The translations under genes and the position numbers were made by a program. A DNA stretch of 39,024 nt, taken from the IMG/VR virus record IMGVR_UViG_3300046724_000098, positions 1 through 39,024 of that record. The stretch is one strand, 5' to 3'. This DNA comes from a virus. This document shows positions 1 through 39,024 of the stretch, piece by piece; the first letter of the stretch is position 1, and each line of letters starts with the position of its first letter. The notes under the pieces were generated by a model. That model made no database searches, was not told the origin of the DNA, and saw only the letters and a program-made list of their open reading frames with translations.

Positions 1-624
1 CGTCACTGTTCCGCCGCTGCCACCACCGGGCACTGACGGAAGGTGCGCAGGATCGCAGCCGCCACCGCCATTCGCGACGACCGATGCGAATGTGCTTTGG
101 CCGCCGTCCTGTCCGACAAAAGCCCCATCAGTCGCGCCACCGCCGCCTGCGGCCACAACGACTGTGAGCGTCGTATAGGTCGGCACCACGAAGCTGTAGG
201 TGCCGGAAGCAAACGAGGCCGAGCCGCCAGCACCGCCGATGATGCCGTTGCCGCCCAGGCCGCCGCCCCCCGCCGTGACGGTGCCGCCGCTGCCACCTTG
301 ATTCGGAGGGACCGGCCCAACGCCAGCAAGACCACCGGTCGCGACCATCGTGGTGCCGAACGACGAGTTCTGTCCTGCGCCCGCTGGCGTCGCAACAACG
401 TCCGACGAGCCGCCGCCGCCCCCGCCCTCAATGGTGATCGTGAGCGTGGTGTAGTTTGGGCAGGGGAAATTGACGTTGCCGGGCACGGCCTGCGAATACG
501 ATCCGGGCTTGACCGACTGCAGCACCGGCATTCCAAATACAGGCGAGCCGCCGACAAGTGTCAGCGCGTTGGGGATTGTCCACCCACGCGGAAACGGACC
601 AATAACGGTCTTAATGTGGAACAC
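1..624 (-). CDS. Glycine-rich tail protein, 3' end missing
   Basis: The frame is open from a GTG at 624 to the window edge (208 codons, no stop). The start lies five bases after the stop of the upstream tail gene. The protein carries at least two copies of a module that begins with a short beta-strand motif (YTTLTITIEGGGGG, then YTTLTVVVAAGGGG) and continues into about 65 residues rich in Gly, Ala and Ser. Gly-rich repeats of this sort occur in phage tail-fibre and adhesin proteins, so a virion-surface role at the distal end of the tail is inferred. Only the start choice (GTG, weak ribosome site) and the missing C-terminus limit the call. Confidence 0.72.
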   Translation of the reverse strand, partial: MFHIKTVIGPFPRGWTIPNALTLVGGSPVFGMPVLQSVKPGSYSQAVPGNVNFPCPNYTTLTITIEGGGGGGSSDVVATPAGAGQNSSFGTTMVATGGLAGVGPVPPNQGGSGGTVTAGGGGLGGNGIIGGAGGSASFASGTYSFVVPTYTTLTVVVAAGGGGATDGAFVGQDGGQSTFASVVANGGGGCDPAHLPSVPGGGSGGTVT

Positions 625-628
625 CGGA

Positions 629-1099
629 TCACGCCTTGATGTTCAACTGCGCGCCGACAAATTCGAGCACGTTCCCCGGAGCGCCACGGAAATGGAAAAC
701 GTCGATTGCGCCAGCAATATTCGACGGCGCGACCGCGCTCGCAGCGCCGCCCGGCCAATGATACGGACCCGTTTGCCATGTCAGCACGCGGGGCGTGGTG
801 GGGTCTTGGACGATGCGAAGCGCGTAGTAAGCGCCCTCGACTACGTTCATCGGCGATCCCATTGCCGAGTTGCCGCCCAGCATCGTCAACCGCGCGCTCG
901 GAGTCTGTTTCGTATCCCACACGGTCGTGCCGCTCACCGCATAGGCGAGATCGTTCGGGACGAAGTATTGCAGCGTCGTCCAGCCGCGCATGACGTCGAG
1001 CGCGACGATCTGGCCCGGCGGTCCTTGCGCGCCATCTTGACCCGGCGGCCCCGGCTGGAGCGCGATGCCCTGGACGACTGTAATTTGGGTGATCGTCAT
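629..1099 (-). CDS. Tail-associated protein with short collagen-like N-terminus
   Basis: 156 residues. After about 17 residues there is a short Gly-Pro-Pro stretch (GPPGQDGAQGPPG), which suggests a minimal collagen-like trimerisation segment. The rest looks like a beta-rich globular domain with no recognised catalytic motif. Its ATG overlaps the stop of the upstream gene (ATGA), so translation is probably coupled. The position after the collar-domain fibre and before a Gly-rich protein suggests a tail-fibre accessory or tip protein. No specific family is recognised. Confidence 0.7.
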   Translation of the reverse strand: MTITQITVVQGIALQPGPPGQDGAQGPPGQIVALDVMRGWTTLQYFVPNDLAYAVSGTTVWDTKQTPSARLTMLGGNSAMGSPMNVVEGAYYALRIVQDPTTPRVLTWQTGPYHWPGGAASAVAPSNIAGAIDVFHFRGAPGNVLEFVGAQLNIKA

Positions 1100-1476
1100 C
1101 GTGTGATTCCTTCGACCACCGCGATTGTCCCCGTCATGATGACGCGCTGCATTCCGTCTGCATTGCCTATGGCATCGAACACGTAATCGCCCTTTGGCAC
1201 GCGCGACATTTTCGAGAGCGGAACGTTGATCGCGAATTGATTGCCGGTGATGACGATCTTGCCGCCGGTCTGATCGTCGTCGGGATTATTGGTGATGCTG
1301 ATGAGCGCGGTCACCTCCTCGACGGCATGGCGCATTTCGAGCGCAAAATGGATGCCGTCGAGCAAAATCGGATTGTTGGCGAGATCGTAGTACGCGAGCG
1401 CGTCCAGCCAGTCCTCGTTGGTGAACACCTCGATGGTCAGATCGACGCGAGGGATCGAAAGAAGCTGGGTCGTCAT
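1096..1476 (-). CDS. Phage tail protein of unknown function (possible beta-sandwich baseplate/fibre accessory)
   Basis: 126 residues starting at ATG 1476, seven bases after the tail-fibre stop. The composition suggests a small all-beta protein, with alternating hydrophobic residues and a hydrophobic C-terminal strand. Small proteins in this position next to tail-fibre genes often have a baseplate-upper-protein-like N-terminal fold. That link is by position and general appearance only. No catalytic residues, signal peptide or membrane segment are visible. Confidence 0.65.
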   Translation of the reverse strand: MTTQLLSIPRVDLTIEVFTNEDWLDALAYYDLANNPILLDGIHFALEMRHAVEEVTALISITNNPDDDQTGGKIVITGNQFAINVPLSKMSRVPKGDYVFDAIGNADGMQRVIMTGTIAVVEGITR

Positions 1477-1480
1477 CGCG

Positions 1481-2917
1481 TCACCGCCAGATGATGGCCA
1501 TCATGTTGATGTTGGTCGGCCGCGTCTCGTTTCCGCCGGTAGACTGCGTTCCCAGCGCGCTGCCGCTCACCTTGATGTTCGTGATCTTGTTGACGTAGTC
1601 GAATTGACCCTGACCAACCTGCAACTGGGTGCCTACCCCACCGCCCCACGGCGGGCCGTGAAGGCCGGGGAACGGCCCCATCGAAACATCGTGCCCGCTC
1701 GTCGTGTCCCAGCCCTGCGCTGGATTCGTCGGACGCCCGGCCACCATTGGTCCGCCAAAATCAAGATCGAGCATTCCGCCGCTTATGGCCGCGTGGGAGT
1801 GACTTCTTACGGCATCAGTCTGCTTGGTGCCGACATGATCGCCCGCCGTCCCATCGCCGCGATCCGTGCGCGTGTTCGCGTCAGGATCGACACCGCTGCC
1901 GTGTGACCAGCCGCGAATGAACTGTCCCCGGAAATCGGGCACGTTGAAGGTGTTTGGATCGGGCGATCCGTAACGCGTCCCGATGATGCCGAACAGTCGC
2001 GCATCATTCACGCGCGACAGCGCCTGTCCGTTGCACTCGTATGCACCGGCTGGCGGCGTATCGGTTGGCCAGAGGTCGATTGTCCCCGGCACGCCGGTCG
2101 TCGGCGGCGGCGGGCCGCCACCACCCCCGCCGTTGATGCGGCAGAGAAGTTGAAGCTTCGTGCCGTCGAACACGCAGAAGATCAGGCCGCCGGTGATGAT
2201 ATCGCCAGCCGCAAGCTGGCTCTGATCAGGCCAGATAAGTTGGACGGCGGGGAGCGCATCCATTTTCACCGACACCGGGCCGGTGTTCGTGTTCATCACC
2301 TTGATGAGGTATGGATCGCCTGCCGATTGCAGCGTGATGTGCGGATTGAAAATTCCGACAATGGCGTTGGCCGCTCCGGTGTCGGTCGAAAATGGAATCT
2401 TCAGCGTGAAATTGTTGACGGTCGTGTCGGATTGGAATCCGAGGAAGTTGATCATCTGCCAATACGCGCCGTCGAATACGAAAGCGGCGATTTGGCCAGA
2501 CCGAAGGTCGCCAGAGTTGATGTCAGCACCGGTCGCGCGCTTAATCGCGTGCGCGCCAAGCCCACAGATATTGAGGGTCGATGCCCCGGTGTTGGCGTTG
2601 CCGATCTTGATTGCAACTGTCATGCCGACATAAAGCTGGGTCGGGACCGGCGTGATTGAAGCGGAATAGACATTCGCCGAACCGGTATCGACGCCGTATT
2701 CCTGAATCCACGGCGCGATCTGCAACGCCTGCCAAAGCTGCGTGAGGTCAGTATCGGTCGGCGTCAACCCGCAACCGGTGATGCACTGTACGAGTTCGCG
2801 CATCGGCTGCTCGAACGCGGCGGCCGGTGGGATTGAGCCAGCGCGACCGACGCTAGGGTCGCCGTTGATGTATGGCGCGTTTGCGTCGAGGACGCCGTAT
2901 GGCTGTTGATACTTCAT
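1481..2917 (-). CDS. Tail fibre protein with phage tail collar domain
   Basis: 478 residues. The N-terminal 250 or so residues form a beta-rich shaft that attaches to the baseplate. A flexible GGGGGGPPPP linker follows, then a tail collar domain that starts near residue 280 (PGTIDLWPTDTPPAGAYECN) and includes the typical NVPDFRGQFIRGW motif. The C-terminus ends in the ETRPTNINMMAIIW signature typical of collar-containing fibres. A His-containing segment (RSHSHA) between them resembles metal-coordinating HxH motifs of T4-type fibres. The protein probably binds the host receptor. It follows the baseplate J gene directly. Confidence 0.9.
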   Translation of the reverse strand: MKYQQPYGVLDANAPYINGDPSVGRAGSIPPAAAFEQPMRELVQCITGCGLTPTDTDLTQLWQALQIAPWIQEYGVDTGSANVYSASITPVPTQLYVGMTVAIKIGNANTGASTLNICGLGAHAIKRATGADINSGDLRSGQIAAFVFDGAYWQMINFLGFQSDTTVNNFTLKIPFSTDTGAANAIVGIFNPHITLQSAGDPYLIKVMNTNTGPVSVKMDALPAVQLIWPDQSQLAAGDIITGGLIFCVFDGTKLQLLCRINGGGGGGPPPPTTGVPGTIDLWPTDTPPAGAYECNGQALSRVNDARLFGIIGTRYGSPDPNTFNVPDFRGQFIRGWSHGSGVDPDANTRTDRGDGTAGDHVGTKQTDAVRSHSHAAISGGMLDLDFGGPMVAGRPTNPAQGWDTTSGHDVSMGPFPGLHGPPWGGGVGTQLQVGQGQFDYVNKITNIKVSGSALGTQSTGGNETRPTNINMMAIIWR

Positions 2918-2931
2918 TGATCTCTATCCCG

Positions 2932-4014
2932 TCAGCCGTAGGAGATTGTGCCGACAATCGGCATGTAGCCGTTGGAAGGCATCACGGTGTTTTCGTATTC
3001 GAGGTCGAAGTGATCGACGCCCCCGGCTTGCGAGATCGCTTCGGAAATCCACGACCGATAGATTTCCTGGCCGGGCGAAGCGCGCTCCATGAACATCGCT
3101 TCGACTGCCTGCTCGATGTTCGCGCGTGTTGCCTCGTCGTCGGTGGCGAGGTTGATGATCTTGAAGTTGATCGGGAACCGCAGCGGCGCGACGACGAAGA
3201 AATCCTTCACGGTGACAGGTCGCATGCGGTCGAGATGTGTGGTGAGCGCCTGCACATCCTCATCCAGCGGGAAGCCGTCATTCTCGACGGCGCGAAGGTC
3301 GTCACACATGAAGCGCACCGTCACGGTGCCGATGCCCATTTCGAGCGGGTAGCACCATGCGCGGGTGACGCCCGGCAGCATCAGCGACCAGTGGACGTAG
3401 TCCTCGGCATCGCCGCCCATCGGAGGGGCCTGAATTCGCTCAAGCACGCGGGCGCGTAGCTCTTCGTCGGTTTCCTGATCGGTGCCACCTTGCAGAAGCT
3501 CGACGGCAGCGGTGGAATCGATCTGTGGCGGCGGCGCTGCTACGAACGTGAGCGAGGTGCCGGGATCGAGATTGCCGACCACGCCAGGATCAAGCGCGCG
3601 GATTGGTATTGGCGTCGGTTGGTCGGTGACGATGGTATCGGTCAGCGTCTCGAATAGCGTCGCGCCGTAGGATAGTTGCGTCGCCACCGGCACGACCGCG
3701 CCACCTAGCGGCCCGGTGAATATGGCGGTGCCGACCGAAGGCGTGGCAAGTTTGCGACCGGTCGAGCCGTCCGCATTGACGAGCCAGATAAAGGCATGAC
3801 GGTCGAGCCACACTGTCTCGCTGGTATCTGGCATCAGTTGCAGCGCAAGCCAGTCGATGTACTGCAAAACTAAATGACAAAGCGCGCCTTGATTATCGCT
3901 TAGAACCCGCAGCACGCTGTTCGGAACGTTCGCGTCCGCGCCCGGCAACGAGCCGCGTATAAGATCGCGAACCTGACTACGTACTGCGCTGAGCGTTGGC
4001 GTCTGCCATGGCAT
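2932..4014 (-). CDS. Baseplate J-like protein (Mu gp47 family)
   Basis: 360 residues, the usual length for the Baseplate_J family. Typical features are the N-terminal helical region containing PNSVLRVLSDNQGAL, the central beta domain, and the GGTDQETDEELRARVLERIQ motif near the middle, which is diagnostic of phage gpJ/gp47 baseplate wedge proteins. It sits immediately downstream of the gp46-like gene, as in Mu. It is expected to form part of the baseplate wedge that triggers sheath contraction. Start is ATG at 4014. Confidence 0.95.
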   Translation of the reverse strand: MPWQTPTLSAVRSQVRDLIRGSLPGADANVPNSVLRVLSDNQGALCHLVLQYIDWLALQLMPDTSETVWLDRHAFIWLVNADGSTGRKLATPSVGTAIFTGPLGGAVVPVATQLSYGATLFETLTDTIVTDQPTPIPIRALDPGVVGNLDPGTSLTFVAAPPPQIDSTAAVELLQGGTDQETDEELRARVLERIQAPPMGGDAEDYVHWSLMLPGVTRAWCYPLEMGIGTVTVRFMCDDLRAVENDGFPLDEDVQALTTHLDRMRPVTVKDFFVVAPLRFPINFKIINLATDDEATRANIEQAVEAMFMERASPGQEIYRSWISEAISQAGGVDHFDLEYENTVMPSNGYMPIVGTISYG

Positions 4015-4017
4015 CCC

Positions 4018-4527
4018 TTATTCCTCGATGATGTCGTCCCAGAGGATTTGATAAGCGAGTTCGACTGCGGTCAGCGGCCCGCGATAGAGCCGTATAAGCG
4101 CAGTGATGCGCTGCGTATCGACACGCTGGACGATGACTTCCATTCCCGACGCAATGCGCAGATCGATGAACGGTTGGAGAGCCTCGCGGATGTAGAACTG
4201 GATGCGCACGAGGGTCGAACCGCGCGCCGCTTCGACGCCGGTGATCTTCTCGCGCGAGAGCAGCCAGAGATGCGATCCGATGGGCCACGCACCGCGCCAA
4301 ATAAGCCGCGCGTCGAGATCGCCCCACCAGCCCCGGCGATCCGTCGAATCCGGATCGGGCAAGATATCGTCGGTGCTGGCAAGGCGATCCGTTCCGAGCG
4401 CGACGATTACCGCTGTCGCAAGCGCCTCGGAATCGTCAAGCGTGCCGTCGCCCAGAAGAAGCCAATCGACCGAGACTTCGGTCTGGTATGGAAACTCGCC
4501 CTGTTGGACGAGACGGACATCGGCCAC
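4018..4527 (-). CDS. Baseplate wedge protein, GP46 family
   Basis: 169 residues, starting with GTG at 4527 placed directly after the stop of the gp45-like gene. The central GWWGDLDARLIWRGAWPIGS motif is characteristic of the Mu GP46 / gp25-like wedge family, a small lysozyme-fold-derived baseplate component linking sheath initiation to the baseplate. The gene lies between gp45-like and gp47-like genes, exactly as in Mu. The assignment rests on both motif and order. Confidence 0.93.
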   Translation of the reverse strand: MADVRLVQQGEFPYQTEVSVDWLLLGDGTLDDSEALATAVIVALGTDRLASTDDILPDPDSTDRRGWWGDLDARLIWRGAWPIGSHLWLLSREKITGVEAARGSTLVRIQFYIREALQPFIDLRIASGMEVIVQRVDTQRITALIRLYRGPLTAVELAYQILWDDIIEE

Positions 4528-5553
4528 TCAGCGGCTCACAAGGCTCGCGATCATCGTCGGCCCGCGCTCTGTGATCAGCGCGTAGTTCGCGCCGAGCGAA
4601 ATGCCGAGCAGCAGCATGAGCGCAGGCACGAGGGGCGGTATCAGCCTTGAGCGTGGCCTGAATCGCTCAAGTACATTCGACATTTCCGTTTCGAGTTCGA
4701 GCGCCACCATGCTGCCGTCGATTTTGCCGTAGACGTTTTGCGCTACACCAGCCTCGGTGAGTACGCGCGCAAACTTGTGCTTGTCGGCATTGCCGCCGAG
4801 ATACGTTTTCTTTTCCTTGCAATGAACGTAGCTGTCCTTGTCCTCAAGCATCAGATGGGATTCCTTGCCGGACAAGCGCGTGGCGTCCTTGGTCACGTCA
4901 ACGTAGCGGTAGGATTTGTCCACGCCTTGTTTGTAGATCGGCTTCTGTCCTTTCTGCTGCTTGCCGCTTTGGCTGGTGCCGTCGCCCTTGCCGGTCGAGC
5001 TACCGCTGCCACCGCCGCCGCTTGGATCAGTGCCGCCACCGCCGCCCTCTCCAGCGAGCGCAGATGCGCCACCGCCGCTAGAACCGCCAGAGCCGCCACC
5101 CTGCTGTTGATTCTGCTGCTTATCGACAAGCTGCATGCGCACCGTCTTTTCGGTCTGCGCACTCCAAAAGCCGCCGTCTGTCGTCATGTGAAACTGTTGG
5201 CCGTCGTCCTTGCCGCGATACATCGCGGTGTCGCCCTTCTCCATTCCCCACAGGCGATGCCGCCGGTCATCCATCACGGGGCACACCGGAAACGAGCGAT
5301 TGCCGCCCATGAACTGCACGAAGCCCTCGGCGCCATCACTGACAGACCCGTCCTGGCCCTTGTCGGCGTCATGAACCACGGAAGTGAAACCATAGTTTTG
5401 TGGACTCTCGACACCGCCCCGCGACTCGCCCTTCATGAAATTGCCCTTCATCTCCTGCATGAATTTGGAGTCGTCGGCCTCGTGGATTACCGAGCGCGAG
5501 CCACCGGAGTAGTAGGAGCGGAACGAGGTGTGGGCGGGCGTAGCGTTATGCAT
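4528..5553 (-). CDS. Baseplate spike/assembly protein, Mu gp45-like, with hydrophobic C-terminus
   Basis: 341 residues, preceded by a strong ribosome site (AGGAGAAAGG). By position and the N-terminal domain it is the gp45/gpV-type central spike: an OB-fold region followed by beta-rich sequence that includes the DGGFW segment. A Gly/Ser/Gln-rich linker occupies about residues 145-205, followed by a conserved beta region. The last 40 residues contain a strongly hydrophobic helix (IPPLVPALMLLLGISLGANY), which I do not know from Mu gp45. It could insert in the host membrane during puncture or anchor the spike. That role is inference. Confidence 0.88.
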   Translation of the reverse strand: MHNATPAHTSFRSYYSGGSRSVIHEADDSKFMQEMKGNFMKGESRGGVESPQNYGFTSVVHDADKGQDGSVSDGAEGFVQFMGGNRSFPVCPVMDDRRHRLWGMEKGDTAMYRGKDDGQQFHMTTDGGFWSAQTEKTVRMQLVDKQQNQQQGGGSGGSSGGGASALAGEGGGGGTDPSGGGGSGSSTGKGDGTSQSGKQQKGQKPIYKQGVDKSYRYVDVTKDATRLSGKESHLMLEDKDSYVHCKEKKTYLGGNADKHKFARVLTEAGVAQNVYGKIDGSMVALELETEMSNVLERFRPRSRLIPPLVPALMLLLGISLGANYALITERGPTMIASLVSR

Positions 5554-5568
5554 GATCCTTTCTCCTTG

Positions 5569-6756
5569 CTAGTCTGTGCTTGGCAATTTGTCGGGCGGTG
5601 TCGTTGTTGGTGGCAATGGTGTTGGCGCCACCGTTGTGGGCTGCGGGGCGGTCGGATTCGTCACGTCCAAGTCGTTGCCGTCGTTCAGCGCCCAGGGCGG
5701 AACGAGTTCAAGCTCGGTCAGCGTCCCGCTTTTTGAATCTTGGGTAAACGTTGCGGTCTTGATCGCCATGTACATGTCGAGCATCGCCATTGGCGAATAG
5801 ACGCTGACCAGCGAACCAGCGCGCCATAGATCGTGTGTGCGTGGATTCGGCGCGGCACCCTTCATCAATCGACCCGGCATCATCCAACCTTGCACGGTGA
5901 TGTGGACGCGTATGATCGTGCCGTTGTGCCACTTCGCTTCATTCTGGGCGCGCTTTTGCAGTTCAGCCTTACTCCATACTGGCTGTTCTGCCGGTGTAAG
6001 GATCGGGCTGTACCGTCTCAGCGCACCCATCGCTTCAGCATCCATTTCAGATGCCGTTGGTCCACTATTGTCGTTGCTCGCACCGGTCTGCCCATGCACG
6101 AGATACTTTGAATAAATCTCCGCTTCGGATATCAGGGCTTGGCATTTCAGGATGTTGATTCCTTCGACTAGCTCGGCGACGGCCGGTTCGCTGTGATCGC
6201 CAATCAGCAGCAAATTTCCATGATGGTCGCTGCCGAGAATGACGCCGCGCGGGCGCGCGAGCCGCTCGATGAAATGCCCGATTGGTTCGCCAATGCCGAC
6301 TTGCAACTGCTTGAATGGCGTTGGATCGACATTGCCAATCGGCAGAAACGCAACGCCGGTTGGGGCAGCGACTTCGTTCGCGACTTGCTGCAAATTCTTG
6401 CCGTCGAAATTCCCGGTCGGATGAATCACGCTGGCGCGGGCGGCATAGAATTGGACGCCCACGCCCTGCAGCATGACGCCCTTGTTTCCTTTGTCGTAGG
6501 CAGTCTGCCGTTCGTAGATGACGCCGGTTACAGCGAGGTTGTCGCCGAGATAAATCGCAGCCGGGTCGCCCGGCTTGATCTGCAGTAGCTGCCAGTTCGC
6601 GGGCGGCGGCTGATCGGGCACCTCTACGATATCAGCCGTCGTAAAGCGGAAGAGGGGATAGTTCTCGGCCCAACGATGCTGGACCCAAACCGATTCCCAG
6701 TTGTCGAACCGGAATCCACCGACGACGATGGTCGCTACCTCATCGCGATTAGGCAT
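5569..6756 (-). CDS. Baseplate hub protein, Mu gp44/gpD-like
   Basis: 395 residues. The sequence fits the gp27/gpD-like hub family: an N-terminal beta domain containing NYPLFRFTT, a central domain with an IGEPIGHFIERLARPRG helix of the kind common in late-control D proteins, and a C-terminal domain with MPGRLMKGAAPNPRTHDLW. It lies between the circularisation-type protein and the gp45-like spike, as in Mu. It should form the trimeric hub that joins the tail tube to the spike. The C-terminal 30 residues are Pro/Thr-rich and probably disordered. Confidence 0.92.
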   Translation of the reverse strand: MPNRDEVATIVVGGFRFDNWESVWVQHRWAENYPLFRFTTADIVEVPDQPPPANWQLLQIKPGDPAAIYLGDNLAVTGVIYERQTAYDKGNKGVMLQGVGVQFYAARASVIHPTGNFDGKNLQQVANEVAAPTGVAFLPIGNVDPTPFKQLQVGIGEPIGHFIERLARPRGVILGSDHHGNLLLIGDHSEPAVAELVEGINILKCQALISEAEIYSKYLVHGQTGASNDNSGPTASEMDAEAMGALRRYSPILTPAEQPVWSKAELQKRAQNEAKWHNGTIIRVHITVQGWMMPGRLMKGAAPNPRTHDLWRAGSLVSVYSPMAMLDMYMAIKTATFTQDSKSGTLTELELVPPWALNDGNDLDVTNPTAPQPTTVAPTPLPPTTTPPDKLPSTD

Positions 6757-6766
6757 GGGCGGCGGG

Positions 6767-7435
6767 CTATCCCGAGAGCGCGCGTCCGGTCATCCGCATG
6801 AACGCTGGATGCACGGTCTTGTTTTCGACGCGCAATTCGTCGGCGCGGCTCGCGTCCGCGTAGAGCCGATGAGCCATCACGATGCTCGCCATCGATTTAG
6901 CGAATATGAACTTGAGCATCATCGGTAACGGCCGCGCCGTGCTGGTGAGAAATCCGTTGAGCGCCGCATGCAAGGCAACAATGACCTGGAATGTTGCCTG
7001 ATCCATTTGATCGGCGGCGGTTTCTTCGACGCCTGCATACATGGTGTTGATATTTGCCTGCAGCGCCTCGACGTCAGAGCGGGTGACAAAGGTCGTGGCC
7101 GCGATCACCTTCGCCTCTGTTGCGAGACAGAGCCGCACGATGCAATCCCGGATCAGAACAGCACCGAGCAATACCGGCGTTTCGGCGAGCGTCTGATTGC
7201 GCACCACGGCAAGCTGCGGCTGGGTCGCCAAGTTCTGCAGCGCGAGCGCGAAGCAGTTAACGAGCGGTGCTCCTGCAGTGTTGGTCTGCAAAAGCGTCTC
7301 GGCGTTGGCGGAAAGACGACCACATGCGACGCGGAGATCAGAACCGGTTCGCCCGGTCGCTGGCACAACACGCACGAGCGCGTCGAGACTGCGCTGCATG
7401 ATGGCAGCGGCCTCTTGTGCAGTCTTCTTATCCAT
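6767..7435 (-). CDS. C-terminal half of a DNA-circularisation-type tail protein, as a separate gene
   Basis: 222 residues, largely helical. It starts at ATG 7435 within an ATGA overlap with the gene for the N-terminal half, so translation is presumably coupled. The C-terminal segment (RADELRVENKTVHPAF) resembles the end of full-length Mu gp43-like DNA-circularisation proteins. In Mu the two regions are one polypeptide. Here the pair adds up to about 420 residues across two reading frames. Both halves look intact, so this is more likely a stable split than decay. Confidence 0.75.
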   Translation of the reverse strand: MDKKTAQEAAAIMQRSLDALVRVVPATGRTGSDLRVACGRLSANAETLLQTNTAGAPLVNCFALALQNLATQPQLAVVRNQTLAETPVLLGAVLIRDCIVRLCLATEAKVIAATTFVTRSDVEALQANINTMYAGVEETAADQMDQATFQVIVALHAALNGFLTSTARPLPMMLKFIFAKSMASIVMAHRLYADASRADELRVENKTVHPAFMRMTGRALSG

Positions 7436-8025
7436 CAGCCCGGCCCCGGAATATTGCCCGCGCCTATCGCGTGAAGGCGCAGCATTTCATCGACATTGTC
7501 CATGACGGTCTTCATCTGATCGCGGAGATCATTCGCCGTCTGGGCGAGCATGCCTGCCGGGTTGTCAATCGTCTGATCTGGCACGCCATACTCAACGAAG
7601 CTCATATCGAACACGCAAAACCCCCCGAACTTTTGCTCTTCCGCCCATCGGTAATTCATGTTCACCACATAGGCGGGCGGGATCGTCGGCAACTGCAGCA
7701 GGGCAGGGCCTTCCCTTTCGAGCGCGGCGATCAGCCGGTCGCGCGCCTTGCGATAGTCGCGTTGGTAGAGAAGCTCCGGTGTGTCAAATGGATATGCGAT
7801 GCAGTAGCCGCGCACGCTGAACTGTCGCGTCTTGCGTCCCATGTCCTCCGGATAGCCCTGGTCCTTCTTTGGCCACTCGTGGAGCACGATGCGACGGCCG
7901 CTTTCCTTGCTGCCCGTCTCGACGTGGAAAAATGCACCGCCATAGGAAGCGGGCATGAGTTCGTCCCGCCATTTCGTGTTCGGGATATCGGTGATCTTTG
8001 GTCCCGGTCCAGGTACGAATGCCAT
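7435..8025 (-). CDS. DNA circularisation protein N-terminal domain (Mu gp43/gpN-like)
   Basis: 196 residues from ATG 8025; a GTG at 8031 is an alternative. The first 120 residues carry the family pattern WRDELMPASYGGAFFHVETG, then RRIVLHEWP and YPEDMGRKTRQFSVRGY, diagnostic of the DNA_circ_N family. Despite the name, Mu gp43 acts as a tail/baseplate hub-associated structural protein. It follows the tape-measure gene as in Mu and overlaps the next gene by ATGA. The last 60 residues form a helix that may pair with the separate downstream half. Confidence 0.9.
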   Translation of the reverse strand: MAFVPGPGPKITDIPNTKWRDELMPASYGGAFFHVETGSKESGRRIVLHEWPKKDQGYPEDMGRKTRQFSVRGYCIAYPFDTPELLYQRDYRKARDRLIAALEREGPALLQLPTIPPAYVVNMNYRWAEEQKFGGFCVFDMSFVEYGVPDQTIDNPAGMLAQTANDLRDQMKTVMDNVDEMLRLHAIGAGNIPGPG

Positions 8026-8027
8026 TG

Positions 8028-11000
8028 TCACTCGACTCCTGCTCGCCCGGTTGCTTCTCCTTCACTACCCTTACCGAGCGAGCTTGCTGCTGGCTCCATC
8101 TGCGTCTGACGCTGCACCGAGACTTTCTTGAACAAACCGCCAGATGAGGCGCTGACCTTCGTGCCACGCGGCGCATTGACGTCCACGGAAATCTTACCGG
8201 TACCCTCGACGCGATGCGTAGTTGCGGCATCGATGTTGGCGCGGTCGATTGCGAGCATTGAGCCTGTCGGATCGCTGCGACCGCCGCGCATAGTTGGATC
8301 GAACAACCCACCGCGCGTCGGATCAAACGCACCACTACCCGTGGTCGGATCGTCTCTGCTGCGCGAACCTGAAGGATCGCTGCGGCCGAGGCCGGGACGC
8401 GTCGGATCGCCGCCGAAATTGATTCCACGCGTTGGATCATCGCGACTGGCCGTACCGGATGGATCGCTTCTTCCGAGGCCGGGGCGTTGATTGAACCCAG
8501 AACCTGATAAGTCTTTCGAGTCCCTGCTTGCCGTTCCTGACGGGTCAGAATTGCCGAGGCCAGGACGTTGATTGAATCCAGAACCCGATAACTCTTTCGA
8601 GTCTCTGCTTGCTGTCCCTGATGGATCAGAATTGCCGAAGCCAGGACGATTCCAACCTGAGCCGGAAAGCGATTTTGTGTCTCTGCTCTGTGAACCTGCG
8701 GGATCGCTCTTGCCGAGTCCTGGACGACCCGTGGCGTCTATCGCCGACGAACTCATATCTCTGCTGGCAGTCCCCGCCGGATCGGTGGCGCCGAGGCCGG
8801 GACGACCCGATGGCGTCATACCTGGAGTGCCATAGCCACCCTTGCCGATACCGCCATAGCCGCCAGCAAACGAGCGCCCGGCGCCGCCGGTCCACGTACC
8901 GCCGATGGACGATGGTCCACCTCCGCGCTCATCATCTCTAAAACCAGGAGGAAGACCGGAGACCGGAGCGCCCATGCCGCCAAGTCCGCCTTCACTAACT
9001 GGAATGCCACCGCCGCCGCCACCGCCACCACCACCGCCGGGTGAAACCATGCCCTGAGATACGCCGCCCTGTTCGAGCATCTTCTTTGTAAAGATCGACG
9101 CGCGCCCATCACGACCGACGTTGAGCACGAGCGGGCCGTTGTGTGCTTCCTTGAGCAAGGCTTGTTTGAACGCTGGCCATTCCTTTCTCGATACGGAGAA
9201 ACAGCCTTCGGTAAACATTCGGTCGAGCGTGTCACCGCTGCCCGGATGAATCTGAATGCCCCCGCGCGGCTGGCCTGGATATTTCGGATCGTTGATCACA
9301 CCGCCAGCGCCGCCGACTGTCGCAATCGATCCGATACGCTGACCGATAGGACCGATGTCGCCACGCCCGATGTTCACGTCATACGTCCCATACGGAATGC
9401 TGCCGCGCTTCATGCCGCCGCTTTCCCAGTGAAACGTCTGGCCGCCAAGCGCGAGGTTGCCGCCGATCTTGTACGGCCGGTTGGCTTGATCCGGCTCCGC
9501 ACCCATCGCGAGCGGGCCACTAGGGCCAGTGCCGCCGCCAGCGCCAGCGCCCGCGCCAGCACCCGCACCGGCACCCGCACCATCTAAGTGAGTGATCTGC
9601 CCGGCCGCCATCCGTTTTTGCCACTCTAACCATTTAGCGCGGCTGAAATTCCCCGACGTACCCGGCGACCAAAAATATTCGCCACCGGAAGTAAACTGTT
9701 GTACGAAGCGACCGCTGCTGCCCTCACGTTGTGCGAGGCCGCCCGAGGAATTGTCGGTCGCAAAATTACTGACATTCGATCCGGCGAGAGCGGACTCAAG
9801 TCTTGCTTCAGATGCGGCCCGAAACCCTGCGTCGCGCAGAGCGCCAGGATTATATCCTGCGTAATAGCCACCCTCGCGCGTGGTACGCGCTTCGTGTTCA
9901 AGCGAATGCCCGGATACCGACGCGCGATTCATCGTTTCTTCAAACACAGCCTGATTGGCCGCCGGATCGCGATTTTCACCCGCGCCGATACCAAGCAATT
10001 TTTCGCGCAGCCACGGCTTTTGCTGCAATTCGGCTCTGAACCGTTCGCGATCTTTCGCGAGATTCGCGTTTACGTCGCCGCTGGCCGCTGCCGGGGTGCC
10101 CGCTGCCGGTACGGCTGCATTGCCACCTCCACCGCCGCCACCTCCACCGCCGCGATGCCGCCCACCGCCGCCGAACCCACCGCCGCCGAAGCCGCGACCA
10201 CCACCGCCAAACCCGCCGCCGCCGAATAGACCGCCAAGCATCGAGAAAATGCCGCCGCCACCGAAGCCGCGACCACCTCCACCCAACAAGCCGCCGAGCA
10301 TGTTGAAAATGCCGCCGCCACCGCCGAGCAGGCCGCCAAGCATTCCACCGAAGCCACCCATGCCTCGGCCGCCACCAAACCCACCGAAGCCGCCACCACC
10401 GCCCAGGCCACCGAGAAGTCGCCCGATCATTCCCCCCATCGGACCCATTGCAGGGAAGCCACCACCGCCGCCGCCACCGAAACCAGCCAATCCACCACCA
10501 CCGCCGCCACCACCACCGCCGCCACCGCCGCCGCCGCCGCCGCCGCCCGGAGCGTCCACATTGCTGCCTCCGAGCGTATCAATCGAAAAATGTCCGGTGT
10601 CGGGATTTCTCCAGTGCTCGCCGCCGCTCATTCCCCATTTCTGCTCAAGCGCGTTGAGCGTGCTGCGATTGTTCGATATCCACGCCTGCACATCACGGTC
10701 CACGACGTTTCGCGAATGCTGCGCCCAATCGACGGCAAGTCCCACCGGGTGCTGCGAAGCGTTGCCGGGGCGAGCACCGACGCCGCCCAAATTTCGAACC
10801 GGCGCTCCCGCCGCAATCAGATCATTGAAGAAGCCCTGGAATTGCGCGGCGCCGCGTTTGTTGACCGTAACTCGCGAGCCGTTCGATAGCGTCACCGTCT
10901 CGCTCTCGCCAGCGCCTATCGGACGCGTGCCCGCAGGGACATTGAAACGGCCGCCGCTTCCGCCACCCGTTCCTGTATTGCCACCAACCGGCAAACCGCT

Positions 11001-12827
11001 CGCACCTCCGGGAACATCAGTGCTGCCCATGCGTCGGGCCGCACTCACGTCGGTCGGCGCCGTGCCGCCGCTCGCCGGTGGAGTGCCGCCTGTGTTTACG
11101 CCGCCAGGACCACCCGTGGCGAAACCAGTCGGATCAGCGTTGCCCGTGCCGGTGCCGGTGCCCGTGCCGGTGCCGGTGCCGGTGCCCGCGCCTGTGCCCG
11201 CGCCTGTGCCCGTGCCTGTATCAGTGCCGCTGCCAAAACCCGGCAGGCCGCCGAGGCCCTGCATGATCGAAGCGCCCAATGCGCCACCGGCTGCGCCGCT
11301 CTCTGCCGTGCCCGCGCCGGTCCCACCCGGAGTCCCGGCGGTCCCGCCCTTGGCTTTGCCCGGCCCAGACGTCCTGAACAGAAACTCGTTGAGTCGTTTC
11401 AATTCGTCGGTGAGTTGCTTCTCGGTCTTGATCTGTTCGTCAGCCTGATCACCGAGGCCGAACCCTTTCTGCTGCGCAGGCGTGTGTATCGTGACCCGCT
11501 CGCCCGGCGACGCCATGAAGCTGATCGGCTCGCTGTCATCACCGCCGGTGCCGCCGACCATAAACGCGCCGCCGGTCTGGAAGCCACTCGAACGCGGAGC
11601 ATAACGTCCGCGATAGAAACCTTGTGACGGCGGATGTGCGGTATCACGCACAGGTGGCCGTGGCCGTTCTCTTTCGCTACTTGGTACAGCCTCTCCCTTT
11701 GCTCGCGCCTGACGCTGCCTTTCTAGTCGTTCCTCTTGTTCTCTGGCGGTCTTCTCCCACTCGCTGAAAATATGGTCCATATGGTTAGCAAACGCTGTCA
11801 GACCGCGAATGACTGCGTTGATACCGGGCGCGCTAAACCGTCCGAAGAATAATGCGGCGGAGTCATCCATTCTCTTCCAGGCACCCGCCATAGCATTGAC
11901 GTTCTCAATATATTCTTTGGCCATTTTCTCGCGCGTTTGCCATGCCGCAAGCTCGTCTGGCGTCATTCCGGCAAACGCAGATTTTACCCGCCAAAGGTCA
12001 TGCGTATGAGCAATCTCCCCGGCCATTTCTCGTGCGTGGGCCGCCCTGCTCCGAGCCTCGTCGTCGGAATACATGCGGTTGCCCTGCGCATCGCGGACAG
12101 CCTGCATTGCCTTGAATGTGTTCTCGTAAGTTAAATTCTGGACGTTTCTCACCCAATTGGCTAAGCCGACGACATCTGATTTTTCTAGTTCCTGTAATCT
12201 CTGCATCATGGCTTCGCGTTGTGCGACGGCGAGGCCCGCTCCTTGCAGGTATTGCTGAATAACCTGACTGTTCCCCTTCGTCTTGTCGGCCAATGTATCG
12301 GACAGCCCCTTCAAGTTTTCGGTAATTTGCGACTCGGTCAAACCGGCATCGCGCATCTGTTGGCTTAATTTTTCATACTGACCGCCGAGCAAGCCGAGCC
12401 TCTGCGAGGCAACGGTGATGGCGTCCGTACTTCTCGAAAAGCGGTCGAGTGATTTATATGCTTCCGCTGCGGCGCCTGCGACGACGAGCATAGGCCCAGC
12501 AATGGCGCCGATGCGACCGGCAAGCGGCAAAACCTTTTCGCCGACCGCCCCAAAGCCTTCGGTTAGTGGCTTTAATGCTCCTGTTAGTTCGCCCGCGCCC
12601 TTCGACATTACGCCGAAGATGCGGCCCCAGTCGTGCCCGGCGAATTTCTTTATCTGCTCTTCGAGTACCTTCGTCAGGTCGCCAACTTTGGTAACGTGGC
12701 CATGAAATTGTTTCAGGGCCTCGCCACCACCCATCCTGTCAATCTCGTCATTGATCTTCCGCAGGCCGGGCGAAGCATTGTCCTGCAGATTGACGGTTAG
12801 CTGTAGTTCTTCGTATTCAGTTGCCAT
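8028..12827 (-). CDS. Giant tape-measure protein with embedded peptidoglycan-enzyme-like domains
   Basis: 1599 residues from ATG 12827, overlapping the frameshift-product stop by 11 bases. Residues 1-370 are helical tape-measure sequence with a hydrophobic segment near 100-122. Residues 500-565 are Gly/Thr repeats. Residues 640-755 hold an M15-type signature (SQHPVGLAVD, H693 and D700, with GHF at about 745-747). A very Gly-rich stretch follows, then a region around AGENRDPAANQAV resembling SleB-type cell-wall hydrolases, and a region with IHPG and TEGCFSV resembling an L,D-transpeptidase active site. Near the C-terminus are six RPGLG repeats and a final domain typical of Mu-like tape measures. 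It should set tail length and help penetrate peptidoglycan. Confidence 0.9.
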   Translation of the reverse strand: MATEYEELQLTVNLQDNASPGLRKINDEIDRMGGGEALKQFHGHVTKVGDLTKVLEEQIKKFAGHDWGRIFGVMSKGAGELTGALKPLTEGFGAVGEKVLPLAGRIGAIAGPMLVVAGAAAEAYKSLDRFSRSTDAITVASQRLGLLGGQYEKLSQQMRDAGLTESQITENLKGLSDTLADKTKGNSQVIQQYLQGAGLAVAQREAMMQRLQELEKSDVVGLANWVRNVQNLTYENTFKAMQAVRDAQGNRMYSDDEARSRAAHAREMAGEIAHTHDLWRVKSAFAGMTPDELAAWQTREKMAKEYIENVNAMAGAWKRMDDSAALFFGRFSAPGINAVIRGLTAFANHMDHIFSEWEKTAREQEERLERQRQARAKGEAVPSSERERPRPPVRDTAHPPSQGFYRGRYAPRSSGFQTGGAFMVGGTGGDDSEPISFMASPGERVTIHTPAQQKGFGLGDQADEQIKTEKQLTDELKRLNEFLFRTSGPGKAKGGTAGTPGGTGAGTAESGAAGGALGASIMQGLGGLPGFGSGTDTGTGTGAGTGAGTGTGTGTGTGTGTGNADPTGFATGGPGGVNTGGTPPASGGTAPTDVSAARRMGSTDVPGGASGLPVGGNTGTGGGSGGRFNVPAGTRPIGAGESETVTLSNGSRVTVNKRGAAQFQGFFNDLIAAGAPVRNLGGVGARPGNASQHPVGLAVDWAQHSRNVVDRDVQAWISNNRSTLNALEQKWGMSGGEHWRNPDTGHFSIDTLGGSNVDAPGGGGGGGGGGGGGGGGGGGLAGFGGGGGGGFPAMGPMGGMIGRLLGGLGGGGGFGGFGGGRGMGGFGGMLGGLLGGGGGIFNMLGGLLGGGGRGFGGGGIFSMLGGLFGGGGFGGGGRGFGGGGFGGGGRHRGGGGGGGGGGNAAVPAAGTPAAASGDVNANLAKDRERFRAELQQKPWLREKLLGIGAGENRDPAANQAVFEETMNRASVSGHSLEHEARTTREGGYYAGYNPGALRDAGFRAASEARLESALAGSNVSNFATDNSSGGLAQREGSSGRFVQQFTSGGEYFWSPGTSGNFSRAKWLEWQKRMAAGQITHLDGAGAGAGAGAGAGAGGGTGPSGPLAMGAEPDQANRPYKIGGNLALGGQTFHWESGGMKRGSIPYGTYDVNIGRGDIGPIGQRIGSIATVGGAGGVINDPKYPGQPRGGIQIHPGSGDTLDRMFTEGCFSVSRKEWPAFKQALLKEAHNGPLVLNVGRDGRASIFTKKMLEQGGVSQGMVSPGGGGGGGGGGGIPVSEGGLGGMGAPVSGLPPGFRDDERGGGPSSIGGTWTGGAGRSFAGGYGGIGKGGYGTPGMTPSGRPGLGATDPAGTASRDMSSSAIDATGRPGLGKSDPAGSQSRDTKSLSGSGWNRPGFGNSDPSGTASRDSKELSGSGFNQRPGLGNSDPSGTASRDSKDLSGSGFNQRPGLGRSDPSGTASRDDPTRGINFGGDPTRPGLGRSDPSGSRSRDDPTTGSGAFDPTRGGLFDPTMRGGRSDPTGSMLAIDRANIDAATTHRVEGTGKISVDVNAPRGTKVSASSGGLFKKVSVQRQTQMEPAASSLGKGSEGEATGRAGVE
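8265..8815 (-). repeat. Six-copy RPGLGxSDPSGTxSRD repeat in the tape-measure C-terminus
   Basis: Six clear copies of a motif of the form RPGLGxSDPSGTxSRD, spaced roughly 25-30 residues apart, plus degenerate copies (RGGRSDPTG). The inner copies are nearly identical at DNA level, which points to recent tandem duplication. The repeat lies between the last enzymatic-looking domain and the conserved C-terminal domain, where it would act as an extended, charged linker. Confidence 0.85.
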
Positions 12828-13454
12828 TGTCGTCTTCCGACGCACGCGCACTTCGCCGAAGCTCGGCGATCTTTGCGGTGCGCATCAAATGAATTCTGAC
12901 TTCAGACAACGGCATGGCGAGAAACACCTCCGGGTTCTGGTGGTACCATTGGGCGAGCCAGTAGCAGTCGAGGACGATGTTTTCGTCCTCACCTACCACC
13001 ACGGCTCCGGAATAAAAAAACCGCGCAATCTGTACGCACACGTATTCCAGTCGCGCGGGTCCATGCGTTCGAGATGCGGACTGAGCACGCCCGAGAGCGC
13101 GGCCATCATCATCGTCATCTTGCGTTCATCGATGATGACCTCGCCCGTCGTATCGATGCGGCACGGGTTGCCGTATCGGTTGATGTCGCCGCCAGTCGGT
13201 TCGCGAAACAAAAGCTCTCGAACCTCCTCTGGCCTGTCGGTGCGGAGCGCCTTGTGTCGCAACGGGACTTTGATTGGCCACGTCTCGACAATTGCGGGCG
13301 TATCTGGCTCCGCAGGCGGTGCGGCTGCTGCTGGCGCTGGTGCGGCAGCGACCGGTGCAGCCGCTGGTGCAGCGGGTGCCGGTGCGGGTGGTGCGACGGG
13401 CTTCGGGTCGTCGGCCTGAAACCCCTCGCGGATAGGACGAACAGGCACATTCAT
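12817..13454 (-). CDS. Tail assembly chaperone, -1 frameshift fusion product
   Basis: Reading from the chaperone start and slipping back one base on the T7 run at 13020-13014 gives a 212-residue protein. The first 147 residues are shared with the zero-frame chaperone. The 65 added residues begin YSGAVVVGEDENIV and end ASEDDNGN at the TGA at 12817. This is the arrangement of lambda G/GT and of Mu 41/42: a minor long form that recruits the tape-measure protein, encoded immediately downstream and overlapping by 11 bases. The downstream frame on its own has no credible ribosome site. Confidence 0.88.
12993..13454 (-). CDS. Tail assembly chaperone, short form (Mu gp41-like)
   Basis: 153 residues from ATG 13454, with an AGGGTGA ribosome site; a GTG at 13463 overlapping the tube stop is an alternative. 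The N-terminal 50 residues are an Ala/Pro low-complexity arm. The C-terminal 100 residues (WPIKVPLRHKALRTDRPEEV, then LLFREPTGGDINRYG) match the Mu-type tail assembly chaperone family. It coats the tape measure during tail assembly and is not expected in mature virions. It ends at TAG 12993 when no frameshift occurs. Confidence 0.9.
   Translation of the reverse strand: MNVPVRPIREGFQADDPKPVAPPAPAPAAPAAAPVAAAPAPAAAAPPAEPDTPAIVETWPIKVPLRHKALRTDRPEEVRELLFREPTGGDINRYGNPCRIDTTGEVIIDERKMTMMMAALSGVLSPHLERMDPRDWNTCAYRLRGFFIPEPWW
13014..13020 (-). promoter_or_regulatory. Programmed -1 ribosomal frameshift slippery site (T TTT TTT)
   Basis: On the minus strand the zero frame reads GGT TTT TTT ATT. The heptamer T TTT TTT fits the X XXY YYZ rule for tandem -1 slippage. 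After the slip the next codon is TAT and the frame stays open for 65 codons. Without it, translation stops 7 codons later at TAG. The context, tail chaperone followed by tape measure, is the classic place for this signal. No pseudoknot was evaluated. Confidence 0.9.
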
Positions 13455-13459
13455 GACGA

Positions 13460-13867
13460 TCACCCTGGCCCAGGCCCGACTGGCGGCGGTGTGCTGGGCG
13501 CACCGATGGGCATCTCATGGCAGACCAGCCCTTCCCATCGCACGCGCACCTGACCGTCGCGCGTGTTGTTGTCGAAGCCGCCTTTGCAGGTTGCTCCCTC
13601 AAGGCTGTACTGCAGCCCGTTGGCGAGTTGGGCGACGACGTTGACGTTGGTCTGGGCCGCAAGGGCTTCCAGACTCAAATCCGGCAACGTCGAGATGTCG
13701 CCTTCGATGTACGGGACACGGGGCAATTCTTGGTACCCGTGAATCCGATCTTGGCCTGCGATCATCGTGCGCTCGAACCCGGTCGGCGACACGGTGAAGT
13801 TGCCGCGCAAGGCGTATTCATTTCCATCGATCTTGAGATGAGCAACGCCCGCGAATCTTTGTGCCAT
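13460..13867 (-). CDS. Tail tube protein (Mu gpM-like)
   Basis: 135 residues, starting at ATG 13867 behind a GGAGCCACGACG ribosome site. The pattern (AGVAHLKIDGNEYALRGNFT, then a central GYQELPRVPYIEGDIS and a C-terminal strand WEGLVCHEM) is typical of the myovirus tail tube family. Length fits the family. It lies between the sheath gene and the tail assembly chaperone, as in Mu. The last 12 residues are Pro/Gly-rich. It forms the inner tube of the contractile tail. Confidence 0.93.
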   Translation of the reverse strand: MAQRFAGVAHLKIDGNEYALRGNFTVSPTGFERTMIAGQDRIHGYQELPRVPYIEGDISTLPDLSLEALAAQTNVNVVAQLANGLQYSLEGATCKGGFDNNTRDGQVRVRWEGLVCHEMPIGAPSTPPPVGPGPG

Positions 13868-13913
13868 CGTCGTGGCTCCTGGTTAGGGTTGAGTTGTTGA
13901 GGTTTGGTTTGGA

Positions 13914-15488
13914 TCAGGCGGCGGGCGCGATACCGGTCACGCCGATCTGCGGACCAATGATCGCGGTATCGATGCCCCGGTCGTATTGCAGGCGGAATTG
14001 CGCCAACACGGCGAAAATCCGCAATTGGTTGATGAGGTCCGGCGGATAGAGCACGTTCAGGCGGTTCGGATCATTCGAATCACGCTCGACTAGGAGGTTG
14101 GCTTTGAATGCCGCGAGGTTTTCGCAAAGCCCGTTGAACTCATCGAGGCTGTACTGCGAGACGAGTTCGGCTTTGATAATTCCAGGCGTGACGATTGCCT
14201 GTCCCTGACCAAACCGCGTGCCGTCGTCGGCCAGCTTGCAGCGCGGATACTTCGACGTGATCAGTTGCCGCTGATTGCGCAGCAGCTTCGCGAGCGTGGC
14301 GAGCGTCGTCACCAATTCGTAGGCGTCGTCGCTCTGACCGTACAGATTGAGTTGGTAGGTCGTCTGCTCACGCGCGATCATTGGCTGATTGTCGCTGCCA
14401 GCCTTCTGGATCGCGAGGCCGTTCGATGCGATGCTGTTCATCTCCACGAAGTCGAACCGCTGGTGCAAAGGGGCGAGCTTGATCTTGTTGAGCGTGAGTG
14501 TCTGCAGCGGGCGGGCCGGGTCATTCGAGAGCGCGCGCTGTGCTTTGGCCGTATATGCGGCGGTCCACTCGAACGACGGCGATGGACTGCCCACCTCGAC
14601 CGCCATGATCGAGGTAACGCCCGAGTTCTGCGTCGCACCGAACGTTACAAGGTCCGGATAGATGCCGCGCTTTGCCGAGAAGATCGACCCGAAGAGTTGC
14701 CGCTCCCAGCCCCAGCGCCCAAGGTCCGTAAAACCGTACTCCTCATTCCAGTCGAATAAGCTGTTGGAGTCGGTATACGGCATCGCGACATACTCGAACG
14801 GCATCTCGCCGAGGTTCGAGATTGCAGTAGCGAAGTCTGGCGTGCCTACCCCACCGGTGAGAAAGCCTGTCGTTGGCACTTCGATCCCGAGATCGTGCGG
14901 CAAAATCTCGCCGCCAATCGGGCCGTAGTAGTTCAGGCTCACATTGATCTCGTTGCCGCCAACGCCCTTCCAGATGCAAGTCAATACAACGTCGCCAGCC
15001 GTTGCCACCGCCGTCACGGGCAGATCGAGATTTTCGTTGATTGCATCGGCAATGGACGTTCCGATGCTATCCATGGTGTCAGTCGAGTGGATATTCACCG
15101 GGATGTGTTCGCCGCAGATATAGAGATGGATTGTTCCGGCTTCGCTTGCCACATCGGTGATCTTGATCGTGCCGGTCGCTGCGGTTGCAGCAACAGTTTC
15201 CGACACGCCCAATCCCCACACTTCGTTTGCGAAGTTATTGGCGAAATAAGCCTTGAACATACGGGCGATCTCCGACCCTTGTCCGAAGGCTGCGTCGGCC
15301 TGCGCCTGTGAGCCGATGGCAAGCGGCACGTCTGGCGGTGCGTGGCCGCCATTCATGGCGTCGAGCATCGTGCCGACAATCAGCGCCCGCAGGCCAAGTT
15401 GCGGGAGACCCGCCTTCGATGGGTCAACTTCAACCCAGTAGAGCGGGACTTTTATGTTCGATGGAATTTGGGAAAAGCTAATGGGCAT
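13914..15488 (-). CDS. Contractile tail sheath protein (Mu gpL-like)
   Basis: 524 residues, close to Mu gpL (about 495). Start at ATG 15488 with AAAGGA upstream. The N-terminus (FSQIPSNIKVPLYWVEVDPS) matches the Mu-type sheath family, as do the internal domain and the C-terminal helical region, whose ENLAAFKANLLVERDSNDPN motif belongs to the conserved tube-proximal domain. It is the contractile outer layer, so the phage is a myovirus. Confidence 0.96.
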   Translation of the reverse strand: MPISFSQIPSNIKVPLYWVEVDPSKAGLPQLGLRALIVGTMLDAMNGGHAPPDVPLAIGSQAQADAAFGQGSEIARMFKAYFANNFANEVWGLGVSETVAATAATGTIKITDVASEAGTIHLYICGEHIPVNIHSTDTMDSIGTSIADAINENLDLPVTAVATAGDVVLTCIWKGVGGNEINVSLNYYGPIGGEILPHDLGIEVPTTGFLTGGVGTPDFATAISNLGEMPFEYVAMPYTDSNSLFDWNEEYGFTDLGRWGWERQLFGSIFSAKRGIYPDLVTFGATQNSGVTSIMAVEVGSPSPSFEWTAAYTAKAQRALSNDPARPLQTLTLNKIKLAPLHQRFDFVEMNSIASNGLAIQKAGSDNQPMIAREQTTYQLNLYGQSDDAYELVTTLATLAKLLRNQRQLITSKYPRCKLADDGTRFGQGQAIVTPGIIKAELVSQYSLDEFNGLCENLAAFKANLLVERDSNDPNRLNVLYPPDLINQLRIFAVLAQFRLQYDRGIDTAIIGPQIGVTGIAPAA

Positions 15489-15570
15489 TGCTTTGTCCTT
15501 TCAGGTTGACGAAACGAAAAATGGGCCGCGCGATGCAGCCCCTCGGTCGGCAGGGTTTGGTTTGAGAAGA

Positions 15571-15903
15571 TCAGCCGGTCGGCGTTTCCGTTGCGGCGCC
15601 GCCGCGATGCTGACGTGGCTGCGGCGGCGAACGAGACGACGACTGCGCGGATTGCTCGATCACTTTGACCGACCCGTCCGCGATACGACGTCGGGTGAAG
15701 CGGTCCTGGGGCCAAAGGGCCGATCCGCTGTTTTGCGGAAACTTTGTCCCGTTTGGATGCTTGAGATACTTGCGATAGTCGTCCTTCGTCGGCTCGACCT
15801 GGAGCATCGGCCGCTTCGGCGTTAGCTCCCTGACCCGATCATTCCTGGCCTTGAGAAATTTCGCGCGCTCGCTCATGCCGTTGTTCTTAGCGTTCTCCGT
15901 CAT
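15571..15903 (-). CDS. Small phage protein, Mu gp38 / DUF2635-like
   Basis: 110 residues from ATG 15903, placed inside the last codons of the upstream gene (17-base overlap) and preceded by AAGGAG, which decides this start over upstream ones in the frame. The core FTRRRIADGSVKVIE resembles the short DUF2635 family found between gp37 and the sheath in Mu-like phages. The first 35 residues are highly charged and the last 30 are low-complexity Ser/Pro/Gln. Its role in tail assembly is not established. Confidence 0.7.
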   Translation of the reverse strand: MTENAKNNGMSERAKFLKARNDRVRELTPKRPMLQVEPTKDDYRKYLKHPNGTKFPQNSGSALWPQDRFTRRRIADGSVKVIEQSAQSSSRSPPQPRQHRGGAATETPTG

Positions 15904-16558
15904 TTGCCGTCTCCTTTGCAGGGTTGAACTCGTATTCAGTGATGATGCGTTGCACCTCACTCGCATCAGGAACCGTGCCGTCCTTTTTGAGCCACACGCT
16001 TTCCTGATGGAGATGGAGAAAGTCGTCGGTCACTATCGCGCCGTACTCGGCGCGATACATCGCGGTCGCGGTGTATTGCAGTTCGGCATAGGGCTTCTCG
16101 CCGTTGAGGCCGCCAGCGCCCCAATCGTGCGTGCGTCGGCCCTTCTCGATTGCTTCGACGCGCACGTTGTCGGGCATGTCTGAGTTGATCACGTTCATCA
16201 AATTTGGATCACGCCACAGCCCGTTCATGATCGACCAGAACGCCTGATCGAGCTTGAGTTCGGCGAGGACTGGATCGTTATGTTCGATCAGAACCTGCCA
16301 GCCGATTTGAAGCCGATGGATGAAACGGATTTCACCGGCATTTGGATCGCCATCCGGACCCATGTCCTCGCTGACGATGTAGACGCCGAGGTATGGAATA
16401 TGAATTTGCCAGATTGGCAGTTGCTTGCTTCGGCGCGCCGTGAAGCCTTGAAAAAACGGCAGCAGAACGGTCTTTGCAAAAAATGCGTCACGAATAACCG
16501 AAGAATAGCTTTGCGTGTCGGTGACCCCGCGCGCGCTTACGGTGCTGGCGGCAACCAT
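15887..16558 (-). CDS. Putative tail terminator / tail completion protein
   Basis: 223 residues from ATG 16558, which overlaps the upstream gene by 22 bases. The sequence has the look of a terminator fold: an N-terminal helix (YSSVIRDAFFAKTVLLPFFQ), then strands with IPYLGVYIVSEDMG, and a long central helix. In Mu-like order the gene between head-tail joining and gp38/sheath is the tail terminator. The assignment relies on order and general appearance. No clear ribosome site was found, which fits translational coupling. Confidence 0.65.
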   Translation of the reverse strand: MVAASTVSARGVTDTQSYSSVIRDAFFAKTVLLPFFQGFTARRSKQLPIWQIHIPYLGVYIVSEDMGPDGDPNAGEIRFIHRLQIGWQVLIEHNDPVLAELKLDQAFWSIMNGLWRDPNLMNVINSDMPDNVRVEAIEKGRRTHDWGAGGLNGEKPYAELQYTATAMYRAEYGAIVTDDFLHLHQESVWLKKDGTVPDASEVQRIITEYEFNPAKETANDGER

Positions 16559-16926
16559 TTGCGCAAAACCAGTGTCGTCTCGCCGCCGCCGTTCGTGCTC
16601 GCGTTGGTGATCTCGAATTCGCCTTCGGCCGGGCCAGCGTCTGCCGGGCCGATGTAGCACCGGTCGAGTTGCAGCGGCAGCACGGCGAACTCGACCTCGC
16701 GGATATCGAGGATCGTCTGCTGATCGGCGAAAATCGCGCCGTCGAGGCCGACGACGTCGAGCGAACGCGTGCCAAAGATTCCGCGTGCCACGTATGACGG
16801 GCCGTTCGGTTGCGACTCGTATGGATAGAACGTCACCGGCCGCGCGAACATGTCGAAGGCAGGCAGGTAGACCAGCGTCGAGAAGTTGACGCCGCTGCCG
16901 CCGCTGCCGCCTGGGGTCAATGGCAT
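16537..16926 (-). CDS. Putative head-tail joining protein
   Basis: 129 residues, small and beta-rich, starting two bases after the connector stop. The pattern (FARPVTFYPYESQPNGPSY, then ARGIFGTRS, a central DQQTILDIRE and C-terminal TTLVLRKW) resembles phage head-completion proteins of the attachment/stopper type. It sits between the gp6-like connector and the tail terminator, where a stopper protein is expected. Family identity is inferred from position and strand pattern. Confidence 0.68.
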   Translation of the reverse strand: MPLTPGGSGGSGVNFSTLVYLPAFDMFARPVTFYPYESQPNGPSYVARGIFGTRSLDVVGLDGAIFADQQTILDIREVEFAVLPLQLDRCYIGPADAGPAEGEFEITNASTNGGGETTLVLRKWLPPAP

Positions 16927-16927
16927 C

Positions 16928-17560
16928 TCAAACCTCGTAGCGCATGTAAGCCGACAACAGATCGGTCATACCGCCCGACACGGCGAGCGCCATGCCGCCT
17001 TTCTGCCCGTGCGCTCCGCTGAACGGATCGTAGAACATGACACGCGCATCCTTGTGCGAGATTGAGCGGACACCGCTGATGCCGAGACGGCTGACGTAGG
17101 CGAGTTCTTCGCGGATCAGAAGCTCGATGACTTGCTTCAACGCAGGCGGCGCGTCCTCGGGCAAGTCGTAACCGCCGGTGTATGTGACGACGACCGGTTC
17201 GCTGCGCGTCTCGAACAGTTCGAGCTTGCCGGATTTTTCCTCGAACTCGTAGGCGCCCGGATCAAGGATCGAGCCGCGCGGCGACTCGACCGTTGCGATG
17301 TCCGCTTCAAGCGCGGGATAGTGGCTGAGAAACACCCGGCGCGATCCCATACAGCGCCACGTCTCACGCACCTCTTCCTTGGCGAAGCAGCGATTGCACA
17401 GCGTCGCCACGAGATCGGAAAAGCGGGTGATCAGCGCCGCATATTGCTCGTCGTGCGTTGTGTCGCTGTCGGGGATGCCCATCGCCCCCTTGAGTTCTTC
17501 CAACGAGATTAGATCGAAGTTGTCAGCGGGCGTGATGATCTTGATGATGATGTCAGCCAT
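16928..17560 (-). CDS. Head-tail connector protein, gp6-like
   Basis: 210 residues from ATG 17560 in a TGATG overlap with the collagen-like gene; an in-frame GTG lies one codon earlier. The N-terminal part (ISLEELKGAMGI, then a helix containing ALITRFSDLVATLCNRCF) and the central PVVVTYTGGYDLPEDAPPAL are hallmarks of gp6-type connectors that form the ring under the portal. The Cys residues around position 55 are unusual but do not form a clear metal site. Confidence 0.85.
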   Translation of the reverse strand: MADIIIKIITPADNFDLISLEELKGAMGIPDSDTTHDEQYAALITRFSDLVATLCNRCFAKEEVRETWRCMGSRRVFLSHYPALEADIATVESPRGSILDPGAYEFEEKSGKLELFETRSEPVVVTYTGGYDLPEDAPPALKQVIELLIREELAYVSRLGISGVRSISHKDARVMFYDPFSGAHGQKGGMALAVSGGMTDLLSAYMRYEV

Positions 17561-19209
17561 CACTTAGCCTCGTCGTGGAATTGCTCGAACATCGCGCGCA
17601 GATCGAGCGGCGGTGCTGCGCTCGAATCGGACAAGAGCGGCGTCGCGAGATAGGCCGCGCGATTGATCTCCCAGCCGACGATCACCGGCGCAGCGGCACC
17701 ATCCGCACCACGCGCGCCAGCCGCACCGGATTCGCCGCGCTCGCCCTTGAGTCCCTGGCGGCCCGGCTTCCCGGCCGACGCGATCAACTGCCAATCCGCG
17801 CCTGGGCACGCACCTGGGCTGTTCTTGCGTGCGATGAAGCTCGACCCGCCAAGGGCAACAATGTCGTGGCGAAGGTAGTGCTCAGTTTCGTTGAACGTGC
17901 CGCGCACTCTCGGCATCGGCGCATCGCGCCCAGCCGCCGCGAGACAAATCCAATCGAGGTGCGGTGGCGCACGCCCGGTGTCGCATCGCGCCTGAAATGT
18001 TGCGCCGTCGTGCGCAACGATCTGGCTGCGGTAGTACACCTTGTCTGGTTCGTAAGGGATCGCGACCGTCAGTTCGCCGACCGGACCTTGCTCGCCACGC
18101 TCGCCTTTCTCGCCGCGTGATCCCGGCACGCCCGGCTTGCCCGGCTCACCCGGCAAACCGCGCTCGCCTGCCGGGCCGGGCAGTCCACGTTCGCCGCGCA
18201 GCCCCAGATCGCCGCGCTCGCCCGGCTCACCCTTGGGGCCGACAACGCCATTCATGCCGCGCTCGCCCTTCGGTCCTAGCGCACCGTCCATGCCGCGCTC
18301 GCCACGCGGCCCAGGATCGCCGCGCTCACCCTTCGCGCCGACTGCACCGACTGGCCCAGGCTCGCCGCGTGCGCCAGCCGCGCCAGCCGCACCGGGTTCG
18401 CCCTGCAGCCCGCGCTCGCCCGCTGGCCCGGCCGCACCATCTGCACCGTGTTCGCCGCGCTCGCCCTGCAGACCTTGGGGACCGACCGGCCCAGCTTCGC
18501 CGCGTTCGCCGGGCAGGCCGTCGAGGCCACGCTCGCCCGGTTCGCCACGCTCGCCGTCCTTGCCAGTCGCACCCGGATCGCCGGGCAAGCCGCGCTCACC
18601 CTGGGTGCCCGGCTCGCCGCGCTCACCCATCGGCCCTGGCAGGCCGCGTTCACCCGCTGCGCCGACCGTGCCCGGCTCACCCGAAAGCCCGCGCTCGCCT
18701 TGTGGACCTTGTTCGCCGCGCTCGCCGCGCTCGCCCATGGGGCCGGGCAAGCCGCGCTCGCCGGACAAACCGCGCTCGCCATCCTTGCCCGGTGCGCCAT
18801 CCGCACCCGGCAACCCGCGTTCACCCCGCAGGCCCTGCAGGCCGCGCTCGCCGCGCTCGCCGGGCAGACCGGGCAGACCATCGAGGCCGCGCTCGCCCGG
18901 TTCGCCACGCTCGCCCATCGGCCCTGGTAGCCCACGCTCGCCGGGCAGACCCGGCTCGGCCGGTTTCACCTGGGCCAGATGCGTCGCGATCATCTCGCGC
19001 GAGTCGCCGCGCAGCGTGGCGACCTCGGCGCGTAGTTGGGCAATGGTCGCTGCGGTTTGCGCCATGAATAGCGCATGCTCGCGCTCCCACGCCGTTCGCT
19101 GGGTGGCGAGAACTTCGCCTAGCGCATCGCGCCACGCCTCAAGGAGACATTCGGCGGCCGAATCGGGCGGCGCTTGCAAAGACGTTGTGGACTTCCCGTT
19201 TGACGTCAT
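17560..19209 (-). CDS. Collagen-like structural protein with terminal beta modules
   Basis: 549 residues from ATG 19209, overlapping the portal gene by 71 bases, with AAGG eight bases upstream. Residues 1-75 predict a coiled coil that could trimerise. About 300 residues of Gly-X-Y follow, dominated by GERG, GLPG and GPMG triplets. The C-terminal part has two repeated segments (KVYYRSQIVAHDGATFQARC and HYLRHDIVALGGSSFIARK) resembling small carbohydrate-binding-like modules, then a short second collagen stretch. A collagen-bearing protein between portal and connector suggests a head fibre or neck whisker. That location is inference. Confidence 0.85.
   Translation of the reverse strand: MTSNGKSTTSLQAPPDSAAECLLEAWRDALGEVLATQRTAWEREHALFMAQTAATIAQLRAEVATLRGDSREMIATHLAQVKPAEPGLPGERGLPGPMGERGEPGERGLDGLPGLPGERGERGLQGLRGERGLPGADGAPGKDGERGLSGERGLPGPMGERGERGEQGPQGERGLSGEPGTVGAAGERGLPGPMGERGEPGTQGERGLPGDPGATGKDGERGEPGERGLDGLPGERGEAGPVGPQGLQGERGEHGADGAAGPAGERGLQGEPGAAGAAGARGEPGPVGAVGAKGERGDPGPRGERGMDGALGPKGERGMNGVVGPKGEPGERGDLGLRGERGLPGPAGERGLPGEPGKPGVPGSRGEKGERGEQGPVGELTVAIPYEPDKVYYRSQIVAHDGATFQARCDTGRAPPHLDWICLAAAGRDAPMPRVRGTFNETEHYLRHDIVALGGSSFIARKNSPGACPGADWQLIASAGKPGRQGLKGERGESGAAGARGADGAAAPVIVGWEINRAAYLATPLLSDSSAAPPLDLRAMFEQFHDEAK
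18050..18960 (-). repeat. Collagen Gly-X-Y triplet repeat tract
   Basis: The coding strand is an almost uninterrupted run of GGC/GGT/GGA-x-x codons encoding Gly-X-Y triplets, with several near-identical 30-60 base blocks (GERG-LPGPMGERGEPGERG type). The internal similarity would make this tract prone to copy-number change by slippage or recombination. It also creates long spurious reading frames on both strands. Confidence 0.9.
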
Positions 19210-20581
19210 CGGGGTTGACCTTCTGCGGCGGCGGCTTCTGCTGATCTTCTGCCGCCGAGGCGGCCGGGGCCGCCGGTGGCGGTGCGTGTGGCGCAAACGG
19301 TGCGGCGGCTGGCGGCGGCATCTGTCCAATCTGGCTAAGCGGCACAACCTGCTGCTGCACGCGCGGCTCCTCGCCGAATTTGACCTTGTCGAGTCCTTCG
19401 GCATTGCGCGCTTCGTTGGGCGAGTAGATGCCGCCCTGCACGCCACGCGCCAGCGCGTCGATCCGATCCTTCAACGCCGAGCGCAGCAGCGCCGCCGTGT
19501 CGAACTCGACGTATTCGTCCGGTTGTCCCTTGAGGTCGAACAAAACACCGATTGCTTCCTCGATGTGGTTGAGTGCAAAGCCGAGGCCAGAGGCGATCCA
19601 GCTTTGCATCAGTTGTTCGGTCGAACCCATCGAACTGTTGCCGATGCCGAGCACCTGAAGCGGAATCCGGTAGGCGAGGGCGATGTGCTCGTTGCTGAGC
19701 TTGAGCATGTCGGCGGTCGCGGCATCGCGCCCGGCAACCGCCCACGGCTGCACCTTGAGGCCAGCGGTCAGGATCGGCGTGTTGCCCTGCGCCATACCCT
19801 TGGCTTGTTCATTCCAGCGGTCGCGCAGATGCTGGGCCTGATCCTTGTCGAGCGTGAGATCGGTCGAGAGCACGGCCGAGGGCCGCGCTTCGTTCATGTA
19901 AAAGTTTGCCTGCTGCATCGCTATGGCGTTGCTGACGTTCACATCGCCGTTGGCGGCAACGAGCGGCGACTCGCCGATCAGCGGCGTCGGATAGCGGCGA
20001 TTCACGTTGAGACGAACGTGCAGGCAATCGCGCGCCGGAACGATCAACGGCTCCGGGCCGACACGCCGCTCGATGATGTCGTTGCCATAAAGCTGATAAA
20101 AGATTTCGCCGTTGGTTGCCACCCGAGGATAGGACATGTTCGGGTGCATGAGGTGCAGTTCGCTGATCTCGTAGCGGTCGTTGCGCAGCCCGAGCGCGTA
20201 GGCGTTGCCATCGACGTAGAGCGAGCGCACGAGGTTGAGCAGAAAATCCGAGATTGTCTGGTAATCGTTCGGGTAACGCAGCAACCGCGCGAGCGCCGAT
20301 GTCTTCACGCGATCACGGCCGCCCTTGCTGTTGAGCCGCCAGTGATCGCCGGGCAGCATGGCGATGGTCTGCGCATAGGCCGACACGCACGCTTCGACCA
20401 TCGCCGAGCGTTCGGAGAAGATCGGATTGTAACCTTGCTGCCACCAGTTCGCGCTGTCGCCGACGCCCGCTGGCAACCATCCGCCGGTGATCGGCAGATA
20501 CCAGGGGCCTTGGCGAACATCCCCTTCGCCCTTGCGGACGAAGGGGGCAACGATCCGTGACAGCAGTTGAAGCGGCTTCAT
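19139..20581 (-). CDS. Portal protein, HK97 family
   Basis: 480 residues. The first 350 residues match the HK97-type portal: N-terminal YNPIFSERSAMVEACVSAYA, the beta region with DGNAYALGLRNDRYEI, and the conserved RIPLQVLGIGNSSMGSTEQL motif followed by the long clip/stem helices. The C-terminal 90 residues are Pro/Ala/Gln-rich. ATG 20581 overlaps the upstream stop (ATGA). It forms the dodecameric DNA gate. It lies after the capsid gene rather than before the protease, which is the reverse of the HK97 order. Confidence 0.95.
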   Translation of the reverse strand: MKPLQLLSRIVAPFVRKGEGDVRQGPWYLPITGGWLPAGVGDSANWWQQGYNPIFSERSAMVEACVSAYAQTIAMLPGDHWRLNSKGGRDRVKTSALARLLRYPNDYQTISDFLLNLVRSLYVDGNAYALGLRNDRYEISELHLMHPNMSYPRVATNGEIFYQLYGNDIIERRVGPEPLIVPARDCLHVRLNVNRRYPTPLIGESPLVAANGDVNVSNAIAMQQANFYMNEARPSAVLSTDLTLDKDQAQHLRDRWNEQAKGMAQGNTPILTAGLKVQPWAVAGRDAATADMLKLSNEHIALAYRIPLQVLGIGNSSMGSTEQLMQSWIASGLGFALNHIEEAIGVLFDLKGQPDEYVEFDTAALLRSALKDRIDALARGVQGGIYSPNEARNAEGLDKVKFGEEPRVQQQVVPLSQIGQMPPPAAAPFAPHAPPPAAPAASAAEDQQKPPPQKVNPDDVKREVHNVFASAARFGRRMSP

Positions 20582-20853
20582 TCTCGCGGGCGAGCGTCCC
20601 GCGTCGCGTAGCCGCCGCCTTGCGCTCGTTTCGGCTCGCTTTGTTTTGTGGTCGCGTTGGGATCGGGGCCGCTGCCGTCGTCGGCGTGTTCGGTGATGTG
20701 CTCGCCCGTCGCGGCGCGGTCGTTCTCTTCCTGCGTCGGGGTTGGTGTCTGCTTCGCAAGGTTCTCCGCAGCTTCCTTGTTCGCCTTGTCGCGCTTCGCT
20801 TTCTCTTCGGCCTGCTGCTTCTTGGCAGCTTCGTTCGTCGTCGTCTCGGTCAT
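20578..20853 (-). CDS. Small charged coiled-coil protein sharing a motif with the next capsid-adjacent gene
   Basis: 91 residues. Residues 1-36 are a highly charged Lys/Glu/Ala helix. Residues 36-64 carry PTPTQEENDRAATGEH and an acidic tail that closely matches the N-terminus of the protein encoded upstream at 20890-21336. No known family is recognised. It could be a small scaffold, cement or adaptor protein. The shared motif suggests that both proteins dock to the same partner. Coupled to the portal gene by ATGA overlap. Confidence 0.72.
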   Translation of the reverse strand: MTETTTNEAAKKQQAEEKAKRDKANKEAAENLAKQTPTPTQEENDRAATGEHITEHADDGSGPDPNATTKQSEPKRAQGGGYATRDARPRE

Positions 20854-20889
20854 TGGTCCGACTCCTGAGTTGGGGAAAACGGCGGCGGC

Positions 20890-21336
20890 TTATCGCCGCC
20901 GCCGCGCTCGTGCCTGTTCGTCTGTCGGCGATTGCTCTGTCGGCGATTGCTCGTCGGCAGCGCGGCTTCCGGTGAACGTGAAGGATTGCGTGTTGCTGCT
21001 GCCAGCAACATCGCGCACGAGCACTTGGTAGGTGCCCGCCACCCCGGTGTAGTTGAACATTGACTGCACATCGGTCGGCGACGTGAACGTCGTGGGCCGC
21101 GCTACCCCGTCGAACACGACAACCGAATCAAGTGTGAAGTTCTGACCCGTGACGCGGAGATTGACCGCAGGCAGCGGGCCGGTGGTTGGCGAGATGGACC
21201 CAATCACCGGCACCGCCGGATGAGGACCGCTATCACCCGGTTGGAACGAACTGCCATCAGGCTCGTGATCGATGACATGCTCGCCCCCGACCGTGCGGTC
21301 GTTTTCCGCTTGCGTCGGCGTTGGCTTGACGGCCAT
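20890..21336 (-). CDS. Putative capsid decoration protein with IPT/TIG-like Ig domain
   Basis: 148 residues. After the PTPTQAENDRTVGGEH motif and an acidic linker comes an Ig-like domain of IPT/TIG type (IGSISPTTGP, then LRVTGQNFTLDSVVVFDG, ending YQVLVRDVAGSSNTQSF). A low-complexity Ser/Pro/Glu/Arg tail follows. Ig-like domains are common on head decoration proteins, and the gene lies directly after the capsid stop, so capsid surface display is inferred. DNA for the tail includes short tandem repeats (TCTGTCGGCGATTGC units on the plus strand). Confidence 0.75.
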   Translation of the reverse strand: MAVKPTPTQAENDRTVGGEHVIDHEPDGSSFQPGDSGPHPAVPVIGSISPTTGPLPAVNLRVTGQNFTLDSVVVFDGVARPTTFTSPTDVQSMFNYTGVAGTYQVLVRDVAGSSNTQSFTFTGSRAADEQSPTEQSPTDEQARARRRR

Positions 21337-21342
21337 TGCCGA

Positions 21343-22767
21343 TCACCAAGTAACGCTTTGCGTCCAAGCCACCGTACCCGGCCGCCTGATGACCCAATTG
21401 ATCGGCATGATGAGTCGCAGTGCGAGGCTATCGGTCTGCCACATCGACTTGGTCGGGAACGCAGGCGTGCCCGGCGAAACGCCGCCGACGATATCGGCAG
21501 GCGAGGTATCTTCGAGATGTAGGGTAGCTTGGTCGCTGATCTCGAAGCGCGGTGCTTCGCCGCCGACTGCAACGAAATCCGCCGCGTCGATTGCGACCAC
21601 CGTGCCGAGCGGCACCGTGCCCGAGTCGATGATCGGCCAGCCGCCAAGTTGGCCTCGGCTGATTTCATCGCGGAACGGGAAAGCACCGACGCCCGGCGCG
21701 GCCACGAGGCCCGCACTGTTGACCTGTTGCGGGTTCATCAGCCATGCCGGATTGCGCACGTTGCCGCGCGTGCCGGTGAGCAACGCGCCGCTCAGTTGCT
21801 TGATGTCGCCGACCAGCGCGGCGAAGCCGCCGCCCGTTGTGGCGGTGAGCGCAGTGACGCCGTTCAAGATACCGGCGGGCCGGATCACAGTCGCTGCGTT
21901 CGCGTCGAGCAGCACCGCGTCGAGTGAGACGGCGGTGTCCTCCTGAATCGCGTTGCGCAGCAAGCCTTCGATTGCAGGAATCGAGTGCTCCGAGATTTCA
22001 CGCGTCCAAGTGGTGATGACCGCCATCTTCTTCGGCGTGAGCGTCTGCGACGTGAACGCACCCTGCCGCACCGGGATGGGCGCGCCTTCGCCGACGAACG
22101 AACCAGCGATGGTCGGAGTTATCGAACGCGTTGGGATGATGATCTTCCCGTTGCGCCCGAACGTGAGCGACAGACCCATGGCCGAGAGCCGTGGGAAGAT
22201 CGATTTCGGCAGCAAGAGAGCCATGAAATCGACCACGATCTGCTGGACGAGTTCGGCCGCCCAGCCGGTCACGGTCGTCATGGCGGGCGCAGTCGCGGCG
22301 CGCGTCGCCCAGTCGAGAACGGCGCGGGTCGGCTCGTCCTCGCCGTAGATGGCCTGCCGAATCTCATCGAGCGGCTTGCGTTGCAGATGCGCGAACAACT
22401 GCACGGTGCCAGCACGCACGAGATATTCGATTGGATCGATCTTCTTTGCCGCGATGCTGAACGGCCGCACACCGTTGCCGATGCCAGTATCGGTCCCGTG
22501 CCCGGAGCCACGGCCATTGGTAACCGCGAGCGCAGTGGTGCGGCCGCCACGGGAGTCGTCCGAGGTTGCACCGAGGTGACGCTCCGATTCGACCAGCACG
22601 GTGTACGTGCGGGCCTCCGCGTCGATCTTCTCGTTCAGTTCGTCGCTGCGCTTGAGATCGTCGTCAGTGACATTCGTGTCATCGACCTTGTCGAAGTGCT
22701 GTCGCAACTCATCCTTGAGTGCAAGCAGCCGCGTTTCAGAGTCCTTGACTCGCTGAGCAAGCGACAT
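21343..22767 (-). CDS. Major capsid protein from a likely internal start in the polyprotein gene
   Basis: In-frame ATG at 22767 begins MSLAQRVKDSETRLLALKDE, a typical start of an HK97 delta (scaffolding) domain, giving 474 residues. The minus-strand sequence just upstream, GGAAAGGGCACGACGATG, contains a good ribosome site at proper spacing. The capsid protein can therefore be made independently at the high copy number it needs, while the long product supplies protease. Alternatively the polyprotein is cleaved at the junction. Sequence alone cannot decide between them. Confidence 0.75.
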   Translation of the reverse strand: MSLAQRVKDSETRLLALKDELRQHFDKVDDTNVTDDDLKRSDELNEKIDAEARTYTVLVESERHLGATSDDSRGGRTTALAVTNGRGSGHGTDTGIGNGVRPFSIAAKKIDPIEYLVRAGTVQLFAHLQRKPLDEIRQAIYGEDEPTRAVLDWATRAATAPAMTTVTGWAAELVQQIVVDFMALLLPKSIFPRLSAMGLSLTFGRNGKIIIPTRSITPTIAGSFVGEGAPIPVRQGAFTSQTLTPKKMAVITTWTREISEHSIPAIEGLLRNAIQEDTAVSLDAVLLDANAATVIRPAGILNGVTALTATTGGGFAALVGDIKQLSGALLTGTRGNVRNPAWLMNPQQVNSAGLVAAPGVGAFPFRDEISRGQLGGWPIIDSGTVPLGTVVAIDAADFVAVGGEAPRFEISDQATLHLEDTSPADIVGGVSPGTPAFPTKSMWQTDSLALRLIMPINWVIRRPGTVAWTQSVTW

Positions 22768-24738
22768 CGTCGTGCCCTTTCCATTGATCGATATCCTTCT
22801 GGCTTGCCCGCCGGTTGATCCACGACGTCGTGTCATCGCGTCTTTTCTGCCTTGCCCGGCAAAGACGAGATCGAGCGTCGCGGGAGAAATCTTCAGAGAC
22901 TTGGCGACTTGCAGCGCGTTGGGATTCGCCGGGACCGCCACGAGCGAAGTTTCGAGCAACTCCTGCTTCGTGAAGCGGAAGCCAACGGCTTTCCCTTCGC
23001 TGTCGTTGAGCGGTTCGTAATCGCTTGGCCGGAAGCCGACCGACACGGCACGCAGAATGCCTGCCTCGATCAGCCGACGAATTTCATCGATCCGAGGCGA
23101 GGTGCCTTCGGGCGCGAGCACGAGGTGGCCGCGCAACGTGTTTTTCTCGACGCGCAGATTGCGCCACTTGCCTATGGGAAAATCGGTGCGATGGTTGAAG
23201 AGCGCGATGGGGTTTTTCGTGAAGTTCGCGATATCCCACCCCGTCGCCGAGATAACATCGCCCATCCTGTCAACCGATTCATCGGAGAGGATAAACTCCA
23301 TGCCATTGACCGGCTCGACGTGCGTCTTGAACACGCGACCAGATGGCGGCGCACTCTTGCGGGTCGCTGGCTCGGCGTGCCGCTCGTCCCACACCATCTG
23401 GCACTGCTCGGCCGCCGCATCCGGGTCCATGTCGCCGTCATCGGTCAGTTCGTCGGTGCAGCGATCCATGAAGTCGTCGTAGGTTTCGTCGTCGTCAGGC
23501 GGATCGACGTCCTCGGCCTGCTTGACGGTCTTTGCCTTGTCCTTGTCGCGCCAGATCGTGAGACAGGCGGCGACCGCCTGATCCTGCGGGCGCTTATCCG
23601 CACCGGTGCCGACCATTTCCGGCACGCAGCGGCCCATGAACGCCTGTTGGGTTTCGTCCTTGTGCGGAGAGATCGGCATGGCTAGCTCCATTGCGCGGAT
23701 AAACTCGCCGAGCACTTGCGCGGCGCTTTTGGACTCGCTTGCTGGCTTTTTGCCTTTGCCGCCGGTGAACTTTTCGGCGGCTGCGATCAGCTTGGTGATT
23801 GAAATGTTGACGCGAGCGATCTTGACGTTTTTGTCGTCGTGCAAATTGTTGTCCTGGGCGTCGATGCCTAGCTGGCCAGCCCAGGTGTGATGGCCATCAA
23901 GGATGTAGTCGTCTTTCGAAATGACGAGGCGCTTGTAGAAACCGTCTTTCTTGATGCGCGCCATCTGCGTCGCAACTTTTGCGCCGCTGATCTCGGACTG
24001 GGTCGCGCGCAGATTGGCAGCGCGCTCGTGCCCCTTCTCGACCTCGTACCCCTGGCCTTTAAGGTACTTGATGAATTCCTTGGTTTGCTTCGCCGGGATA
24101 ACCGGCATCTCGACACGCGGAATGCCCTTGGTGTCGGCGCAGAACAGATTTGTCCCTGGCACACTCACGTTGCACAGGTTGAACACCGGCGCAGTCTCGC
24201 CTTGCGCCGCCATCTCGGCGGCGGTTTCACCGAGGCGCTTGATCAGCGTCGAGACTTGCTTGACCTGGGCGAGTTCGACCTTGCGGTCCTCGAACAGGGC
24301 GCGCTGCGCGTCGTAGACGTTGGACGTGTGGATTACGCCGTCCTTGACGTAGGCCGAGGCGGAATATCCAGGCCCCGGATGCTCGCGCTTGCCGCCATCG
24401 CTCGGCTTGTCGCCGCCGGTGCTGCCGCCACCGCCGCCGCCCCCACCGCCATCGGTCCACTTGCCGCTTTCGTCGCGCGGGTGCTTGTCCTCTTCGTACT
24501 CACGAGCGGCGCGAGAGTCTGCCGCACTCTTTTTTGAGGTGCCGCCGCCGAGCAGCAACGCGTCGAGATCGGCATCGGACAAGCCGAGCCGCTTGCCGAC
24601 GCTGCGGCCCACGCCTTCGGCTGCTTGGTGATCGCCCTGATCGAGGATCGACTGATGTAATTCGGCATCTTCGGCGCGATGGTTGCGCCAGAAGAAAAGC
24701 TCACGCGGGCTTTGCTTTTGCTTTCCCGACGTAGGCAT
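21343..24738 (-). CDS. Polyprotein: ParB-like domain, prohead protease and HK97-type major capsid protein
   Basis: 1131 residues in one open frame. Residues 81-105 carry the motif YEEDKHPRDESGKWTDGGGGG. Residues 195-330 resemble a ParB-like fold with ILDGHHTWAGQ at 279-289. Residues 350-455 hold two copies of a Cys-containing segment (FMGRC...IW and FMDRC...VW). Residues 465-620 are a U35-type prohead protease with His516 (LFNHRTDFPIGKW) and Ser566 (RAVSVGF). From Met658 the sequence is an HK97-fold capsid protein with an N-terminal coiled delta domain. The gene overlaps the preceding stop by 38 bases. Protease and capsid are separate genes in most phages. Confidence 0.92.
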   Translation of the reverse strand: MPTSGKQKQSPRELFFWRNHRAEDAELHQSILDQGDHQAAEGVGRSVGKRLGLSDADLDALLLGGGTSKKSAADSRAAREYEEDKHPRDESGKWTDGGGGGGGGGSTGGDKPSDGGKREHPGPGYSASAYVKDGVIHTSNVYDAQRALFEDRKVELAQVKQVSTLIKRLGETAAEMAAQGETAPVFNLCNVSVPGTNLFCADTKGIPRVEMPVIPAKQTKEFIKYLKGQGYEVEKGHERAANLRATQSEISGAKVATQMARIKKDGFYKRLVISKDDYILDGHHTWAGQLGIDAQDNNLHDDKNVKIARVNISITKLIAAAEKFTGGKGKKPASESKSAAQVLGEFIRAMELAMPISPHKDETQQAFMGRCVPEMVGTGADKRPQDQAVAACLTIWRDKDKAKTVKQAEDVDPPDDDETYDDFMDRCTDELTDDGDMDPDAAAEQCQMVWDERHAEPATRKSAPPSGRVFKTHVEPVNGMEFILSDESVDRMGDVISATGWDIANFTKNPIALFNHRTDFPIGKWRNLRVEKNTLRGHLVLAPEGTSPRIDEIRRLIEAGILRAVSVGFRPSDYEPLNDSEGKAVGFRFTKQELLETSLVAVPANPNALQVAKSLKISPATLDLVFAGQGRKDAMTRRRGSTGGQARRISINGKGTTMSLAQRVKDSETRLLALKDELRQHFDKVDDTNVTDDDLKRSDELNEKIDAEARTYTVLVESERHLGATSDDSRGGRTTALAVTNGRGSGHGTDTGIGNGVRPFSIAAKKIDPIEYLVRAGTVQLFAHLQRKPLDEIRQAIYGEDEPTRAVLDWATRAATAPAMTTVTGWAAELVQQIVVDFMALLLPKSIFPRLSAMGLSLTFGRNGKIIIPTRSITPTIAGSFVGEGAPIPVRQGAFTSQTLTPKKMAVITTWTREISEHSIPAIEGLLRNAIQEDTAVSLDAVLLDANAATVIRPAGILNGVTALTATTGGGFAALVGDIKQLSGALLTGTRGNVRNPAWLMNPQQVNSAGLVAAPGVGAFPFRDEISRGQLGGWPIIDSGTVPLGTVVAIDAADFVAVGGEAPRFEISDQATLHLEDTSPADIVGGVSPGTPAFPTKSMWQTDSLALRLIMPINWVIRRPGTVAWTQSVTW
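24434..24480 (-). repeat. 47-base direct repeat, copy 1 (HPRDESGKWTDGGG module)
   Basis: This segment is identical over 47 bases to 26178-26224 in the neighbouring gene on the same strand. It encodes RDESGKWTDGGGGG in both proteins, with the flanking Y(E/D)ExKHP also conserved in protein but less so in DNA. It may reflect recent module duplication, gene conversion, or recombination between adjacent virion genes. Confidence 0.9.
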
Positions 24739-26332
24739 TAAACCGATCCATCGTTTCCTTGTCCTTCAGGTTGAGCGCGCCATACCAATCGGTGCCGAGC
24801 AGGAGTTTTTTGCCGTACTTCGAATCCGCAATGGCCCAAAGAGCTTTTGGGTCGTTGCTTTGTGTCAGCTTGCGCAGCCGTTCAGCGTCGTCCGCGCTCA
24901 TCTCCCCGGTGCCTTCAACGCCGCCGCTTACCGTGAGGAAATCCGACGCGTTGTCCTCAGCCCATCGGTATTTTTCGCGGTCGTCCATCTGGTCCCAGTA
25001 TTCGCCCTGGTATTCCTCGACGCTGTCACTCAGATAATCCGGCGGTTCGATGTCGTCGGCCTTGTGCTCCGCTTCACGGTCGAACGCCTTGTCGATCACA
25101 CTCGTCAGCCCGTCGCGCATCTCAGGGGTCAACCGCTCGTGCGGCGCGACCGGTGGAATGCCCGGCAATGTTTCCTGCGCTGGATCGTGACCTGTCGGGT
25201 TCGTCAGCTTGTGATCGACAAACTGAACTTCAAGGTCGCCCCTGCCATCGCCGCCACCGGTGTCGTAGTTGAGCGAAACCGCATTCAGAATCTGCTCATC
25301 GGTAAATGGAATTTCAGATTGGCCCTGCTCCTCGCGGCTCTTGCGATAACCCGCGATGGCGTGCTCGGCCCAATCCATGGTGCCGCCCTTGTTGAAGTCT
25401 TCCGCGACGGCCGCCTTGGCGTCATCGAGGGGCTGGCCGCCATCGCGCCAATTATTGATCTCGCTATCCAAAAATTCGCTGCGCGTGCTGCGCATCCAGG
25501 CGCCTTCAATTTTCGACTGGTTGCTGCTCGGCAGATCGTCCCAGCTACCTGCAGCATCGCCGCTTCCGCCGCCACTGCTAAGCTTGTCGATCTCGTAATC
25601 CAGGTCACCGCGCAGGTTAGGCCAAGAACCGCGCTCGGGTACGTAGCCGTATTTTGCCCACGCGTAGCCGCCGACGTCGATGTCGGCGTGGACCTGCACC
25701 TTGTCGAGGCCAAGCTTCTGGTACATCGCAATGTTCGCTGCGAGCACTGTCTTGCCAATGCCCGCGCTCTGCGAACTGTCGTCCAACTTGAAATATTCGC
25801 TGATCGCTTTCTTTTGGGCGAAATCAATCGTGCGGGTGTACTCGCCAATCCCGTCGCCATTGGCATCCTTGAGAGTCCCGGCAACAACGAATTTGTCGTC
25901 GCCCTCTTCGTAGCGGATTCCCATCGAGGCATTGATGCCGCCAAGGAATTCCTTGCGAAACTCGGCAGGCGCTTCCGCGATACGCGAATTCCACACATCG
26001 ACAAATTTCTTCTGCTTGTCGGGATTTGACTGCGTCCCCGGATCGAGCCTGATTTCGTCTTTCGCAAAGTCGGCAATCTCGATTTTCTTCTTCTCGCCGC
26101 CAGCCTCGCTTCCACCCGGCGCAGCAGGCTTTGCTTCGGCTGCGGGCTTGTCGGTGCCAGTGCTGCTGCTGCCGCCACCGCCGCCCCCACCGCCATCGGT
26201 CCACTTGCCGCTTTCGTCGCGCGGATGCTTCGACTCGTCGTACTCGCGCAGCCGCGCGAGCGACTGCGCCTTGAGCGCCAGGAAGCGGGCGCGCCGCAGT
26301 GACTGATCAGAATCGCGCGCCAGTGCTTCCAT
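24701..26332 (-). CDS. Putative capsid-packaged protein with GNAT-like domain
   Basis: 543 residues. Residues 30-54 carry the same tag as the capsid polyprotein (YDESKHPRDESGKWTDGGGG), followed by a Gly/Ala/Pro linker. Residues 135-240 look like a GNAT acyltransferase fold: QSAGIG at 188-193 fits the Q/R-x-x-G-x-G acetyl-CoA loop, and GGYAWAKYGYVP at 221-232 fits the family's C-terminal strand. The remaining 300 residues are acidic and unassigned. Proteins with such tags next to capsid genes are often packaged and ejected. Enzyme activity is a prediction. Confidence 0.72.
   Translation of the reverse strand: MEALARDSDQSLRRARFLALKAQSLARLREYDESKHPRDESGKWTDGGGGGGGGSSSTGTDKPAAEAKPAAPGGSEAGGEKKKIEIADFAKDEIRLDPGTQSNPDKQKKFVDVWNSRIAEAPAEFRKEFLGGINASMGIRYEEGDDKFVVAGTLKDANGDGIGEYTRTIDFAQKKAISEYFKLDDSSQSAGIGKTVLAANIAMYQKLGLDKVQVHADIDVGGYAWAKYGYVPERGSWPNLRGDLDYEIDKLSSGGGSGDAAGSWDDLPSSNQSKIEGAWMRSTRSEFLDSEINNWRDGGQPLDDAKAAVAEDFNKGGTMDWAEHAIAGYRKSREEQGQSEIPFTDEQILNAVSLNYDTGGGDGRGDLEVQFVDHKLTNPTGHDPAQETLPGIPPVAPHERLTPEMRDGLTSVIDKAFDREAEHKADDIEPPDYLSDSVEEYQGEYWDQMDDREKYRWAEDNASDFLTVSGGVEGTGEMSADDAERLRKLTQSNDPKALWAIADSKYGKKLLLGTDWYGALNLKDKETMDRFNAYVGKAKAKPA
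26178..26224 (-). repeat. 47-base direct repeat, copy 2
   Basis: Second copy of the repeat described at 24434-24480, 1744 bases away, in the same reading frame relative to the tag motif. Both copies sit near the 5' end of their genes. Confidence 0.9.
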
Positions 26333-26386
26333 GACCGGTAGGACTCCGTGCTATGATGGCTAAAACCACGTTGGAGGGATCAGCCG

Positions 26387-26773
26387 ATGGACCGCGCGAA
26401 GTTGACCGACCTGAAGGAGCGGATCGCGATGCTGTCAGTCGTGTTCACGCCCGAAGAGCGCCGCTTCGTGCTCGACTGCATCAACGCAACGGTGAACGCC
26501 GAGTCGCGCCTGGGCGTGGTCGAGATGCATGCGCCGCCGAACTACCTCGGCCGGATTGAGACGCTATGGGCTGCGTTCTCGCTCGATGAAGGCGGCGAGG
26601 GCCTCTGTGCTGCACCGTTCGGCCAGAACATGACGCTGCCGTTGATCGCCGCCGATGCCGCCCGGCTCAAGAACATCATCCCGATTGCGAAGCGCATCGC
26701 GACCATGTTCGGCAAGCCGGTGCGGCTCGCCAAGTTCACCAAGCGCGAGGACGTGGAGATTTATCAGCCGTGA
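26387..26773 (+). CDS. Isolated plus-strand gene of unknown function inside the minus-strand morphogenesis block
   Basis: 128 residues, starting at ATG 26387 behind a strong GGAGGG ribosome site. It is a soluble, mixed alpha/beta protein without signal peptide or recognised motif. It diverges from the GNAT-like gene (54 bases between starts, containing a TATGAT hexamer at 26352-26357) and its end overlaps the end of the kinase gene by 10 bases. The opposite orientation and separate promoter space suggest an accessory (moron-like) gene that could be expressed independently of late genes. Confidence 0.78.
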   Translation: MDRAKLTDLKERIAMLSVVFTPEERRFVLDCINATVNAESRLGVVEMHAPPNYLGRIETLWAAFSLDEGGEGLCAAPFGQNMTLPLIAADAARLKNIIPIAKRIATMFGKPVRLAKFTKREDVEIYQP

Positions 26774-27321
26774 CGCCGCCGATTGATTTGATGCAGCGGA
26801 TCGGTCGGAAATCCATTCTTATCGACGCCACGCTTGGCGATGCCAGGATCATTGTCCCGCTCCCGCTTTAGCCACTGATCGACAAGTGTCATGTGCTCTA
26901 CGCGAACCGACACGCGGTCTGGATCGCGCATGATCCGGTGGCGCAGCTTGTCGCGCGGCGGCACGAGCAGGATCAGATCGCCGGTCGCAACGTTGAGAGC
27001 TTGACGCCACCACGCGCGTAAGCGAGCCGATGGTGCGTTGATGACCACCCACGCGATGCGCTCGGGCGGTTCGTCAGCCAAAGCGGCGAGACGTCTGTTG
27101 CGCTCTAACAGAAGTGGTCTCACAGCAGTTGGTGGCCGGTCGCGCCCGTACCCGCGCTCGCGCGCGATCAGGTCGAGATCGATGACGATGTCGGTGCTTG
27201 CCGCGCGCTTCTTGACGTATGTGGACTTGCCTGCCGCTGGCGGCCCGCAAACCAAGATCACGCGGCAGTTCGGTTTCGGCAGATCGGGCCGCGCGATGTC
27301 GCCGAGATCAGGCCAGAGCAC
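26764..27321 (-). CDS. P-loop kinase-like AAA protein
   Basis: 185 residues, GTG start at 27321, three bases after the amidase stop. A Walker A motif, CGPPAAGKST, lies at residues 25-34, followed by a DLDLIARERG segment of the kind seen in polynucleotide- and zeta-toxin-type kinases, and Arg-rich helices. The C-terminal GVDKNGFPTDP is a recurrent ending of phage P-loop proteins near terminase genes. Substrate is unknown; DNA-end or nucleotide phosphorylation is possible but not shown. Confidence 0.8.
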   Translation of the reverse strand: MLWPDLGDIARPDLPKPNCRVILVCGPPAAGKSTYVKKRAASTDIVIDLDLIARERGYGRDRPPTAVRPLLLERNRRLAALADEPPERIAWVVINAPSARLRAWWRQALNVATGDLILLVPPRDKLRHRIMRDPDRVSVRVEHMTLVDQWLKRERDNDPGIAKRGVDKNGFPTDPLHQINRRRHG

Positions 27322-27324
27322 GAC

Positions 27325-27993
27325 TCACTCGGGCAATGGCACCGTCACGTTGTTGATGGTCACGACCACGTTGCCGCTGACCTGAATGTCAACGCGACCG
27401 GGTGGCTGCACCGGCGGCGGCCGTTCCGGTCGCGGCGGCCGTTCCTCGCCCGGCGGCGGCTGTTCGACTTCCTCCGCGCCGCCCAGCACGCCCGCGATGG
27501 CTTCGCAGATCGCATCGAAGTTTTCGCGATAGACCTCGGCATCGGCGGTCGAGTCCACGAAGCATGTCTCGATCAAGATGCTGGGCATCTCCGTCGAGTT
27601 CAAAAAATAGAGGTCGGTTCTTTTTTTTGCACCACGGTCGATGAACCCGCAGTCGGCGATGGCGCTGGAGATTTCACCGGAGAGCGCGCCCTGCGTGACA
27701 TAGAGGCATTCGACGCCCATCGGATTCGTCGTCTCGACGTAGGCGTTGAAATGCACCGACACGTCGAGGTCGCGCATCTCCGCGTTGTGGTGATCCACGA
27801 TGGTGTGCAGGTTCGTGTTCTGGTCGTGGCTCGTGTTGTCGTGGAAGACGTCCACCCAGATGCCTCGGTCGCGCAGCTTGTCGGCGACGCGCTCGACCAC
27901 CTTGCGCGCCTCGTCCACCTCGTCCAGCACGCCGCTGGCGCCGCGAATATATTTGCCATGGCCCGACGAAATGCAGATTCGATTGTAGGTCAT
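27325..27993 (-). CDS. N-acetylmuramoyl-L-alanine amidase (probable endolysin)
   Basis: 222 residues from ATG 27993, preceded by GGAGCGAGG. Residues 1-165 form an Amidase_3 domain: zinc ligands H12 in ISSGHG, a Glu near position 25, and the His in DVSVHFNAY, with catalytic Glu in ILIETCFVDS. The last 55 residues are Pro/Arg-rich and end in a short beta segment (VVVTINNVTVPLPE). No signal peptide. It cleaves peptidoglycan for lysis. It lies among packaging and head genes, not in a lysis cassette with a visible holin. Confidence 0.92.
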   Translation of the reverse strand: MTYNRICISSGHGKYIRGASGVLDEVDEARKVVERVADKLRDRGIWVDVFHDNTSHDQNTNLHTIVDHHNAEMRDLDVSVHFNAYVETTNPMGVECLYVTQGALSGEISSAIADCGFIDRGAKKRTDLYFLNSTEMPSILIETCFVDSTADAEVYRENFDAICEAIAGVLGGAEEVEQPPPGEERPPRPERPPPVQPPGRVDIQVSGNVVVTINNVTVPLPE

Positions 27994-28014
27994 GAACCTC
28001 GCTCCAATGTTGGA

Positions 28015-28209
28015 TCAGCTTTCGCCCTTACGCGCACACGCTGGGCACGCGTGCTCGTAATCGCTCCAGCCGTGCTTGTAGGCACGCCAGCCGAGGGCAC
28101 GCGCTTCCGCCCATGCGGCGGCGAACTCCCGCTGATCGTGCGGCTCGTATGTCTCGGGACACTCATCGCACGAGAACGCGATCACGCCCTTGATGGTGTG
28201 CGACGTCAT
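28015..28209 (-). CDS. Zinc-ribbon mini-protein downstream of terL
   Basis: 64 residues from ATG 28209, in an ATGA overlap with the terL stop that decides the start. Two Cys pairs (FSCDEC near the start and HACPACARK near the end) form a likely zinc ribbon. Function unknown. Coupling to terL suggests a role linked to packaging, which is inference. Confidence 0.78.
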   Translation of the reverse strand: MTSHTIKGVIAFSCDECPETYEPHDQREFAAAWAEARALGWRAYKHGWSDYEHACPACARKGES

Positions 28210-29813
28210 GCGATCAGCGTGTCGATGTCGATCTGCTTCGTCTTGCGATCCCGCGAACGCAGACCCATCACCATCGAGAGGGCCACCGCGCCGTCGATGC
28301 GGAAGCGGGCTTTTTCTTTGTCGAGCTTGCGGTTGCCCGCCGGGTCGAGGACGGCGACGGCGTTCGCCATATTCCAATTGAGGACTGGATTGTTCGGATG
28401 GATGAGCGACCGCTCAAGGATGCCGAGTTCGAGCGCATCAATTGCCGGAGCCATGTCCTTGAAGCCCTGGCCCCACGGCACAAGACGCAATCCATCGCCG
28501 CCCTTCTCCCCATCTTCATAGGCTTGCAGCCCAATCCGGTCGAACTCACGCAGGAGATCGTTGATGCGCCATCGGTCGTAGGCCAGCCCGCGCACCTTGT
28601 AGGTCTTTGTGAGATCGCCGACGAACATCGCGATGGTTTCCGGGTCGATGCTCTTGCCTGGGCTTGTGAGAAGATGCCCGGCCGCGACCCACTCACGATA
28701 GCGATGCGTGCCGGTGCCGAAGTCGCGGCCTGAATGCTCGATCAGGAGATCGAGCGGCTTCCAAAAGAACGGCCGGACGCGCGCTGGTTCGTCCGCCGAC
28801 GCCATGACCAGCGCGGTGAGATCGGCAACGCTGGAAAGATCGAGCGCAAGGTAGACTTCCTCGCCATCGATGAACTCGGCCTTCCCCGCGCAAGCCATCC
28901 ACTCGGCGCGCGAGATCAGCGATGCCACCGGGGCAACACGCTGGTTCAAGAACAGATTGCGCACCTTTGGTTCTTCCGCTGGCATGCGCATCGCCTTGGC
29001 GACGGCCGCGACCAAATCCTCGCGGTCGCGGAATTTTCCGAGGGCAGGGTTTGCTTTCTTCCACTGCTTCTCGTCGTCCAGTTCGCAATCTTCGTCGGCC
29101 GCGTAGAGATGGCAGACGATGGTCGGATCGATGCCCGCCAAGCCGTCATCGATCAACTTCGACAGGATGTGCTCGGGATCGTTCGACTGCGTCGAGATGA
29201 CGACGAACAGCGGCTCGGTGCGTGCGCCGAACGATGTGTCGAGTACGTCGTAGAGATCGCGGTTCTTCGCCTGCGCCAGTTCGTCGTAGATCACGACGCT
29301 CGGCATGTAGCCGTGCTTGGTCCCGGCCTCGGCCGACACCGCGCGATAGATCGAGCCGGTGGGAAGCCCGATCATCGTCTTTGTTGACGGGACGATCTCG
29401 ATCTTGGCGCGTAGCTCAGGCTCGTATTCGACAATCTGCTTTGCGAACTTGAACACGATGCTGGCTTGGTCGCGGTCGTTCGCGGCCGAGTAGATTTCGC
29501 CGTTGGGGATCGCCTCGGGACCGACGAGGTTCGCGAGCGCGATGCACGCGATTAGAGCGGTCTTCCCATTTTTTCTCGCGACTGACAGGATCGCCCTCCG
29601 CACCACGCGCTTTCTGCGCCGGTGCGGCTCATAGATGTCGCGGATAAAATCGCGTTCCCACTCGTCAAGCTTGAACGGCTTGCCCTGGCCGATGCCGCTC
29701 GGGATCGTCAGCTTCTCGATGAAGTCGATGACGTCTTGAGCGCGATCTCGGTCGCGGGTTATGCGCCCCTTAGCCGATGAGGCCGCTGAACTTGCCGCCA
29801 CCGTCGTCGCCAT
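28206..29813 (-). CDS. terL: Terminase large subunit
   Basis: About 535 residues if translation starts at ATG 29813, overlapping terS by 44 bases; a longer in-frame start at 29870 exists, and neither has a strong ribosome site. The ATPase domain shows Walker A SVARKNGKTAL, Walker B VVIYDEL and the coupling motif VISTQSNDP. The RNase-H-type nuclease has acidic residues in LALDLSSVADLTAL, AYDRWRIN and RFRIDGAVALSM. This is the terminase_1 type used by HK97-like heads. It translocates and cuts DNA at the portal. Confidence 0.95.
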   Translation of the reverse strand: MATTVAASSAASSAKGRITRDRDRAQDVIDFIEKLTIPSGIGQGKPFKLDEWERDFIRDIYEPHRRRKRVVRRAILSVARKNGKTALIACIALANLVGPEAIPNGEIYSAANDRDQASIVFKFAKQIVEYEPELRAKIEIVPSTKTMIGLPTGSIYRAVSAEAGTKHGYMPSVVIYDELAQAKNRDLYDVLDTSFGARTEPLFVVISTQSNDPEHILSKLIDDGLAGIDPTIVCHLYAADEDCELDDEKQWKKANPALGKFRDREDLVAAVAKAMRMPAEEPKVRNLFLNQRVAPVASLISRAEWMACAGKAEFIDGEEVYLALDLSSVADLTALVMASADEPARVRPFFWKPLDLLIEHSGRDFGTGTHRYREWVAAGHLLTSPGKSIDPETIAMFVGDLTKTYKVRGLAYDRWRINDLLREFDRIGLQAYEDGEKGGDGLRLVPWGQGFKDMAPAIDALELGILERSLIHPNNPVLNWNMANAVAVLDPAGNRKLDKEKARFRIDGAVALSMVMGLRSRDRKTKQIDIDTLIA

Positions 29814-30258
29814 TAGGCCCGGCAGCGATGCGCGCTCTTGCGGATGGGGTGAGTCCGAATTCGACGGCATATCTGACCATGTCTGCTGCGGCCCGTGCTG
29901 ACGTCAACACGAGCGGGTTCTGCATCGGCGTGCCGTTCTTCGCTCTGAGCATCAGAGCGTTGAGCATCGGATCACGCTTCCTCATTTCGGCGAGAGCTTC
30001 CTCGGCTAAGCGCCAGCGCGCGTAAGCTTGGCAGTAGGCCGCGAGCGGATTCACATCCACGATGGTGAGGAGGTTGAGGCGGCAAAGCTGCGCCGCGATG
30101 CGGTGCCATTCCTCCCGCGCGTGGTCTTCGAGAAACGGCGGCGGGCAAGGGACGTGCTCCGGGACTGTCGGCTGCACTTCGTTCGCGGGCAGGGGTCGCT
30201 TGCCTGGGTTGCCGCGCAACAGCTTCAGATGTGTCGGAATCGGCCGACGTCCGCGCAT
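29770..30258 (-). CDS. terS: Terminase small subunit, P27 family
   Basis: 162 residues from ATG 30258, chosen because it follows a good ribosome site (GAGGAGAGTTGAAATG) and begins with the family signature RGRRPIPTHLKLLRGNPGKR. The middle part (REEWHRIAAQLCRLNLLTIV, then AAYCQAYARWRLAEEAL) matches P27-type small terminases that recognise phage DNA for packaging. The frame extends 78 codons further upstream through Cys-rich sequence that overlaps the promoter region and is not coding. Confidence 0.93.
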   Translation of the reverse strand: MRGRRPIPTHLKLLRGNPGKRPLPANEVQPTVPEHVPCPPPFLEDHAREEWHRIAAQLCRLNLLTIVDVNPLAAYCQAYARWRLAEEALAEMRKRDPMLNALMLRAKNGTPMQNPLVLTSARAAADMVRYAVEFGLTPSARARIAAGPNGDDGGGKFSGLIG

Positions 30259-30377
30259 TTCAACTCTCCTCACAGTTGTTGTTTCCGGCCGCGCACCAAA
30301 GAGTGCGCCCGCGCTCGATTTCCGGCATTTGGAAACGCCAGCCGGACGATTGCAACAAAAAATGTAGTAATTACAGC

Positions 30378-30406
30378 ATGATAGGGGCAAAACAAGGCAC
30401 TTGCAA
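30378..30406 (-). promoter_or_regulatory. Probable promoter for the terminase/structural arm
   Basis: On the minus strand, TTGCAA (30406-30401), a 17-base spacer and TATCAT (30383-30378) form a sigma70-like promoter. TATCAT matches five of six consensus -10 bases. Transcription would begin near 30371, about 110 bases before terS. TTGCAA is self-complementary and also serves the plus-strand promoter. Confidence 0.6.
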
Positions 30407-30429
30407 AAGTGACATGGTGTCACTATATT
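30401..30429 (+). promoter_or_regulatory. Probable promoter for the right (early) arm
   Basis: TTGCAA (30401-30406), a 17-base spacer and TATATT (30424-30429) on the plus strand; -10 matches five of six consensus bases. The spacer contains a perfect operator-like inverted repeat. Predicted start near 30436, leaving a leader of about 400 bases before the first gene at 30846. Confidence 0.65.
30408..30424. promoter_or_regulatory. Operator-like inverted repeat AGTGACA-TGG-TGTCACT
   Basis: Perfect 7-base arms separated by three bases, lying between -35 and -10 of the plus-strand promoter. The core TGACA-N3-TGTCA recurs at 36356-36368 in another promoter-like site. A dimeric HTH repressor bound here would block RNA polymerase. 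The HTH protein at 37996-38202 is a candidate. Confidence 0.65.
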
Positions 30430-30790
30430 TATTGATGGTTGGACGGCAGTAGCCAGTCCAGTCGGTGACCTAGTGCAGTAGCCAGACGTCACCTAGGGCC
30501 TTCGGGGCCGACCACTCGCAAAGCGCCAGATACGGGCGCACCAGAGAACTCCCGACGGAACGCTGATCGCGCGACACCGGCAACGCCCACGGGCAATGCC
30601 ACCGACGTTGCTGCGGAAAAGTAGCTCCCTGTGCCCGGTGCCGCTCGCAAATGAGGACGATGGCGGGGTTCAAGTGGGGAAGCGAGGATTGATGCGAGCC
30701 GAAAACGGGGAACTGCAGAGCGCGGTGGCCATGTTGGCAATGCCAGAGAACGAAGCGCCCCACCAAAATGAAATGAGTAACATCAAACAC
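30430..30790. other. Noncoding region between the divergent arms, with short repeats (possible cos/pac site or leader RNA)
   Basis: No convincing gene in 360 bases: the frames present lack ribosome sites and read as random protein. The direct repeat GCAGTAGCCAG occurs at 30446-30456 and 30475-30485 (29-base period). GGTGAC/GTCACC arms lie at 30464-30469 and 30488-30493, and ACCTAG occurs twice. A small GGCC-TTCGG-GGCC hairpin follows. Upstream of terS is where packaging sites commonly lie, so cos/pac is possible. The region would also be transcribed from the plus-strand promoter, so a noncoding RNA is an alternative. Confidence 0.45.
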
Positions 30791-30814
30791 TGCGGCGGCT
30801 TTCGAGCCGCCGCA
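30791..30814 (+). terminator. GC-rich hairpin with TTCG loop before the first right-arm gene
   Basis: Perfect 10-base stem (TGCGGCGGCT / AGCCGCCGCA) closed by the loop TTCG, followed by ATTATTG rather than a T-run. It may be an attenuator, a processing or stabilising hairpin, or a terminator of the leader transcript. First member of a series of intergenic hairpins in this arm. Confidence 0.6.
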
Positions 30815-30817
30815 TTA

Positions 30818-30845
30818 TTGATGCATCTCACAACAGGAGTCACCC
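30818..30845 (+). promoter_or_regulatory. Leader element: TTGATGCATCTCACA box and GGAGTCACCC ribosome site
   Basis: The box TTGATGCATCTCACA (30818-30832) contains the palindrome GATGCATC. GGAGTCACCC (30836-30845) abuts the ATG at 30846. The same two elements recur before other right-arm genes. The ribosome site includes GAGTC, a GANTC sequence (the CcrM methylation site in alphaproteobacteria). Confidence 0.65.
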
Positions 30846-31100
30846 ATGACACGCAATCAAGCACTGCCCTACGTTTCGTTCTGCGTTGACGACGCGTTGT
30901 CGGAACGCAAGCTCGCCGACATGCCGTCGAATGCGCGGCTTGTCGGTTGGCAGTGCGGCTTCGAACCGCTGTTCGTCGCCGTGTGGTCCTACCTCGACGT
31001 CACGCTTGACGATGACGAGGCGGCCGAGATCGCAACCGATCTGCTGGCCGAAAAGAAATGGTTCGCAGGCGAGCCGACGTCACCCGACTACATCATCTGA
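30846..31100 (+). CDS. Small acidic protein of unknown function, first gene of the right arm
   Basis: 84 residues. Soluble and acidic in its second half (TLDDDEAAEIATDLLAEKK), with no motif I recognise. It is the first gene after the regulated promoter and has the standard GGAGTCACCC ribosome site, so it is probably expressed early. First genes of such arms often encode host-takeover proteins, but nothing in the sequence shows this directly. Confidence 0.8.
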   Translation: MTRNQALPYVSFCVDDALSERKLADMPSNARLVGWQCGFEPLFVAVWSYLDVTLDDDEAAEIATDLLAEKKWFAGEPTSPDYII

Positions 31101-31112
31101 GTCACATCAAAG

Positions 31113-31133
31113 CGCGGCCCCGAGCGGGCCGCG
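31113..31133 (+). terminator. Intergenic GC hairpin
   Basis: Stem CGCGGCCC (31113-31120) pairs with GGGCCGCG (31126-31133), loop of five bases. No T-run follows. It precedes the box and mini-hairpin of the next leader, like the hairpin at 35081-35101. Confidence 0.6.
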
Positions 31134-31136
31134 TCA

Positions 31137-31196
31137 TTGATGCATCTCGCATCCGCCGCTGCAAACGGCGTCCAATCCAAAAACGGAGTCACCCCA
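31137..31196 (+). promoter_or_regulatory. Composite leader of the MoxR gene (box, TGCAAA mini-hairpin, GGAGTCACC)
   Basis: TTGATGCATCTCGCA at 31137-31151; mini-hairpin CGCCG-CTGCAAA-CGGCG at 31154-31170; GGAGTCACC at 31185-31193; ATG at 31197. A near-copy with the same order occurs at 35105-35162. An upstream in-frame start at 31137 would translate through this leader and is rejected. Confidence 0.7.
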
Positions 31197-32231
31197 ATGG
31201 CAACCGCCATCCTTCCTGAAGTCAAGCCGGTCACCATCGCGTTCGCGGCGGTGCTGCTTCAACACTACATCGGCAAGCGCAAGTCCGCGATGCTCTGGGG
31301 GCCTCCCGGCATCGGCAAGTCGGCCATCGTCTACCAGATCGCAGCGATACTCGGCTGGAAGGTGATCGACTTTCGCGCCAACATTCGTGAGCCGGTTGAC
31401 GTTCGCGGCATCCCGGTGCCCGATCTGAAAACCGGCACGACGCGCTGGCTCGTTCCTGACGAGCTTCCGCGCGTTGATCGCGACGGCGAGCACGGCATTC
31501 TCTTCCTTGACGAGATCAACACGGCCAGCCCGCAGATGATGGCCGTGCTCTTCCAACTGATCTGGGAGCGCCGGGTTGGCGACTACAAGCTCCCTGACGG
31601 CTGGGTGATCGTCGCGGCAGGCAATCGCGTGAGCGACCGTGCCGCCGCCCAGCGGATGCCGACCGCTCTGCGCAATCGCTTCGCGCACATCTACGTCGAG
31701 GTTGACGTGAAAGCGTGGTGCGATTGGGCGACGACGGCGAACGTCGCGCCCGAGCTTGTCGCCCTCATTCGGCTTCGCGGCAAAGACGTGCTGCACATCA
31801 TGCCGCGCGGCGACGAGAACGCGTTCCCGACGCCCCGGTCGCTGACCGATGCGGCCGAGTACGTGGACGCACCGAAGGATGTGCGGATGCAGCTTTTCGC
31901 TGGCTGCATCGGCGACGCGGCGGCGGCCGAGCTTGATGGCTTCATCGAACTCTATCGCAGCCTCGGCTCGCTGGAAGACATCGTGCGCGATCCGAACAGC
32001 GCGCCCGTGCCGACTGAGCCGTCGAGCCGCTACGCCGTCTGCACCGGCCTCGGCCGGATGGCCGACCGCAAGAACCTGCAGAACATCGTCACGTATGTGA
32101 AGCGCCTGAACCATCGCGAGAGCGAGCTTCTGGTGATGCACGACGCGACGTTGCGCAATCCCAAGCTCAAGGAAACGACGACCTACGGCAAGTGGGCCGT
32201 CGAGAATCAAGACCTGATCGTGCAGATGTAA
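31197..32231 (+). CDS. MoxR-type AAA+ ATPase
   Basis: 344 residues from ATG 31197, placed after GGAGTCACCCCA. Walker A GPPGIGKS lies at about residues 35-42 and Walker B ILFLDEIN at about 100-107, with a sensor/arginine-finger region around MPTALRNRFAHIYVE. Members of the MoxR branch usually work with a VWA-domain partner in protein remodelling. Here a DUF3150 protein and a VWA/metallopeptidase-like protein follow directly, so the three probably act as a unit. This trio is known in phages but its substrate is not established. Confidence 0.92.
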   Translation: MATAILPEVKPVTIAFAAVLLQHYIGKRKSAMLWGPPGIGKSAIVYQIAAILGWKVIDFRANIREPVDVRGIPVPDLKTGTTRWLVPDELPRVDRDGEHGILFLDEINTASPQMMAVLFQLIWERRVGDYKLPDGWVIVAAGNRVSDRAAAQRMPTALRNRFAHIYVEVDVKAWCDWATTANVAPELVALIRLRGKDVLHIMPRGDENAFPTPRSLTDAAEYVDAPKDVRMQLFAGCIGDAAAAELDGFIELYRSLGSLEDIVRDPNSAPVPTEPSSRYAVCTGLGRMADRKNLQNIVTYVKRLNHRESELLVMHDATLRNPKLKETTTYGKWAVENQDLIVQM

Positions 32232-32238
32232 TGCACGG

Positions 32239-32260
32239 GGCGGCGCGCGAATGCGCCGCC
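32239..32260 (+). terminator. Intergenic hairpin with T-rich tail
   Basis: Stem GGCGGCGC / GCGCCGCC, loop GCGAAT, followed by ATTGTTTTCT. It is the best intrinsic-terminator candidate of the series, though the operon appears to continue, so partial termination is likely. The GCGAAT loop recurs in the hairpin at 33189-33208. Confidence 0.6.
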
Positions 32261-32289
32261 ATTGTTTTCTGAAACGGAGTCACCCACCC

Positions 32290-33183
32290 ATGTCTAAGAA
32301 AATCGCCACGCCGCTCGCCCGCAAGGCCGTGCTGGTGTCTGTCACCATCTCGCAGTGGACGGCGCGCAAAAAAGACAAGCGCGTCACCGCCGAGACGAAC
32401 CGCCGCCATCACGCATCCGACGATGCTGGCACCTATCACAAGCTGCTGATCCAGAAAGAGCGGCTTGCGGAGATCAACGCACTCGTGTCGGCGGCGCGGG
32501 CGCTGCACTACGAACTGACGCACCCGTGGGCCGACGAAGGCCCGCGCGTTCTGCCCAACGCGTTGTTCGCCAAGTTCTCGGAGAAATTCCGCAAGCTCAA
32601 GCGCGAGTTCGACACCGCTGCGGATGACTTCGCTCGCGACTATCCGCAGTACATCGCCGAGCGCAAAGTTGCGCTCAACGGTCTGTTCAGCGAGGCCGAC
32701 TATCCGCCGGTCGAGCAGATCAGGAGCAAGTTCAAGCTCGACATGACGATCCTGCCGTTTCCCGACTCGGCTGACTTCCGCGCCGACCTGGATGACGACA
32801 CGGTCGCCGACATCAAGCGCGAGTTGGAGCAAACAACGGCTCGCGTCGGCAACGATACGCTGCGCCACACTGCGGAGCGGATCACCGAAGCTGTCGGCCA
32901 CATGGCCGAGAAGTTGCGGGAGTACAATTCGGGCAATCTCGGCAAAGACGGCAAGCGAAATTTCTTTCTCAACTCGCTGGTCGATAACGTGCGCGACCTT
33001 GCCGAGTTGCTGCCCGCCTTCAACCTCACCGACGACCCGAAGCTCAACGCGATCACCAAGCGCATCTTGAAAGAGTTGTGCGCGGAAGATGCGGCCGAGC
33101 TTCGGAAGAATGACGCCGCTCGCGAGTCGGTCAAAAAGTCGGCCGACGAGATCGTGAAAGCGGTTTCGCAATTCCTGGCTTGA
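32290..33183 (+). CDS. DUF3150-family protein
   Basis: 297 residues from ATG 32290, behind GGAGTCACCC. The N-terminal pattern (VSVTISQWTARKKDKRVT, then HYELTHPWADEGPRVLP and ALNGLFSEADYPP) is typical of the phage DUF3150 family. It is mainly helical, without enzymatic motifs. It lies between the MoxR ATPase and the VWA protein, as these families often do, and may be an adaptor or the remodelled substrate. Confidence 0.88.
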   Translation: MSKKIATPLARKAVLVSVTISQWTARKKDKRVTAETNRRHHASDDAGTYHKLLIQKERLAEINALVSAARALHYELTHPWADEGPRVLPNALFAKFSEKFRKLKREFDTAADDFARDYPQYIAERKVALNGLFSEADYPPVEQIRSKFKLDMTILPFPDSADFRADLDDDTVADIKRELEQTTARVGNDTLRHTAERITEAVGHMAEKLREYNSGNLGKDGKRNFFLNSLVDNVRDLAELLPAFNLTDDPKLNAITKRILKELCAEDAAELRKNDAARESVKKSADEIVKAVSQFLA

Positions 33184-33188
33184 TCTAT

Positions 33189-33208
33189 CCCCCGCGCGAA
33201 TGCGGGGG
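33189..33208 (+). terminator. Intergenic GC hairpin
   Basis: Stem CCCCCGC / GCGGGGG with loop GCGAAT, between the DUF3150 and VWA genes. No T-run follows. Belongs to the same intergenic hairpin series. Confidence 0.55.
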
Positions 33209-33230
33209 CTTCCACCAAACGGAGTCACCC

Positions 33231-34763
33231 ATGTCAGACCTTCTCACCACCACCGCAATGCAGCGCGTCCAGCGGGCGCGCAGCGAACTGATCATGTCGC
33301 GGCGGTTCTACGGTGTGCTCGTCTCGAACGTCGAGCCGATCATCACCCGCAAGCACGAGACTGCGGCGACGAACGGACGCCAGCACTTCTGGAATCCCGA
33401 CTACATCGCCACGCTGAAACAGGACAACGTGTTGTTCGTGCAGGCGCACGAGAGCGAGCACGATGCCCGACATCACAGCACACGGCGCAACGGTCGCGAC
33501 CCGGAGCGATGGAATAGGGCTTGCGACTACGGGATCAACATCGATCTCGTTGACGAAGGCTTCGTGCCGCCGCCGGGCATCTTGCTCGACGCGAGGTTTC
33601 GCGGCATGAGCGCCGAGGAAATCTACCGGTGCCTTGAGCTTGACGAGGCCGCGCAGCAACAGCAGCAACAGCCGCAGCCGCAGGAAGGCGACGGCGATGC
33701 CGACGAAGACGAGCAGCCGCAGTCCAACGGCGACGACAGCAACGACGCTGGCGACGACCAGGGCAAGAACCAGGGCGACGACGCGAGCGACGACGCTGGC
33801 GACGACCAGGGCGAGGGCGGTTCGGGCGACGCCGACGATGGTGACGCTGATCAGGACGCAGGTTCTGGCGGCGATGCCGACGACGGCGAAGGCCAGGGCG
33901 GCGACGCCGAGGGCGAAGGCTCTGACGCTGAAGGCGGCAACGGTGCTGGCAACGGCAGCGGCGACGCCGAGGGCGACGACCAGGGCGAAGGCTCTGGCGC
34001 GGGCGACGCGGACGGCGAGGGCGCTGGCAGCAAGCCGGTCGTCGGCGACGTCGGCGGCTGCGGCGAGGTGCTCGACGCGAGCGACGAGCCGGGTGATCTC
34101 TCCGAGCAAGATGCCAAGTGGGAGCGGATCACGCGGCAAGCGGCATCGCTGGCGAAGGCTATCGGGCAGTGCCCCGGCCACATCACGCGCGAGATCGAAC
34201 GGTCGAATAATCCGACCCAAGACTGGCGCGAGGTGCTGCGGTCCTATTTCGATCAAGGTGCGCTTCGCACCGAGACCTGGAATAGGCCGAACCGTCGCCA
34301 CATCGGCCGGGGCGTAGTCCTGCCCGGCTCGCAGCGCGACGGCGTGAACAAGGCGTGCTTTCTGATCGATACCAGCGGATCGATCTACAGCGACCCGGTG
34401 GCGTTGCAGCTTGTTCGCGACGAGGCGCAGGCCGCGCTTGACGACCGTATTGTTGACGAGGCCGTCGTGATCTACGGCGACACGGCGGTCACGCGTGTTG
34501 ACACCTACCGCACGGGCGACGAGATCGAGTTCGACCCGCGCGGCGGTGGCGGCACCGACATGAAGCCGCTGTTTGAGTACGTCGCGGAAGAGCACGACGA
34601 CGCATCGCTGATCGTCTGCTTCACCGACCTTGAGATCGGCGACCCCGGCGTCGAGCCGCATTGCCCGACGCTGTTCGCCGTGACCGGCTATCCGCAGCGG
34701 GTGCGCGAGCTTATCGCGAACGCCCCGTGGGGTGCGCCGTGCATCGACGTCGGTGCGCACTGA
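33231..34763 (+). CDS. VWA-like protein with metallopeptidase-like N-terminus (DUF2201 type)
   Basis: 510 residues from ATG 33231, directly after GGAGTCACCC. Residues 1-140 resemble the putative metallopeptidase domain of DUF2201 proteins, with HESEH fitting HExxH. Residues 145-290 are a very acidic low-complexity linker (Gln, Asp, Glu, Gly), as in CobT-type proteins. The C-terminal 180 residues are a VWA-like domain with a MIDAS motif DTSGS (within ACFLIDTSGSIY). It is the expected partner of the MoxR ATPase. Whether the HExxH site is catalytic is unknown. Confidence 0.9.
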   Translation: MSDLLTTTAMQRVQRARSELIMSRRFYGVLVSNVEPIITRKHETAATNGRQHFWNPDYIATLKQDNVLFVQAHESEHDARHHSTRRNGRDPERWNRACDYGINIDLVDEGFVPPPGILLDARFRGMSAEEIYRCLELDEAAQQQQQQPQPQEGDGDADEDEQPQSNGDDSNDAGDDQGKNQGDDASDDAGDDQGEGGSGDADDGDADQDAGSGGDADDGEGQGGDAEGEGSDAEGGNGAGNGSGDAEGDDQGEGSGAGDADGEGAGSKPVVGDVGGCGEVLDASDEPGDLSEQDAKWERITRQAASLAKAIGQCPGHITREIERSNNPTQDWREVLRSYFDQGALRTETWNRPNRRHIGRGVVLPGSQRDGVNKACFLIDTSGSIYSDPVALQLVRDEAQAALDDRIVDEAVVIYGDTAVTRVDTYRTGDEIEFDPRGGGGTDMKPLFEYVAEEHDDASLIVCFTDLEIGDPGVEPHCPTLFAVTGYPQRVRELIANAPWGAPCIDVGAH

Positions 34764-34768
34764 AAACT

Positions 34769-34795
34769 GCCGGGCGGCCCGCGTGGCCGCCCGGC
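34769..34795 (+). terminator. Strong intergenic hairpin after the VWA gene
   Basis: Perfect 11-base stem GCCGGGCGGCC / GGCCGCCCGGC with loop CGCGT, followed by CCTTTGC. It is the strongest stem in the series and lies just after the last gene of the MoxR/DUF3150/VWA unit. Confidence 0.65.
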
Positions 34796-34830
34796 CCTTT
34801 GCAAGCCCACTCTCACAAACGGAGTCACCA

Positions 34831-35067
34831 ATGAGCTACTGCCCTTGGACAAAAAATTTACACACCACGCACGAGGCCGGGAGACGGAAAGCCACAAAAC
34901 GGACGCACAAGCCGAAGCCCGCGCAGCCATCGAGGTTCTCGACGCATAGCCACTTCAAGCAAGAGATCGGACTCGGATCGCGCCCAGACGTTTGTGCAAA
35001 TTGCCGAATGCCGTTCGAAGACCACTACAACGGCGCGTGTCCGAAAGACGAAAACGAGAAAAGTTAG
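34831..35067 (+). CDS. Small basic protein with Cys motif
   Basis: 78 residues from ATG 34831, right after GGAGTCACCA. The N-terminal half is rich in Lys, Arg and His (HEAGRRKATKRTHKPKP). The C-terminal half has CANCRMPFEDHYNGACP, a possible single zinc-binding site. No known family; nucleic-acid binding is plausible from charge but unproven. A longer upstream frame is rejected because it lies across the hairpin and lacks a ribosome site. Confidence 0.75.
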   Translation: MSYCPWTKNLHTTHEAGRRKATKRTHKPKPAQPSRFSTHSHFKQEIGLGSRPDVCANCRMPFEDHYNGACPKDENEKS

Positions 35068-35080
35068 AGTCGTATCAAAG

Positions 35081-35101
35081 CGCCGCCCCATGCGGGCGGC
35101 G
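35081..35101 (+). terminator. Intergenic GC hairpin
   Basis: Stem CGCCGCCC (35081-35088) pairs with GGGCGGCG (35094-35101), loop CATGC. It is followed by the TTGATGCATCTCGCA box, as after the hairpin at 31113-31133. Confidence 0.6.
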
Positions 35102-35104
35102 TCG

Positions 35105-35162
35105 TTGATGCATCTCGCATCACGCCGGTGCAAAACGGCGAACACATGAAACGGAGTCACCC
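35105..35162 (+). promoter_or_regulatory. Composite leader, near-copy of the MoxR leader
   Basis: TTGATGCATCTCGCA (35105-35119), mini-hairpin CGCCG-GTGCAAAA-CGGCG (35123-35140), then GGAGTCACCC (35153-35162) abutting ATG 35163. Order and most bases match 31137-31196. Confidence 0.7.
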
Positions 35163-35681
35163 ATGTCACCGAAGCTTGAAGCCATTGCCGCCTACGATGC
35201 CGCGCTGAAGCGACCGGACAAGGCCGATTGGCGCGCCGTCGCGAAGCTCTTGCGCGACGTTCTCCCGCAACCGCGCGTCGGCAAAACGATGCCGCGATCC
35301 GATGGCCACACCGAAATCGCCGACTACGTCACGAAAGGCAAATCGAACCGACGCGGCCCGTCGATGGTCGTCACGTTCGAAGATGACACGCAGGTTCGCA
35401 TGTCGTTTTCGTCGCAGGAAGGCAAGCCGATCAACGCGGGGCTGGGCCTGCGCGTCGTGTGCTCGGGCTATCGCACGAAGCGGGCTTTCCCGATCAGCGA
35501 TCTGAAGGCCATCGCCAAGCTTGGCGTGCCGTCGATCCGCAGCGCGCATGCCGAGCGGGACGGCGACGTCGTCGCCACGTTCGACCCTATCGAGTGCAAC
35601 GGTTACACCGCGCCCTATCGGCAAGGCATGCCGTATGAGAAGTGGCGTTCGCGTCGCGACCGGTTGCACGTTGCAGCTTAA
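35163..35681 (+). CDS. Protein of unknown function (172 residues)
   Basis: 172 residues from ATG 35163 with the standard ribosome site. It looks like a small alpha/beta protein: an N-terminal helix (LEAIAAYDAALKRPDKADW), a middle beta region (RGPSMVVTFEDDTQVRMSF), and a C-terminal basic tail. No motif recognised. It starts a second group of tightly coupled small genes. Confidence 0.78.
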   Translation: MSPKLEAIAAYDAALKRPDKADWRAVAKLLRDVLPQPRVGKTMPRSDGHTEIADYVTKGKSNRRGPSMVVTFEDDTQVRMSFSSQEGKPINAGLGLRVVCSGYRTKRAFPISDLKAIAKLGVPSIRSAHAERDGDVVATFDPIECNGYTAPYRQGMPYEKWRSRRDRLHVAA

Positions 35682-35695
35682 AAGGAATCGCCCCA

Positions 35696-35977
35696 ATGAC
35701 AACGAGACTAGAGCAACTCAAGGAAGCGTTCGCGCGCAATCTGGCGCGGACGCTCGCCGACGATCCGAGCTACTACGCCTGGAAAGCCGAAGAGCTTCCG
35801 GACGTCACGGCCCGCATGCTTGCGGCCATCGACCGTGCGGGCGGGCTTGGCGGCATCAACATCCAGTCGCGCACGTTCACGCGCACCGCCCGCGAGTTCG
35901 GTATCAAGAACACGTACAAGGCATGGGCCGCGTGGCTCGCCGCCGATGTGAAAGAGGAGTCGGACAATGGACTGTGA
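35696..35977 (+). CDS. Small helical protein of unknown function
   Basis: 93 residues from ATG 35696 after AAAGGAATCGCCCC, a diverged form of the common ribosome site that still holds a GANTC site (GAATC). Mostly helical (RLEQLKEAFARNLARTLADD), with a C-terminal part RTFTRTAREFGIKNTYKAW that could be a helix-turn-helix-like or DNA-contacting segment. It overlaps the next gene by 11 bases. Confidence 0.78.
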   Translation: MTTRLEQLKEAFARNLARTLADDPSYYAWKAEELPDVTARMLAAIDRAGGLGGINIQSRTFTRTAREFGIKNTYKAWAAWLAADVKEESDNGL

Positions 35978-36140
35978 CGCCCACACCAAAGACGACGGCT
36001 CGTGGTGGGAGCACGATGCGCGCGGCATTCCGCTTTGCCGCGTTTGCGCCAAGTGCAAGCGCCGCAAGCTTGCGCACTACCGGCCCGAGGTGCTGTCCGA
36101 TCCCAACTACGTGGCGGACGAACCGATTGATGAAGACTGA
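35967..36140 (+). CDS. 57-residue CxxCxxC mini-protein
   Basis: ATG 35967 to TGA 36140, with GAGGAGTC upstream; it overlaps the previous gene. The motif CRVCAKCKRRKL and the following HYRPEVLSDPNY are recurrent in small phage proteins. It is probably a zinc-knuckle protein. Function unknown. Confidence 0.8.
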   Translation: MDCDAHTKDDGSWWEHDARGIPLCRVCAKCKRRKLAHYRPEVLSDPNYVADEPIDED

Positions 36141-36146
36141 AAAAGA

Positions 36147-36179
36147 GAAAGCCGGGGACCGTGAGGCCGCCCGGCTTTC
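36147..36179 (+). terminator. Probable terminator after the first right-arm gene group
   Basis: Ten-base perfect stem GAAAGCCGGG / CCCGGCTTTC with a 13-base loop. It lies seven bases after the stop of the CxxCxxC gene and starts the only sizeable noncoding gap on the right arm, which contains a new promoter-like site. This supports a transcription-unit boundary. Confidence 0.6.
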
Positions 36180-36194
36180 CCGTTGGAATGCGGA

Positions 36195-36227
36195 TCGCGT
36201 GCAAACGCGACCTGCGTGGAGTCACCC
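36195..36227 (+). promoter_or_regulatory. Orphan leader remnant (TGCAAA mini-hairpin and GGAGTCACCC without a gene)
   Basis: Mini-hairpin TCGCG-TGCAAA-CGCGA (36195-36210), followed by GGAGTCACCC (36218-36227), but no start codon or open frame follows directly. It looks like the leader of a gene that has been lost, with another leader reached 170 bases further on. Confidence 0.55.
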
Positions 36228-36276
36228 TTCCAACAGTGCGGAGGTTAGGGCCACGGTCCTGCACCGTCAATTGGCG

Positions 36277-36285
36277 TTATCCACA
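36277..36285 (+). promoter_or_regulatory. Perfect DnaA box TTATCCACA
   Basis: Exact match to the consensus DnaA binding site, in the 263-base noncoding gap, about 70 bases upstream of a promoter-like site. A single box could regulate transcription or form part of a replication origin. No cluster of further boxes or AT-rich unwinding region was seen nearby. Confidence 0.5.
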
Positions 36286-36343
36286 GGTGGGTGCTGCGAG
36301 AGATCAGCCAACTTTTGGCACACTCTCGGCCCGCCGCACGCTT

Positions 36344-36372
36344 TTGACCCGAGGGTGACAATTTGTCATACA
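36344..36372 (+). promoter_or_regulatory. Promoter-like site with second operator copy (TGACA-ATT-TGTCA)
   Basis: TTGACC (36344-36349), a 17-base spacer and a weak -10 CATACA (36367-36372). The inverted repeat TGACA-ATT-TGTCA (36356-36368) has the same core and spacing as the operator at 30408-30424 and again falls between the promoter elements. It would drive the second gene group starting at 36404. Confidence 0.55.
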
Positions 36373-36403
36373 CACGCCAATCAACCGAAACCAGGAGTCA
36401 CCG

Positions 36404-36631
36404 ATGACCACCACGACACAGAATCCAAACTGCAGCGGCAACCATTGCCGCTCCACCACCGGCGAGGTTCGCGTCTACCCGCTCGGCGGCGGCGGCAACT
36501 TGATCCTCTGCATCGCTTGCTGGGCGCATGAGAACCGCTACCGGTTCGAGCGCGGGCGCGAGACGCGCGAGCCTGCGAACTGGCCCCAGGTCGATTGGGC
36601 CACAGCGGAAGTCTACGGAGGTGCGTCATGA
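36404..36631 (+). CDS. Small Cys-containing phage protein of unknown function
   Basis: 75 residues from ATG 36404 after GGAGTCACCG. Conserved-looking features are CSGNHCRSTTGEVRVYP near the N-terminus and LILCIACWAHENRYR in the middle; four Cys residues could bind one zinc. Similar small proteins are recurrent in alphaproteobacterial phages as I recall, without known function. It is coupled to the next gene by ATGA. Confidence 0.82.
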   Translation: MTTTTQNPNCSGNHCRSTTGEVRVYPLGGGGNLILCIACWAHENRYRFERGRETREPANWPQVDWATAEVYGGAS

Positions 36632-36999
36632 TCACGGCGAAGACGCAACCATTCTGTCATTGGTGCGGCAAACCGCTGCGCAAGCACGCCGTGCGACGCC
36701 ACCCGCCGGGTCAGTTGGGGTTTAACGATTCAACTCTGCGCACTCTCGCGGATTGTCAGCGTCGCGAGAACCAGAAAGTGATCAGCGTGCAGTACCGCTG
36801 GGACTACGACGACGGCGACAAAATCCCGAGCACGAAGCGCATCCACAGCTACGCTGTTTGGGACGGCGAGACGTATCAGGCGGTGCTCGAATTCTTCTGC
36901 ACCAACGACTGCGCCATGTCGTTAGGCCACGCGGCAGCGAAGCATCACAACATCGTTGGCAAGGCTTTCAACGAGGCCACGCGAAAGGCAAAGCCATGA
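36628..36999 (+). CDS. Zinc-ribbon-like protein of unknown function
   Basis: 123 residues from ATG 36628, overlapping the previous stop (ATGA). CHWCGKPLRKH at the N-terminus and FFCTNDCAMSLGH near the C-terminus give two Cys pairs typical of a split zinc ribbon. The middle is beta-rich. No enzyme motif. Its stop overlaps the next start (ATGA). Confidence 0.82.
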   Translation: MITAKTQPFCHWCGKPLRKHAVRRHPPGQLGFNDSTLRTLADCQRRENQKVISVQYRWDYDDGDKIPSTKRIHSYAVWDGETYQAVLEFFCTNDCAMSLGHAAAKHHNIVGKAFNEATRKAKP

Positions 37000-37199
37000 C
37001 CGACCGTGAAGTTCTCGCCATGCTGCGCGGTTCGCCGAGCGGCACCACCGAAGCGATGGCGGCGTTGCACGGCATCGACCGCGCCCAGCTTGATCGGCTT
37101 GTTGCCGCAGGCCGGGCACGCGTCCAGATGCAGGCGCTCCACAAGCCACGCATCGTCAAGTTCGCCACGTTCTTTTTCAACTCTCAACAGGAAACATGA
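36996..37199 (+). CDS. Small protein of unknown function (67 residues)
   Basis: ATG 36996 overlaps the previous stop. The first 45 residues are helical (TDREVLAMLRGSPSGTTEAM, then HGIDRAQLDRLVAAGR) and could form a winged or simple helix-turn-helix. The C-terminus is basic and aromatic. No family recognised. It ends within the start of the next gene. Confidence 0.75.
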   Translation: MTDREVLAMLRGSPSGTTEAMAALHGIDRAQLDRLVAAGRARVQMQALHKPRIVKFATFFFNSQQET

Positions 37200-37459
37200 C
37201 CATGACACTCACACGTCTCGCCATCGTGCTGGCGTTGTTCGCGCCAGCCGATGCACTCGCACAGTCCAGCACTTTCTACGACGCGTCCGGCCGCGTGTCG
37301 GGTCGCTCGGCCACCGACAGCGGCGGCGCGACCACGTTCTACGATCCGAGCGGGCGCGTCACGAACCGCGCATCTATCGATAGCCAGGGCACCACGACGA
37401 TCTATGACGCAAGCGGGCGCAAGGTCGGAACTGATCCAACGCAGGAGAAACGACGATGA
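37196..37459 (+). CDS. Secreted YD-repeat-like peptide
   Basis: 87 residues. A signal peptide is evident (LTRLAIVLALFAPADALAQ, cleavage after AQ or nearby). The mature part holds three copies of a motif of the form TFYDASGRVxxRxxxDxxG, like short YD/RHS-type repeats. Start is ATG 37196 or ATG 37202; the second has the better spacing from AGGA. A phage-encoded exported repeat peptide of this size could alter the host envelope, which is inference. Confidence 0.8.
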   Translation: MTMTLTRLAIVLALFAPADALAQSSTFYDASGRVSGRSATDSGGATTFYDPSGRVTNRASIDSQGTTTIYDASGRKVGTDPTQEKRR

Positions 37460-37668
37460 CGATGCACGAGTGGATCACGGGCAGGGGCAGGCGCGGCCTG
37501 CTTTTGCCGTTGAGCTTGCCGGGCATGCTGTGCATCGGCTGCGTCATCCTGCCCCCGCTCCTGGTGCTCACCATCGTCGGTCCCGGTCCCGATGACGAAC
37601 GGCCGCCTGATCCGTGGCGCAAGCGCCAGCGCATGCGGGCCGTGCGGCGGAAGGATGTTCGACCATGA
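37456..37668 (+). CDS. Small membrane protein with one transmembrane helix
   Basis: 70 residues from ATG 37456, overlapping the previous stop. Residues 15-42 form a hydrophobic helix (LLLPLSLPGMLCIGCVILPP then LLVLTIV), followed by a basic tail rich in Arg. It could be a holin-like or envelope protein, but there is no adjacent endolysin and no way to tell from sequence. Confidence 0.72.
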   Translation: MTMHEWITGRGRRGLLLPLSLPGMLCIGCVILPPLLVLTIVGPGPDDERPPDPWRKRQRMRAVRRKDVRP

Positions 37669-37847
37669 CCTGGGAAACCCTGAACGCTGTCCGCACCGCG
37701 ACCCGGTGCGAGTTCTCTGCCGCGCTCGCTGCGCGGCACGTCTTTGTGCGACTGCTAAGCGGGCGTTGGGGCCGATGCCTCGACGCGCCGCCGCTCAACG
37801 CCGTGCATGTGCGCGGCAACGTCTACCATCTCGCGGAGGGCCGGTGA
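37665..37847 (+). CDS. Small protein of unknown function (60 residues)
   Basis: ATG 37665 overlaps the previous stop (ATGA), which supports this start. Basic, mixed composition with a helix (WETLNAVRTATRCEFSAALA) and a strand near the end (AVHVRGNVYHLAEG). No family recognised. Confidence 0.7.
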   Translation: MTWETLNAVRTATRCEFSAALAARHVFVRLLSGRWGRCLDAPPLNAVHVRGNVYHLAEGR

Positions 37848-37848
37848 C

Positions 37849-37986
37849 ATGCACCTCATATTGCTCGGCCTCTTCTTGATCTTCATCGTGTGCCTGATGC
37901 GGTCATGCAAGACATCACCGCCAGTGGTGCCGGTGCCAGAACCGGACTCGCAATTCACCATCATCGTTATCAACATCAACGACTGA
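37849..37986 (+). CDS. 45-residue membrane or lipoprotein-like peptide
   Basis: ATG 37849 to TGA 37986. Hydrophobic N-terminus (HLILLGLFLIFIVCLM) followed by RSC and a Pro-rich segment SPPVVPVPEPDSQ. It resembles an outer-membrane spanin (Rz1-type) in size and Pro content, but Arg at -2 of the Cys is poor for a lipobox. Stop is nine bases before the HTH gene. Confidence 0.62.
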   Translation: MHLILLGLFLIFIVCLMRSCKTSPPVVPVPEPDSQFTIIVININD

Positions 37987-37995
37987 GGAGACACG

Positions 37996-38202
37996 ATGAA
38001 GCACACCGCGCAAACCAACGCCGACTTCGTCCGCGCGGCGCGTGAGCGGCTCGGCATCACGCAGGCCGAGTTCGGCGAGCGGCTCGGCGTATCTAAGCGT
38101 ACCGTCATTCGCTGGGAGCAAGGCAGCGTGCTCAAGCGGCGCGACCGCGTCGCCATCACGCTGCTGATCGAGCAACCGGTCGTATCGCAGAGGATCACAT
38201 GA
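37996..38202 (+). CDS. XRE-family helix-turn-helix regulator
   Basis: 68 residues from ATG 37996 behind GAGGAG. A single HTH domain covers nearly the whole protein (FVRAARERLGITQAEFGERL, then GVSKRTVIRWEQG). No dimerisation or protease domain, so it is closer to a Cro-like than a CI-like regulator. It may bind the TGACA-N3-TGTCA sites at 30408 and 36356. That link is inference. ATGA overlap with the radical SAM gene. Confidence 0.9.
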   Translation: MKHTAQTNADFVRAARERLGITQAEFGERLGVSKRTVIRWEQGSVLKRRDRVAITLLIEQPVVSQRIT

Positions 38203-39002
38203 TCACGCTCAACGACGACGGCGTGTCCGTCAAAGGCTGCAGGATCATCTACGCACCGAAAGGGCAGGCGGGGGAATACGCCCCGCTTGCCACCAATCCG
38301 TATCGCGGCTGCGGCCACGGCTGCGCGTACTGCTACGTGCCGCTGGTGACGCATCAGGATCGCAAAGAGTTCGACGCGGGCGCGATCCCGCGTCGCGACT
38401 ACCTCACCTCGCTGTGGGCCGACGCCGCCAAGTACAAGGCGCTCGGCTGTCGCGAACAGGTCATGCTGTCGTTCACCACCGACCCGTACAATCCGAGCGA
38501 CATTTCGCTGACGCGGCCGACGCTCGACACGCTGATCGCGCACGGGCTGGCGATCTGCACCCTGACCAAGGGCGGCACGCGGGCGCTGCGCGACGTCGAG
38601 CTATTCCGCCCGGAGCGCGATGCGTTTGCATCCACGCTCACCTCGCTTGACGACCGCTTCTCGCAGAAGTGGGAGCGCAACGCGGCGCTGCCTGCCGACC
38701 GGATCGCGGCGCTGCGCACCTTCCACGAGCGCGGCATCTTCACCTGGGTTTCGCTTGAGCCGACGCTCGACGTCGATGCGTCGATTGCGATTGTCGAAGC
38801 AACCCACGACTTCATTGATCTCTTCAAGGTCGGCCGGGTGAACTACCTGCCGATGACAAAGACGACCGACTGGCGCGACTACACGGTGCGCATGCTCGAC
38901 GTGCTCAATCGTGTCGGTGCGCGCCACTACATCAAGCGCGACCTGCAAGGCTACCTGCCGCCGAACTATCCCAACGCACTGCGCGTCCCGCAGCATCACT
39001 GA
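38199..39002 (+). CDS. Radical SAM protein, SplB-like
   Basis: 267 residues from ATG 38199. The radical SAM cluster motif C38-x3-C42-x2-C45 (RGCGHGCAYCYVP) is intact, followed by FTTDPYNPSD and a later SLEPTLDVD segment typical of the COG1533 (SplB-like) branch. No obvious C-terminal domain beyond the barrel. Relatives include spore photoproduct lyase-type enzymes, but this short form is uncharacterised and need not repair DNA. Its translational coupling to an HTH regulator is notable. Confidence 0.9.
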   Translation: MITLNDDGVSVKGCRIIYAPKGQAGEYAPLATNPYRGCGHGCAYCYVPLVTHQDRKEFDAGAIPRRDYLTSLWADAAKYKALGCREQVMLSFTTDPYNPSDISLTRPTLDTLIAHGLAICTLTKGGTRALRDVELFRPERDAFASTLTSLDDRFSQKWERNAALPADRIAALRTFHERGIFTWVSLEPTLDVDASIAIVEATHDFIDLFKVGRVNYLPMTKTTDWRDYTVRMLDVLNRVGARHYIKRDLQGYLPPNYPNALRVPQHH

Positions 39003-39015
39003 AAGGAGTCACCTC

Positions 39016-39024
39016 ATGACCGAA
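39016..39024 (+). CDS. Start of a further right-arm gene (three codons in window)
   Basis: ATG 39016, preceded by AAAGGAGTCACCTC (the common right-arm ribosome site). Only ATG ACC GAA is visible. The leader sequence makes a real gene likely. Confidence 0.6.

Follow-up and report, generated by a model that had tools for sequence, protein, structure and literature searches.

The window, that is, the whole stretch of 39,024 bases that was analysed, carries in its right arm a rightward promoter, PR, followed by a structured leader and the operon of a MoxR-like ATPase and, further to the right, a second promoter-like site, a group of small genes and the gene of a 68-residue XRE-type helix-turn-helix (HTH) protein (Table 1); the gene to the left of PR encodes the terminase small subunit (terS). 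The 7-base inverted repeat that an earlier note had placed in the spacer of this plus-strand promoter lies there, between TTGCAA and TATATT with a spacing of 17, and its core, TGACA-N3-TGTCA, occurs exactly once more in the window, as the same note had reported. A third exact copy is absent, both copies lie outside genes, and the numerous matches within coding sequence that had been named as evidence against operators were not found. First-order Markov simulations of the window (500 runs) gave an expectation of 0.02 exact copies, and two or more were obtained in about one run of the 500; the reversed but uncomplemented pattern has no match in the window. When two mismatches were allowed, 11 copies were found against 11.0 expected, and this lack of excess indicates that only the two exact copies are meaningful. 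Regarding the promoters themselves, PR looks like a host-type promoter in the promoter scan; the description of the second site as promoter-like stands in part, since TTGACC is present, and TTGAC precedes the operator at nearly equal distance in two relatives (as TTGACG in both), but the -10, CATACA, is poor and the scan calls no promoter there.

Table 1. Features of the window and operator positions in two related contigs (G003, G013)
Feature	Position	Strand	Remarks
Candidate leftward -10, TATCAT	30378..30383	-	Operator 1 centred at about -45 from the start; transcription would run towards terS, terL and the left arm
Rightward promoter PR	30401..30429	+	-35 TTGCAA 30401-30406, 17-bp spacer, -10 TATATT 30424-30429
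Operator 1, AGTGACA-TGG-TGTCACT	30408..30424	.	17-bp dyad within the PR spacer; core 30410-30422
Leader or noncoding RNA, ~390 nt	30436..30823	+	Covarying helices; start inferred from the -10
Conserved RNA core, CCCGGUGCCGC...GGACGAUGGCGGGGU	30616..30726	+	Covarying helix
Leader-closing hairpin, AUCAA/GC-rich stem/UUGAUG	30781..30823	+	No U tract; same kind before 31197 and 35163
84-residue conserved phage protein	30846..31100	+	First gene after the leader in the window; absent in L026
MoxR-like AAA+ ATPase (phrog_1297)	31197..32231	+	Operon behind the leader in genomes where readable
DUF2201 putative metallopeptidase/VWA-like protein	33180..34763	+	MoxR-ATPase operon
HTH-operon promoter, weak	36344..36372	+	TTGACC 36344-36349, 17 bp, CATACA 36367-36372
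Operator 2, GTGACAATTTGTCAT	36355..36369	.	Core 36356-36368
Small genes (about six) that separate operator 2 from the HTH gene	36404..37847	+	36404-36631, 36628-36999, 36996-37199, 37196-37459, 37456-37668, 37665-37847; overlapping or close-packed; called by eye from ORFs
XRE-family HTH protein, 68 residues	37996..38202	+	Proposed regulator of both operators
Radical SAM protein	38199..39002	+	Follows the HTH gene; same order in G013
G003, operators	22824-22838; 31178-31192		Leader promoter; before the HTH homologue (alignment from 31217)
G013, operators	68826-68840; 62054-62068		Leader promoter; before the HTH homologue (alignment 61816-62004, minus strand)

Relatives were gathered by a MoxR-like ATPase search together with a search for a noncoding core pattern; six distinct ones have a homologous leader promoter (L005, L026, L031, L035, L037 and L038; seven genomes with the window) and share 69-86% nucleotide identity with the window over most coding stretches, and L003, L004 and L009, identical over the aligned parts, are not counted as independent genomes. 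A dyad-like site occupies the spacer of the homologous promoter in all seven: AGTGACATGGTGTCACT in the window, CATGACATTTTGTCAGT in L026, GGTGACGTTTTGGCACT in L005, GGTGCCATTTTGGCACT in L031, GGTGACATTGTGGCACT in L035, GGTGCAGTTTTGGCACT in L037 and GGTGCCAGTTTGGCACT in L038, with the consensus GGTG[A/C]CA-N3-TG[G/T]CAC. The promoter elements CTTG...TA[TC]AT are conserved across these genomes, and the core positions of the operator are conserved as well as the -35 and the -10. In L031 and L038, C..G replaces the A..T of the window at paired positions, with a change in both arms, so that the dyad survives substitution; the left arm has decayed in L005 (GTGACG) and L037 (GTGCAG), where the dyad is weak, and it is hence not strict. 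The fragments L006, L007 and L008, also MoxR relatives, show neither the leader promoter nor the operator nor an HTH homologue.

Two relatives have contigs long enough for the operators to be counted, G003 and G013 (the latter being the contig of L038), and each holds exactly two matches to GTGMCA-N3-TGKCAC with at most one mismatch, the second of them directly upstream of a homologue of the 68-residue protein. The expectation for an exact operator match in the short stretch before the HTH gene, scaled from the window simulation, is of the order of 1e-5 per genome. The homologues are 65-69% identical to the window protein, and the three proteins share one and the same recognition helix, VSKRTVIRWEQG. 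The HTH gene opens its operon in G003 and G013; in the window, by contrast, site 2 is followed first by about six small genes and only then by the HTH gene and the radical SAM gene; since the HTH gene of the window lies 1.6 kb downstream of site 2, autoregulation there needs one long transcript.

The 68-residue protein matches Pfam HTH_3 (E 1.7e-9; 38 bits against a curated cut-off of 23) and is the sole HTH_3 protein of the window, in keeping with its earlier designation as the visible candidate, and likewise of G003; the three further HTH_3 proteins of G013 lie at least 10 kb from the operators of that contig. Its structure model is a five-helix bundle of the XRE fold (mean pLDDT 85), whose nearest solved folds include HigA2, operator-binding P22 c2, Aca10 and Aca2, with no significant match (Foldseek, best E 0.05); such scores, obtained with a predicted structure, are typical of a small fold that is widespread and do not indicate a function. 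No Aca chain occurs among the PDB sequence matches to the protein at E <= 0.01. Neither the HTH protein nor a match to the covariance model of the leader RNA turned up in 397 genomes from the order to which a Bradyrhizobium genome belongs.

These data point, with a probability of about 0.8, to both palindromes being operators of the phage's own XRE-type protein, which as a dimer would repress two promoters, its own and PR. The idea of a single dimeric regulator at both sites, probably this HTH protein, gains support from the pairing of the two sites with the HTH gene in the relatives. Beyond what had been proposed earlier, site 2 appears to head the HTH protein's own operon, and site 1 would govern the promoter that drives a conserved structured leader RNA. 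Read most simply from its position, the second site would be the regulator's own promoter. The location of the operator within a spacer of the normal 17 bp argues for repression: a dimer bound between the -35 and the -10 would block RNA polymerase at either promoter, at site 2 as negative autoregulation that also covers the small genes of the same operon, and at site 1 by closing PR, from which the ~390-nt structured leader and then the MoxR-ATPase/DUF3150/VWA operon would be transcribed. After entry, both promoters would fire until the regulator had built up and closed both of them, in the manner of a Cro- or Aca-type timer. Binding, dimerisation, repression and timing at both operators are what we infer for the HTH protein, and both halves of the circuit are in view in only three genomes, all from one phage group. 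An uncultivated group of phages would then offer a complete circuit of two promoters that can be tested, with the regulator, the operator code and both targets in hand.

The bound dimer may, as a weaker inference from the arrangement of the sequence, also help a divergent leftward promoter. In lambda, OR2 stands to PRM in a geometry like that of operator 1 to the leftward -10 here, and a regulator whose main role is that of a dual switch, of the kind exerted by lambda CI at OR2, with repression of PR and activation of a divergent promoter for the packaging and structural genes, is a doubtful but possible alternative. In its favour, five of the seven genomes have a minus-strand -10-like hexamer with operator 1 centred at -43 (L005, L031, L035 and L038) or -45 (the window), the hexamers comprising TATAAC, TATAAG, TCTAAT and TATCAT, and leftward genes follow in most genomes. 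Nevertheless, no comparable -10 was found in L026 and only a weak TGTAAA, by eye, in L037, a rightward gene may intervene between the promoter and terS in L035, and the -10 matches are short and A+T-rich; the leftward -35 elements are mostly poor, but that of the window, TTGCAA, is not.

It is unlikely that the sites bind a host regulator, through which the phage taps a host signal with the HTH protein as a bystander: in favour of this, the promoters look host-type, but against it, site 2 stands immediately ahead of the HTH gene in two relatives, so that site and phage protein go together. A lysogeny repressor of the CI type, with the two sites as immunity operators, is very unlikely; a pair of promoters with an operator each recalls an immunity region and an integrase is present in G013, but a tyrosine integrase was not found in the window, G001 or G003, the separate HTH protein of G013 (a 210-residue frame) that lies near the integrase is ~33 kb from the operators, and the 68-residue protein consists of the HTH domain only, lacking the C-terminal oligomerisation/autocleavage domain of lambda-type CI repressors. 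That the spacer is conserved as a part of the promoter, for instance through DNA shape, and that the second copy arose by chance is least plausible, even though the -35, the spacer and the -10 are conserved together over 30 bp, in view of the double changes that preserve the dyad in two genomes and of a second, independent copy ahead of the HTH gene or its operon in each of the three searchable genomes, at a chance expectation of 0.02 per window.

The ~400 bases downstream of PR are strongly conserved among the relatives and contain no conserved plus-strand reading frame (at most 14 residues in L005). The alignment of the RNA core, with 112 positions and seven genomes, has 25 pairs with 97% of cells paired and five pairs changed on both sides, and its covariation score of 0.227 compares with 0.132 in shuffles (none of 500 reach 0.227) and at most 0.06 when slid. 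The folding energies of single sequences are weak (z -1.5 to -1.8), so that the case for RNA structure rests on covariation. The two hairpins around GCAGUAGC in the 5' part of the leader vary in sequence and largely keep their shape; this was shown sequence by sequence, since for the window and L026 the 5' half of the whole-length alignment is not reliable. Among 61 loci searched, the covariance model of the core matched only these phages, whose sequences score 82-127 bits on the model built from them; in genome contigs, the best of the 99 scored among the pattern matches listed reached 21 bits, a chance level, and a viral match to the core pattern, L034, was also assigned to chance by the model. 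No Rfam covariance model matched 29500-39024 at E <= 1, no tRNA or tmRNA was found in the window, and the open-licence literature yielded no described RNA or regulator of like kind.

Wherever the sequence can be read, the MoxR-ATPase operon is found downstream of the RNA; L037 ends inside the RNA. Given this position and a closing hairpin without a U tract, for which no intrinsic terminator is claimed, the RNA is more likely an operon leader than a separately terminated RNA. The structured leader family is apparently new, and the regulator-operator pair is of an ordinary kind; it is their combination, in which a conserved RNA missing from Rfam is linked to a MoxR-ATPase/VWA module, that deserves to be followed. 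The odds seem about even for the fuller picture, in which an undescribed leader RNA family (~270-390 nt, core CCCGGUGCCGC...GGACGAUGGCGGGGU) would have its own promoter, repressible by an Aca/Cro-like HTH protein that regulates itself, and would work either in trans or in cis, in the latter case on the MoxR-ATPase/VWA operon through antitermination or control of translation, and in which the same dimer might also switch on the leftward packaging genes.

Several known systems resemble parts of this arrangement. The operators of P22 c2 and of lambda CI at OR1-OR2 are dyads of similar length that overlap a rightward promoter, and the possible activating position for a leftward promoter is shared here, although there is one operator per promoter region rather than three and no C-terminal domain for cooperativity. 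The put RNA of HK022, too, is structured and forms the very beginning of a phage operon transcript, where it acts in cis to carry RNA polymerase past terminators; the leader described here is likewise a structured RNA at the start of such a transcript, but it is several times longer and no sequence relation is known. GOLLD, ROOL and OLE, large RNAs of phages or bacteria, are structured noncoding RNAs, in part phage-encoded and of unknown function (PMC12286853), as is this one, which differs in having no Rfam match, in being shorter, and in its fixed position upstream of one operon rather than near tRNA genes.

Across their families, Aca proteins have been reported to repress their cognate promoters, whose core contains an inverted repeat (PMC9410906). 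As in the acr-aca operons with their Aca autoregulators (PMC9410906, PMC8434428), a small HTH protein is found here whose own operon has an inverted repeat inside its predicted core promoter, the promoter and the HTH gene are separated by several small genes in the window, and the nearer folds to the HTH model include Aca10 and Aca2. Differences are that no known acr gene was recognised (NCBIfam and PADLOC, neither being an acr collection), that the HTH gene comes first in two relatives, and that a further promoter, far away and followed by a structured leader, seems to be under the control of the HTH protein as well. The small genes tested match no defence family (PADLOC) and no named NCBIfam family beyond a weak YD/RHS repeat; if the HTH protein is Aca-like, those at 36404-37847 become candidate counter-defence genes, by position only. 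One of them (37196-37459) has a signal-peptide-like start and YD/RHS repeats. The Cro-type lytic repressors of lambdoid and telomere phages are also tiny HTH proteins with very few operators, and the single copy of the Cro operator in the PY54 genome indicates that such economy of sites is known (PMC4488713); in contrast to these, the HTH gene is neither adjacent to nor divergent from a cI gene, the leftward neighbour of PR is the terminase small subunit gene rather than a divergent cI under a shared operator, and the target appears to be the MoxR-ATPase operon with its leader RNA, not cI.

Some further observations concern the surrounding sequence. A sigma-54 promoter reading of TGGCAC...TTGC on the minus strand was rejected, the spacing being by eye ~3 too short. 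MoxR-like ATPase relatives are common in phages (810 phage records), and in the more distant relative L007 two CCGCAGTAGCGAG hairpins (positions 700-800) stand before the ATPase gene and resemble the leader's GCAGUAGC hairpin; the RNA core is absent there. The contig G013 (69.7 kb) looks temperate, with a tyrosine integrase and a separate, larger HTH protein at 28350-31653. In the left arm of the window, a direct repeat of ~120 bp, 84.6% identical, occupies 24404-24522 and 26145-26267. Intergenic hairpins of the form AUCAA / GC-rich stem / UUGAUGCAUC stand before three genes (30781-30823, 31099-31194 and 35067-35162) and recur in the relatives; two of these regions are a ~96-bp repeat, 83% identical, and each of the three hairpins is followed by GGAGTCACC before the start codon, a combination that may be a processing or translation element.

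Follow-up and report, generated by a model that had tools for sequence, protein, structure and literature searches.

The window analysed here, 39,024 bases in length, spans the whole of IMG/VR record IMGVR_UViG_3300046724_000098 and comes from an uncultured contractile-tailed phage. Left of 29.9 kb, the − strand carries the genes for the terminase large subunit, portal, sheath, baseplate and fibre. The right arm, from 30,846 onwards, is encoded on the + strand and includes genes for a MoxR-like ATPase, a DUF3150-like protein, a VWA/DUF2201 protein and a radical SAM protein, together with small genes. Comparison of the right-arm DNA with cultured phages gave no match. Another contig, L001, is identical to the window and extends ∼3.2 kb beyond its right end.

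The sequence GGAGTCACC has nine exact copies in the window. They lie in the right arm between 30836 and 39013, without exception on the + strand, whereas 100 dinucleotide shuffles gave a mean of 0.18 copies and a maximum of two. The initial annotation had placed this sequence before eight genes, and this was borne out: the copies at 30836–30844, 31185–31193, 32276–32284, 33221–33229, 34821–34829, 35153–35161, 36394–36402 and 39005–39013 precede genes 30846, 31197, 32290, 33231, 34831, 35163, 36404 and 39016, respectively. A ninth copy, additional to those annotated, is found at 36218–36226 with no plausible start codon directly 3′ of it. L001 continues gene 39016, which runs off the window, and brings five further copies, each shortly 5′ of an ATG.

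The elements upstream of GGAGTCACC vary from gene to gene. The full annotated set, consisting of a GC-rich hairpin, a box (TTGATGCATCTCRCA), a mini-hairpin with TGCAAA in its loop and GGAGTCACC, does recur in the same order at about 31099–31194 and 35067–35162, with 82.7% identity over 98 aligned columns. Ahead of the MoxR-like ATPase gene (31197–32231), a three-arm module at 31105–31153 comprises arm 1 (CATCAA, 31105–31110), the GC hairpin or hairpin A (31112–31134), arm 2 (TTGATGC, 31137–31143) and arm 3 (GCATC, 31149–31153), and is followed by the mini-hairpin CGCCG-CTGCAAA-CGGCG (31154–31170). Ahead of gene 35163, the module spans 35072–35122 (arm 1 GTATCAA, 35072–35078; hairpin A, 35080–35102; arm 2 TTGATGC, 35105–35111; arm 3 GCATCA, 35117–35122) and the mini-hairpin CGCCG-GTGCAAAA-CGGCG lies at 35123–35140. 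The leader of gene 30846 (30781–30832) has arm 1 (CATCAA, 30781–30786), hairpin A (30791–30814) and arm 2 (TTGATG, 30818–30823), giving a 6 bp pairing between arms 1 and 2; its arm 3 is degenerate and it has no mini-hairpin. The DUF3150-like gene 32290 is preceded by a GC hairpin at 32239–32260, the mini-hairpin being absent here but present in orthologues. For the VWA/DUF2201 gene 33231, the GC hairpin CCCCCGCGCGAATGCGGGGG (33189–33208) occupies the position of the orthologues' mini-hairpin. Gene 34831 has a GC hairpin at 34769–34795, whilst genes 36404 and 39016 have GGAGTCACC without hairpins. Finally, an orphan leader with no clear gene start 3′ of it comprises a GC hairpin (36147–36179), the mini-hairpin TCGCG-TGCAAA-CGCGA (36195–36210) and the ninth GGAGTCACC. 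All of these elements are on the + strand.

The GC hairpins were located by folding and by an inverted-repeat search at the positions first annotated. Folding gave z scores of about −2.9 to −3.1 in five of the seven leaders and −2.3 in one, but the remaining stretch, 32232–32292, folded no better than its shuffles (z −0.8). The box is present in exactly three copies (30818, 31137 and 35105; 0 expected) and the mini-hairpins start at 31154, 35123 and 36195, all as annotated. Intrinsic terminators were rejected as an identity for the leader hairpins as a set; only 30791–30814 and 32239–32260 passed a loose + strand scan, in which the total was near chance.

The annotation treated these elements as four separate motifs, a division that did not hold up. 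The box lies within a fold, GATGC-AUCUC-GCAUC, and corresponds to arms 2 and 3 of the three-arm module. Its TTGATG is also complementary to the CATCAA arm 5′ of the GC hairpin, an element missing from the original list. The layout from 5′ to 3′ is arm 1, hairpin A, arm 2 and arm 3, where arm 2 is complementary both to arm 1, which would lengthen the GC hairpin (CATCAA/TTGATG, TGATCGCTA/TAGTGATCA and CGTTTCG/CGAAGCG, for example), and to arm 3 (GATGC/GCATC, GTGATC/GATCAC and GAAGC/GCTTC). The box and GC hairpin therefore make up one alternative-pairing module (module 1), and the mini-hairpin and start sequence a second (module 2).

We examined module 1 in a set of 56 intergenic examples, curated by hand from an automatic list. 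Pairing of at least 5 bp between arms 1 and 2 was seen in 37 of the 56, where swapped arms gave a mean of 11.6 and a maximum of 20 in 1000 trials. For arms 2 and 3, the corresponding figure was 43, against a mean of 16.4 and a maximum of 25 in 500 swaps. The two pairings often use identical arm 2 bases, and as judged from complementarity both are conserved beyond the swap controls. Palindromes such as TGATCA make some arms complementary to both sides simultaneously; in the CGTTTCG/CGAAGCG and CATCAA/TTGATG families, palindromes are not needed for the complementarity. The predicted energies of the two states lie within 3 kcal/mol of each other in 37 of the 56 modules (median difference −0.6). 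Where an upstream stop codon was found (42 of the 56), it ends a median of 10 nt before hairpin A, so arm 1 would sit beneath the terminating ribosome.

When arms 1 and 2 pair, the predicted long hairpin has a lower stem of 6–11 bp, a small internal loop and an upper stem of 8–11 bp, a geometry that fits many leaders in energy folding but not all. The early RNase III sites of phage T7 are likewise long hairpins with small internal loops between the early genes of a polycistronic transcript. It is conceivable, though we consider it unlikely, that RNase III-type intergenic processing alone accounts for the leaders: the long hairpin would be cleaved to separate the genes, and the downstream RNA would refold into the arm 2:arm 3 hairpin and mini-hairpin, protecting its 5′ end. 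The alternative pairing, the position between a stop codon and the next gene, and the lack in most leader hairpins of the U-run of intrinsic terminators all agree with such processing. However, it leaves the conserved loop of the mini-hairpin and the conserved GUCAC of the start sequence unexplained, and module 1 is missing from some leaders that do have module 2. To our knowledge, the T7 sites have neither an alternative third arm nor a module combining a conserved-loop hairpin with a start sequence.

The mini-hairpin has a stem of 5–6 bp and variable sequence, located ∼8–20 nt 5′ of the ribosome-binding sequence, and a loop of 6–8 nt with the consensus C-U-(N)-G-C-A-A-(A). An earlier swap test used sites that had been selected for their stems, and we rely instead on 31 sites chosen, blind to pairing, by a loop heptamer no more than 50 nt 5′ of a start sequence. 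Across these sites, 137 of 155 flanking cells are Watson–Crick paired; when identical flank pairs are counted once, 18 remain, and in these 73 of 90 cells are paired, where 10,000 shuffles of the 3′ side gave a mean of 43.6 and a maximum of 61. In 13 distinct hairpins, 93.8% of positions are paired and the covariation score is 0.610, compared with 0.183 when shuffled and at most 0.08 when the partners are slid. Four of the five stem pairs have changed on both sides, whilst the innermost is nearly invariant. MAFFT alignments A1 and A3, in which stems were misplaced, are excluded from the pair counts. From this pattern of substitution, the mini-hairpin is an RNA element, and the annotation's suggestion of translational or processing control at the RNA level is the best reading of the sequence, the compensatory stem changes favouring RNA.

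The same data bear on DNA-level function. If the elements were operators, promoters or recombination joints of mosaic gene modules, as proposed for the extended start-associated sequences of cluster K mycobacteriophages, their position at gene borders, their gain and loss between orthologous genes and the orphan copy at 36195 would all be natural. A dyad-symmetric DNA site would retain its half-site sequence, whereas here the stems change from site to site yet remain complementary around a constant loop. Moreover, the second hairpin (arms 2 and 3) shows G-U steps, the orientation of the elements matches that of the gene, and the coding strand lacks promoter-like hexamers at the boxes. We therefore regard DNA-level sites as very unlikely. 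Still less credible are nut-like antitermination sites, with boxB-like hairpins read by a phage antiterminator: the 5 bp stem and GCAA-containing loop resemble boxB in size, but boxA is not enriched (72 near-matches against 83.8 expected), and the element is tied to start codons and stands before many genes rather than once per operon. In a lambda-type nut site, boxA is followed by boxB near the operon start, unlike the repeated leaders of the window with no boxA excess. We also considered mimicry of an anticodon arm (a 5 bp stem with a 7 nt CU-NNN-AA loop); the variation in loop length from 6 to 8 nt counts against strict mimicry.

Recurrence in relatives, whose absence the initial annotation had named as grounds for refutation, was clear. 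Searches using the MoxR protein and the motifs as queries yielded diverged relatives with 55–82% MoxR identity (G001/L003, G002/L295, G004/L294, G005/L050, G006/L288, G008/L033, G009/L006, L024, G012/L333 and G013/L335, plus G003/L004, G011/L332 and L005). At least 10 other uncultured contigs have the leader family on their non-structural genes, often with changed sequence but conserved structure. Among the matches listed by loose scans of viral and genome collections for TGCAA or CTGCAA spaced from GGAGTCACC, most were due to chance, and we retained just those contigs in which a stem was present and the copies were repeated. In G001 and G002, the mini-hairpin and GGAGTCAC stand ahead of successive genes, and module 2 also occurs alone, for example in G002. 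G009 has seven leaders, most with a GC hairpin, second hairpin, mini-hairpin and GAAAGGTCAC. Elements have been gained and lost among orthologous genes.

The start sequence in module 2 takes the general form GGAGUCAC, with one lineage using AAAGGUCAC. Loop and start sequence are linked: in 11 contigs, start sequences of the GUCAC type go together with UGCA-type loops, and neither feature is found in G003, G011 or L005. In G012 and G013, the loop CUUGCA(A) accompanies GGAGTCAC. G003 instead has the loop CUAGCAA with GGAGCAAC or GGAGACUAC as start sequence, and in G011, of the L332 lineage, the third hairpins lack a conserved loop and the start sequence is GGAGCAAC. These three contigs do not form one supported group in a MoxR tree, the backbone of which lacks resolution.

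These comparisons also address whether the leaders are simply strong ribosome-binding sites that need no regulator and have insulating hairpins, the hairpins stabilizing the mRNA and shielding the start from upstream structure. The A/C-rich spacer, the good Shine–Dalgarno (SD) core and the L332-lineage hairpins without a conserved loop agree with this, but the loop is otherwise conserved amid stem turnover, and GUCAC, which does not extend pairing with the 16S rRNA end, is retained even in G009 where the SD core is altered to AAAGG. We thus think this explanation quite unlikely. Several genes bearing GGAGTCACC have no mini-hairpin, which is therefore not essential for translation. Cutting at GGAG by a T4 RegB-type nuclease was rejected, since its consensus GGAGRAYARAA (PMC3014915) is incompatible with GGAGUCACC.

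The distribution of the leaders is narrower than the phage-wide extent first suggested, being confined to the non-structural arm. A covariance model, R1, was built from 18 leaders in alignment A5. In the window, it scored 49.1 bits at the mini-hairpin of gene 31197 (a training sequence), 29.0 bits at that of gene 35163 and 30.1 bits at 33190–33230 ahead of gene 33231. Its strong matches fell at starts in the non-structural arm, some of them at sites beyond the training set; the structural parts of G001 and G002 gave no convincing match. A UGCA-loop hairpin with a stem of at least 5 bp was present at 26 of 101 ORF starts in the non-structural arm; for the opposite strand, the figure was 4 of 202 (p = 3e-10). 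The comparison is conservative because the ORF set includes spurious ORFs, and as the contigs are related and fragmentary the counts are not independent events. The covariance-model search that had been proposed thus matched leaders within the phage family, but R1 had no match in two bacterial genomes, a search of low sensitivity in which 150 candidates were scored. Bacterial DUF3150 homologues occur in 4 of 385 genomes sampled from the class of an Altericroceibacterium and in 0 of 369 from that of an Acidovorax; leaders were absent around them in the stretches read, so a host is suggested only weakly. A 41-nt consensus gave nothing significant against cultured phages and plasmids, and the Rfam 15 covariance models gave no match at the gathering score over the window, nor at E values up to 1 over 30300–39024.

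The initial annotation likened the leaders to the start-associated sequences (SAS) of cluster K mycobacteriophages whilst noting that the sequence differs, and both points stand. As in cluster K, a short, over-conserved sequence overlaps the SD directly 5′ of many starts in one orientation, an extra upstream element accompanies about half of the copies, and the conserved bases cannot pair with 16S rRNA (PMC3203893). The cluster K consensus is GGGATAGGAGCCC (PMC3203893), whereas the present family uses GGAGTCACC or AAAGGTCAC. A further difference is in the upstream element. In cluster K, the extended element (ESAS) consists of a 17-bp imperfect inverted repeat; its variants fail to support RNA pairing, and the authors, seeing little evidence for hairpins in RNA, favoured DNA-binding sites (PMC3203893). 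The element seen here is instead a covarying 5–6 bp RNA hairpin with a fixed loop, plus a three-arm module. In Microbacterium cluster EF phages, 10 SAS copies are associated with an upstream element of weak conservation centred on the core GTAGAG (PMC7302621); there too, a start sequence is joined to an upstream element with a well conserved core, in other phages and with other sequences. In the T4/RB69 gp43 operator, an RNA hairpin with the conserved loop UAAC lies ∼40 nt 5′ of the start codon, and a phage protein binds both the hairpin and a sequence overlapping the ribosome-binding site (PMC3014915). The leaders share the conserved-loop hairpin 5′ of a start codon and may likewise be bound by a protein; the operator has another loop and serves a single autoregulated gene with no repeated regulon (PMC3014915). 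The nearest known kind is therefore SAS/ESAS and the nearest mechanism that of the gp43 operator, and the leader family is a member of neither. No matching family was found in Rfam, in cultured phages or in the open-licence literature.

Since compensating mutations have kept the folds intact, the leaders are probably parts of a common system of control exerted on the messenger RNA of many non-structural genes. Comparative data show their existence, placement and conservation in relatives, the compensatory stem changes, the near-equal predicted energies of the two states, and the link between UGCA-type loops and GUCAC start sequences. The best explanation, which we put forward tentatively and at a little below even confidence, is a post-transcriptional regulon in which cis-acting RNA modules and a trans-acting factor act on a polycistronic non-structural transcript whose gene boundaries the leaders would mark. 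Module 1, directly 3′ of the upstream stop codon, has a GC hairpin flanked by three arms and would adopt either a single long hairpin interrupted by a small internal loop (arms 1 and 2) or a separate second hairpin (arms 2 and 3). It may work at the gene boundary, through cleavage or by sensing the terminating ribosome, arm 2 then switching its pairing to arm 3 so that the new or exposed 5′ side is capped. Module 2 joins a short hairpin, with C-U-(N)-G-C-A-A in its loop, to the start sequence through an A/C-rich unpaired spacer. The loop and GUCAC together would be recognized as a composite site by one trans-acting factor, probably encoded by the phage, that would set translation initiation across the whole gene set. 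As neither predicted fold sequesters the ribosome-binding site, control in either direction is conceivable. Several observations weigh against such a regulon: the genes common to the family, a MoxR/DUF3150/VWA cassette and a small protein, include no obvious RNA-binding protein as a candidate binder, the mini-hairpin is missing at several GGAGTCACC genes, loops range in length between 6 and 8 nt and the innermost stem pair barely varies. A more ambitious reading, possible but on the doubtful side, is a new class of phage cis-regulatory RNA, in which a regulon of conserved-loop hairpins and starts, read by one phage factor, is combined with a three-arm boundary switch that would sense termination of the upstream gene or be reset by cleavage.

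Since 2011, start-associated repeats of no known function have been reported from several phage groups. The leaders described here make up a genuine family of structured RNA leaders in phages, absent from the libraries searched and akin to the start-associated kind, and they may conceivably represent a new class of cis-regulatory RNA. Where the best studied of these repeats lacked RNA support, this family supplies comparative evidence for action as folded RNA. Sequence turnover within it is sufficient to delimit loop, stems and start sequence, and the loop type changes in step with the start sequence, which makes the question directly testable. The result suggests that other SAS/ESAS groups should be re-examined for fixed loops within variable stems.

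The cassette at window 31197–34763, which comprises the genes for a MoxR-like ATPase, a DUF3150-like protein and a VWA/DUF2201 protein, is common to nearly all of the leader-bearing phages. Within the VWA gene of the window there is a long low-complexity stretch (∼33650–34020). Further along the right arm, a mini-hairpin and GGAGTCACC at 36195–36226 are orphans, with no clear gene start directly 3′ of them, and perhaps remain from a gene that has been lost.

The region separating the divergent arms contains, at window 30401–30429, a promoter-like TTGCAA-17-TATATT sequence that overlaps a small palindrome, AGTGACATGGTGTCACT. This is a possible operator/promoter region serving the right arm. In the structural arm, the head protease and major head protein appear to be fused, because the profiles for both match the same 1131-residue gene (window 21343–24738). 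The same arm contains a repeat of ∼123 bp (24404–24522 versus 26145–26267; 84.6% identity), with both copies located near the 5′ parts of two adjacent large minus-strand genes.

Hairpins at gene starts were also seen in other contigs. In L336, L337 and L339, several starts have an SD with a short hairpin, for example GCAAUCAUGC or GGCAAUCACGCC, only a few bases to its 5′ side; these hairpins possibly represent a different start-associated hairpin family. In L011 (∼9890–10000) and L020 (∼5340–5450), a GC hairpin, a second hairpin of the GAAG...CUUC type and an SD are found 5′ of the MoxR matches. These elements precede the same genes as in the window in phages that are far more diverged (37–43% MoxR identity), suggesting that hairpin pairs at gene boundaries are more widespread.
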